IMG/VR virus record: IMGVR_UViG_3300046368_000671
Span: 1-36,931 of that record
Strand: one strand, 5' to 3'
Length of the DNA stretch: 36,931 nt
Source: a virus
Position 1 is the first letter of the stretch. The number at the start of each line of letters is the position of its first letter. The position numbers and the translations under genes were made by a program. The notes beneath the pieces are model-generated. The model did not search any database. It saw only the letters and a list, made by a program, of their open reading frames with translations, and had not been told where the DNA came from. Positions 1 to 36,931 of this stretch are shown here, in pieces.

Positions 1-903
1 TGCCTTTTTAGGTAAAGTACCTCTTAGTAATGTAGGTTTTAAATCACTACTGTTTAATTTAACTATCTTAAATTCACCATCTTCAAATTTCTTTTCAATT
101 TTAACTTCATAGTATTTGAATTCAAAACTTCCAAAACTTAATGCAGGTTTTACAAATGTTGGTGCTGGAATAAATGGTGCTATACCAAGAGTAGGTCTTA
201 CAGTACCTCTATTGTAATCTATTTGTGGAATTTTAGTATTTCCAAATCCACCTAAACCAAATAGTGGGTTTCTTCGATTACTACCACCAAAGATATTTCC
301 CATAGGAAAGTTTGGTCTGAATCCTACATCCTTACTGAATTTTATTCTATCTTGGAAATCCGCAAGAACTTGGTCATTATCAAAATCTTTTGGAATTACA
401 GGTTTTATTGTTTTTGAGTTTGTTTTTTGTATAGCACTAACTCTATATGTTTCTTTGGCCTGTGATTTATCTCCACCTAAAACAGTTATAGTTTTTGGTG
501 ATAATAATTCTTTTTCAGTAAATTGAAGAACTCCTCTTTTCTTTGAAGTTATCGCCTTACCATCTACTAATACAGAAGAAGATTTACCACCATCTACTTT
601 AATGTTTAGTAAAACAGTTCTACTTTTTTCTTTAACAACAGGTAGTGGCGGTGGATTATAAACACAACTTCCATTATCTCGTGTTGCATTTCTATTATAA
701 TTTTTGGCCTTTGGGTCAGTACATCCTTGTATTACTGTACTACCACCCCCACCTCGTGAGATACTTCCTCCTCCACCTCCATTAAATCTGATATCTTCGA
801 GAAGGACATCTTGCCTACCACGGTCTATTCCATTGTCGAATCCATCATTGAATCCATCATTGAAATTTTCATCGTATATTCCAAATTCTCTTCTTCTAGC
901 CAT
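1..903 (-). CDS. Putative tail/baseplate-associated structural protein, partial (C-terminus outside window)
   Basis: Open reading frame starting with ATG at 903 and running off the left edge without a stop (about 301 residues visible). Its ATG overlaps the TAA of the upstream gene in a TAATG junction, so it belongs to the tail operon. The N-terminus is basic (MARRREF), followed by short FNDG/FDNG repeats, two glycine-rich linkers (residues about 41-58) and one Cys-containing motif, GCTDPKAKNYN...RDNGSC (about 60-81), of a type common in Bacteroidetes extracellular proteins. The same motif occurs twice in the next gene. The remainder is beta-rich with many Gly, Asn and Pro and no recognised catalytic motif. 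Linker-like glycine runs, repeats and position at the end of the baseplate operon suggest a virion surface or fibre-attachment protein; that role is inference. Confidence 0.8.
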   Translation of the reverse strand, partial: MARRREFGIYDENFNDGFNDGFDNGIDRGRQDVLLEDIRFNGGGGGSISRGGGGSTVIQGCTDPKAKNYNRNATRDNGSCVYNPPPLPVVKEKSRTVLLNIKVDGGKSSSVLVDGKAITSKKRGVLQFTEKELLSPKTITVLGGDKSQAKETYRVSAIQKTNSKTIKPVIPKDFDNDQVLADFQDRIKFSKDVGFRPNFPMGNIFGGSNRRNPLFGLGGFGNTKIPQIDYNRGTVRPTLGIAPFIPAPTFVKPALSFGSFEFKYYEVKIEKKFEDGEFKIVKLNSSDLKPTLLRGTLPKKA

Positions 904-2810
904 TATCTTATATTCCTTGTAAGTTCTGCTGGTCTATTAGCCCCACCATATCTAGCATCTACTGATTCAGGTCCATCAAATTCGTTTCGAATGAATTCGA
1001 AAGAACCTCCTCCTCCTCCACCTCCACCACCTCGTGGTGTTGATGCGATAGGAATTATATTTGGAGTTGGTGCTGGTGTTGGTGTAACACTACATGAACC
1101 AAGTCCAGTTGATATCAAACCATTTGGTAAAACTAAACTATTAACTTGAGCACATATTGTTGTAGTTCCACCTGGTTGAATTACACCACTTGTTTTAATA
1201 TTACCAAGTGCATCCTTATACTTAAATGTTAATGGATTGCCTCTATATATAGGAAATGGTCTTTCATCATAATATCTCTCTCCATATCTGATTTCATCAT
1301 ATGGTCCTCTTCCAAAACTATCTCTATTACCAAATCCAGTACCTCGATACTCATCACCAGGATATCTATTCATAAATACAGCAGGTGGTTGTAATACTTT
1401 ACTTCTACTTTGATTCGTTATTTTAAAACTAGCCATTATTGGTTTTGGAACTCGTATCTTAGGAACTTCTCTTACATCACCTTTAAATTTAAATGAACCA
1501 ACATCATGTGTGATGTTAAATGAATCGAATTCAATTCCACTCTTACTTCCACCTGGTTGACCATTTATTTTCCATTTCATTTCTGCCGTTGATGACCAAA
1601 CATAGTATTTAGCTGTTTTAGTTGGATTTACATTTTTATATTCACAACTACCATCATCTTTAGTAGCCTGTGGATTGTAATTTAATGCCGATGAATCTGT
1701 ACATCCCGCTACTTCAATTTCTTCTACCTCTTCAGGATATTTACAAGTACCATTATCTTCTCTTGCTTTTGGATTGTAGTTTAATGCATTTCTATCCATA
1801 CACCCTCTAATAACAGCATCAACTTTATTTGGTTCAGTTGATTTATATATGTTATCAGAAACAGATGATTTTAATATCTGTTTTACCTCATCAAAAGTTA
1901 CTTGTTGTTCTGGTGTTAATTCGTTTTGTTCTTGTATATTTCTTTTTGGTAAATAAAATTCAATTACATTTCCAAGTGATTGTTCAATTACAAGATTAAT
2001 ATCATCTATTGATAATTGAATCACATCTAATTGATTTGTGGGTTTACCATAATTTAAATCAAATATATTCCACTGTCTATCATCAATAAAATATTCTATC
2101 GATTCAATAAACTTTTCTCTAATTCTATTGATAAGAAGTTCTACACTATCTATTTTAAATTCTTTTCTTATCAATCCATGGTATATTTCAGTATCCTTTT
2201 GTTTACCTTTTATTCTTGAAAAGAAATCTAAAACCTTTTTTGTTGTAATATTTTGAATATATTGTTTAGCATAATATATAGTATCATCTCTAAACTGTTT
2301 TTCTTCAGTAAAGGTTTCATATCTTTTTTCTAAATCAAGATTTGGATTGTTTGAATTCTTAATCGGTAATACTCTTATTTCTGTTCTACTCGGTGATATC
2401 TCATGAATCCAAAGTTTATCAGTATCACTATTTTCTTTACCAGCTCTTCTGTTAAGTAAGGTTACTTGAGTTTTAAATATTCCACTTGAGTACCCAGCCT
2501 CTCTAATTAGTTTTTCAATATCAACTATAAATTCTGAGGCTCCATTTAGTTTTTTAGTAAAGTTATTTTCAGAAATTATAAAGTACTCTGATATATTTTT
2601 TTCATCTAAACTTATATATCTTACTAATTTACCATCTTCACCTTGAGGCAATTGATTCTCTGATGCATCAAATAATATGAATTCAATCATATCTGCATTA
2701 CCAAGACCAAAGTAAGATTTACCGATTTCTTTCTCGAAGATTTTTCTATCTTCAGATTCAACCTTATATCCTCTTCTTTCTATTATGTCTTTGAATCCCT
2801 TAATTGCCAT
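903..2810 (-). CDS. Large putative baseplate/tail structural protein with two GC(T/M)D-type Cys motifs and poly-Gly tract
   Basis: 635 residues. The first ~300 residues look like a globular phage structural domain, including a segment reading IHEISPSRTEIRVLPI (about 147-162) that resembles structural proteins of marine T4-like phages (from memory, unverified). Residues about 350-410 hold two tandem Cys motifs, GCMDRNALNYNP...DNGTC and GCTDSSALNYNP...DDGSC. A Tyr/Arg/Gly-rich stretch (RYGERYYDERP) follows, and near the C-terminus there is an uninterrupted run of nine glycines. The start overlaps the end of the upstream gene by 11 nt and the stop forms TAATG with the downstream gene, so translation is probably coupled. 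No enzymatic motif is visible. Best guess is a baseplate-peripheral or fibre-connector protein; the precise T4 counterpart is unknown. Confidence 0.8.
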   Translation of the reverse strand: MAIKGFKDIIERRGYKVESEDRKIFEKEIGKSYFGLGNADMIEFILFDASENQLPQGEDGKLVRYISLDEKNISEYFIISENNFTKKLNGASEFIVDIEKLIREAGYSSGIFKTQVTLLNRRAGKENSDTDKLWIHEISPSRTEIRVLPIKNSNNPNLDLEKRYETFTEEKQFRDDTIYYAKQYIQNITTKKVLDFFSRIKGKQKDTEIYHGLIRKEFKIDSVELLINRIREKFIESIEYFIDDRQWNIFDLNYGKPTNQLDVIQLSIDDINLVIEQSLGNVIEFYLPKRNIQEQNELTPEQQVTFDEVKQILKSSVSDNIYKSTEPNKVDAVIRGCMDRNALNYNPKAREDNGTCKYPEEVEEIEVAGCTDSSALNYNPQATKDDGSCEYKNVNPTKTAKYYVWSSTAEMKWKINGQPGGSKSGIEFDSFNITHDVGSFKFKGDVREVPKIRVPKPIMASFKITNQSRSKVLQPPAVFMNRYPGDEYRGTGFGNRDSFGRGPYDEIRYGERYYDERPFPIYRGNPLTFKYKDALGNIKTSGVIQPGGTTTICAQVNSLVLPNGLISTGLGSCSVTPTPAPTPNIIPIASTPRGGGGGGGGGSFEFIRNEFDGPESVDARYGGANRPAELTRNIR

Positions 2811-4050
2811 TTCTTGCTTCCAAATATTTTAATACCTTATATCTTCGTTCTCCACCAAAGTTATCATATACAAACTTACTAAATCCATTTCCAAATATAG
2901 TATGTATCAATTTACCAATCCAAATTCGTTTTTGATTTACCTTAACTCCCATTTGGTCTGCCATCCATGCACACCAATATTTAGAAAGACCATGATAAAA
3001 CATATCAATTAAAATATGATTTGGATTTTTCTTCATCCATTCAACAATTGGTCTTGACCACATCATATAACCAACTACTAATCGTGGGTCTTTGATAAAC
3101 ATCATATCACCCCAATCCTCATCGGCCTTATATATTTCATAAGGTATATATCCTTGATTGTATAATTCTACACAAATAATCTTTTTCTTTTTAGAATTTG
3201 CAGCAGATGATGCTGTTGCCTGAGCTGCCTGAACTTGTTGATTAGCTGCCTTTATTTGTTGTTCTGCAATTGCTCTGTTAGATTCAATAGTTGCTTGTAG
3301 TGTTTCATTTGCACCTTGTAAAGATTTTACAATTTGTTTTTCTGATTCTAATTGAGATGCAAGTGTTTCCTTTTGTGCACCCAATCCTCTTACTTGAGCA
3401 GTCATAGATACTCTTTCTATACCTTCCTTAGTTCCTTTTAAAACAGCATTTTGAAAGTCTGCTAATAGAACTTCAAATCTATTTTTTAAAGCTTCAAATT
3501 CTGCCTGAGAGGTTCTTAATTGTTCTTGTGCTGAACGAACTTCACTTTCTAAACTATTTACATTAGTTTCTAAAGTTGCTATATCTCTTAAGTATTCAGC
3601 GTTTGTTAGTTCAAGTCTACGAATTTGTTCGTTAAGATTTTGTATCTCATCTAACTTTGTCTCATACTTATCATATTTAATATATCTACCTTTTGATGGT
3701 TTTTCTTCTTTGATTAACTCATCAACTTCAATATCAACAGCCTTTTTTAATTCTTCTTCATTATAATAAGGTCTTTCAAGTGTAGAAGAAGTTTCTCCAC
3801 TAAAAGAAGTTTGTTCAATGTTTTCTTCTTCAATTGGTTCTATTAAATCACTTTTTAATTTAGGTTCTTTAATCTTACCTCTAATTGGTTCTTGACCATA
3901 TGGTTTTGATGGTTTTAATTTTATTTGACTTGGTTTTACTTCCTTACCATCTTTTTTGAGCACACGAATTTTATCAGAGGAATCTCTCTTAATAGCCTTT
4001 GAACCCTTTTTAACAAGTTCATCTATTCTAAACTTATCTCGTAAACTCAT
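2800..4050 (-). CDS. Coiled-coil tail protein with a conserved C-terminal domain
   Basis: 416 residues in three parts. Residues 1-120 are Lys/Glu-rich and probably disordered. About 125-290 form a long heptad-rich coiled coil (repeated Leu, Glu, Gln and Ala, ending in an Ala/Gln-rich stretch). About 290-416 are a compact Trp/Tyr-rich domain starting KKKKIICVELYNQGYIP and containing WGDMMF, GYMMWSRPIVEWMKK and KYWCAWMADQMG. From memory, a C-terminal domain of this type (ICxxL/MYxQGYxP, GYxxWxxP) recurs in phage tail proteins, but its function is not known to me. The gene begins 2 nt after the DNRLRE-like gene and overlaps the next by 11 nt. Coiled coil plus terminal domain suggests an elongated fibre-like or tail-tip protein; that is inference. 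Confidence 0.8.
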   Translation of the reverse strand: MSLRDKFRIDELVKKGSKAIKRDSSDKIRVLKKDGKEVKPSQIKLKPSKPYGQEPIRGKIKEPKLKSDLIEPIEEENIEQTSFSGETSSTLERPYYNEEELKKAVDIEVDELIKEEKPSKGRYIKYDKYETKLDEIQNLNEQIRRLELTNAEYLRDIATLETNVNSLESEVRSAQEQLRTSQAEFEALKNRFEVLLADFQNAVLKGTKEGIERVSMTAQVRGLGAQKETLASQLESEKQIVKSLQGANETLQATIESNRAIAEQQIKAANQQVQAAQATASSAANSKKKKIICVELYNQGYIPYEIYKADEDWGDMMFIKDPRLVVGYMMWSRPIVEWMKKNPNHILIDMFYHGLSKYWCAWMADQMGVKVNQKRIWIGKLIHTIFGNGFSKFVYDNFGGERRYKVLKYLEARNGN

Positions 4051-4051
4051 G

Positions 4052-5113
4052 TTATTTCTCTACTGTAAATGTTAAATCTTTATCTTTAAAATATTCTATA
4101 ACACCACTTCTATTTACTTTTATTTCAATATAATAATCTCTATTATATTCCCAATTTGTTAAATTTAATTTAAAGTAGTTACCACTCGAATCACAACTTA
4201 CTTTTGTAAAGTTTGAGAATGGTACAATTATCTCATCTGTTACAACATCTCTAATTTGATAATGTGTTGTTGATGGTAAATATTTTACATCTTGATAAGA
4301 AAATGTATTGGTGTATGTTTTAAGAGGATATTTTTCTCTTCCATAAACTCTAATCGTAGGTTTACTTGCTAGTTTATATCTACTCTTCAATCTTTTAAAT
4401 GTTACTATGATATCATCCGAAGTTAATTCTGTTAAAGAACCAGTAGAGAAAGATGAATCATCCCAACCAATTCTAACTTTAGGTTGGTATATTGTATTTG
4501 TTTCTTTTGAAAAGAACTTTAATTGACCATAATCTTCAGTATCATTTTCTAAAGATGATGTGTACTTTAATATAAATCCTTCATTTGGTAATGTTCCACC
4601 AACCCACTCATCCATAGTACCTTTGATATCCATTTCGATATCAGCTGATTCATATGAAAAAGATTGTGTTGAATATGAACCTGTGAACCATGTTCCTCCT
4701 TTACCATTGAAAGAACCAGTTGTATCAGATGAATGATTATTAAGTGATAACCAATTCTGTCCTGTTCTTACCGAGTTCCAAGATACACCATCAGTAGATA
4801 TTTCATCAAACCTTGTTCCAATTCCCATATCCCACGATTGTGTTACTGCATATGCATATATCGTGTAATCAACTGGTATTTCTGATGTTTCACATTCACG
4901 AAGAATTAATTCAGCTGAAGTCATTGTTACCTCACCACTTGATATTGATTGAGAAAGTGGAGTAGTTTCAAACTTAATTAAACTATGAGCAATATCTTTC
5001 AAACTACCATAGTAAGTTTTAGATACTTCTAATATTTCATCTAAACCTGTATTCTGTGTTGGTTGTTGTAAATAGATTGTTGAATCTTTTGATGCTGTTA
5101 AAAAGTAATACAT
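4052..5113 (-). CDS. Tail protein with DNRLRE-like N-terminal domain
   Basis: 353 residues. The N-terminal ~200 residues match the pattern of DNRLRE-type beta-sandwich domains: an opening DSTIYL strand, a Gly/Asp-rich loop, a LIKFETTPL strand where the family has 'RSLIKFDLS', then SAELILRE and a WDMGIG/WFTGSY region. Such modules usually act as extracellular or virion carbohydrate- or surface-associated domains. The second half is beta-rich (KPTIRVYGREKYPL; WEYNRDYYIEIKVN) and ends in FTVEK. The ATG overlaps the TAA of the gp6-like gene by one base. Placement directly after the baseplate wedge gene suggests a baseplate-attached decoration or a short-fibre component. Domain assignment is moderate confidence by eye; a profile search would settle it. 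Confidence 0.75.
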   Translation of the reverse strand: MYYFLTASKDSTIYLQQPTQNTGLDEILEVSKTYYGSLKDIAHSLIKFETTPLSQSISSGEVTMTSAELILRECETSEIPVDYTIYAYAVTQSWDMGIGTRFDEISTDGVSWNSVRTGQNWLSLNNHSSDTTGSFNGKGGTWFTGSYSTQSFSYESADIEMDIKGTMDEWVGGTLPNEGFILKYTSSLENDTEDYGQLKFFSKETNTIYQPKVRIGWDDSSFSTGSLTELTSDDIIVTFKRLKSRYKLASKPTIRVYGREKYPLKTYTNTFSYQDVKYLPSTTHYQIRDVVTDEIIVPFSNFTKVSCDSSGNYFKLNLTNWEYNRDYYIEIKVNRSGVIEYFKDKDLTFTVEK

Positions 5114-7128
5114 TATACAACCCTCCCTTTTATATCCTTGTTAGGAAATTTAACTTCGAAAACAGAAGGGTCTAATGATGGATACACCATCTTACCTTTT
5201 GTTGCTCCTTGTATATCATACGAATGTTCAGAGTACTGTCCTAAACATTTATTAATAATTTCACATTTAGGTACTGATTGAACTCCTTCTACATTTGCTA
5301 TTAAGATTTCAACTTCTGAAATGTTAATAGGCATATTGAATGTCCAATTATCTATATTAAAATATTCTTTTAATCCATTGATACATTTTGTTAAAACTTC
5401 TCTTTTATTATATCCACCATAAACTCTTATTTCAAAATCCAATCCTATGTTGATAACAAATCCATCAATTAAGTTTATACCATCTGTTAGTAATCTATAT
5501 TCACTTAAGTATGTTTTCAAGTTTTCTTTTACAGCTCTGTTTAAAGATGTTAGATACTTACTTGAATTATATCCAAGAACATATAAGTTAATAGCAAATG
5601 GATTATTCTTTTCATTAATATTATTTTTCTTACCAGATAAGAATGTTCTAACCTCATCTTTTATTTCTTGTTCAGTTGAGTTTGATTCTTTTAATGATTG
5701 TACCAATCCTGCAAATTCTTCAAGAGAATCAGGATTATTTAATATTGAACTTGGTGAATTATTATCTAACTCACCATCTGGTGCACAATAAGCTTTAGCA
5801 ACACCACCAAACTTTGGAGGTAATGAAAGTGCTCTTACAACATAATCTTTTCTTGTTACTGCTCTATTTTGTGAACCGAAGTTTGCAAGTGAGTTTTCTC
5901 TAATCTCATCGATAGTTTCAGAACCTCTACCACCAGTTGCTGGCATTTCATTATCAACCGCAACAGAAGATTTCATTCTGTTATATAAAGTTAAATCATC
6001 TCCTACAAATGTTTTTACATCATCATCAAATTCTATTCTTTGAATAGTTGTAAGTTCACCCTTACCAACATTTGATTCTACTCCACCACCAATTAAATAT
6101 GAAACAGTAAATTCTCCAGTCGGTGCCTGTCCATATGTTTTTGTTTTTAAAAAGTTTGATGGGTCAAATGAAGAACCCAATCTATCAATAGATGAGTTTA
6201 ACCCCAATCCTACATTTTTAAAATTAGGAATTAGTGTTTCATCATTAGTTGAAGTACCTCCACCAAATACTATTGTTGTTGTATTATCACCATTTACTTT
6301 TGTAGTGAATCTTCTCGATGTTTTAACTAATTGTAAAACATTTGATACTGAATCTTTAAATTGTGAAAGGTCTTTATCTTTTTGTTCTGATATAGGATAA
6401 TCAACATATACCATTTCTTGTGCAAGGTAAGGTACTTGATACCACTTATTACCATTTGAATCTCTTACATCGTAAATATCAATTACATTTGTATCTGCTA
6501 TTTCTAATTTTGAAAAGTTATTTGGTGTACTACCAAAATTAAAAGATACTTCTCTTAACTCTGCAGATAATGCATTTACTTTTTTCTTTATAAGATATTG
6601 AGTAGGTTCACCACCAGAATCTCTTTCATATATTGTAATCTCTCTATCAGTTTCATCATTAAAATCTACCAACTCACTTGTTCTAAATTGAGTACTTGTT
6701 TTGGAAGATTCGATTACCATACCTTCTTTTATTCTTAAGTAAAAATCAGAATCGGGTCTGTTTTCTTCTCCTGTTCCAGTAGATGGTACTAACTGATAAA
6801 CAGTTACTTCACATAAAGCGGGTGAAGTTGTTTTCGGTTTATATCCTAAGTATTGTGCTAATGCTATAACATTTTCTTTATCTTCTGCATATAACATTAA
6901 AGATTCTTTTAAAGAATCATCTGTATAGTAAGAAAGAATATCACCAACATACGAAGCCATTTCTATGAACATCATACCTGGTGATGTTTCATTAAAATCA
7001 GAATAACTTTTTGGGAAATATGTTTTAGCGTACTCAATTAAGTTTCCTCTAAATTGAGAGAAATCTTTAGCAAGATATTTTATATTTCTTCCGTTATTAC
7101 TTTTAAAGTTTGCTGAATTTAATGCCAT
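5113..7128 (-). CDS. 6: Baseplate wedge protein, T4 gp6-like
   Basis: 671 residues, close to T4 gp6 (660). The N-terminus (AKDFSQFRGNLIEYAKTYFP, then DFNETSPGMMFIEMASYVGD and LSYYTDDSLKES) is the typical gp6 opening, followed by ALAQYLGYKPKTTSPA. The middle has the baseplate-J-like portion, with NSLANFGSQNRAVTRKDYVV at about 410-430. The C-terminus reads NMPINISEVEILIANVEGV, as in gp6 homologues. gp6 dimers link baseplate wedges and contact gp25 and gp53 in T4. Here the gene follows gp25 directly (ATG at 7128, gp25 stop at 7130). Recognition is strong on these motifs; start and stop fit both neighbours. Confidence 0.95.
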   Translation of the reverse strand: MALNSANFKSNNGRNIKYLAKDFSQFRGNLIEYAKTYFPKSYSDFNETSPGMMFIEMASYVGDILSYYTDDSLKESLMLYAEDKENVIALAQYLGYKPKTTSPALCEVTVYQLVPSTGTGEENRPDSDFYLRIKEGMVIESSKTSTQFRTSELVDFNDETDREITIYERDSGGEPTQYLIKKKVNALSAELREVSFNFGSTPNNFSKLEIADTNVIDIYDVRDSNGNKWYQVPYLAQEMVYVDYPISEQKDKDLSQFKDSVSNVLQLVKTSRRFTTKVNGDNTTTIVFGGGTSTNDETLIPNFKNVGLGLNSSIDRLGSSFDPSNFLKTKTYGQAPTGEFTVSYLIGGGVESNVGKGELTTIQRIEFDDDVKTFVGDDLTLYNRMKSSVAVDNEMPATGGRGSETIDEIRENSLANFGSQNRAVTRKDYVVRALSLPPKFGGVAKAYCAPDGELDNNSPSSILNNPDSLEEFAGLVQSLKESNSTEQEIKDEVRTFLSGKKNNINEKNNPFAINLYVLGYNSSKYLTSLNRAVKENLKTYLSEYRLLTDGINLIDGFVINIGLDFEIRVYGGYNKREVLTKCINGLKEYFNIDNWTFNMPINISEVEILIANVEGVQSVPKCEIINKCLGQYSEHSYDIQGATKGKMVYPSLDPSVFEVKFPNKDIKGRVV

Positions 7129-7129
7129 C

Positions 7130-7567
7130 TTAATTTGTTCCTTGTACTGTAAATGTTAATTCTTGTAAATCAATTTGATTACCAACAGTAAACTCTAAAC
7201 TTAAGTTTACCCTATTTTGGTCTTTCAATTCGTTTGTCATTTCTACATCAATATTTTTAATAGAAATATATGGTAACCAATAATTAACATTTTTGGTTAT
7301 TGTTTCTTGTATCTTTTGTTCAAAAGTATCATCAATCTGTTCAAATAATAAAGATTGTAATCCTGTTCCGAAGTTTGGTTGCATTATTCTCTCACCTTTT
7401 TTAGTAAGTAAAAGATTCTTTAAATTTGATTTAGCTTGTTCATAAGAAGTAAATGCTTGTTCAAAAAATCCAGTTTCACCATTCTTTATAGGCAATGTAA
7501 TACCATATGCAAAAGAATCAAAATCTTCTGTATCTTTCAGTACCTTTCTACCGATTACATATGCCAT
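7130..7567 (-). CDS. 25: Baseplate wedge protein, T4 gp25-like
   Basis: 145 residues, the usual gp25 size (T4 132). Family hallmarks are visible: DSFAYGITLPI near the N-terminus, then SYEQAKSNLKNLLLTKKGERIMQPNFGTGLQSLLFEQ, where the central 'ER.m.PdFG.gl..llFe' signature of the gp25/W family is clear, and a C-terminal beta-rich tail ending FTVQGTN. gp25 forms the sheath-polymerisation platform of contractile tails together with gp6 and gp53. The start is supported by a strong Shine-Dalgarno AGGAG (7575-7579), seven bases before the ATG. It is preceded by a 24-codon membrane micro-ORF and followed directly by gene 6. Confidence 0.95.
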   Translation of the reverse strand: MAYVIGRKVLKDTEDFDSFAYGITLPIKNGETGFFEQAFTSYEQAKSNLKNLLLTKKGERIMQPNFGTGLQSLLFEQIDDTFEQKIQETITKNVNYWLPYISIKNIDVEMTNELKDQNRVNLSLEFTVGNQIDLQELTFTVQGTN

Positions 7568-7574
7568 ATCATTT

Positions 7575-7579
7575 CTCCT
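7575..7579 (-). promoter_or_regulatory. Shine-Dalgarno site of gene 25
   Basis: AGGAG on the minus strand seven bases before the gene 25 ATG. Strong SD sites are rare in this window; most genes start by overlap with the upstream stop. Confidence 0.75.
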
Positions 7580-7652
7580 ATTTAAATAAGTTTTGGATTA
7601 TAGTGATTATTAAAATAATTCCCATTACCACTATAATCAATCCACTTACCAT
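7578..7652 (-). CDS. 24-residue predicted single-span membrane micropeptide
   Basis: Short frame beginning with ATG at 7652 that shares one base with the TAA of the upstream gene (TAATG), and ending TAG at 7578 just inside the SD of gene 25. Translation is MVSGLIIVVMGIILIITIIQ followed by NLFK: a hydrophobic helix of about 18 residues with a charged tail, the composition of a single transmembrane span. Evidence for being real is the exact TAATG coupling seen at many true junctions in this genome, the fact that it fills an otherwise unexplained 84-nt gap inside a tight structural operon, and the coherent membrane-helix composition. Function unknown. It may be only a translational coupler or chance in AT-rich DNA. 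Confidence 0.45.
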   Translation of the reverse strand: MVSGLIIVVMGIILIITIIQNLFK

Positions 7653-8242
7653 TATCTCTTAAACTTTTTTACAAGTTCGGAATTATCTCTGTTTAAAATT
7701 CTATCTAAACCAGGTAATCCTGTTTTTACTCCAAGGCCTGTTTTACTAACACTACCTTGGTTTACACTACCATAACCCATTTGTGCAGCCATATTTGCTC
7801 TCATACCTTCCACTCCAGCACCAGCACCTTGTTCTGTAAAGGTAACTGTTTTATCCATACTTTCTTGGATAGGTTGTTGGGGTAACTTATCTAATACAGA
7901 TTTAGTACCACCAGCTCCACCTTGTCTCTGTTCTTTTGTAAATGGTTTTGTATTATTCAATACTTCATTTAAAACAGAATTTTTAGTAAATTGTTTTTTT
8001 GGTGCTTGTCTTTGTTCCTGTAATGCAAGTTCTGCCTGTTCAAATGGGTCTACCTCATTCACTAACTGTGGAACTTGCGTAGAGGGAACGCTGACTACAC
8101 CTCCCTTCTCCTCTGCTAATCGTTTCTTAACTTCCTCTTCCAATATCTTTGGAAAGGTTTTAGTAAGAAACCTCTCATGTTTTTTAGCAACTTCTGCCTC
8201 AACAATGGTTTTGATAACTTTTACTAATTGTTTTGAATCCAT
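7652..8242 (-). CDS. Hypothetical protein of the baseplate module, charged N-terminal helix
   Basis: 196 residues. The N-terminus (MDSKQLVKVIKTIVEAEVAK, then LTKTFPKILEEEVKKRLAEE) is a long amphipathic helix. The middle is Gln/Pro-rich with low complexity, and the C-terminus contains a Gly/Ala-rich stretch (QGAGAGVEGMRANMAAQMGYG) and ends GLPGLDRILNRDN...KKFKR. From memory, a similar 'KQLVKVIKTxVEAEVAK' opening occurs in unannotated proteins next to baseplate genes in other marine T4-like phages, so it is probably a conserved structural or assembly factor. It is the first gene after a candidate late promoter (8267-8275) and is coupled by TAATG to the micropeptide and gene 25. No function can be assigned from sequence. 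Confidence 0.75.
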   Translation of the reverse strand: MDSKQLVKVIKTIVEAEVAKKHERFLTKTFPKILEEEVKKRLAEEKGGVVSVPSTQVPQLVNEVDPFEQAELALQEQRQAPKKQFTKNSVLNEVLNNTKPFTKEQRQGGAGGTKSVLDKLPQQPIQESMDKTVTFTEQGAGAGVEGMRANMAAQMGYGSVNQGSVSKTGLGVKTGLPGLDRILNRDNSELVKKFKR

Positions 8243-8266
8243 TTTATTTAATTTAGTTTATCTTAA

Positions 8267-8275
8267 TATAAATAT
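8267..8275 (-). promoter_or_regulatory. Candidate late promoter element ATATTTATA
   Basis: Minus strand reads ATATTTATA, with its 3' end 25 nt upstream of the ATG at 8242. The same nonamer lies 23-25 nt upstream of the starts at 10505 and 30054, and no TTG sits at the -33 distance in any of the three. A -10-only element is what a gp55-type late sigma would recognise. Inference. Confidence 0.4.
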
Positions 8276-8288
8276 ATTATTATCAATT

Positions 8289-8852
8289 TTATGGTATTGT
8301 AAATCCCGTCCAAGTTAAGATACCAGGTGCAGGTGGTATAAGTGGGAATCCTGGATACATTGATATTGTTATGTATAATCCACTAACTGTTGTAAGATGC
8401 ATTTGCATTGCCATTATCAATCTATCCAAAAACATATTAATATCAGTAGTAGGTATTAGTGGGCCGACCGGTGTCCAAGTACCAGGGTTTAAAGTAAAGG
8501 CAGCGGTTGATGTTATATTTTGTATTGCACCAATTGATGGTATAATTGGTGGTATTCCTGTCAATAGTGTTGCACCTGTCCAATAACCAACACATCCCTT
8601 TCCAATATCATCTATAAAATTATGATAACCACTTTTCTTACTTAGTGCTTTAGCACAAGCTAGTGTTACCAAAATCTTCATTAAAGATTTGTTCGGACTA
8701 GAAAGTGGGATATTGTTTATAGTTTGCATTCCACTACGAGCCGCTATATCATATTCATCGGTAATTTTTTTCGCAAAGTCTTTATATGAATCTATACCTT
8801 CAGGTCGATTCATGTACATAAACATATTTGATTTAAATAAAGCAAATGACAT
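8289..8852 (-). CDS. Hypothetical tail/baseplate protein, hydrophobic C-terminal half
   Basis: 187 residues. The N-terminal third is soluble-looking (RPEGIDSYKDFAKKITDEYD, then AARSGMQTINNIPL). The rest is rich in Ile, Pro, Gly and Thr with few charges (GIPPIIPSIGAIQNITST; GPLIPTTDINMFLDRLIMAM; PGFPLIPPAPGILTWTGFTIP). This is not a typical transmembrane pattern because prolines interrupt every run; it resembles beta-structured virion proteins. It lies 4 nt after the gp5-like hub/spike gene and before the candidate late promoter of the next unit, so it is probably a structural partner of the hub or tail tube. The AUG at 8852 is the only good start. I do not recognise the family. Confidence 0.75.
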   Translation of the reverse strand: MSFALFKSNMFMYMNRPEGIDSYKDFAKKITDEYDIAARSGMQTINNIPLSSPNKSLMKILVTLACAKALSKKSGYHNFIDDIGKGCVGYWTGATLLTGIPPIIPSIGAIQNITSTAAFTLNPGTWTPVGPLIPTTDINMFLDRLIMAMQMHLTTVSGLYITISMYPGFPLIPPAPGILTWTGFTIP

Positions 8853-8856
8853 TAGT

Positions 8857-10095
8857 TTACTCCGTAAAGTTTAATGTAGATAAAATAGTATCTAACTTAT
8901 TCGATATTCCTGCATATGCTGATGCGTTTGATGGTGGAGCTGATGGTCCTGCTGGTGTTGGATGTATTTCTTTCTGAAGTTCTGAACAAAGGTCTTTTAG
9001 TAAATCAACTAAAACCTGTCCTCTTACTAATGGTTGTTCATCCGATTCTGTGTTAAGGTAAATTTCTCCACTACTGGCCAAAAACTTCATATCATTATCA
9101 TTGGTAGTAATCAATAAATCACCATTCAAATCAATTGAAGCACCATCATTACCATTATCAATTGTAAGTTTACCATCAGATATAAATGAATAATCTCCCT
9201 TAGAGTAAAATATCATTTCAGAATCTTTTGCTGATAAAATAATTCTACCACTATTAACCAATACTTGGTCTGTACCTTTTAGTTCATCAGGTGGAGTGTG
9301 ATATATTGGTTCGGTATCAAATGGTGAATCTTCTGTTCCTGGTACAAAGTTTAATAAGTACTCTCCACTTGTTATTGCTATAGTAGAACCATCTTCAACA
9401 ATATCTTCTTCAGTATGTTGATACTCTTTTAACTCATCAAATGATTTTGGATTTTGTTTATTTCTAATTATTATAGTAGGAGCTAAAATGTTTTCATCAT
9501 TATTATATCCACTAAATCTAATCGATTGTCCAAATCGAGATTGAATTAATTTATCACCTTCATATAATCGTAATGGGTTTATTTGATTCTTTTCAAAATA
9601 CTCACCGAACTTAGTTGTTCTATCTCCTTCATCAGAAGAGTTAGCCGTACCTGTTTGTGATGTGGTTGAATAATCTTTACTACCACCTCCAGATTCCTCA
9701 TCAGGCAATCCTCTTAATAATGCATCTTCAACAGCATTACCAGCATTTAAATTTATATTTGGAATTCTCTTATAAGCAAGTTTACCTCCCACTTCTACCA
9801 ACTGAACAGTTTCTCCAAGTAGTGGGATTCCCTCATCAGGATTTGATGGTGGATATTCTGGTATATTATTTACATTATAAGTAGATTCACCTCTTTGTAC
9901 AATTTTACAATATCCAATTACAAATTGTTTATCATGTACTTTATCTGTTAAATCACTTGGCAGTTCTAATGGTTCTGCTTCAGAATCATCAAGGTGTACA
10001 AATATAACTGTACCAACTCTTGAATTAGCTCCTTCATAAAGTTTCTTTCCTTTATTAGAATAAAAACTACTATTTGATATTGAAGTTCTACCCAT
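8857..10095 (-). CDS. 5: Baseplate hub / central spike protein, gp5-like without lysozyme domain
   Basis: 412 residues. The N-terminal region (SRVGTVIFVHLDD to PLLGETVQLVEVGG) has the beta-rich pattern of the gp5/VgrG OB-fold. An acidic Gly/Ser linker follows (about 135-160), then FGQSIRFSGYN. The C-terminal ~200 residues are short repeating beta-strands (SGRIILSAKDSEMIFYSKGD; GKLTIDNGNDGASIDLNGDL; SGEIYLNT), the pattern of the trimeric beta-helical spike of gp5/VgrG proteins. T4 gp5 carries an internal lysozyme; none is visible here, and a separate secreted lysozyme-like gene exists at 13731-14327. The last ~60 residues are Pro/Ala-rich and then helical. It starts on a TAATG overlap with the small coiled-coil gene. 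Function is inferred from architecture and operon position. Confidence 0.75.
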   Translation of the reverse strand: MGRTSISNSSFYSNKGKKLYEGANSRVGTVIFVHLDDSEAEPLELPSDLTDKVHDKQFVIGYCKIVQRGESTYNVNNIPEYPPSNPDEGIPLLGETVQLVEVGGKLAYKRIPNINLNAGNAVEDALLRGLPDEESGGGSKDYSTTSQTGTANSSDEGDRTTKFGEYFEKNQINPLRLYEGDKLIQSRFGQSIRFSGYNNDENILAPTIIIRNKQNPKSFDELKEYQHTEEDIVEDGSTIAITSGEYLLNFVPGTEDSPFDTEPIYHTPPDELKGTDQVLVNSGRIILSAKDSEMIFYSKGDYSFISDGKLTIDNGNDGASIDLNGDLLITTNDNDMKFLASSGEIYLNTESDEQPLVRGQVLVDLLKDLCSELQKEIHPTPAGPSAPPSNASAYAGISNKLDTILSTLNFTE

Positions 10096-10505
10096 TACTT
10101 AGATACCTTTTGTTTAAGTTCTTCTATTTCGTTTGTAAGTTCATCAACCTTTAAATCTTGTTCATCTGCAACTTCAGCAATTGTTTCATCTAATTGTTTT
10201 AGAAGTTGTTCCTTTTCATCATCCGATAGGAATCCTGTATCACCTTCTACCTTATCCTTAGATGCAATCATTCTTTGTGCAATAGAGGCCATCTTAATTA
10301 GTGATTCATCGTTTCTTACTGAAGTATCAACTAAATCTTTTATGATTGGCCCAATCACTGCCATATCACCAGAATGTCTAATTACCTTTTTCATTTCAGA
10401 AATTAATTCTGAGATTCTTTGTTTTTTATTCTGTTGGTTATCGTAGATATCCTTAAACAATCCACTTAAATCTTTACCAGGAAATAATTCAAAATTTGTA
10501 CTCAT
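10095..10505 (-). CDS. Coiled-coil hypothetical protein of the baseplate operon
   Basis: 136 residues, mostly helical and charged: FELFPGKDLSGLFKDIYDNQ near the N-terminus, then RISELISEMKKVIRHSGDMA, a central helix, and a C-terminal coiled coil (EQLLKQLDETIAEVADEQDL, then NEIEELKQKV). It is the first gene of the unit transcribed after the UUCG terminator and a candidate late promoter (10528-10536). Its stop shares a base with the gp5-like ATG. Small helical proteins beside the hub gene are common in marine T4-like phages, so a hub-assembly or chaperone-like role is possible. No motif identifies it. Confidence 0.75.
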   Translation of the reverse strand: MSTNFELFPGKDLSGLFKDIYDNQQNKKQRISELISEMKKVIRHSGDMAVIGPIIKDLVDTSVRNDESLIKMASIAQRMIASKDKVEGDTGFLSDDEKEQLLKQLDETIAEVADEQDLKVDELTNEIEELKQKVSK

Positions 10506-10511
10506 GATTAT

Positions 10512-10539
10512 ACCATATTATGTTGTATATAAATATGGT
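10512..10539 (-). repeat. Inverted repeat ACCATATT...AATATGGT over a candidate late promoter
   Basis: Eight-base perfect arms (10512-10519 and 10532-10539) separated by 12 nt. The right arm and loop contain the ATATTTATA element. It could be an operator or an RNA hairpin in the 5' leader; chance cannot be excluded in AT-rich sequence. Confidence 0.45.
10528..10536 (-). promoter_or_regulatory. Candidate late promoter element ATATTTATA
   Basis: Nonamer on the minus strand 23 nt upstream of the ATG at 10505 and just downstream of the terminator at 10541-10570. That is where a new transcription unit must start. No TTG at the -33 distance. Confidence 0.45.
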
Positions 10540-10540
10540 A

Positions 10541-10570
10541 AAATAAAAAACCTCTCCGAAGAGAGGTTTT
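10541..10570 (-). terminator. Rho-independent terminator with UUCG tetraloop
   Basis: Minus-strand RNA folds as AAAACCUCUC-UUCG-GAGAGGUUUU, a perfect 10-bp stem closed by the very stable C(UUCG)G tetraloop, followed by a U-rich tail (TTTTTTATTTT). It sits 37 nt after the stop of the 76-residue membrane protein gene. The T-tract orientation marks it as a minus-strand terminator. Confidence 0.9.
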
Positions 10571-10606
10571 AAATTGTTAACGCGTTATGGAATTAAAAAG
10601 TATTTA

Positions 10607-10837
10607 CTACTTCTTAATTATATGATATAGTACGAAAGCACCAACCAGTCCTAATAGACCTTCAGCACTCAGACCTCCTAAAATGCCCATGATGTTATCA
10701 ACTACTGATACCTCTGGCCAAAATGGGATTTCTGCACCTTTGAATAATACTTCAAGTACAACTCCCAAGGCGATGATACTAATACCGATTTTTGTTAGTT
10801 CGTCAGCCCATGAGCCAACTTTTTTCAAAAATTCCAT
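10607..10837 (-). CDS. Small two-span membrane protein, holin candidate
   Basis: 76 residues. An amphipathic N-terminus (MEFLKKVGSWADELTK) is followed by a hydrophobic span (IGISIIALGVVLEVLF), a short polar/Pro turn (KGAEIPFWPEVSVVDN), a second Gly-rich hydrophobic span (IMGILGG...EGLLGLVGAFVLYHII) and a KK end. Size and topology match small phage holins or other membrane-active proteins. It has a strong SD (AGGAG at 10844-10848, 6 nt spacing) and its own strong terminator, so it looks like a highly expressed one-gene unit. Its location between the baseplate operon and the lysozyme/sigma operon is compatible with a lysis role, but no family signature proves it; it could equally be a virion membrane component. 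Confidence 0.75.
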   Translation of the reverse strand: MEFLKKVGSWADELTKIGISIIALGVVLEVLFKGAEIPFWPEVSVVDNIMGILGGLSAEGLLGLVGAFVLYHIIKK

Positions 10838-10843
10838 ATAGTT

Positions 10844-10848
10844 CTCCT
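10844..10848 (-). promoter_or_regulatory. Shine-Dalgarno site of the 76-residue membrane protein
   Basis: AGGAG six bases before the ATG at 10837 (context AAAGGAGAACTATATG). One of only a few strong SD sites in the window. Confidence 0.8.
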
Positions 10849-10951
10849 TTGTTTTTATTTAAAGAAAATAACTTTTCCATATTCCAAAACATCGGACTTG
10901 TCCACAAATAACTATTGTATATATGAAATAAAAAGTATGGTTTTGATTTTA

Positions 10952-10980
10952 ACACCCAATGAGTAAACAATAATGGGTGT
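10952..10980 (-). terminator. Possible terminator hairpin after the carbamoyltransferase gene
   Basis: Seven-bp stem ACACCCA/TGGGTGT with a 15-nt loop, followed on the minus strand by TTAAAATC. A separate GGGGTTTTTTT run lies just upstream (10985-10997). The U-tract after the stem is short, so this is tentative. The flanking interval 10838-11005 holds no gene that I can support. Confidence 0.35.
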
Positions 10981-11005
10981 CAATAAAAAAACCCCTCGAA
11001 ATGAC

Positions 11006-12715
11006 TTAAAGTATTTTCTTTTTTAAGATGTAGTTGTGAATCACAAGAGTATCCATTTCACAATTTAGAAATGTTTGAATAGCTGATTTGGGGTCTAATA
11101 CCATTGTTTGGTCTTTTAAGTTAAAAGAAGTATTTAAAACAATAGGATAACCATTTATAGATTGTAACTTGTTTAACAACTTATACATTAGTGAATGTCC
11201 CGAATTTCCTAAAGATTGTATTCTAGCTGAACCATCTATATGAGTAATAGCTGGTAAATCTTTTTGATATTCTTTTCTAACTTGTATAACTTGATTCATA
11301 TAAGGAACTGATTCAGTATAATCAAAATACTTAAGTTGTTCTTCGAGTTTTACTATTGGGGCAAATGGCCTGAATCCTTCTCGTTTTTTAATAACTCTAT
11401 TTACTCTTGATTTCATCTGAGGGTCTCTTGGGTTGGCGAGTATAGAACGATTACCTAATGCTCTTGCACCAAATTCCATTCTACCTTGAAACCAACCAAC
11501 AACATTTCCTTCTGTTATTTCTTGTGCAATATCATCTATAATTTCAGAGTGTAATTTCTTTGTAAACCAAACATCATTTTCAAATTCTTTTAATACTTTT
11601 TCTACATCATCATTTGTGTAGTGAGGACCAAGATAAGGATATGAATTATCTATTCTGTTGGATTTTAAATTTGTAGAATAATGATAATGTAATGCACATC
11701 CAATAGCAGAACCAGCATCAGATGGAGCTGGTGGAATATAAACTCTGTTGAAGTTTGTGTTTTTTAATATCTTACCATTAGCCGTTCCATTATATGCACA
11801 ACCACCACTCAAACATAAGTTATGTGTTTGTTTTTTTACATAAAGGTTATTTAGTAAATGAAAAAATATTTTTTCGTAAGTAGATTGTAATCCTGCCGCT
11901 ATATCCTTATGTTCTTGTGTAAGTTCATCTTCTGGTAATCTATTTACTATTTTAAATAACCTACTGAGTTTTTCATTAAACATAATCTCATCAGAATAAT
12001 CATAAGTAAAGTAACTCATATTGATTTCATATGAATCTCCTTTTGGATAAATTAGTTTTGAAAATTGTTTTTCATATTTCGTAGAATCTCCATATGGTGC
12101 CAATCCCATTACCTTGTACTCACCTTCGTTTGGTTTGAATCCTAAGAATGCAGTAAAAGATGAATATAACATTCCTAATGAATGTGGAAAGTTTACAGTT
12201 CCTATTTTTACTAAACGATTTCCCTCTCCATAATACATTGAAGTTGTTTCCCATTCACCAACTCCATCTACTGAAAGTATTGTTGCTCTATCAAAGTTTG
12301 ATGTATAATATGAATAAGCAACATGAGATAAGTGATGGTCACCATAAATTATTTTAGTATTATTACCCTTTATAGAATTTATTAAAGTATCTAATTTTTT
12401 ATACTCTTTTTCATTTCTATTAAGAATTTTTTTTCTTTTAAAATAATTTAGAACACCACCTCTTCTTGTACTCTTATCAATTCTATCTAATTTTAAGTTT
12501 GGGTTTTCATAAAAACAAATGGCATCGATATCATCCTTTTCAATTCTAAATTCAGAATACAACCACTTTATGGTTTCTATTGGAAATGAGGAATCATGTT
12601 TTATACCTGTGAATCTTTCTTCTTCAACTGCACCAAGAACTTTACCATCTTTGATTAAAGCAGCTGCACTATCGTGATATCCACAACTAATTCCTAATAT
12701 GTAACCTTTTGACAT
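11006..12715 (-). CDS. O-carbamoyltransferase, NodU/CmcH/TobZ family
   Basis: 569 residues, full family length. The N-terminal Kae1-like domain starts GISCGYHDSAAALIKDG (about 8-24), continues with EEERFTGIKHDSSFP, then DHHLSHVAYSYY (about 126-137, metal/ATP-site histidines) and ILSVDGVGEW, VMGLAPYGD, and CLSGGCAYNGTANG. The C-terminal YrdC-like domain has GWFQGRMEFGARALGNRSIL and FRPFAPIV, ending with NTSFNL. The family transfers a carbamoyl group from carbamoyl phosphate, through carbamoyl-AMP, to a hydroxyl on sugars, Nod factors or antibiotics. Homologues occur in marine phages, where the acceptor is usually unknown. The gene follows the late sigma gene by 6 nt. It may decorate a host or virion glycan, or a modified nucleotide; the acceptor cannot be read here. 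Confidence 0.93.
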   Translation of the reverse strand: MSKGYILGISCGYHDSAAALIKDGKVLGAVEEERFTGIKHDSSFPIETIKWLYSEFRIEKDDIDAICFYENPNLKLDRIDKSTRRGGVLNYFKRKKILNRNEKEYKKLDTLINSIKGNNTKIIYGDHHLSHVAYSYYTSNFDRATILSVDGVGEWETTSMYYGEGNRLVKIGTVNFPHSLGMLYSSFTAFLGFKPNEGEYKVMGLAPYGDSTKYEKQFSKLIYPKGDSYEINMSYFTYDYSDEIMFNEKLSRLFKIVNRLPEDELTQEHKDIAAGLQSTYEKIFFHLLNNLYVKKQTHNLCLSGGCAYNGTANGKILKNTNFNRVYIPPAPSDAGSAIGCALHYHYSTNLKSNRIDNSYPYLGPHYTNDDVEKVLKEFENDVWFTKKLHSEIIDDIAQEITEGNVVGWFQGRMEFGARALGNRSILANPRDPQMKSRVNRVIKKREGFRPFAPIVKLEEQLKYFDYTESVPYMNQVIQVRKEYQKDLPAITHIDGSARIQSLGNSGHSLMYKLLNKLQSINGYPIVLNTSFNLKDQTMVLDPKSAIQTFLNCEMDTLVIHNYILKKKIL

Positions 12716-12721
12716 TTTAAT

Positions 12722-13450
12722 TTAATAATTTTCGTTATCCCAAAACTCTTGTTGGATATCGTTAAATTGACCTGTTTCTAAGTATTCGTTTAACATTTTC
12801 TTTTGATGTGTTTTCATTACATTTACAACTTTGGTAATGTAGTGAGTTTTACAATCAGTCATTTCCCTTATAAGAAGATACAAATGTTTTTTATTAAAGT
12901 TTTCTATATGTTCACTTCTTCTAAATAATTCTAATACTGCATCTGCTATTTGAATATCTCTTTTCTTATTAAAAATTTGAGTTAAGTGATTATCCCAATA
13001 CTCTAACATGATTTGTTTAAAATCTTTAAATTCATCATTCTCTTGAGATTCATAAAAATCATTTTCAGGATTCCAAGTTTCTGGCATTTCTGAAAGAAGT
13101 GCATTTTGTTTCCATCTTTTGTAGTTACCATTGTTCTTTAAAATCAAATGGTTCTTTGCAATAATAGTAAAGTAAGAAAAGGCTCTACCCTTACCTTCTT
13201 TAAACATATGCATCTTCTCCACCATTGTAGAAACTACTTCTGTTTGAATATCCTTCTTCGGTACATCGAAGTAAGTAAACTTAAATGTATTTATAACATT
13301 CTCTGCTAATTTTTCAAATGGGTACTTAATTCGTTCTTCATAAATTTTAGACCTTTTCTTGGGGTCATTACATTTGTTGTACTCTACTATAGCTTCCTGA
13401 GCAGGTGTTCCAAAATATATTTTGGATTTCTTTCTTCTTGGTCTTGGCAT
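12722..13450 (-). CDS. 55: Late-transcription sigma factor, T4 gp55-like
   Basis: 242 residues (T4 gp55 is 185). Basic N-terminus MPRPRRKKSKIYFGTPAQEA, then EERIKYPFEKLAENVINTFK and the sigma region-2-like core (TEVVSTMVEKMHMFKEGKGR, then AFSYFTIIAKNHLILKNNGN), which is the hallmark of gp55-like factors in T4-like phages. The C-terminal half is helical and basic, consistent with a region-3/4-like remainder (YLLIREMTDCKTHYITKVVN). gp55 directs host RNA polymerase to late promoters consisting mainly of a -10-type element. Candidate targets in this window are the ATATTTATA sites at 8267, 10528 and 30079. It lies in one unit with the lysozyme-like and carbamoyltransferase genes. Confidence 0.88.
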   Translation of the reverse strand: MPRPRRKKSKIYFGTPAQEAIVEYNKCNDPKKRSKIYEERIKYPFEKLAENVINTFKFTYFDVPKKDIQTEVVSTMVEKMHMFKEGKGRAFSYFTIIAKNHLILKNNGNYKRWKQNALLSEMPETWNPENDFYESQENDEFKDFKQIMLEYWDNHLTQIFNKKRDIQIADAVLELFRRSEHIENFNKKHLYLLIREMTDCKTHYITKVVNVMKTHQKKMLNEYLETGQFNDIQQEFWDNENY

Positions 13451-13453
13451 AAT

Positions 13454-13729
13454 TTATATCTGATTATTTAACTCTTCTACTATCTTTTTTAATTCACCGA
13501 AAGTAACTCCAACTTCATCATCTTTTTCAAATGCTTGTTTGGTATCCAATCTTCTCATTTCTTTTAATGATTCAGAGATTCTAAATCTAATCGAACCAAT
13601 TGTTTCAACAAGTCTATCTTCGAGTTGTTCATTTTGTTTTAATAAATTTCTAACCCCTACCAATAAAACAATATTGGCAATTGCAGAAACTCCTATAATA
13701 ATATTATAGGTTGTAAATATTTCTAACAT
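13454..13729 (-). CDS. Membrane-anchored coiled-coil protein
   Basis: 91 residues. An N-terminal membrane span (IIIGVSAIANIVLLVGV, about 10-26) is followed by a charged coiled coil (LLKQNEQLEDRLVETIGSIR, then ESLKEMRRLD) and an acidic tail with DDEVGVTFGELKKIVEELN. The N-in span plus periplasmic or cytoplasmic coil resembles inner-membrane spanins. It sits directly after the secreted lysozyme-like gene (1 nt gap), which would fit a lysis cassette. However, the C-terminal DDEVG..F.E.K motif looks conserved and is not a spanin feature, so a regulatory role next to the gp55-like gene is also possible. No assignment is secure. Confidence 0.7.
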   Translation of the reverse strand: MLEIFTTYNIIIGVSAIANIVLLVGVRNLLKQNEQLEDRLVETIGSIRFRISESLKEMRRLDTKQAFEKDDEVGVTFGELKKIVEELNNQI

Positions 13730-13730
13730 A

Positions 13731-14327
13731 TTAATTTAATTTTATATCGTATCCACTAAACTGTTTCATATACGATGTTATTTTTGTACCATAGGCATCA
13801 GAAAATACTTTACCTTTTCTGAAATACCTTTTTACAGAACCTTGTCCTCCAAGATGAGCAGCTGCTAATATACCACTTTCAGAAACATACATACCATTGA
13901 TAGTTTTACCATCGTAAATATCAATATAATTTTGTAATTTTTCTTTGTTGTGATTTAATAAAGCCATCATTGCTGAATCTTGTAGTTGTGGATTATTAAG
14001 AAATTCGGTTTTAGAAACTTTAAATCCTAAACCTTTTAATGTTGATTTGCCGAATTGAAATCTTCCCATATATCCCCAAGTATTTGTGATATCATATCTG
14101 TTACCACTTTCTCTGTGTCCTATATCATTTAAGAATCTATTAAGTTCATCTTCATGATATTTTTTAATTTTTTCCTCTTCAAGTCTTTTTAATTCTAACT
14201 CTCTGAGTTCTTCTTCTTGAATCATCTGTTCAAGAGTCTTATCTGGTGTTTTATCACCAACCGCGGAATCTATCATTCCAAATGATAGTAATGAAACTAT
14301 CAATGTAAATATAATTTGTTTTCTCAT
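13731..14327 (-). CDS. Secreted lysozyme / lytic-transglycosylase-like protein
   Basis: 198 residues. An N-terminal signal peptide (basic MRKQ, then IIFTLIVSLLSFGMI, about 1-22) is followed by a charged helical linker (about 30-60). The catalytic-type domain begins ELNRFLNDIGHRESGNRYD, where E73 in HRESG is the likely catalytic glutamate, followed by GYMGRFQFGKSTL (the 'G.yQf' segment of transglycosylases) and AAAHLGGQGSVKRYF (about 160-174). It cleaves peptidoglycan by family logic; export by the host Sec system suggests an endolysin or a remodelling enzyme. It has its own promoter (14365-14396) and a strong SD (14336-14340), so it heads the unit with the coiled-coil protein, sigma factor and carbamoyltransferase genes. 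Confidence 0.85.
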   Translation of the reverse strand: MRKQIIFTLIVSLLSFGMIDSAVGDKTPDKTLEQMIQEEELRELELKRLEEEKIKKYHEDELNRFLNDIGHRESGNRYDITNTWGYMGRFQFGKSTLKGLGFKVSKTEFLNNPQLQDSAMMALLNHNKEKLQNYIDIYDGKTINGMYVSESGILAAAHLGGQGSVKRYFRKGKVFSDAYGTKITSYMKQFSGYDIKLN

Positions 14328-14335
14328 AGGGATTA

Positions 14336-14340
14336 CTCCT
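14336..14340 (-). promoter_or_regulatory. Shine-Dalgarno site of the lysozyme-like gene
   Basis: AGGAG eight bases before the ATG at 14327 (AAAAGGAGTAATCCCTATG). Confidence 0.75.
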
Positions 14341-14364
14341 TTTGATTAACTTACTTCTTTTATA

Positions 14365-14396
14365 CAAATATACGAAAAATTTTCGATATTTCCAAA
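14365..14396 (-). promoter_or_regulatory. Bacteroidetes-type promoter of the lysozyme/sigma unit
   Basis: Minus strand: TTTGG (14396-14392), TTG to -7 spacing of 20 nt, then TATATTTG (14372-14365), a perfect TAnnTTTG, preceded by TTTTTCG. The -7 box ends 37 nt before the ATG at 14327. It is one of six promoters sharing TTTCG directly before the -7 box. Confidence 0.85.
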
Positions 14397-14413
14397 TAAA
14401 TTGGTAAAAACTT

Positions 14414-14668
14414 TTAAGCCTCACCAACGGGTCCGAAATAAAAACCCTCCAGCTCTTCTGAATAATTTGTATCATCAGAGGAGTTTTTTTGTAAACTATC
14501 CAAGGTTTTAGTAAGCTCGTCTACGTCTTTTTTAATTCTTTGTTCCAAATCTTCTTCAGATATTAACCCATTTTCAAGTATTATATCTACAAGATTTTGC
14601 ATTATAATACTTTGCGTTAGTATTCTGTTATTTAGATTCTGAATAACTTTTTTTGATATTAAGCTCAT
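14414..14668 (-). CDS. Small acidic hypothetical protein ending GPVGEA
   Basis: 84 residues if the ATG at 14668 is used. Helical, with MQNLVDIILENGLISEEDLEQRIKK (shown in part: VDIILENGLISEEDLEQ) and an acidic, Asp/Ser-rich region before a C-terminal GFYFGPVGEA. The long form overlaps the upstream gene by 41 nt, much more than other junctions here (1-17 nt). An internal ATG at 14602 would give 62 residues with no overlap, but it would cut into what looks like a continuous helix. The start is therefore uncertain. Similar small proteins with a short hydrophobic C-terminal tail occur in marine T4-like phages (memory only). Function unknown. Confidence 0.65.
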   Translation of the reverse strand: MSLISKKVIQNLNNRILTQSIIMQNLVDIILENGLISEEDLEQRIKKDVDELTKTLDSLQKNSSDDTNYSEELEGFYFGPVGEA

Positions 14669-14894
14669 CTAATAATTCCTTTATACTGTTTGGTTCATCA
14701 TTACCAAAAACCAAATCTCCGAATGATTTTTTAATTGAATTTTCGTGATACCCCATAGCCGAAGCTAATCTCACACACATAACTTTGAATTCGGATATAT
14801 TCATATCATCTGGTACTTCGAATTCTATTTTTGAAGCTTCTCTTTGTACTTCCAATAACTCTTTGTCGGTATAATTAAATATAAGTTTTCCCAT
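14628..14894 (-). CDS. Small hypothetical protein
   Basis: 88 residues, soluble and mixed charge: KLIFNYTDKELLEVQREASK, then FEVPDDMNISEFKVMCVRLA and SAMGYHENSIKKSFGDLVFG, with a C-terminal SIKELLDELNIKK helix. It follows the deformylase gene by 11 nt in the unit driven from the promoter at 16272-16302. The regular helix pattern and Asn/Asp-capped turns suggest a compact helical protein. No known family recognised. It overlaps the next gene by 41 nt if that gene's longest start is used. Confidence 0.7.
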   Translation of the reverse strand: MGKLIFNYTDKELLEVQREASKIEFEVPDDMNISEFKVMCVRLASAMGYHENSIKKSFGDLVFGNDEPNSIKELLDELNIKKSYSESK

Positions 14895-14905
14895 TTTTAA
14901 ATAAA

Positions 14906-15523
14906 TTATAAGATTTCTGCACCACTTTCAAGTAATGACTGTGCCTTTTTGTATTTCATAAATTGAGTAGAACCATCAGATAATTTTACCATTACCCTTT
15001 CGTTTCTACCATATTTCTTTCCTCTTGTGATTGTTTCTGTATATCTTCTAATCGGGTCTGTGATTAATATTCCATGAAGATGGTCTATCTCATGTTGAGC
15101 ACATACACATTCTAACAATCCTTCATCTGAAAAGAATTCATCTGAATTTTCCCATGTACCTGTTTCTGAATCAGGTGAGAATATAACTGTTCCTAAATTA
15201 TCTGTTTCAACTGTGAATGATTTATGTCTTACTGTTTTAACTGGTTTTCTCATTGTTTTATCCAATGATAAACATTGTTCCACATAAGCAACTGTACCTT
15301 CTGATACTTCTGTTACTTTTGGATTTATTAACACCAAAGGTTCTTTAACATTGATTACACAGGCACATACATCCAAACCAATTTGATTTGCAGATAATCC
15401 AATACCTCCATGTTTTGTTAATTCTTTTAGAAGAATAGTTGATACTTTATCAATCTCTTCTTGACTCATTGGTTTTTTTTCCAATGGTTTTCTTAATTTA
15501 TTTGGATTCTTTATTAGTTTCAT
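14906..15523 (-). CDS. def: Peptide deformylase
   Basis: 205 residues. All three deformylase motifs are present: GIGLSANQIG (about 40-49; family GxGLAAxQ), EQCLSL (82-87; family EGCLS, with metal ligand C84 and Gln in place of Gly) and HEIDHLHG (144-151; HExDH, with metal ligands H144 and H148 and catalytic E145). The enzyme removes the formyl group from nascent protein N-termini. Phage deformylases are known from marine cyanophages and other phages and are usually linked to supporting host protein synthesis. An insertion of about 25 residues between motifs 2 and 3 (ETDNLGTVIFSPDSETGTWE) is longer than in minimal phage versions. Its ATG overlaps the end of the previous gene by 26 nt. Confidence 0.93.
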   Translation of the reverse strand: MKLIKNPNKLRKPLEKKPMSQEEIDKVSTILLKELTKHGGIGLSANQIGLDVCACVINVKEPLVLINPKVTEVSEGTVAYVEQCLSLDKTMRKPVKTVRHKSFTVETDNLGTVIFSPDSETGTWENSDEFFSDEGLLECVCAQHEIDHLHGILITDPIRRYTETITRGKKYGRNERVMVKLSDGSTQFMKYKKAQSLLESGAEIL

Positions 15524-15749
15524 TAAATAGATTTAATTGTTTTGTAACTTTTTTTCTTGTTGAAGTTGGTTCTCCCCAACCTCTAACATATATTGTTCTA
15601 CCTCCATCTGGTGATTCGAAGATTTTGGCATCTTTCATTTTTTCAGAGAGCTCTTCTCTGTATTGAATTCCTTTAAGATATAGCTCTCTTACTATTTTTC
15701 CAAGTTCCATATCATTCGGATAATCATTTACTAATTGTTCTATGTTCAT
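15498..15749 (-). CDS. Small hypothetical protein, 83 residues
   Basis: Starts at the ATG at 15749 that shares a base with the TAA of the nucleotidyltransferase gene (TAATG), giving MNIEQLVNDYPNDMELGKIV and onward. A longer frame reaching 15785 would overlap the nucleotidyltransferase and is not preferred. The centre is helical (ELYLKGIQYREELSEKMKDA), followed by SPDGGRTIYVRGWGEP and a basic C-terminus. The FESPDGGRTIYVR segment looks like a small conserved beta hairpin. It overlaps the deformylase start by 26 nt. I do not recognise the family. Confidence 0.7.
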   Translation of the reverse strand: MNIEQLVNDYPNDMELGKIVRELYLKGIQYREELSEKMKDAKIFESPDGGRTIYVRGWGEPTSTRKKVTKQLNLFNETNKESK

Positions 15750-16249
15750 TATTCCGCGATATTTAAATATTTTTCTAATAACCACGATGAAGATTGAATC
15801 TTATCTCCCAATCCCCATACTGATTCTATTCCATATGAATTACATACATCGTTTTCTGGTGTGGTTGTTTCTGTTCTATCTCCACCATTACCAAAGGCCA
15901 TTTTACCTTCTATATCATCACTATATGTAGTATGCCATTTATGTTTTGCATGGTCAATAAAATCAATTGCTGTATCATCTCCATGTATAAGTGGATTCAT
16001 TACATAAACATAATCTACATCTCTTAAAGATTCCATTATAAACTTTCGTTCTCCTTCTTTCATAAACGATTTACCTTTTTTTCTCCTTAACCAACTATCG
16101 TTGTTAAGTCCTATCCAAACTTGTTCTGCTAACTTCTTAGCATTTTGGATACATTCGATATGACCTTTGTGGACTGGGTCAAACCCTCCACTAATTAAAA
16201 TTACTTTATATTTTTTTTGTACTTTAGTATATTCTTTAAATCTTTTCAT
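15749..16249 (-). CDS. Cytidylyltransferase-like nucleotidyltransferase
   Basis: 166 residues. Opening VILISGGFDPVHKGHIECIQ (about 16-35) contains the HxGH nucleotide-binding motif (H27, H30) of the HIGH superfamily, followed by AKKLAEQVWIGLNND, then KEGERKFIMESLRDVDYVYV, as in RfaE/TagD-type enzymes, and a C-terminal SSSWLLEKY, where the family has ISST. These enzymes join a nucleotide to a sugar-1-phosphate, glycerol-phosphate or similar acceptor. Close relatives include heptose-1-P adenylyltransferase and glycerol-3-P cytidylyltransferase; the substrate cannot be assigned. An activated sugar would fit the glycosyltransferases elsewhere in the window. It is first in its unit, with a promoter 22 nt upstream. 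Confidence 0.88.
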   Translation of the reverse strand: MKRFKEYTKVQKKYKVILISGGFDPVHKGHIECIQNAKKLAEQVWIGLNNDSWLRRKKGKSFMKEGERKFIMESLRDVDYVYVMNPLIHGDDTAIDFIDHAKHKWHTTYSDDIEGKMAFGNGGDRTETTTPENDVCNSYGIESVWGLGDKIQSSSWLLEKYLNIAE

Positions 16250-16271
16250 TCTTAATTAGGTATATCTTATG

Positions 16272-16302
16272 TAAAGATACGAAAATTATTTTAATTAAAC
16301 AA
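16272..16302 (-). promoter_or_regulatory. Bacteroidetes-type promoter of the nucleotidyltransferase unit
   Basis: Minus strand: TTG (16302-16300), 20-nt spacer ending TTTTCG, then TATCTTTA (16279-16272). It lies in the 55-nt gap between two genes and ends 22 nt upstream of the ATG at 16249. Confidence 0.75.
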
Positions 16303-16304
16303 GT

Positions 16305-16802
16305 CTATATTAGTTTTTTTTCCAAATCATCCTTTACTTTAAAAGAATAGTGTAAAAATAAATTATACATCCACTCTGATTTTAAAGTAGGTCTTTCATG
16401 TTTTATACGATTTCCATATAAAATTATACCAGCATCTCCATTTTCTAAATTTAAAATAGTTTTGGGTTCTGTATGTACGATAAGTGGATTTATAATATCA
16501 TCAGATTTATCAACTTGAATACTTACAGTAACATCTAATTTTTCTCTATCTGTGTGTGGTTTTAGTGTATTACCTTTTACATATTTTCTCATGTATGTAT
16601 TTACTGGTATTAATTCTCTACCAATCTTTTCTTCAAAAATACTTTTTAAAGACTTTAAGTAATCAACAGTTGATTCTAAGTTCCACATATTTTTAATTCC
16701 ATAATCATTTATTCCAGCTAATTCCATATTACCTGGTTTGGATTCAAAATCTTTTTTTATAATTTTTAATTCTTTTGGATTTAATATATTTTTAATAACC
16801 AT
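16305..16802 (-). CDS. 2OG-Fe(II) oxygenase (prolyl-4-hydroxylase-like)
   Basis: 165 residues. The core reads YMRKYVKGNTLKPHTDREKL, with the iron-binding H83-x-D85, and ends with GNRIKHERPTLKSEWMYNLF, where H135 is the third ligand and the following basic residue (R137 or K141) a candidate 2-oxoglutarate contact. Members hydroxylate proteins, nucleic-acid bases or small molecules using Fe(II), oxygen and 2-oxoglutarate. It is a paralogue of the enzyme at 34463-34939: both have RKYxKGN-x4-H-x-D and HERPxxKSxxxY. It is the last gene of the thyA-metK unit, 1 nt after the sulfotransferase-like gene. The substrate is unknown. Confidence 0.85.
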   Translation of the reverse strand: MVIKNILNPKELKIIKKDFESKPGNMELAGINDYGIKNMWNLESTVDYLKSLKSIFEEKIGRELIPVNTYMRKYVKGNTLKPHTDREKLDVTVSIQVDKSDDIINPLIVHTEPKTILNLENGDAGIILYGNRIKHERPTLKSEWMYNLFLHYSFKVKDDLEKKLI

Positions 16803-16803
16803 A

Positions 16804-17382
16804 TTACAACAATTTTTTTTCTATAATTGGTTGCCTCAATTTATATTTTGGTTTGAAATATTCTAAATCAAGTTTTATATTTTTATTTGTTAATGATTTC
16901 TTTTTATAAATATCTTCATAAAAATCGATAGGTAACTTTAAATCTTTACTAATCATTTTAAATAATTCGGTAAATGAATTAATATAAGATTTCCATTGTT
17001 TATATTTTGTATCAGTTTTGTCTATCTCCTCATCTCTCCATTTAACTGAAACATTACCTTTATTATATCTTTCTAATACATAATAAGATTCGAGTTGTTC
17101 TTTTTTATTTTTTCTATCTAATAAAATAATTGTTTTAAACTCTTTTGCTTTGTTTAAAATATCTTTATATATTTCTGTATCTAAAATTTTATCATAATTA
17201 GATTCCCATAATGGTACATACTTTAACACATCTTTGTTTGAATCAAAATAAGGATAGTTTCTAATCAAATCGTGCTCCATACAAGTTTTTTTATTATAGT
17301 AAGAACCTAAACTTTTCATTAGATTAGTACCACCAACTCGTGGAGCAGCAATTATCAAAATACCACCATCCTTTATTTCCAT
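16804..17382 (-). CDS. Sulfotransferase-like P-loop protein
   Basis: 192 residues. The N-terminus ILIIAAPRVGGTNLMKSLGS (about 8-27) matches the 5'-phosphosulfate-binding loop of sulfotransferases ('PRSGTTLL'). The central FKTIILLDRKNKKEQLESYY matches the 3'-phosphate-binding strand ('xxxRNxxxQxxSxY') of Stf0/sulfotransferase-family proteins. The C-terminal half is Lys-rich and less conserved. By family it would transfer sulfate from PAPS to a sugar or other hydroxyl, but divergent phage members have unproven activity. The ATG lies inside the last codons of metK (10 nt overlap). Together with the glycosyltransferases and the carbamoyltransferase it adds to the small-group-transfer set. Confidence 0.75.
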   Translation of the reverse strand: MEIKDGGILIIAAPRVGGTNLMKSLGSYYNKKTCMEHDLIRNYPYFDSNKDVLKYVPLWESNYDKILDTEIYKDILNKAKEFKTIILLDRKNKKEQLESYYVLERYNKGNVSVKWRDEEIDKTDTKYKQWKSYINSFTELFKMISKDLKLPIDFYEDIYKKKSLTNKNIKLDLEYFKPKYKLRQPIIEKKLL

Positions 17383-18332
17383 GTGAATCCCGCTCCCATG
17401 TGTCCAAATGATGCAGATAATCCAAATATAGGTTTTCTTAGTTCTAAGAAATCTATAATTCCTTTTGGTGATAAATCATATCCTTTGATAAATTCGTGTT
17501 CTCCATCAACTATAGCAGTTGATTGAAGAGGTTGGTCATATCCAATTGCATAAGCAAGTTGAACCGTTACTTCTTGTACCTCTGGTCTTTCTTCTAAGAT
17601 ATCTACTGCGATTCTTCTTGCCATGTAAGCTGCACTTCTATCAACCTTAGTACAATCTTTACCACTAAATGCCCCACCACCAAGTGGAACTCTTGGGCCA
17701 TAATTATCAACTGCTAGTTTTCTACCAGTTAACCCAGCATCGGCAGTGAACCCACCAATGTTCCAATCACCTGCAGGATTACAATGTAATGATTCAATAT
17801 GGTATTGTGGATATCTACTAAAGAATCCTCCAACTAAACCTTTTAACATTTCAGTTGGTGCATTTTGGAATGAACATACAACTCTTAGTGAGTTACCATT
17901 CATCGTAACTTGAGTTTTACCATCGTATGGATATTTATCAAATACGAATTTATTTAATTCTCTTGATAGATAATATTCTTGTGGTAAGTATTGTTCATTA
18001 TCTCTACAAGCATAACCAATCATAATTCCTTGGTCACCTGCTCCACCAGTATCAACTCCTTGAGCAATCTCTGGTGATTGTTTTGTAAGATGAACTATTA
18101 CATCTTCTACACCTGATATGTTGTGTACGATTGATTTAATATCATCTTCTGTTACTTCTGTGTTTGAAGTTACTTCACCAGTAACAAATACTTTCCCATT
18201 ACCACCACAAGTTTCAATTGCACATCGTGAGTTTGGGTCTCCTTGTAAGTAAAAATCTAAAATTGTGTCTGATATTCTATCACACATTTTATCTGGATGT
18301 TTCGGTGAAACACATTCTGCTGTTCTAATCAT
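17373..18332 (-). CDS. metK: S-adenosylmethionine synthetase, compact
   Basis: 319 residues against 380-400 in bacteria. All core motifs remain: SPKHPDKMCDRISD (9-22; H12 and D14 in the ATP/phosphate site), GGAGDQGIMIGYA (about 96-108), NPAGDWNIGG, GLTGRKLAVDNYG, the P-loop-like GGGAFSGKDCTKVDRSAAYM (about 218-237), and an intact C-terminus SASFGHMGAGFTWK, where bacterial enzymes end AYGHFGRE..PWE. The shortening is therefore internal, not a truncation. It makes SAM from ATP and methionine. Likely consumers in the window are the methyltransferase (20184-20882) and the radical SAM enzyme (33441-34466). The ATG overlaps the PspC-like gene's stop by 8 nt. Confidence 0.93.
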   Translation of the reverse strand: MIRTAECVSPKHPDKMCDRISDTILDFYLQGDPNSRCAIETCGGNGKVFVTGEVTSNTEVTEDDIKSIVHNISGVEDVIVHLTKQSPEIAQGVDTGGAGDQGIMIGYACRDNEQYLPQEYYLSRELNKFVFDKYPYDGKTQVTMNGNSLRVVCSFQNAPTEMLKGLVGGFFSRYPQYHIESLHCNPAGDWNIGGFTADAGLTGRKLAVDNYGPRVPLGGGAFSGKDCTKVDRSAAYMARRIAVDILEERPEVQEVTVQLAYAIGYDQPLQSTAIVDGEHEFIKGYDLSPKGIIDFLELRKPIFGLSASFGHMGAGFTWK

Positions 18333-18513
18333 AATTTAGTGATTTTGTAATTAATGTTGTTATAATGTATAATAGAAGTATCGGTACAGGACAAAAGAAT
18401 AATATAATGAATACCAATCTCCATAACAATGGGTCTGTATCAAAATATTCTCCTAATCCACCACATATACCAGATAAGATTCTATTTGATTTACTTCTAT
18501 AAAATTTTTTCAT
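18325..18513 (-). CDS. PspC-domain membrane protein
   Basis: 62 residues. KKFYRSKSNRILSGICGGLGEYFDTDPLLWRLVFIIL is the PspC signature: a basic start, then GICGGLGEYF, D.D...RL, then a membrane span. The second half is a hydrophobic span interrupted by a Pro pair (FFCPVPILLLYIITTLI). Cellular PspC proteins sense or buffer inner-membrane stress and are widespread in Bacteroidetes. A phage copy could protect the membrane during infection or interfere with the host stress response; this is inference. It starts by an ATGA overlap with a 36-residue micro-gene and overlaps metK by 8 nt, so it is embedded in a coupled operon rather than recently inserted. Confidence 0.9.
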   Translation of the reverse strand: MKKFYRSKSNRILSGICGGLGEYFDTDPLLWRLVFIILFFCPVPILLLYIITTLITKSLNYD

Positions 18514-18620
18514 TTATTTAATTTTTGTTGTAGTTTTTGGATTTGTTCTTTAACCTTTTGAGTTTGTGGTTTTATAAGTTTCAATTCCAAAATTTTTTCT
18601 ATGATTTTTTTGTTATCCAT
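18510..18620 (-). CDS. 36-residue basic helical micro-protein
   Basis: Starts with ATG at 18620, inside the last codons of the preceding 56-residue gene (ATGGATAA), and ends TGA at 18510, overlapping the PspC-like ATG (ATGA). Translation: MDNKKIIEKILELKLIKPQT, then QKVKEQIQKLQQKLNK. It is a Lys/Gln/Leu-rich helix with heptad spacing in the second half. Perfect stop/start nesting on both sides is the main evidence that it is translated. Function unknown; it could pair with the coiled-coil protein upstream. Confidence 0.6.
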   Translation of the reverse strand: MDNKKIIEKILELKLIKPQTQKVKEQIQKLQQKLNK

Positions 18621-18783
18621 TTTTAACTTGATTTTTTAAATCTTTATACTTTTTGTTCCACTTTGAAATTTCATCTTTATAACCTTGTTTTATCAACTCT
18701 TGTTTTTCTAATTGTAGTTTAAGGTCTTTATTTTCTTTTTCTAAGTTTTCTATCTTAAGTTCGTATAATCTTGTATGTTCCAT
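18613..18783 (-). CDS. 56-residue coiled-coil protein
   Basis: ATG at 18783 directly follows the thyA stop (18785). Translation MEHTRLYELKIENLEKENKD, then LKLQLEKQELIKQGYKDEIS, ending KYKDLKNQVKNG. It is almost entirely a charged coiled coil with clear Leu/Ile heptads. It fills a gap between thyA and the micro-gene that would otherwise be empty. Coding status is supported by the adjacent stop/start junctions and the regular heptad pattern. Function unknown. Confidence 0.65.
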   Translation of the reverse strand: MEHTRLYELKIENLEKENKDLKLQLEKQELIKQGYKDEISKWNKKYKDLKNQVKNG

Positions 18784-18784
18784 A

Positions 18785-19672
18785 TTAATTACTTAAAGGT
18801 GCTTTAATTGCTGGTTGTGATTGATATCCGATAACTTCGTAATCAAACTCACCATGTAAAATATCTACATTTGATACATCCACATATGGTAACTGAAAAG
18901 ATTTTCTATTTCTTTGTTCTTCAGCCTGTTCTAAATGATTTAAATATAAATGAGTATCTCCTAAGTTTCCTATTAACTCACCTGGTTCTAAATTTGTTTC
19001 GTTACATAGTAAAAGTAATAACATTCCATAAGATGCAATATTAAATGGTAATCCTAAGAATGTATCAACACTTCTCTGATTCCATAGTAGTGATAATCTA
19101 CCATCTTGAACATAACATTGAAATCCATAGTGGCAAGGTGGAAGAACTACGAGAGGTAGTTCACTTACGTTCCAAGCCGATACCATTAATCTTCTACTAT
19201 CAGGATTCTCTTTTATATTTTTAATTAGTTCTTTGATTTGGTCTACACCACCTTTGTTTATCTCACCTGCAACTGGTGCCCACTTTCTCCATTGTTTACC
19301 ATATATTGGTCCAAGTTCTCCATAGTTTCTTGCGAACTTCCAATCTGATTTTATTTTTTGTATAAACTCTTTTTGAGTAAGGTCATCTTTATGTGAATAT
19401 GCTTTATAAGCATCACCATCCCAAATATGACAATTGTTATCAACTAAGTATTTGATGTTAGTATCTCCTTTTAGAAACCATTTAAGTTCTGTCATGATTG
19501 ATTTGATTGCCATCTTCTTTGTTGTAAGAAGTGGAAACCCTTCACTCATCTTATGTCTTATTTGTTTACCGAAAACAGATTTGGTTCCTGTTCCAGTTCT
19601 ATCGGTTTTTTCTTCACCATCTAATATAATATCTTGAAGTAAATGCTGGTACTGTAAATCTAAGTTATTCAT
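18785..19672 (-). CDS. thyA: Thymidylate synthase
   Basis: 295 residues, the standard ThyA fold. KTDRTGTGTKSVFGKQIRHK at the N-terminus (folate/dUMP Arg loop), PLLTTKKMAIKSIMTELKWF, the active-site segment LPPCHYGFQCYV (catalytic Cys at about 193), and RSVDTFLGLPFNIASYGMLL, followed by GDTHLYLNHLEQ. It makes dTMP from dUMP with methylene-THF for phage DNA synthesis. The start has no leader: the -7 box ends 5 nt before the ATG, and no later Met precedes the conserved DRTGTGT region, so the mRNA is probably leaderless. It is the first gene of a unit leading to pspC-like, metK and the sulfotransferase-like gene. Confidence 0.97.
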   Translation of the reverse strand: MNNLDLQYQHLLQDIILDGEEKTDRTGTGTKSVFGKQIRHKMSEGFPLLTTKKMAIKSIMTELKWFLKGDTNIKYLVDNNCHIWDGDAYKAYSHKDDLTQKEFIQKIKSDWKFARNYGELGPIYGKQWRKWAPVAGEINKGGVDQIKELIKNIKENPDSRRLMVSAWNVSELPLVVLPPCHYGFQCYVQDGRLSLLWNQRSVDTFLGLPFNIASYGMLLLLLCNETNLEPGELIGNLGDTHLYLNHLEQAEEQRNRKSFQLPYVDVSNVDILHGEFDYEVIGYQSQPAIKAPLSN

Positions 19673-19677
19673 AAATG

Positions 19678-19709
19678 TAAATATACGAAATTATTTTTAA
19701 TTATCCAAA
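19678..19709 (-). promoter_or_regulatory. thyA: Bacteroidetes-type promoter abutting thyA
   Basis: Minus strand: TTTGG (19709-19705), 20-nt TTG-to-box spacing ending TTTCG, then TATATTTA (19685-19678). Only CATTT separates the box from the thyA ATG, so transcription should begin at or next to the start codon. Confidence 0.85.
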
Positions 19710-19710
19710 T

Positions 19711-20187
19711 TTAAATTAAACTATTTTTTAATTCTATTTCAATATTTTTGTTTTTGTTAATCAAATAGTAATATTCTCCATTTGATTTTTTTGTTTTTAT
19801 TTTTTTATTTAATGTTGATGTATCAAACTTACATCCTTCATCATAACCAAATCTTATAACTGATTTATCTTTTGAAAAGTTTGGTACATTAGATGGCCAT
19901 GGGTCTTGATAAAATACTTTATGTTTTACTTTCACTCCTTTCAATAAAAGTATTTGTTGTTCTTGTGTTGGATATGAATCAGAATGAGGTTCTTCTTCAG
20001 TTCTAAAAACCATTACTATATCTGTAAACTCATCGTTAATATAGTTTATAATACTACTTACAACAGAATTTGATATTTCTGAATTAATATGTAAACTCAT
20101 CATACCCTCATCTACAATTACTTTACAAACAATATATAAATTATCTTGTAATTTTATTTTATCTACTACGTCTTTAAGTTCTTTCAT
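19711..20187 (-). CDS. Hypothetical protein at the end of the glycan cassette
   Basis: 158 residues. The N-terminal half is predicted alternating helix/strand (LYIVCKVIVDEGMMSLHINS, then SSIINYINDEFTDIVMVFR). The second half contains DPWPSNVPNFSKDKSVIRFG and a Lys/Asn-rich C-terminus. No signature identifies the family; the pattern FYQDPWPSNVP is unusual and could mark a binding loop. It starts by an ATGA overlap with the methyltransferase gene, so it is translationally coupled to it and may act with it. It is the last gene before the thyA promoter. Confidence 0.7.
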   Translation of the reverse strand: MKELKDVVDKIKLQDNLYIVCKVIVDEGMMSLHINSEISNSVVSSIINYINDEFTDIVMVFRTEEEPHSDSYPTQEQQILLLKGVKVKHKVFYQDPWPSNVPNFSKDKSVIRFGYDEGCKFDTSTLNKKIKTKKSNGEYYYLINKNKNIEIELKNSLI

Positions 20188-20882
20188 TTTAATGGTTTAG
20201 ATGCTTCAATAAAAATAGATTCTAAATTCCTTTGTTTTATTTTTTCAGAAGGTAATACATTTTCAATATTTTCTAAATCATATAAATTTCCTTCTGAGTG
20301 TTTACATTTTTTAACATTAGTAAATCCAACTTCTTCTAATTCAAGTTTGAGTGATTCAAAATCCCACATCCACTTATGGCCCCAATTATAAATCATTGAG
20401 TTAAATATTTGTATATTAGTTTTTAAATAATCCCTTTCCTTATACAAATAGTTTTCCCAATAATCTTCATCTAAAGATTTTTTATATTCACTAAAAAACT
20501 TTTTATCTTTATTTTTATAAATCTTTTCTATCCAAATAGATACATCAGGACACACAATTCTAATTGTATTATTGGGAGATAAAATTCTAAATGATTCTTT
20601 TAAAAACTTTCTACCTTCTTCGTATGATAAATGTTCTATAAAATGAGATGAATATAAATTTTTTACAGATTCGTTTTCAAATGGTAACCCATCATTTACA
20701 TTATGATTAATTACAAATCCACCAAGATTATGTTTATAAATTTTAATATCATTTTGTACATCAACCTCAACCAATCCATTGTAATTACCTCCCCATATTG
20801 TAATCCCAAGCCAATTTGGAATCATTTCAAAATGAGAACATCCTATGTTTATATTTTCGTATCCTTTAATAATCCCAGGCAT
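20184..20882 (-). CDS. SAM-dependent methyltransferase (type 11-like)
   Basis: 232 residues. NINIGCSHFEMIPNWLGITI stands where the SAM-binding 'vDiG' loop is expected. DGLPFENESVKNLYSSHFIE, then HLSYEEGRKFLKESFRILSP and GNTIRIVCPD-like text (NNTIRIVCPDVSIWIEK), is the classical methyltransf_11 pattern 'lPf.d.sfD.v.s...lEHl......l.e..RvLkpgG.l.i..Pd'. In phages and polysaccharide clusters these often methylate sugars. It sits between the GT25-type gene (17 nt overlap) and the hypothetical gene (ATGA). SAM may come from the phage MetK. The acceptor cannot be determined from sequence. Confidence 0.85.
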   Translation of the reverse strand: MPGIIKGYENINIGCSHFEMIPNWLGITIWGGNYNGLVEVDVQNDIKIYKHNLGGFVINHNVNDGLPFENESVKNLYSSHFIEHLSYEEGRKFLKESFRILSPNNTIRIVCPDVSIWIEKIYKNKDKKFFSEYKKSLDEDYWENYLYKERDYLKTNIQIFNSMIYNWGHKWMWDFESLKLELEEVGFTNVKKCKHSEGNLYDLENIENVLPSEKIKQRNLESIFIEASKPLK

Positions 20883-21588
20883 TTAATTTTTGTTTTGTAA
20901 ATTTTGGAGGATTTTTTCTTTGTATTAAAGTAAAGTTTCCTCTTTGTATAAATGGGTGTGGTAAAAAATCATGTATATCTAATACGTCTTGATTTAAAGA
21001 TATATCAGCTGGCATTATTCCATTTGATTTAACATCTTCAATTATTTTTTTAGCTCCTTGTGGGGTTATCAAATATGAATGAGCTCCGAATAACCATTGA
21101 GTATTACAATCACACATATCAGGTGCCCAATCTACATCTGAATTATATTCTTCAAAACACTCAGTACAAACTTTTCTTTTCTTAAAGTTGTTATCATCTT
21201 CAATATCCCAATCTCGTTTACCCCAATTTGGTTTTCCTAAATTTAATAAATCTTCATTAAAGTTTTGAATAGAATCAATAGTAAATGATTTAATTAACAT
21301 TGCATCATGTTCAAATATCATTATGTTTTCATTTAGTTCTAAACACTTTTCCCATAATTTAAAATGTGAAATAAATGTTGCAATTTCACTACTGTAATAT
21401 CCTCCACCAAATCTTGTAATATTTTTTATTTTAAAATCATTATCGATAAACTCTTGCCAAACATCATACCTATCACATCCTTCAAATAATATTGGTTCAA
21501 TACCAACAACCTTTAAATCATGTTGTGTTTTCTTTGCCTCATCAACACTTACTTTAGATTTAGGTAGATGTATTATATATCCTTTCAT
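20866..21588 (-). CDS. Glycosyltransferase family 25-like, with Cys-rich insertion
   Basis: 240 residues. YIIHLPKSKVSVDEAKKTQH at the N-terminus and SSEIATFISHFKLWEKCLEL, then NIMIFEHDAMLI (about 89-100), match GT25/LPS beta-galactosyltransferase-type enzymes: 'sh..lw......iifEDDa', with EHDA in place of EDDA. GAHSYLITPQGAKKII follows, as in GT25. Between them lies a CTEC...CDC cluster (C141, C144, C159, C161) that could bind zinc and is not usual in the family. It probably transfers a sugar to a glycan or protein. Overlaps are ATGA with the PhyH-type gene upstream and 17 nt with the methyltransferase downstream. Confidence 0.85.
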   Translation of the reverse strand: MKGYIIHLPKSKVSVDEAKKTQHDLKVVGIEPILFEGCDRYDVWQEFIDNDFKIKNITRFGGGYYSSEIATFISHFKLWEKCLELNENIMIFEHDAMLIKSFTIDSIQNFNEDLLNLGKPNWGKRDWDIEDDNNFKKRKVCTECFEEYNSDVDWAPDMCDCNTQWLFGAHSYLITPQGAKKIIEDVKSNGIMPADISLNQDVLDIHDFLPHPFIQRGNFTLIQRKNPPKFTKQKLNAWDY

Positions 21589-22340
21589 ATAAATCTTTTT
21601 GTAGGGTTAATAAATCTATCACTAAAAAACCATTTCCAAGTATCACATTTATGTTTACTATTTTCATATGGAAGATTACCAATGGGTATAGATGTGTATT
21701 GGGTAGACCAGGCTCTTCTATCTCCATCAGTTAGGTTTGGTACTGAGTAGTGAAGAGTTCTTCCGTTAAACACCACCATATCACCTTTCTTGGGATATAA
21801 CCACTCCCATCCTTTACCAGGTGGAGTATCTTCATAATCCAGCCAAAGATTTTCTTCAGTTACTCTCTCTTCTCTAATATCTTGGAATCTAATTGCACCA
21901 TTCTTATCTGTAAAATCATCAAGTATCCAATAGAAGTTTATGTGATGAAAATCTAAATTAGGTTGTGGTCCATATTCAGTATCAGTATGTAACATAAACT
22001 TATTTGGTTCTTGTTTATATTTGATTACAATTTCATCATTAAAAAAATAGAACTCATCTGATTTGAAGAATTCTTTAGATAAGTTATACATCATATGAGA
22101 TTGATAATACTCTTTAAGTATCGGACTTAAATGAGTTGCCATATCAAATCCCTTCCACCAAATTCCATTACCGAAATCCTTTTCATCTCCATTCGATATG
22201 TTATTTTCATGTCTCCATAAAGCATCCATTCGTACAACTTCGTTTCCTATTATTTCATAATCTGAACTTGGGATTACATTTTTTATATGAGTAAATCCCT
22301 TAGTATAATATTCTTCTATATTTTTATCTAATATACTCAT
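21585..22340 (-). CDS. PhyH-type 2OG-Fe(II) dioxygenase
   Basis: 251 residues. Phytanoyl-CoA dioxygenase-like layout: YYTKGFTHIKNVIPSSDYEI at the N-terminus, FMLHTDTEYGPQP (iron ligands H118 and D120), then a long central strand region, GDMVVFNGRTLHYSVPNLTD (H197 as distal iron ligand) and DRRAWSTQY (R208/R209 for 2-oxoglutarate). Members hydroxylate small molecules, lipids or sugar-linked groups. It is coupled by ATGA overlaps to the GT2-type gene before and the GT25-type gene after, so it probably modifies the same product. It is distinct in sequence from the two shorter 2OG oxygenases in the window. Confidence 0.88.
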   Translation of the reverse strand: MSILDKNIEEYYTKGFTHIKNVIPSSDYEIIGNEVVRMDALWRHENNISNGDEKDFGNGIWWKGFDMATHLSPILKEYYQSHMMYNLSKEFFKSDEFYFFNDEIVIKYKQEPNKFMLHTDTEYGPQPNLDFHHINFYWILDDFTDKNGAIRFQDIREERVTEENLWLDYEDTPPGKGWEWLYPKKGDMVVFNGRTLHYSVPNLTDGDRRAWSTQYTSIPIGNLPYENSKHKCDTWKWFFSDRFINPTKRFI

Positions 22341-23212
22341 GTACTTTTTATAAGTTTATTTATGTATGAATTAGAAGTATCCATATTATATCTGTTATTA
22401 CTTTTTTTGAAGGATAATTTATTTTCAGAAAATCCTCCTTTTAAATGAGTAACAAATGATTTTCCATTTAAAATATATGAATGGTCAATATCCTCTGTTT
22501 CGTAATTTGGATTCTCATAATAAGGCCCTATATGAAATGTTGGTTTTTTTTCTAACAAACACTTTATAGTTGCCCCATGATTAGTATCACCATATCCATA
22601 ATCAACAATATAATCATCAAAGAATTCTTTTTTACAAGCGAAAAAATAAGCATCTGCCATTCCTATTTCTTTTGTTTTTAAGTAACCACCATCATCATGA
22701 GCTATTTCTATATCAATTCCTAAGTTATCAAAAAATTCTTTATTACCTAAATATCCTGTTAGGTTTATTTTTTTTGAATCAATAGTTACATACTCATGAG
22801 TATCCAATAATTCAATTATATCTTCCATCAAATCGTTATGATAAAAAACATCATTGTGTTGTAGGAATATATAATCTCCTTTAGCATGTTCAATACCTAT
22901 GTTGTATGCAGTAGAAACCCACATTGTTAAGTTTTCAAAATCACTAATATTATATTTAATCATTTCTTCCAAAGATATATCTTTTTCTTTTTTGTATTGT
23001 AATCCCTTAACTATTTTTAAGTTAGGCATTTTAATATCAGGAAATGAATTTGTATTATCAACTAATATTATTTCATAAGAATGTTTTGAAAATGTTTTGT
23101 TTATATTTTGTATAGTGAGTATTGTAGTTAATATAATAATATCACTATCTGGTTCTTTCCATTTATATAGATTATCTGTTGTACTTGCAAAGGGTAATAT
23201 AAAACTAACCAT
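22337..23212 (-). CDS. Glycosyltransferase family 2-like protein
   Basis: 291 residues. The GT-A pattern is recognisable: SFILPFASTTDN at the N-terminus, SYEIILVDNTN (about 66-75, the nucleotide-sugar 'VDn.S' segment), TAYNIGIEHAKGDYIFLQHN, then DVFYHNDLMEDIIELLD, where QHNDV replaces the usual DDD, and later YGDTNHGATIKCLLE. Family members add sugars from nucleotide-sugar donors. The metal-binding DxD is altered to HND, as in other phage or viral GT2 proteins, so activity is likely but not proven. It starts within the last codons of the MORN_2 gene (8 nt overlap). Confidence 0.85.
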   Translation of the reverse strand: MVSFILPFASTTDNLYKWKEPDSDIIILTTILTIQNINKTFSKHSYEIILVDNTNSFPDIKMPNLKIVKGLQYKKEKDISLEEMIKYNISDFENLTMWVSTAYNIGIEHAKGDYIFLQHNDVFYHNDLMEDIIELLDTHEYVTIDSKKINLTGYLGNKEFFDNLGIDIEIAHDDGGYLKTKEIGMADAYFFACKKEFFDDYIVDYGYGDTNHGATIKCLLEKKPTFHIGPYYENPNYETEDIDHSYILNGKSFVTHLKGGFSENKLSFKKSNNRYNMDTSNSYINKLIKST

Positions 23213-24053
23213 GATATATTTCTTTAACTAAATTTCCATTCTCATAATACAAACAAGATTTACCAACAAGGTTGCCGTTTTTGAAAGTATTTTCTGATTC
23301 TAAAACTCCATTGTGATGATAATAATTCCAACTTCCTTCCATCTTTTCATTATCATTAAATGTTCCCTTGGTTCTGAGAACTCCTGTTGTATAATATTCT
23401 CTGTAAGTATGTTTGTTGTTAATATATTTCTTTATCCATTTAATTTCTTGTTTCGGATAAAAAGGATAGTATTCAACTTCTTTTATCGTAACACCAAACT
23501 TTTTTAATGTAGTTTTGTAAGTGGTATCATCAAATCTATATTCAACTTTATATTCTAAATTATTTCTTTTCATTGTAAATGATTTTAATTTAGAATTATC
23601 TGTATTGTATTCGTAAGATATATTTTTTAGTACATCAACTTCTTTACAAACATCACCATCTATACTAAAATGTTTTTCGTAGTATTTGCCATGTTTATTA
23701 AAGTATTCTTTTTTTACTATACTTTCGTGATTATAATAATGAACTTCGTTTTTTACTTTTACTTTTACTAATGCACCATTTTTATTATTATAATAAAACG
23801 ATTTATCTTTAGTTTGTTTTTCAACTAAAATTCCATCCTTATTATAAAATAATTTTTCATCACCCTTAGTATGAGGTTGTCCTCCATTAAATATTCTTAG
23901 GTTTTTTGTTTTTAATTTTTTATCAGAATCTTCCTTGGGATTTTTAGATGCCCATTTTTTATAAAGATTCCACCCATCTTCACCTTCGTATATTACAGTA
24001 TTTGTTTCTGTGTGTAAGACACAGTTACTATTATATAAAGTATAATCGTACAT
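23205..24053 (-). CDS. MORN_2 / YwqK-type repeat protein
   Basis: 282 residues. Repeated 'G....YY.NG.l..e..fknG...G' units are clear near the C-terminus: EGSWNYYHHNGVLESENTFK, then NGNLVGKSCLYYENGNLVKE. Weaker units precede them (GDEKLFYNKDGILVEKQ; KSFYYNNKNGALVKVKV). MORN_2 proteins form extended beta-hairpin stacks; bacterial YwqK-type members are abundant in Bacteroidetes and are annotated as antitoxin-like or secreted without firm function. Here it is coupled by TAATG to the helicase gene and by overlap to the GT2-type gene. No signal peptide is visible, so it should be cytoplasmic. It could be a scaffold or recognition module for the modification enzymes; that is speculation. Confidence 0.82.
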   Translation of the reverse strand: MYDYTLYNSNCVLHTETNTVIYEGEDGWNLYKKWASKNPKEDSDKKLKTKNLRIFNGGQPHTKGDEKLFYNKDGILVEKQTKDKSFYYNNKNGALVKVKVKNEVHYYNHESIVKKEYFNKHGKYYEKHFSIDGDVCKEVDVLKNISYEYNTDNSKLKSFTMKRNNLEYKVEYRFDDTTYKTTLKKFGVTIKEVEYYPFYPKQEIKWIKKYINNKHTYREYYTTGVLRTKGTFNDNEKMEGSWNYYHHNGVLESENTFKNGNLVGKSCLYYENGNLVKEIYHG

Positions 24054-25432
24054 TATAAATTAGATAACCTTTCTATTTCTTGTTTTACTTTTATATTCCA
24101 AGGGCCCCAAGTTATATTATCAACCAACCACTTTCTATAATAAGGTGGGATTGATGCAACTGGTTTACCTTTATATTTTCCAAAGGTCATATAAACCTTT
24201 TCTATATCACCATCTTCGTTTGTTTTCTCTGATAAGTTTATTCCTCCTTCTAAATGGATTCCTATTTCATGCATTGGAATACCTGTGATTTGTTTCTTAC
24301 CTTCACCAAACAATTCCCATTCTTCACCACCAGTATCTTTATAATACAGTTCTTCTACCTTACCAAATCTTTCTACTGAACCTACAAAATCAACCACTAA
24401 ACAATTTTCTTTTTGTGGATGAATACGAGTTCCCCTACCAACAAACTGATACCACCAAGAGATAGATGCTGTTGGTCTACCTGTAATCAAACAATCTAAT
24501 TCAGGATAATCGAATCCAACTGTAAGTACATTAACTTGTACGATAACTCGTATCTGTTGATTTCTAAATTCTTCTATGATTCTTTTTCTATCTTGTTTAG
24601 GTGTACCACCATGAACTACTGCTGCCATTGGAATCTTTCTCGCTAAATCAGTTGCCTGTTCTATCGTTGGTACTGCAACAAGTATAGATTTTCTATCATG
24701 TACTTCTTCAATCTTCTTTACAATCTTATCACCAATGTTTTGGTTCTCATAAGAACGAGCAATAGAATCTTGTGTATATTCAGCACCACTCGAATTGTAA
24801 ACAAGTGCACCAGTATCGAAATCATAAGATTGATATTCTAATGGACTCCAATATTTCAACTTAACAATATCTTGAATCTGAGAAACATGAAGAATGTATT
24901 TAAAGAACACTCCATGTTTAGAACGATTCGTTAACATCACCAACTTTGAATATGGGCCAGTATCTCCCATGTTGGTTTGTAATTTTAAGGGGGTTGCAGT
25001 AAGACCAAGTACATGAGTTGCTTTCATACCGTCCACAAATCTCCTTAACTGTCCTGATTTGTTCCTCGGATACCTATCACACTCATCGATGATAATCTTA
25101 GTGACCCCCATATCTTTGAATTGATGTGCTATGTTAATTATCGAACCGATAGTTGCATAAGTAACATCACCCAATTCTTTACTACCCATTGAGGCTGAGT
25201 AGATTGATGCTTCACCACCAAGTGTTATGAACTTATTATAGTTTTGTTCTAATAGTTCTTTTGATGGTTGTAGTACGAGAATCTTTTCACCAAGTTCTTT
25301 GGCAATTGCAGCGATAACAATCGATTTACCAAAGGCAGTTGGTGCCACGATAATCGATGGTTTCATCTTTGGAGTTCGTAAAAACTCAAGACCGATTGCA
25401 ACAGGTTCTATTTGATTCTCTCTTAATTTCAT
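24053..25432 (-). CDS. SF2 DNA helicase (UvsW/SSL2-like) with C-terminal FGKYKGK domain
   Basis: 459 residues. Motif I APTAFGKS (30-37), motif II IIIDECDR (a DECD box), motif III LGLTATPLK, motif V VNVLTVGFDYPELDCLI and motif VI QFVGRGTRIHPQ are all present, so it should be an active ATP-dependent helicase or translocase. UvsW-type proteins remodel replication forks and recombination intermediates in T4-like phages. After the helicase core there is an added C-terminal module, MTFGKYKGKPVASIPPYYRK, then LVDNITWGP. This resembles the DUF3820/exonuclease X C-terminal-like domain 'FGKykGk....P..Yl.Wl', a nucleic-acid-associated module. ATGA overlap with the oxidoreductase gene, TAATG with the MORN_2 gene. 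Confidence 0.9.
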   Translation of the reverse strand: MKLRENQIEPVAIGLEFLRTPKMKPSIIVAPTAFGKSIVIAAIAKELGEKILVLQPSKELLEQNYNKFITLGGEASIYSASMGSKELGDVTYATIGSIINIAHQFKDMGVTKIIIDECDRYPRNKSGQLRRFVDGMKATHVLGLTATPLKLQTNMGDTGPYSKLVMLTNRSKHGVFFKYILHVSQIQDIVKLKYWSPLEYQSYDFDTGALVYNSSGAEYTQDSIARSYENQNIGDKIVKKIEEVHDRKSILVAVPTIEQATDLARKIPMAAVVHGGTPKQDRKRIIEEFRNQQIRVIVQVNVLTVGFDYPELDCLITGRPTASISWWYQFVGRGTRIHPQKENCLVVDFVGSVERFGKVEELYYKDTGGEEWELFGEGKKQITGIPMHEIGIHLEGGINLSEKTNEDGDIEKVYMTFGKYKGKPVASIPPYYRKWLVDNITWGPWNIKVKQEIERLSNL

Positions 25433-26013
25433 AGACCTAAATCTTTTCTAATATCTTCCTTTACTGTTCTTAAATATTTGGTTCTCTTTTTATGAGATAC
25501 AAATGGTACTGACCAGAATTGTTTTGTTTTTATCCATCTGCTGAGTTTCCATCCAAAAACGAAGGTAAACACACCCAACACTAATCTTAGTTTGACAGAG
25601 TTAAGATATAGGGTTCTGACAGGTAGTGATGGAGCTCCATGGGTAATATAAGTTCTAACTTTCTTATCTTTCAAGAATGGTTTTGGATATGCATATAGTT
25701 TTGTAAAGTTTACAAACTTGTATGCAAAACCTGGTGTAAATACTTCATCAAAGAATACTTCCATTCTTGGTGTTAATCTAAACCACCATACAGGTGAAAT
25801 AAAGTAAATGTGAGTTGACCAAGTAACTAACTCTTGATATTTTTTTATCAAATCAGTTCTCGGTCTGGCAAATGAATCTCTATATAAATCAATCACTCGA
25901 TATGATTGTTTATGTTTTCTCATCTGTCTTGTAGCGGTTTTATAGATACCATTCCAACAGAATGATTTCTTATCAGGATGACCTACTACAATTAAAATCT
26001 TCTTTTTCTTCAA
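25429..26013 (-). CDS. Flavodoxin-fold NAD(P)H oxidoreductase (KefF/quinone reductase-like)
   Basis: 194 residues. ILIVVGHPDKKSFCWNGIYK at the N-terminus (FMN-phosphate loop), then VIDLYRDSFARPRT, HIYFISPVWWFRLTPRMEVF and FDEVFTPGFAYKF, the Flavodoxin_2 signature 'P.WW...P..lk.wiDrV.tpGfaf', and later ITHGAP near the FMN ring position. Members reduce quinones or act as regulatory subunits of K+ efflux systems. The sequence is unusually basic overall and has a hydrophobic, aromatic C-terminal region (LRLVLGVFTFVFGWKLSRWI), so membrane association is possible. It starts by an ATGA overlap. Possible role in redox balance or quinone reduction during infection; inference only. Confidence 0.88.
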   Translation of the reverse strand: MKKKKILIVVGHPDKKSFCWNGIYKTATRQMRKHKQSYRVIDLYRDSFARPRTDLIKKYQELVTWSTHIYFISPVWWFRLTPRMEVFFDEVFTPGFAYKFVNFTKLYAYPKPFLKDKKVRTYITHGAPSLPVRTLYLNSVKLRLVLGVFTFVFGWKLSRWIKTKQFWSVPFVSHKKRTKYLRTVKEDIRKDLGL

Positions 26014-26204
26014 ACCTTAGTCTTTCTTTTATATGTTCTTCTTTTCCTTTTAAACTCAACTTGTTTAGGTGAACCATGTCTATCATAGTATTCAGGATAG
26101 TTTTCTTCTTTATTTTTTCTAGCTCCGTAGAATATATTCCAAATAGTAAAGTAGATGTATATTGAAAATATTACAGCACCTACTATAAACATAGTTACAT
26201 TCAT
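26010..26204 (-). CDS. 64-residue single-span membrane protein
   Basis: The ATG at 26204 overlaps the TGA of the upstream gene (ATGA). A longer in-frame extension to 26351 would sit entirely inside that upstream gene, so the short form is preferred. MNVTMFIVGAVIFSIYIYFT, then IWNIFYGARKNKEENYPEYY, and a strongly basic tail (FKRKRRTYKRKTKV). It has one membrane span with the basic tail on the cytoplasmic side. ATGA overlap with the oxidoreductase gene. Function unknown. Confidence 0.7.
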   Translation of the reverse strand: MNVTMFIVGAVIFSIYIYFTIWNIFYGARKNKEENYPEYYDRHGSPKQVEFKRKRRTYKRKTKV

Positions 26205-26383
26205 CTTCTTCTTCTTTGTCTGATTGCTATGGCAAATAGTAAAATAGTTCCTGCCCAATGAGCCGAGTATTGAGCCTCTTCTGTGTGTCCGAATAATCCT
26301 AATCCAATTGAATAACACATACAAATGAATGCGAGTATAATTGGATACCAAGTGTTTAAAAATTCTGTAACCTTGTTCTTCAT
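26201..26383 (-). CDS. 60-residue two-span membrane protein
   Basis: MKNKVTEFLNTWYPIILAFI begins a first span (YPIILAFICMCYSIGLGLF), then HTEEAQYSAHWAG, and a second span (AGTILLFAIAI), ending RQRRRR. Two spans with an Arg-rich cytoplasmic end. It is translationally coupled to the next membrane protein by ATGA. The topology is reminiscent of small phage membrane proteins, but no family is recognisable. Function unknown. Confidence 0.7.
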   Translation of the reverse strand: MKNKVTEFLNTWYPIILAFICMCYSIGLGLFGHTEEAQYSAHWAGTILLFAIAIRQRRRR

Positions 26384-26386
26384 AAT

Positions 26387-26605
26387 TTATTTTAATTTAT
26401 ATTTCTTTTTATATCTTTCTACAAATGATATACCAACTCCCAAATCTAATATTTCATTTTCTTTTGGAATGAGTGGTTTTCTTTTTGTGGTAGTAATAAT
26501 ATCATCGACTCTTGTATTTTCAAACACATCTAATATTACTTTAGAGTTTTTACGAGGACCTTTATGAACTACTACTACTTCTAATATTCTATTTACATTA
26601 CCCAC
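26387..26605 (-). CDS. 72-residue hypothetical protein with a GTG start
   Basis: The stop TAG of the preceding gene forms TAGTG with a GTG at 26605, the same coupling geometry as TAATG elsewhere, so GTG is the preferred start (GNVNRILEVVVVHKGPRKNS after the initiator). The alternative TTG at 26614 would overlap by 10 nt. A small beta-rich core (ILEVVVVHKG; KVILDVFENTRVDDI) is followed by PLIPKENEILDLGVGISFVE and a Lys-rich end. No membrane span. Function unknown. Confidence 0.6.
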   Translation of the reverse strand: MGNVNRILEVVVVHKGPRKNSKVILDVFENTRVDDIITTTKRKPLIPKENEILDLGVGISFVERYKKKYKLK

Positions 26606-26847
26606 TACGACCAATTAAATAGTAGTGAAATAAGAAATGTAGCACCTAAACCAATTACAGCCCAAAATAATGCTTTGTGATTACTTTGAATTTGTCTATC
26701 ACTTCTTCCTTGTTGACTTCTGTATTGTCTTTCGTTCTCAATATCATTAATTAAAAACCCTACCCTCTCTTTTGCAATGTATGTAGAATCTTCTTCTAAT
26801 AATTTTTTAATCTGTTTTAGATTTTTTGTAATTTCTGATTTATTCAT
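26605..26847 (-). CDS. 80-residue C-terminal-anchored membrane protein
   Basis: A helical, charged N-terminus (KSEITKNLKQIKKLLEEDST), a Gln/Arg-rich stretch (NERQYRSQQGRSDRQIQSNH) and a single C-terminal membrane span (LFWAVIGLGATFLISLLFNW). This is tail-anchored topology, with the soluble part probably cytoplasmic. It starts 4 nt after the stop of the basic 54-residue protein gene. Function unknown; it is part of the run of small membrane-associated proteins after uvsE. Confidence 0.7.
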   Translation of the reverse strand: MNKSEITKNLKQIKKLLEEDSTYIAKERVGFLINDIENERQYRSQQGRSDRQIQSNHKALFWAVIGLGATFLISLLFNWS

Positions 26848-26850
26848 AAC

Positions 26851-27015
26851 TTATAACTTATTATCGTGATGTCTATCTTTAATCTTTTGGTATTTCTTTT
26901 TAAGATTTTTAGCATCAGCATATTTTCTTTTTTCTATTGTTTCCAAAGTTTCTTTAACTTTTTTTCTTTTATCTCTTGCAGTTTCTGATTTCTGTAATCT
27001 TTTACCTCTATCCAT
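26851..27015 (-). CDS. 54-residue highly basic helical protein
   Basis: ATG at 27015, stop TAA at 26851. Translation MDRGKRLQKSETARDKRKKV, then KETLETIEKRKYADAKNLKK, ending KIKDRHHDNKL. About a third of residues are Lys or Arg, arranged along a helix, suggesting nucleic-acid or ribosome binding. It fills the gap between two membrane-protein genes with 2-3 nt spacing. I compared it by eye with bS21, which some marine phages carry, and it does not match. Function unknown. Confidence 0.6.
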   Translation of the reverse strand: MDRGKRLQKSETARDKRKKVKETLETIEKRKYADAKNLKKKYQKIKDRHHDNKL

Positions 27016-27017
27016 AA

Positions 27018-27194
27018 TTAAATAAATTTATTAACATTGATTTTGTTTTCAATATCTTTTAATTTTTCTTTCATGTAATACTTTGCATATTCTTTCATCA
27101 AAGTATCTAACATTGTATAATGAGAAAATGCTTCCGATTCTATCGGTCTGTTTTCCCATTCGTTTTCATCCAACCAATCTTTGGGTTCTAACAT
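27018..27194 (-). CDS. 58-residue acidic hypothetical protein
   Basis: ATG at 27194 overlaps the stop of the three-span membrane gene (ATGTTAG, 7 nt). Translation MLEPKDWLDENEWENRPIES, then EAFSHYTMLDTLMKEYAKYY, ending NKINVNKFI. An acidic, Trp-containing N-terminus and helical C-terminal half. Supported by overlap geometry and by filling an otherwise empty interval. Function unknown. Confidence 0.62.
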   Translation of the reverse strand: MLEPKDWLDENEWENRPIESEAFSHYTMLDTLMKEYAKYYMKEKLKDIENKINVNKFI

Positions 27195-27502
27195 AACTCA
27201 CATTCTGGCATAAACCAAACGATTAGTATGATTACAATAATAGCGATTATTGTTACTAATACTCTAACTGGTCTTGATTGTTGTTCTTTCCAAGCTTTCA
27301 CTTTTAATCCCCACTTTGTACCAACTCTACCAGCCCAATCAAATCCTCTACCAACTAAATCAAATGGTGGTACTTTTAAAATGGTTAAAAAGAAAATAAG
27401 GAATCCTTCGAATCCATATCCTTCTTGAAACATCATCCATATAGATGCTACTAAGAAGTACCAACCTATATATTTTTGTAAGTGTTGTTTTATTTTATTC
27501 AT
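27188..27502 (-). CDS. 104-residue multi-span membrane protein
   Basis: Hydrophobic segments at about 11-25 (YIGWYFLVASIWMMF), 30-43 (GFEGFLIFFLTILKV) and 81-97 (VRVLVTIIAIIVIILIVWF), with a basic amphipathic loop (GRGFDWAGRVGTKWGLKVKA) between the second and third. The end MPECELC carries two Cys. The N-terminus overlaps uvsE by 8 nt. It could be a membrane-remodelling or superinfection protein; no family is recognised. Confidence 0.72.
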   Translation of the reverse strand: MNKIKQHLQKYIGWYFLVASIWMMFQEGYGFEGFLIFFLTILKVPPFDLVGRGFDWAGRVGTKWGLKVKAWKEQQSRPVRVLVTIIAIIVIILIVWFMPECELC

Positions 27503-28442
27503 AACTTGATGTACTTAATAATCCACTATACTCACACTTATTAGAATTAATAAATGGAAGTATAGATAATTCTTTTGCTTTTGATTCAACCATTACATCT
27601 ACATCATTACCATACAAATCAGGTAACTCATTGATATAATCAGAGTGAGCCTGTGGTTTTAGTTTCTCATTACCTTCATGTAATGCTTTTGATTCAGAGT
27701 AATGAACAATTGGTTTGATATCTTTTGGCCATGTAGAGATTGCCAACTCTAACGCCTCTTGTTCTGATAAACCACCTGTGTTGAACTTATGGTGATGATA
27801 ATCGAATACAATAGGAATACTAATTCTTTCGTGTATGTACATCAAATCTTTTACTGAGTACATAGATGCTTTATCATCATTCTCAACAGTCAATCTATTT
27901 TGTACTGATTCTGATAATCTTTCGAAGTTCTTACAGAATCTATCCATAGCAGATATCTTATCACCATACACACCATTACAATGAATGTTTAGTTTGTTGT
28001 ATGGAGTACGAGATAATCCTAACATATCAAATACTTTACCATGAATTTCTAAATCGGTAATTGTATTCTGTACAACATTTTCACGAGGAGATACGAGTAC
28101 ATTGAAAGGGCCAGGATGTGAGGTAATACGAATACCATTAGTAGTTGCGTATTGTCCACACGCCTGAAGTATTGTTTCAATTCGTTTGTAGTATGGTGAG
28201 TTCTCTATACCATACTCTGAAGCCCATGGAAACATCTCAGAAGATAATCTAAAACATTTGATGTTATTCTCATTGTTCCATTCTAATATAGTGAATAAAT
28301 CTCGTGAGTTTTGTAATCCTAACTCACCAGCATATTCAACACCCTTCTCCAAGAAGGTTCTCTTAATCATTGAACGATTAGTGGTTACTTTAGGTTTTTG
28401 TTTACCCAAAGTCATGTTAATACAAGCGTATCCTAAATTCAT
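27495..28442 (-). CDS. uvsE: UV damage endonuclease (UvdE/UvsE)
   Basis: 315 residues, typical UvdE length. LGYACINMTLG at the N-terminus, NIKCFRLSSEMFPWASEYG, ITSHPGPFNVLVSPRENVVQ, NIHCNGVYGDKISAMDRFCK, RLTVENDDKASMYSVKDLMY and PIVFDYHHHKFNTGG give the full series of metal-ligand motifs (H, E, H, D, H...) of the TIM-barrel UVDE family. It incises DNA 5' of UV photoproducts and other lesions, which suits a phage of sunlit water. It is the first gene of the longest operon in the window, with a promoter ending 30 nt upstream. The leader is A-rich with no strong SD. Confidence 0.95.
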   Translation of the reverse strand: MNLGYACINMTLGKQKPKVTTNRSMIKRTFLEKGVEYAGELGLQNSRDLFTILEWNNENNIKCFRLSSEMFPWASEYGIENSPYYKRIETILQACGQYATTNGIRITSHPGPFNVLVSPRENVVQNTITDLEIHGKVFDMLGLSRTPYNKLNIHCNGVYGDKISAMDRFCKNFERLSESVQNRLTVENDDKASMYSVKDLMYIHERISIPIVFDYHHHKFNTGGLSEQEALELAISTWPKDIKPIVHYSESKALHEGNEKLKPQAHSDYINELPDLYGNDVDVMVESKAKELSILPFINSNKCEYSGLLSTSSYE

Positions 28443-28472
28443 ATTATATCTTTTATAGTTTATTTACTTAAG

Positions 28473-28503
28473 TAAATATACGAAAAAAAATTGATATATC
28501 CAA
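28473..28503 (-). promoter_or_regulatory. uvsE: Bacteroidetes-type promoter of the uvsE operon
   Basis: Minus strand: TTGG (28503-28500), 20-nt TTG-to-box spacing ending TTTTTTTCG, then TATATTTA (28480-28473). It lies in the only gap between uvsE and the EF-hand membrane protein gene. Confidence 0.85.
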
Positions 28504-28508
28504 GTCTT

Positions 28509-29864
28509 TTAGTAAGTTTTTTTAGAAAAATCAGTTGGGTACTGTTCTTTTAATTCATTGAGTCTGGTTTGAGAACCCCCTCTACTTTGAATCCAATGTT
28601 GTGATGCTCTTTGATTGTTAATCCATCTTTCTCGTTTACTCCAATCAAACTTAGGGTGTTGCCAATAATCCAATCCTTTATAAACCCTTTTCCATCCTCC
28701 TTGATTTTCATACCAATCATTATATTCTTCTTCAGTTAATATTCCATCACCATCAGCATCTGCTTCTCGTTCTTCTTCGGTTAGAGGTGGAGAAAATCCT
28801 CTTGCTTCATCAGGTAGTATTTCTTCATCGAATTCATCTTGTTTCTTTTGAAACTCATTGAAAGATTGTTCTTTATCATTTGTCATTCCAGCAACTGTAA
28901 ATAGTTCATCACTATCATCACTTTCATATGAATCCTGTCTTTCTAAGAAATCTTTTACATCAGGTTCGTTAGCCCAATCTTCTTCTTGCTCAGTTAAATC
29001 TTCATCTTCATCTTCATCTGGTATTTCATCATATAACTCTCTCTTACGAATTACTTTATCTTTTTTAACAATTCCCCTATCAACCAATACTGCGTTGTTA
29101 AAAGCAATTACAAGTGCAACGGCCAATGGGTCAAATACAAAAATAATAATTAGAATAAACCAGTTAATAATCTGGTCCATAGGTCTATCTAATAATCCAC
29201 TAAGATATTCAAGTGGTCCTAATTCGGATGATACACCTTCCATTGATTCTAAATCTAATATTTTTAACTGAATGGATTGTAGTGAATCGGATGCTACTTC
29301 TCTTTTCGCTTGAACAGATTTACGATTCTGTTCTTCAACTTCGATACGTTTTTGTGCCAACCTAAGTTCGGAAGTAGAGATGGTTGTTCTAATGCCCCCA
29401 ACCACCGAGGTGTCTCGTACTTGGATTGATTGAGATTTCGCATTAGAAAGAGTACCAATGTTAGTAGAAATTCTTTTAAGTTCTTCATCATATCTTATTA
29501 CATCATCACCCCAAAACTGTTCTTTCTGTTCTAAGAATGCTAATTGTTTTTCTTTTATACTATACTGATTAAATGTATCTTGAAATGCAGATGTTAAGAA
29601 TCCATATATACCTAATGATGTTATAAGGATTAGGATAACTACTGCAATACTTAGATAGATTCTAAATGATTTGTTTATCCTATCCCAATAGTTGTAAAGA
29701 TAACCAGCGGTAATTAGTTTTGCTAGTTCCAATGAACTTGCCATTATTATTACAGAGAATGCAGCTCCAGCAAATAGTTTACTTAAACCACTAACTGAAA
29801 AGAATGCAGCATTGAAAGCTACGAATAGTGCTGATAAACCTAATAGTAAAGTTCTGAATTTCAT
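28509..29864 (-). CDS. Large multi-span membrane protein with coiled coil and EF-hand
   Basis: 451 residues. Hydrophobic spans lie at about 5-22, 31-45, 68-92 and 232-258 (INWFILIIIFVFDPLAVALV). Between spans 3 and 4 is a ~130-residue coiled coil (EQKEQFWGDDVIRYDEELKR; SELRLAQKRIEVEEQNRKSV). A very acidic cytoplasmic region follows (DEDEDEDLTEQEEDW), and then a canonical EF-hand loop D369-A-D-G-D-G-I-L-T-E-E-E380, ending with a Trp-rich basic tail. From memory, similar membrane proteins with 'PMDQIINWF..IIFVFDPLAV' occur in marine T4-like phages without known function. It is second in the unit after the 59-residue gene. Calcium binding is predicted by the loop; the role is unknown. Confidence 0.85.
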   Translation of the reverse strand: MKFRTLLLGLSALFVAFNAAFFSVSGLSKLFAGAAFSVIIMASSLELAKLITAGYLYNYWDRINKSFRIYLSIAVVILILITSLGIYGFLTSAFQDTFNQYSIKEKQLAFLEQKEQFWGDDVIRYDEELKRISTNIGTLSNAKSQSIQVRDTSVVGGIRTTISTSELRLAQKRIEVEEQNRKSVQAKREVASDSLQSIQLKILDLESMEGVSSELGPLEYLSGLLDRPMDQIINWFILIIIFVFDPLAVALVIAFNNAVLVDRGIVKKDKVIRKRELYDEIPDEDEDEDLTEQEEDWANEPDVKDFLERQDSYESDDSDELFTVAGMTNDKEQSFNEFQKKQDEFDEEILPDEARGFSPPLTEEEREADADGDGILTEEEYNDWYENQGGWKRVYKGLDYWQHPKFDWSKRERWINNQRASQHWIQSRGGSQTRLNELKEQYPTDFSKKTY

Positions 29865-29874
29865 TGTAAGTTCC

Positions 29875-30054
29875 TTATCCTCTTTCTACAACCTCTTTGA
29901 TTTCCTCAAGTACTTTAATTATTTGTTGTAGATAAGAATCCGCTGTTTTAGAATCAGCAGGTCTTTCACCTGTAACCATTTCTTTTACCACTTTTGATTT
30001 GGTAATACATGATTCGATGTTGTTCGTAACCCTATTTTTATACATTTCTTTCAT
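29875..30054 (-). CDS. 59-residue helical hypothetical protein
   Basis: ATG at 30054, stop TAA at 29875. Translation MKEMYKNRVTNNIESCITKS, then KVVKEMVTGERPADSKTADS, ending YLQQIIKVLEEIKEVVERG. It is helical and fills the 279-nt interval between hsp20 and the EF-hand membrane gene. It follows a candidate late promoter element (30079-30087), and the stop is 10 nt before the next ATG. The codon pattern and charged helices look coding. Function unknown. Confidence 0.68.
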   Translation of the reverse strand: MKEMYKNRVTNNIESCITKSKVVKEMVTGERPADSKTADSYLQQIIKVLEEIKEVVERG

Positions 30055-30078
30055 ATATGATATATTTTGTTGTACTAC

Positions 30079-30087
30079 TATAAATAT
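30079..30087 (-). promoter_or_regulatory. Candidate late promoter element ATATTTATA
   Basis: Nonamer on the minus strand ending 24 nt before the ATG at 30054, just after the hsp20 terminator, where a new transcript must start. Same spacing as the elements at 8267 and 10528; no TTG at the -33 distance. Confidence 0.4.
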
Positions 30088-30095
30088 TAAGATAT

Positions 30096-30126
30096 AAAAA
30101 AAGGGAATTTTTCAATCCCCTTTCTT
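30096..30126 (-). terminator. Rho-independent terminator after hsp20
   Basis: Minus-strand RNA: AAAGGGGAUUGAAAAAUUCCCUUUUUUU, a stem of AAAGGG(G)A against U(U)CCCUUU with an A-rich loop, followed by a run of Us. It lies 18 nt after the hsp20 stop codon. Confidence 0.85.
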
Positions 30127-30143
30127 AGTTTATGATATGAGTT

Positions 30144-30515
30144 TTAATAAGAAATTTTTAAGGTCTTTGCCTTCTTGTTTACTTTCTTATCAATAAGGAG
30201 AGTGAGTAACCCATTATCGAATTTAGCAGTTGTTTTTGTTCCATCATAATCAGAACCAACTGTTAATACTAAATCAATATCTTTTACAAAACGAGAAGTA
30301 TCTTCTTCTTTTGTAGATTTGATTGTAATTGTTTCATCAGTAACATCTACTGTAATATCTTTTGGATTGTGTCCAATAGTGTTAACTGTAACTTTTTGTT
30401 TACCATCTTCCAATGTTGTTGCTTCAAATTGTGAATTCAATCTATTAGTTGGTTTTGTTGTGTAGATATCCTTAAAGAAGTTATCTACGAAATTTTCATT
30501 AATTGTGTAAAACAT
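30144..30515 (-). CDS. Small heat-shock protein, Hsp20/alpha-crystallin family
   Basis: 123 residues. The alpha-crystallin domain is recognisable: FEATTLEDGKQKVTVNTIGH, then NPKDITVDVTDETITIKSTK, and KFDNGLLTLLIDKKVNKKAK, where 'NGLLTL' replaces the usual 'nGvL.i.ip'. The N-terminal arm is short (about 28 residues). It prevents aggregation of unfolded proteins; Hsp20 genes are a recurrent part of marine T4-like phages, probably aiding virion folding. The gene stands alone with its own promoter (30560-30590), two operator-like palindromes and its own terminator, so it is separately regulated. The leader has an AAGGAA SD-like sequence. Confidence 0.92.
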   Translation of the reverse strand: MFYTINENFVDNFFKDIYTTKPTNRLNSQFEATTLEDGKQKVTVNTIGHNPKDITVDVTDETITIKSTKEEDTSRFVKDIDLVLTVGSDYDGTKTTAKFDNGLLTLLIDKKVNKKAKTLKISY

Positions 30516-30559
30516 AATATTCCTTTTTATTTTAATTAAACATTCACTTATTATAATAC

Positions 30560-30590
30560 CAAATCTATACCATTATATAAAATATGACAA
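30560..30590 (-). promoter_or_regulatory. Bacteroidetes-type promoter of hsp20
   Basis: Minus strand: TTG (30590-30588), exactly 20 nt, then TAGATTTG (30567-30560), a perfect TAnnTTTG. Unlike the other six promoters it lacks TTTCG before the -7 box. The TTG lies inside the palindrome at 30585-30597. Confidence 0.85.
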
Positions 30591-30597
30591 TTTGTCA
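30585..30597 (-). promoter_or_regulatory. Operator-like palindrome 1 (TGACAAATTGTCA)
   Basis: Perfect palindrome about a central base on either strand (arms TGACAA/TTGTCA), extended by one more base pair on each side (30584-30598). It overlaps the -33 TTG of the hsp20 promoter, a position where a bound protein would block polymerase. Confidence 0.75.
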
Positions 30598-30616
30598 TTA
30601 TAATAATCAATAGTTA

Positions 30617-30629
30617 TGACAATTTGTCA
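30617..30629 (-). promoter_or_regulatory. Operator-like palindrome 2 (TGACAAATTGTCA)
   Basis: Second exact copy of the 13-nt palindrome. Its centre is 32 nt (about three helical turns) upstream of the first, and it includes the TGA stop of the neighbouring gene. Two copies on the same face of the helix suggest cooperative binding. Confidence 0.7.
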
Positions 30630-30959
30630 GTTATCAATTTCAACCTTTGTCAATGAACGATATAAAATTTCTAATTCTTCTTCGGTTGAACACAACCCCA
30701 AACCAAATAAATCAGCAATCTCTACAAAGTATTCTCCTTTTTTAATTCCAAGTTCATCCCACTCATCATCTGCAGAAGAAATTAAAACAGGTGAATTTTC
30801 ATCAGGATTATCTTTCGGAAGGGGAAGTATATAATAACTATATGTGTTTGGTTCTTCGTCAGTACCTCCTTCTGATTCTGTTATTTTTTCCCACCCTTGT
30901 CTTTCAAATGTTTTTTTGGTGATTGGTATGAAAGGAAACTCAATAAAATCTTTAACCAT
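30627..30959 (-). CDS. 110-residue acidic hypothetical protein
   Basis: Begins on a TAATG overlap with the lipoprotein gene upstream. FIEFPFIPITKKTFERQGWE at the N-terminus, an acidic middle (SEGGTDEEPNTYSYYILPLP), then SSADDEWDELGIKKGEYFVE and ADLFGLGLCSTEEELEILYR. Strongly acidic with many aromatic residues, resembling small phage regulatory or DNA-mimic proteins in composition only. The last codon is part of the second hsp20 operator-like palindrome. Function unknown. Confidence 0.72.
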   Translation of the reverse strand: MVKDFIEFPFIPITKKTFERQGWEKITESEGGTDEEPNTYSYYILPLPKDNPDENSPVLISSADDEWDELGIKKGEYFVEIADLFGLGLCSTEEELEILYRSLTKVEIDN

Positions 30960-31405
30960 TATTCTAAAACTATTTTAATTGTATCACTAATTAAATGTTC
31001 TCTAATTGTGCCTGTGAGTATAAGTGTATCACCTACCATTGTTTTAACTGGTCCAATTACATTATTAACTTTACCATCAACAACATAAGATGCCTGATTT
31101 GAAGTTGTAACTGAAACTTCATCTTGTAAATACCATTCGAGGTTACTTTCCCATTCTACCTTCATTGGTTCATCCCAATATATTGTATTACCAACTGTAC
31201 CACTTACTGTGTGGATTGTTTGATGAACATCTTGTCTAAGTTCTAATCGATAGTACCCATTATCATCCATAGGTAATCTACCATCAATTTCTAATGTGGG
31301 TTCTTCAAATAATAAATCATCATCTGTTACTGAACAAGATGATAAAACCATCAGAGTTCCGATAATAAAAATCAAAACTAAGTAATCTAATATTTTATTT
31401 ATCAT
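30959..31405 (-). CDS. Putative lipoprotein, 148 residues
   Basis: The preferred start is the ATG at 31405, which overlaps the TGA of the nucleotidase gene (ATGA). A longer form from 31432 would extend 27 nt further into that gene. MINKILDYLVLIFIIGTLMV, then LSSC, gives a signal peptide with lipobox LSSC and a lipidated Cys at about residue 24. After the Cys the protein is acidic and beta-rich (EPTLEIDGRLPMDDNGYYRL; TVGNTIYWDEPMKVEWESNL; VVDGKVNNVIGPVKTMVGDT), like a small Ig-like domain. It should sit in the inner or outer membrane facing the periplasm or surface. Function unknown; surface exclusion is one possibility. Confidence 0.75.
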   Translation of the reverse strand: MINKILDYLVLIFIIGTLMVLSSCSVTDDDLLFEEPTLEIDGRLPMDDNGYYRLELRQDVHQTIHTVSGTVGNTIYWDEPMKVEWESNLEWYLQDEVSVTTSNQASYVVDGKVNNVIGPVKTMVGDTLILTGTIREHLISDTIKIVLE

Positions 31406-31887
31406 AGTAAGTAATTTAAAATTGAATCCCATGTTGGAAACTCGTTTGGTTTGTTATCGTTTTCCCAATCGTTACCGAATCTTAATAGTTTACCACTAAA
31501 CTCACCAGCACCATTCTTCAATCTATCATCGATTAAGTAATCACCCATCAATAAATCTTTTCTATGAGTGATGAACATTTTTTTGTGGAAGATATCACCG
31601 AAGTAATCTTCTATCCAAAATCTTTTATCTGTGTTTGATTGTGGGTTACCCCATGGAGCTGAAGTAGCTATAAACAATTCATACTTACCACTATCGTGTA
31701 GTTTCTTTACAGCTTCGATGGCTCCTTTCATTGGTGGAGCTATTCTGAATAATCCTTGGATGTGGTCAGGAAAAGTTTCATACCTCCCCTTTAAATGTGG
31801 ATGATTAGTAAACCAATCATCAATTGCTTTACCGAAGTCAACTAAGACCCCATCCATATCAATGTAAACTATTTTCTTTTTGTTCAT
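31402..31887 (-). CDS. 5'(3')-deoxyribonucleotidase-like HAD phosphatase
   Basis: 161 residues. IVYIDMDGVLVDFGKAIDDW at the N-terminus holds the DxDG motif (D10 nucleophile, D12 acid), followed by FRIAPPMKGAIEAVKKLHDS and FIATSAPWGNPQSNTDKRFW (motif II, TSAP), HRKDLLMGDYLIDDRLKNG (motif III Lys and the metal-binding DD) and LLRFG. This is the NT5C family, which dephosphorylates deoxynucleoside monophosphates. It would tune dNMP pools together with ThyA. It is first in its unit with a promoter 20 nt upstream and no strong SD; the stop overlaps the lipoprotein start. Confidence 0.9.
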   Translation of the reverse strand: MNKKKIVYIDMDGVLVDFGKAIDDWFTNHPHLKGRYETFPDHIQGLFRIAPPMKGAIEAVKKLHDSGKYELFIATSAPWGNPQSNTDKRFWIEDYFGDIFHKKMFITHRKDLLMGDYLIDDRLKNGAGEFSGKLLRFGNDWENDNKPNEFPTWDSILNYLL

Positions 31888-31907
31888 ATCATTACTTATT
31901 TACTATG

Positions 31908-31939
31908 TAAATATACGAAATATATTTGAATTGACCAAA
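31908..31939 (-). promoter_or_regulatory. Bacteroidetes-type promoter of the nucleotidase unit
   Basis: Minus strand: TTTGG (31939-31935), 20-nt TTG-to-box spacing ending ATTTCG, then TATATTTA (31915-31908). It lies in the gap after the FG-GAP lipoprotein gene. Confidence 0.85.
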
Positions 31940-31944
31940 CATTT

Positions 31945-33171
31945 TTAGTATTTTTTTCTTATTAATTTATTGTTTTCATTTAATCCCCACCCATTAAAAG
32001 ATGGTGATGTTTGTTGATTCTGTTGTATTTGAAAGTTAACACCTTCTATCATTAGCTCATCGACTCCATCACCATCCATATCTATAAATTTAATCCAATC
32101 AATATCGTAATGGTTTGATACTAAATTACTTTCGTTATCAAAGATATCAGAGGTTCTGTTTACAAAGTTTTTATATCCATTATTTTCATAATACTGAATT
32201 ACATATTTACTTTGATAATTAAAACTACTGTTTATAAATAAATCTAAATCACCATCATTATCATAATCTATAACTGAAAAATCAAGTGTGATATTAGTTC
32301 CATTGTAATCAGAATCTAATACATATGACTCTGTAAACATATCATCATCGCCTGTTCCATAGTGGATAACATGGGTGTTTGATTGCTGTGAAGATGTAGT
32401 TCCATCCATAGATATATGATATCCCATTAATATATCAACATAACCATCATTATTTATATCAATGATTTCTTGTGAAATTCCTTTAGTACTATATGATTGA
32501 TTATACTCATCCCACTCTATCATTGTAGAGGGTAAGGATTTTTTGTTAAATGTGAAATCACCATTACCCATGAAAACATATCCTTTACCTCCTGCAAAAA
32601 TATCTATGTTACCATCATTATCTATATCACCAGCAGTTACACTATGTACCCAATCTCTTTCACCATTAAGAAGTGTAAACTTTGTAAATGTACTTCCATT
32701 GTTTCTTAATACAAATAATCCTCGTGGACTTGTTGTATCATCTGGTGCTTCACTATAAATTATATCCAATAAACCATCTTTGTTTATATCTGATGTTATT
32801 ATTTTTCTAACTCCACTAACTACACCACTATCATTATCTATGTTTAAAATAGATGATATGTAATATCCATTTCCATCGTTGGTATATAACTTAATATAGT
32901 TTGGAGAATTTTCATCTTTACCAATAATATCAACATACCCATCATTATTAAAATCACCATATGCTATACCAACAACCAACATACCATTATCGGATAAGTT
33001 TGTAGTATGGTAATTATAATATCCATCATTGAGTTCATGAGTTTCAAATGATGTATCATATATTTTAAATTCAGATGTAGGTGGGTTTGATTCGAAATCA
33101 ATTGATACAAGTTCTTCCTTCTCACATCCTATAAGAAGAAATGAGAGGAGAACAATAAGTAGGTACTTCAT
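31945..33171 (-). CDS. FG-GAP/VCBS six-repeat beta-propeller lipoprotein
   Basis: 408 residues. Signal peptide MKYLLIVLLSFLLIGCEKEE with lipobox LIGC (lipidated C16), so it is exported and anchored. Six calcium-binding FG-GAP motifs follow at regular spacing (54-64 residues): DFNNDGYVDI (73-82), DINKDGLLDI (128), DIDNDGNIDI (182), DINNDGYVDI (238), DYDNDGDLDL (302) and DMDGDGVDEL (364). Six or seven such repeats form an integrin-like beta-propeller that binds ligands or surfaces. Such proteins are abundant in Bacteroidetes but unusual in a phage. It may have come from a host and may mask or mimic a receptor; inference. It follows the 58-residue gene by 4 nt. Confidence 0.9.
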   Translation of the reverse strand: MKYLLIVLLSFLLIGCEKEELVSIDFESNPPTSEFKIYDTSFETHELNDGYYNYHTTNLSDNGMLVVGIAYGDFNNDGYVDIIGKDENSPNYIKLYTNDGNGYYISSILNIDNDSGVVSGVRKIITSDINKDGLLDIIYSEAPDDTTSPRGLFVLRNNGSTFTKFTLLNGERDWVHSVTAGDIDNDGNIDIFAGGKGYVFMGNGDFTFNKKSLPSTMIEWDEYNQSYSTKGISQEIIDINNDGYVDILMGYHISMDGTTSSQQSNTHVIHYGTGDDDMFTESYVLDSDYNGTNITLDFSVIDYDNDGDLDLFINSSFNYQSKYVIQYYENNGYKNFVNRTSDIFDNESNLVSNHYDIDWIKFIDMDGDGVDELMIEGVNFQIQQNQQTSPSFNGWGLNENNKLIRKKY

Positions 33172-33175
33172 AGGG

Positions 33176-33352
33176 TTATGAATCTTCTTTTATATGAGAC
33201 CTAAATCCTAATACTGGCACATGACCTGTGATTTCAACTTCTCTTTTTCTAATAAATTGTTTAGATACTTTAAGGGTTTCTAAATCAGTTTCATTCATTA
33301 CCCAATCTTTGAATAGGTAAGTTAATAGTTTACTCTTAATAGCTTTAATCAT
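33176..33352 (-). CDS. 58-residue basic hypothetical protein
   Basis: ATG at 33352, stop TAA at 33176. Translation MIKAIKSKLLTYLFKDWVMN, then ETDLETLKVSKQFIRKREVE, ending HVPVLGFRSHIKEDS. It is the first gene after the promoter at 33388-33418 and leads by 4 nt into the FG-GAP lipoprotein gene. The mixed amphipathic helix and regular coding pattern support it. No membrane span. Function unknown. Confidence 0.68.
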   Translation of the reverse strand: MIKAIKSKLLTYLFKDWVMNETDLETLKVSKQFIRKREVEITGHVPVLGFRSHIKEDS

Positions 33353-33387
33353 AATTTTAATTTTTATATTTTAACTTATTTACATAG

Positions 33388-33418
33388 TAAATATACGAAA
33401 AATATTTGATATGACCAA
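33388..33418 (-). promoter_or_regulatory. Bacteroidetes-type promoter of the FG-GAP lipoprotein unit
   Basis: Minus strand: TTGG (33418-33415), 20-nt TTG-to-box spacing ending TTTTTCG, then TATATTTA (33395-33388). It lies between the radical SAM gene and the 58-residue gene; the box ends 35 nt before the ATG. Confidence 0.85.
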
Positions 33419-33440
33419 GCAAAAAGTGAATTATTTTTAA

Positions 33441-34466
33441 TTAAATAAGAACTTTTTTTGTAGTAATTTTATCATGAAATGAGTGAACCACTTTTGGTTT
33501 TCCATGAATTTTGTTTAGCTCTTCTAAAAACTGTTGATATTCTGAATGAGATGGATTGTGTATTTCTTGTTCTTTAAAATTATTTTGTTGTTCAAACTCT
33601 CCCCACTCTACAATAGGATTAAAAAATATAGTAAATCTTTTATTTATTCCTTTCATTATAGAATGTATTAGATTATAAAAGTTTTCCATATCCTTATAGT
33701 TTCTTTGTTGTACTACAAATGAAAATTTAATAGATTTAAGAGTTGGTATTGTTTTTATAAATTCTAAGTTATTCATTAACCTATCCCAATCACCCCCAAG
33801 TCTAACAATATCATAAACTTCCTTTGTACCAGCATCTATTGATATTTCACATTCATTTATATATTTTTGAATTGGGTTTATTAAGTTCCAAGTTTTTTCA
33901 TTCCAAAGTGTACCATTTGTGTGTAAGAATATTGATTTCAATTTTGGAAACTTTGTTGAATCAAACTCTCTCATAAACCTCATCATTGTTTTTGAATAAA
34001 AAGGTTCTGCTCCTCCACATAAGGTTATACCTTGTAATGTATCTCCCATTTGTTCTACAACCTTATCAAGAGTTTTATCCATTTCAATTCTTCGTTCTCC
34101 TACAAAATTTATAAATTCACTTCTACATGATGGGCATCCAAGATTACAAGATAAATCAAATCCAAATACAACCCAATCTGGTTTTGGGTTTTTAAATATA
34201 GGATGTGTTTTTAATTTAAAAGTAGGTGGTATGTTTCCTTTATTAAATGAAGATAAGTGAGGACAAAGATTTTCCTTACAAAACTTATAAGAACCATCCA
34301 ATATTGATTCTCGAATTTCTTTTGATTTTTTATTATAAAAGTTTTCTTTAAAGTTATCAGAATCTTTTACATCAGTAGGTAACCAACCAGGACAACAAAG
34401 AAACTGACCATCGTTTGTAATCTCAGAATAGTTAAATGGTGCACTACATGCATAATCTTTATTCAT
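33441..34466 (-). CDS. Radical SAM enzyme with N-terminal SPASM-like Cys motif
   Basis: 341 residues. The N-terminus ACSAPFNYSEITNDGQFLCC followed by PGWL gives a Cys pattern (C7, C24, C25) of the kind seen in SPASM/twitch auxiliary-cluster regions, with more Cys near KFCKENLCPHL. The radical SAM core has FGFDLSCNLGCPSCRSEFIN, the CxxxCxxC that ligates the 4Fe-4S cluster, followed by ITLCGGAEPFYS (the GGE-like SAM-binding motif as GGAEP), SIFLHTNGTL and CEISIDAGTKEVYD. Members with an auxiliary cluster modify peptides or sugars. Coupled by ATGA to the 2OG oxygenase upstream, which suggests a shared substrate. SAM could come from the phage MetK. Confidence 0.9.
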   Translation of the reverse strand: MNKDYACSAPFNYSEITNDGQFLCCPGWLPTDVKDSDNFKENFYNKKSKEIRESILDGSYKFCKENLCPHLSSFNKGNIPPTFKLKTHPIFKNPKPDWVVFGFDLSCNLGCPSCRSEFINFVGERRIEMDKTLDKVVEQMGDTLQGITLCGGAEPFYSKTMMRFMREFDSTKFPKLKSIFLHTNGTLWNEKTWNLINPIQKYINECEISIDAGTKEVYDIVRLGGDWDRLMNNLEFIKTIPTLKSIKFSFVVQQRNYKDMENFYNLIHSIMKGINKRFTIFFNPIVEWGEFEQQNNFKEQEIHNPSHSEYQQFLEELNKIHGKPKVVHSFHDKITTKKVLI

Positions 34467-34939
34467 AATAATGTTGTTTCCTTTTCTACTTTTCTATAAC
34501 CAAGATATAATCCATATAAATAATCTGATTTTACTGGTGGTCGTTCATGTTCAATAGTACCTCCTTCAAAAAAGTAACCATCTCCCTTTTGTAATAAAAT
34601 TTCAGTTGGTATATCTTTGTAATAAATAAGTAGTGGGTTTGGAATGTTATCAGATTGTCCTAACATAATACTCATTGCACAATCTGCCTGACCATCCCAA
34701 TGTTTATGTAGTACATTTCCTTTATAATATTTTCTAATCCATGCCTGATGTGGTTCTAACTTGTAATCAATATTTGATTCAACCAATGGTGATAACTTGT
34801 AACATAAATCCATAGCTAAATTTGAATTATGTATTATATTAGAACCTACTACTTGTTTATCTTTGTAGTTATAATTTGAATCGAAATAATCGATAAAGTT
34901 AGTACACTCTTCATATGTTAATATGTTTTCAAATCTCAT
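34463..34939 (-). CDS. 2OG-Fe(II) oxygenase (prolyl-4-hydroxylase-like), paralogue
   Basis: 158 residues. AWIRKYYKGNVLHKHWDGQA holds the H80-x-D82 iron ligands, and FFEGGTIEHERPPVKSDYLY the distal H131 and nearby basic residues (R133, K137) for 2-oxoglutarate. It is paralogous to the enzyme at 16305-16802 (shared RKYxKGN, HERPxxKS and final Tyr). ATGA overlaps couple it to the SGNH-like gene upstream and the radical SAM gene downstream, so it most likely acts in the same pathway. It may hydroxylate the peptide or glycan that the radical SAM enzyme acts on; inference. Confidence 0.88.
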   Translation of the reverse strand: MRFENILTYEECTNFIDYFDSNYNYKDKQVVGSNIIHNSNLAMDLCYKLSPLVESNIDYKLEPHQAWIRKYYKGNVLHKHWDGQADCAMSIMLGQSDNIPNPLLIYYKDIPTEILLQKGDGYFFEGGTIEHERPPVKSDYLYGLYLGYRKVEKETTLL

Positions 34940-35553
34940 AACATAGTATTTGAGTTCTTTATTCTATTAATAATTATTTCTGATTTTTTCATATGAGCAT
35001 TCCAAGAATAATGTCCATCTTTTATTTTAAACTTTGTATCTTTTGCTATGGTTTCCAAACTAAACTTTGGATACCAAAAATCAGTATGTTTCCAAAATAA
35101 AGTATTTATATTTTTTGATTTTAAAAACTCAAGAATAGATTTAAACATTTTCTGATAATATTCTAAATGATATTTTTCGTTTGGAACAATCTCATCTAAT
35201 ATAAAATTCAGAGAACTAACATCTCCATTTTTTTGGTATTGTAAATCAATATCATTAATTACATTTACAACATTTCCTTTTTCAAATCTTACAATTCTAT
35301 GTGGTCTTGTATCTCCAACAACAATCCAATCACCTTCTTTAAACTTATCAAGATTACATATCAACTCATACAATATATGTTGATTTGAATTACCTCCCCA
35401 TGCACAGTTCTTTTCAATTCCACCTAAGTATTCTGAAACAATCTCTGTCCATCTTTTACATCCATCTTTATATGTCATCTCATAATATGAATCTCCCTTG
35501 TGGCAGTTATCACCACGAGTAAAAGAATCTCCAAAGAACCAACAAGTTTTCAT
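34936..35553 (-). CDS. SGNH/GDSL-hydrolase-like protein
   Basis: 205 residues. CWFFGDSFTRGDN at the N-terminus (block I, nucleophile S10), AWGGNSNQHILYEL (block with G54 and N55 as oxyanion-hole candidates), WIVVGDTRPHR where block III is expected, and KDGHYSWNAH near the C-terminus with D179 and H181 as the likely catalytic pair. SGNH proteins are esterases or O-acetyl-hydrolases/transferases acting on lipids or glycans. Relatives in phages accompany glycan-active genes. ATGA overlaps on both sides. It is a divergent partner of the next SGNH-like gene. Confidence 0.78.
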   Translation of the reverse strand: MKTCWFFGDSFTRGDNCHKGDSYYEMTYKDGCKRWTEIVSEYLGGIEKNCAWGGNSNQHILYELICNLDKFKEGDWIVVGDTRPHRIVRFEKGNVVNVINDIDLQYQKNGDVSSLNFILDEIVPNEKYHLEYYQKMFKSILEFLKSKNINTLFWKHTDFWYPKFSLETIAKDTKFKIKDGHYSWNAHMKKSEIIINRIKNSNTML

Positions 35554-36176
35554 AATAAATCTGTTTTAGGTGGGTGAGGAGTTTCATCACCTAATCTGTT
35601 TAAAAGTATTTTATAAATATCATAACATCCTTTTGTACCAGGATGCCAATCTCCTTTTGTCTCTCCATTGGATTCATTTTCATCGTCAAGAGTAGATACT
35701 TGTATTAACTCACTAAACTCATCTGATTGTTTATGGAATAAAGTATTCCAAGTAACAAATATGGGTGAATAATTAATTAATAATTCTTTTAGTTTTTTCA
35801 TAAACTTTACTTCATCCCCCAATCCATTTTTTTCCCAACCAACAGCTCTATCTACTTTTATCTTTTCTAAAGTAGGTATTCTATCTTTTTCAAGTAAATC
35901 ACCATAATACCACCATCTACCTTTTTTCTTTGGTTTTGTTTTTCCTCTATAAAGATTTTGTATTCTTGATGGGTCTGACCAATATATTATTATCCTATCA
36001 CCATCTTTATATTCTGGTATATTTCCTACTTGAAGAATTATTCCTATGTTATCACATCCTCTTATTGCAAGTCTTATTACATCATAATGTTCTTCTAAAT
36101 AATCAGTCCAATGGTAAGTAGGAATATCCCAATCCACAAAAGAATCACCACATATGAATAATCTTGGTTTAGGCAT
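35550..36176 (-). CDS. SGNH/GDSL-hydrolase-like protein
   Basis: 208 residues. RLFICGDSFVDWDIPTYHWT at the N-terminus (block I, nucleophile S12), then RLAIRGCDNIGIILQVGNIP (block II/III region with N43) and GDWHPGTKGCYDIYKILL at the C-terminus (D176-x-H178, the usual catalytic DxxH-type end). It is paired with a second SGNH-like protein downstream. By family it would remove or transfer acyl groups. It starts 8 nt inside phoH and ends by ATGA. The surrounding 2OG and radical SAM genes suggest a joint modification pathway. Confidence 0.8.
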   Translation of the reverse strand: MPKPRLFICGDSFVDWDIPTYHWTDYLEEHYDVIRLAIRGCDNIGIILQVGNIPEYKDGDRIIIYWSDPSRIQNLYRGKTKPKKKGRWWYYGDLLEKDRIPTLEKIKVDRAVGWEKNGLGDEVKFMKKLKELLINYSPIFVTWNTLFHKQSDEFSELIQVSTLDDENESNGETKGDWHPGTKGCYDIYKILLNRLGDETPHPPKTDLL

Positions 36177-36834
36177 AAGAGGCTAATAATCTTAATATCT
36201 CATCCAATGATTCGTGTCTATGGTTATCCATTAAACTTACAGCATATACATACTTAGATTCTTTAACCTTTGGTACTTCGTGTATTGCTGAATCATTTGC
36301 AAACTTTAAATCAATTTGATGTGGGTCTCCTGTAAGAATCATAGTTGATTTTTTTCCTAACCTACCTAACACCATTCCAAGTTGTTGTTTAGTTAAGTTT
36401 TGAAACTCATCTACAATCACACAAGCATTATCAAATGTTCTACCTCTAAAGTGAGATAGTGATACTAACTCGATGTTTTCATCTGATTCCATCTTTTGTA
36501 AGATAGTTGGTTTATTATAAACCTTTCTCATATTAGAACGAATAGGTACTAACCATGGCTCCATCTTCTCATCAAGTGAACCTGGTAGATATCCATTATC
36601 TTCGTTTGATACTGTTGGTCTTGTTATAACGATTTGGTTTATCTTACGAGTAAAAAACATATCCAATGCAATCTGTACTGCAAGAAGTGTCTTACCACTA
36701 CCCGCTTTACCCATTATAAAATTATATGGGTGATATAAGATATTAGTCTTTGCCATCTTTTGCTCTTCAGATAGAGTTATTGAAAACTTTATTTTACCTT
36801 TCGGTGCTTGTTTATTAACATTTTGTGTTGCCAT
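36169..36834 (-). CDS. phoH: PhoH-like ATPase
   Basis: 221 residues. Walker A GKAGSGKT (about 42-49), then ITRPTVSNEDNGYLPGSLDE, Walker B VIVDEFQNLTKQQLGMVLGR (about 132-151) and TGDPHQIDLKFANDSAIHEV are the PhoH signature. PhoH is among the most frequent host-like genes in marine phages; its role in infection (RNA metabolism, phosphate response) is not settled. The start is supported by an AAGGAA sequence 5-6 nt before the ATG. The gene follows an incomplete coding frame by 1 nt and overlaps the SGNH-like gene by 8 nt, so it belongs to the same transcript as the downstream cassette. Confidence 0.95.
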   Translation of the reverse strand: MATQNVNKQAPKGKIKFSITLSEEQKMAKTNILYHPYNFIMGKAGSGKTLLAVQIALDMFFTRKINQIVITRPTVSNEDNGYLPGSLDEKMEPWLVPIRSNMRKVYNKPTILQKMESDENIELVSLSHFRGRTFDNACVIVDEFQNLTKQQLGMVLGRLGKKSTMILTGDPHQIDLKFANDSAIHEVPKVKESKYVYAVSLMDNHRHESLDEILRLLASYA

Positions 36835-36835
36835 T

Positions 36836-36931
36836 TTATTCCTTTATAAAATTATATTTAGTAAAACCACTTTTATAACATAACATTGCAGATGCTCTAT
36901 TCCAATCATCTGAATAAAGATATATAATATC
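36836..36931 (-). CDS. C-terminal fragment of an upstream gene (possible GNAT)
   Basis: The last 31 codons of a frame entering from the right edge and ending TAA at 36836, 1 nt before the phoH ATG. Translation DIIYLYSDDWNRASAMLCYK, then SGFTKYNFIKE. The N-x2-A-x3-CYK-SGF pattern is similar to the C-terminal 'N..A..lY.k.GF' of GNAT acetyltransferases, but the fragment is too short to be sure. Confidence 0.6.
   Translation of the reverse strand, partial: DIIYLYSDDWNRASAMLCYKSGFTKYNFIKE

Follow-up and report, generated by a model that had tools for sequence, protein, structure and literature searches.

A radical SAM, 2OG oxygenase and paired SGNH-like gene set from the variable island of a T4-like phage, probably acting in glycan tailoring

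The window considered here is the whole of the virus record IMGVR_UViG_3300046368_000671 from IMG/VR (36,931 bases, positions 1-36,931). On its minus strand, directly after phoH, four genes spanning 33441-36176 are joined by three 4-bp overlaps and encode two SGNH-like proteins (SGNH_A and SGNH_B), a 2OG-Fe(II) oxygenase-like protein and a radical SAM enzyme (rSAM; Table 1). The open reading frames confirm this overlapping minus-strand arrangement, which had been described in a sequence-only reading of the same DNA. The phoH gene itself overlaps SGNH_A by 8 bp, and the surroundings of the cassette consist of PhoH and a lipoprotein.

Table 1. Positions and supporting evidence for the features at the cassette locus.
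Feature	Position	Strand	Evidence or remark
PhoH-like ATPase	36169..36834	-	PF02562 9e-49; same position in L001; first gene of the run
SGNH_A, 208 aa	35550..36176	-	SGNH-like motifs
SGNH_B, 205 aa	34936..35553	-	SGNH-like motifs
2OG-Fe(II) oxygenase-like, 158 aa	34463..34939	-	phrog_2954 match and facial triad
Radical SAM enzyme (rSAM), 341 aa	33441..34466	-	PF04055, NF033640, Cys conservation
Promoter-like motif TGGTCA-N11-TTTCGTATATTTAC	33387..33417	-	directly after rSAM stop
58-aa ORF	33176..33352	-	91% identical in L001, dN/dS 0.13
Downstream island boundary: p110, Hsp20, membrane protein, UvdE	27495..30959	-	conserved gene order

Overlaps of 4 bp are common in this phage: among 48 minus-strand junctions there are eight, including the three in the cassette, so gene overlap by itself is weak evidence for one pathway; it suggests co-expression and does not prove a single pathway. 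Transcription may be delimited by a promoter-like motif whose 14-mer, TTTCGTATATTTAC, has four exact copies in the window, every one of them ahead of a gene start (thyA, UvdE, an NT5C-type nucleotidase and the 58-aa ORF); with two or fewer mismatches the number of sites is seven, compared with 1.06 expected. The copy that follows the rSAM stop is kept at the same site in the related contig L001 and probably marks where the following transcription unit begins. Because no copy of TTTCGTATATTTAC lies between phoH and rSAM and one lies right after the rSAM stop, we infer that phoH and the cassette are transcribed together in a unit that ends at this motif. Comparison with L001 gave dN/dS values of 0.17 for rSAM, 0.19 for the oxygenase, 0.24 for SGNH_B and 0.41 for SGNH_A (0.09 for phoH), values which indicate that all four cassette genes are under purifying selection and have been maintained.

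The rSAM protein matches PF04055 in a Pfam profile search (2.4e-9) and carries the core motif C107-x3-C111-x2-C114, the three cysteines of which are invariant in 45 rSAM sequences, making it a clear predicted member of the radical SAM superfamily. As the sequence-only reading had stated, it also has extra N-terminal cysteines (C7, C24, C25, C63 and C68), each of them at least 98% conserved in the same sequences. Its match to the NCBIfam family NF033640 (N_Twi_rSAM) spans residues 4-321 (7.8e-20), and the score of 71.3 bits falls below the 170-bit cutoff, so the protein is a divergent relative of that family and not a called member; the two share an N-terminal, Cys-rich twitch-like domain followed by the CxxxCxxC core. 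For the SPASM motif, a first half of the form CX9-15GX4C has been given (PMC6231123). The rSAM series C7-X12-G20-X4-C25, followed by C63 and C68, fits this auxiliary-cluster pattern, with G20 not invariant, and resembles in this respect the BtrN/anSME/MoaA group of SPASM/twitch enzymes, although the Cys domain of rSAM precedes the barrel whereas theirs comes after it. From the conserved cysteines, the N-terminal domain is predicted to bind one auxiliary Fe-S cluster, for which a role as electron acceptor is plausible. Searches of PDB sequences with rSAM returned chance matches only, with nothing credible over the twitch part, and tblastn of GenBank phages found no close relatives. Weak relatives occur at other genomic sites in KVP40-like phages; a GT1 annotation beside the KVP40 gene was not reproduced by Pfam. 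A scan of bacterial genomes, made with narrow peptide patterns, did not find rSAM.

The cassette oxygenase matches phrog_2954 (1.3e-15) and no 2OG Pfam family up to an E value of 10. Five sequences were aligned: the window protein and its paralogue encoded at 16305-16802, the counterparts in L001 and L066, and a cyanophage protein that bears the label "ferrochelatase". The facial triad H80-x-D82...H131 and R133 (H131-x-R133) are invariant among them. The protein is thus predicted to be a 2OG-Fe(II) oxygenase-like enzyme with its metal triad present, as had been proposed, and the "ferrochelatase" label of phrog_2954 was rejected, since the conserved residues are those of an HxD...H triad. The phrog_2954 proteins of cyanophages (S-RIM50, ACG-2014b) are 32-35% identical over 70-75% of the cassette oxygenase and keep both HxD...H and HxR. 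The setting differs in S-RIM50, where the gene adjoins another 2OG oxygenase and neither a radical SAM nor an SGNH protein is annotated.

SGNH_A contains G10-D11-S12, G40 and D176-x-H178-P, and these motifs are kept in its relatives in L001 (74% identical) and L066 (47%); SGNH_B contains G8-D9-S10, G54-x-S-N57 and D179-x-H181, which are kept in L065, L066 and L076. The block I Ser in G-D-S and the block V Asp/His are conserved in both proteins and in distant relatives, and G40 and G54 supply the block II Gly; together the G-D-S Ser, block II Gly and D-x-H persist in relatives at 26-47% identity. The block V spacing is D-x-H in both, not D-x-x-H, and alignments with relatives revealed no conserved Asn at the expected block III position. 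SGNH_A had no SGNH family match in Pfam or NCBIfam, and SGNH_B matched PF13472 weakly and below threshold (E 0.051). The earlier suggestion that structures of the pair be predicted was followed: AlphaFold models built from two-sequence alignments had pLDDT values of 39 and 34, PDB sequence searches gave chance matches only, and Foldseek of one of these low-pLDDT models gave nothing credible. With no evident block III Asn and models of such low confidence, assignment of the pair to the SGNH class is made at the level of motifs. No close relatives of either protein were found by tblastn in GenBank phages. A relaxed SGNH motif search retrieved 8 of 582 ORFs, all eight within 2.5 kb of an rSAM. 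The two proteins had been described as different SGNH-like proteins; the SGNH-like character held at the motif level, but they do not appear unrelated. Each retrieves the other with a weak score (E 9e-5 to 0.002) and a profile comparison joined them (P=85, E=6e-6), so they look like distant paralogues in a tandem pair.

Stronger evidence for a joint module than the overlaps comes from comparative linkage, for which wider profile scans collected 78 rSAM loci; the habitat terms used below for IMG/VR contigs are inferred from the genes they carry and from their relatives, and do not come from the metadata of the records. In L001 (IMG/VR 3300049739_000416; presumably marine), the order is phoH-SGNH_A-SGNH_B-[452-aa gene]-2OG-rSAM, so that the cassette order is kept with one gene inserted, and the proteins are 70-82% identical to those of the window. 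In four presumably freshwater contigs, L066-L069, rSAM is 45% identical and all four families are present in a changed order, SGNH_A-2OG-2OG-2OG-rSAM-SGNH_B (matches of E 2e-48 for SGNH_A, 7e-24 for 2OG and 7e-9 for SGNH_B). This renewed linkage of all four families in distant contigs supports a joint module. Parts of the set recur elsewhere: 2OG-rSAM-SGNH_B in L065 and L070-L076, 2OG-2OG-rSAM-SGNH-SGNH in L091 and SGNH-rSAM-PhyH in L014. A search for the same gene order, which had been proposed as a check, thus found it intact apart from one insertion in L001 and reshuffled in L066-L069, while the bacterial scan with its narrow patterns was empty.

These loci also define a site of exchange. 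The order p110-Hsp20-membrane protein-UvdE is common to the window, L001, L065, L066 and L071-L076, and its first three genes are found in L080. Upstream of the 2OG-rSAM-SGNH_B unit, L071-L073 and L076 carry genes for a 2OG protein, a glycosyltransferase-like protein and an epimerase-like protein of 190 aa; in sister contigs such as L076 these genes have replaced the SGNH_A+2OG part at the same site. Contents are exchanged in the stretch between the PhoH/Hint protein and p110-Hsp20-UvdE, as in a phage glycan island. Gene content changes next to a conserved backbone in L001, the L065 group and the window alike, so this is a single variable island, in which contents are swapped and rSAM persists.

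Such turnover bears on the claim that tight coupling implies one pathway. An island of this kind might simply gather independent tailoring enzymes that are co-transcribed by chance and act on different substrates, as the frequency of overlaps in this phage and the varying island content of sister phages would allow. Cases in which rSAM stands without the other genes, which had been named in advance as evidence against a single pathway, were indeed found in part, at least twice: in L002, a 191-kb record, rSAM is 60% identical and has no neighbours of the other cassette kinds, with SGNH_B and 2OG matches absent from the whole record, and L080 has PhoH-rSAM with neither SGNH nor 2OG neighbours. 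The set is accordingly modular and not obligate. Independent assembly nevertheless appears unlikely, since the four families are relinked in L066-L069 despite the new order and an SGNH gene adjoins rSAM in L014, L065, L066 and L091 and is found within a few genes of it in L054 and L008. The 2OG and SGNH proteins are best read as recurrent partners of a persistent rSAM. Loss of catalytic residues in homologues would likewise have weakened the proposal, and instead the rSAM cysteines, 2OG triad and SGNH motifs are kept.

The substrate had been left as a peptide, sugar or lipid, and the genes near rSAM favor a sugar. After removal of loci with rSAM at least 90% identical, 41 non-redundant loci remained; within five ORFs of rSAM, 18 of them had a glycosyltransferase (GT), 12 a 2OG protein, eight an SGNH protein, six a further rSAM, five NolO, three an FkbM-type methyltransferase and two a sulfotransferase-like protein. 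Comparison of ORFs near rSAM with those farther away gave 46/345 against 10/269 for GT (p=3e-5), 10/345 against 1/269 for SGNH (p=0.03) and 16/345 against 6/269 for 2OG (p=0.13, not significant). These statistics are descriptive and not proof, because the loci are in part related to one another, the seeds for tagging families were chosen while reading the loci, and GT and sulfotransferase labels are partly motif-based (the one sulfotransferase-like protein tested had no Pfam match). Among direct neighbours classified by Pfam, GT25 accounted for 6 of 57, and GT1, GT2, rhamnosyltransferase, sugar nucleotidyltransferase, polysaccharide deacetylase and methyltransferases were also present; the neighbours further include an RmlC-like isomerase, NolO-type carbamoyltransferase, SIS and FkbM-type methyltransferase. 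Two observations run against a sugar substrate: the 2OG enrichment near rSAM falls short of significance when taken alone, and the cassette itself contains no glycosyltransferase, the nearest recognised one lying ~10 kb away.

By its baseplate and PhoH matches, the window phage is a T4-like myovirus. Its PhoH is closest, among phage records, to that of Flavobacterium phage immuto (48%), and this match, together with lipoproteins and AT-rich promoter-like motifs, points to a host that is probably a member of the Bacteroidetes. The window holds a second block of sugar type at 20-23 kb, with GT25, GT2, PhyH and methyltransferase genes, and also encodes a NolO-type carbamoyltransferase, thymidylate synthase (thyA) and MetK.

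On the sequence evidence, the four genes thus form a linked, selected and recurrent set with apparently intact catalytic motifs and, in relatives, a context of sugar genes. With a probability of roughly 0.6, we consider the cassette to be a modular glycan-tailoring set within a variable island of a T4-like, probably Bacteroidetes-infecting phage. In this reading, the rSAM would produce a 5'-deoxyadenosyl radical and oxidise or epimerise a sugar carbon by a BtrN-like logic, with the N-terminal auxiliary Fe-S cluster taking the electron; the oxygenase would hydroxylate the modified sugar unit or a neighbouring one; and the SGNH pair would take O-acyl groups off the glycan or transfer them. The enzymes would most likely act on host surface polysaccharide during infection, where they could mask the receptor or shut out rival phages; a virion glycan is the second candidate. 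A more specific and clearly less probable scheme is sequential: rSAM, the 2OG oxygenase and the two SGNH proteins would work one after another on a single unit of a surface glycan and generate a new, radical-made sugar modification. Phage MetK (17373-18332, about 15 kb from the cassette) could help with SAM supply, and that it feeds the cassette rSAM is a guess.

Modification of a virion protein is a different, quite unlikely possibility, in which rSAM and the 2OG enzyme would act on a tail fibre, sheath or collagen-like fibre and the SGNH proteins would trim or protect it. In L016-L018, L020 and L055, rSAM adjoins tail sheath, collagen-like or tail-fibre genes, and SPASM/twitch radical SAM enzymes include many peptide modifiers (PMC6231123), an observation that also runs against a sugar substrate. 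However, T4-like marine phages hold a variable island within the structural region (PMC7029224), so such adjacency is expected. The cassette neighbours in the window are moreover PhoH and a lipoprotein, and this explanation leaves the SGNH and sugar genes unaccounted for.

A RiPP or other small-molecule pathway would need a precursor such as the 58-aa ORF, which lies just downstream of rSAM and is well conserved in L001. This reading is very improbable, and the precursor role was rejected: the ORF is preceded by a promoter-like motif of its own, lacks a Cys- or Ser/Thr-rich core and had no relatives in L002 or phage records, and its surroundings showed neither a transporter nor a peptidase; most likely it lies outside the cassette. 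Hypermodification of phage DNA by the 2OG and rSAM enzymes with the thymidylate synthase, MetK and glycosyltransferases of the window is barely credible, given that ThyA and MetK are ~14-15 kb from the cassette, that neighbours in relatives are LPS-type sugar enzymes, and that we know of no role for SGNH proteins in DNA modification.

The glycan-tailoring reading places the cassette beside systems that are partly known. LPS and host-recognition islands of T4-like phages are established, as is the twitch radical SAM as a named family, and the variable host-recognition islands of pelagimyophages carry LPS genes together with radical SAM cassettes (PMC7029224). The present island differs from those pelagimyophage and cyanomyophage clusters in its probably Bacteroidetes-infecting phage and in its site, between the PhoH/Hint protein and p110-Hsp20, and the defined rSAM-2OG-SGNH-SGNH set was not found mentioned in that study (PMC7029224). 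SGNH domains also occur in surface-sugar O-acetyltransferases, the AT3-SGNH proteins (PMC7448272). The cassette pair resembles these and GDSL esterases in the Ser of G-D-S, the Asp/His near the C-terminus and the sugar-related neighbourhood of its relatives, but its members are small, stand alone without an adjoining membrane acyltransferase, and show the D-x-H spacing without an evident block III Asn. The literature searched, which covered few subscription journals, yielded no description of the four-protein set, the paralogous SGNH pair or their recurrence in aquatic phages, in agreement with the initial impression that this combination is not a described phage system.

Twitch-type radical SAM enzymes recur in the sampled marine and freshwater phage contigs, and are commonly grouped, rather loosely, under auxiliary metabolic genes. 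With its recurrent partners, the four-gene set offers a testable unit, which points to sugar chemistry and names the enzymes to co-express, and the sister phages in which half of the cassette has been exchanged for a glycosyltransferase provide a natural comparison. If the sequential scheme were true, the phage would mask or rebuild its receptor by means of a sugar modification that is not known from host bacteria. More broadly, the cassette could reveal the way in which phages of aquatic habitats remodel surface sugars, and could provide the first substrate for this family of twitch radical SAM enzymes.

The island that holds the cassette is bordered in L066, a locus with relatives of all four cassette genes, and in its relatives by a 620-911-aa protein (L066 2500-4797) with the N-terminus MKGTLFSADFV, the C-terminal part of which is Hint/intein-like. 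A protein fragment with a similar Hint-like end occupies positions 1-1503 of L001, an IMG/VR contig with the same cassette order. L001 also places a 452-aa gene (4154-5512) between SGNH_B and the 2OG oxygenase; this gene is absent from the window and gave no above-cutoff match in family profile searches.

Beyond the cassette, the FG-GAP lipoprotein holds the same position in L001 as in the window, although its sequence has clearly diverged there, and the 58-aa ORF had no relatives in the phage records searched. The promoter-like motif, with four exact copies in the window ahead of gene starts, is likewise carried by L001.

Additional features of the window
Feature	Position	Remark
FG-GAP repeat lipoprotein	31945-33171	after cassette
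58-aa ORF	33176-33352	L001 counterpart 91% identical
MetK-like SAM synthetase	17373-18332	phage-borne
Thymidylate synthase	18785-19672	phage-borne
UvdE endonuclease	27495-28442	phage-borne
Phage promoter-like motif TTTCGTATATTTAC	14364, 16271, 19677, 28472, 31907, 33387	minus strand

Another block of overlapping genes (19711-24053) encodes GT25, GT2, a PhyH oxygenase, a methyltransferase, and a MORN-repeat-like protein. Multiple radical SAM paralogues of the cassette type lie in tandem or close together in five virus loci (L016, L018, L054, L078, and L090), adjoining the tail sheath gene in L016 and L018.

The cassette 2OG oxygenase has a paralogue in the window (16305-16802; E 8e-20), adjoined by a 192-aa gene (16804-17382) that resembles sulfotransferase-like genes of related islands. 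The HxD...H triad is kept in cyanophage proteins labelled 'ferrochelatase' (phrog_2954, the phage family matched by the cassette oxygenase; KU594605 34450-35022), and these proteins are probably 2OG oxygenases.
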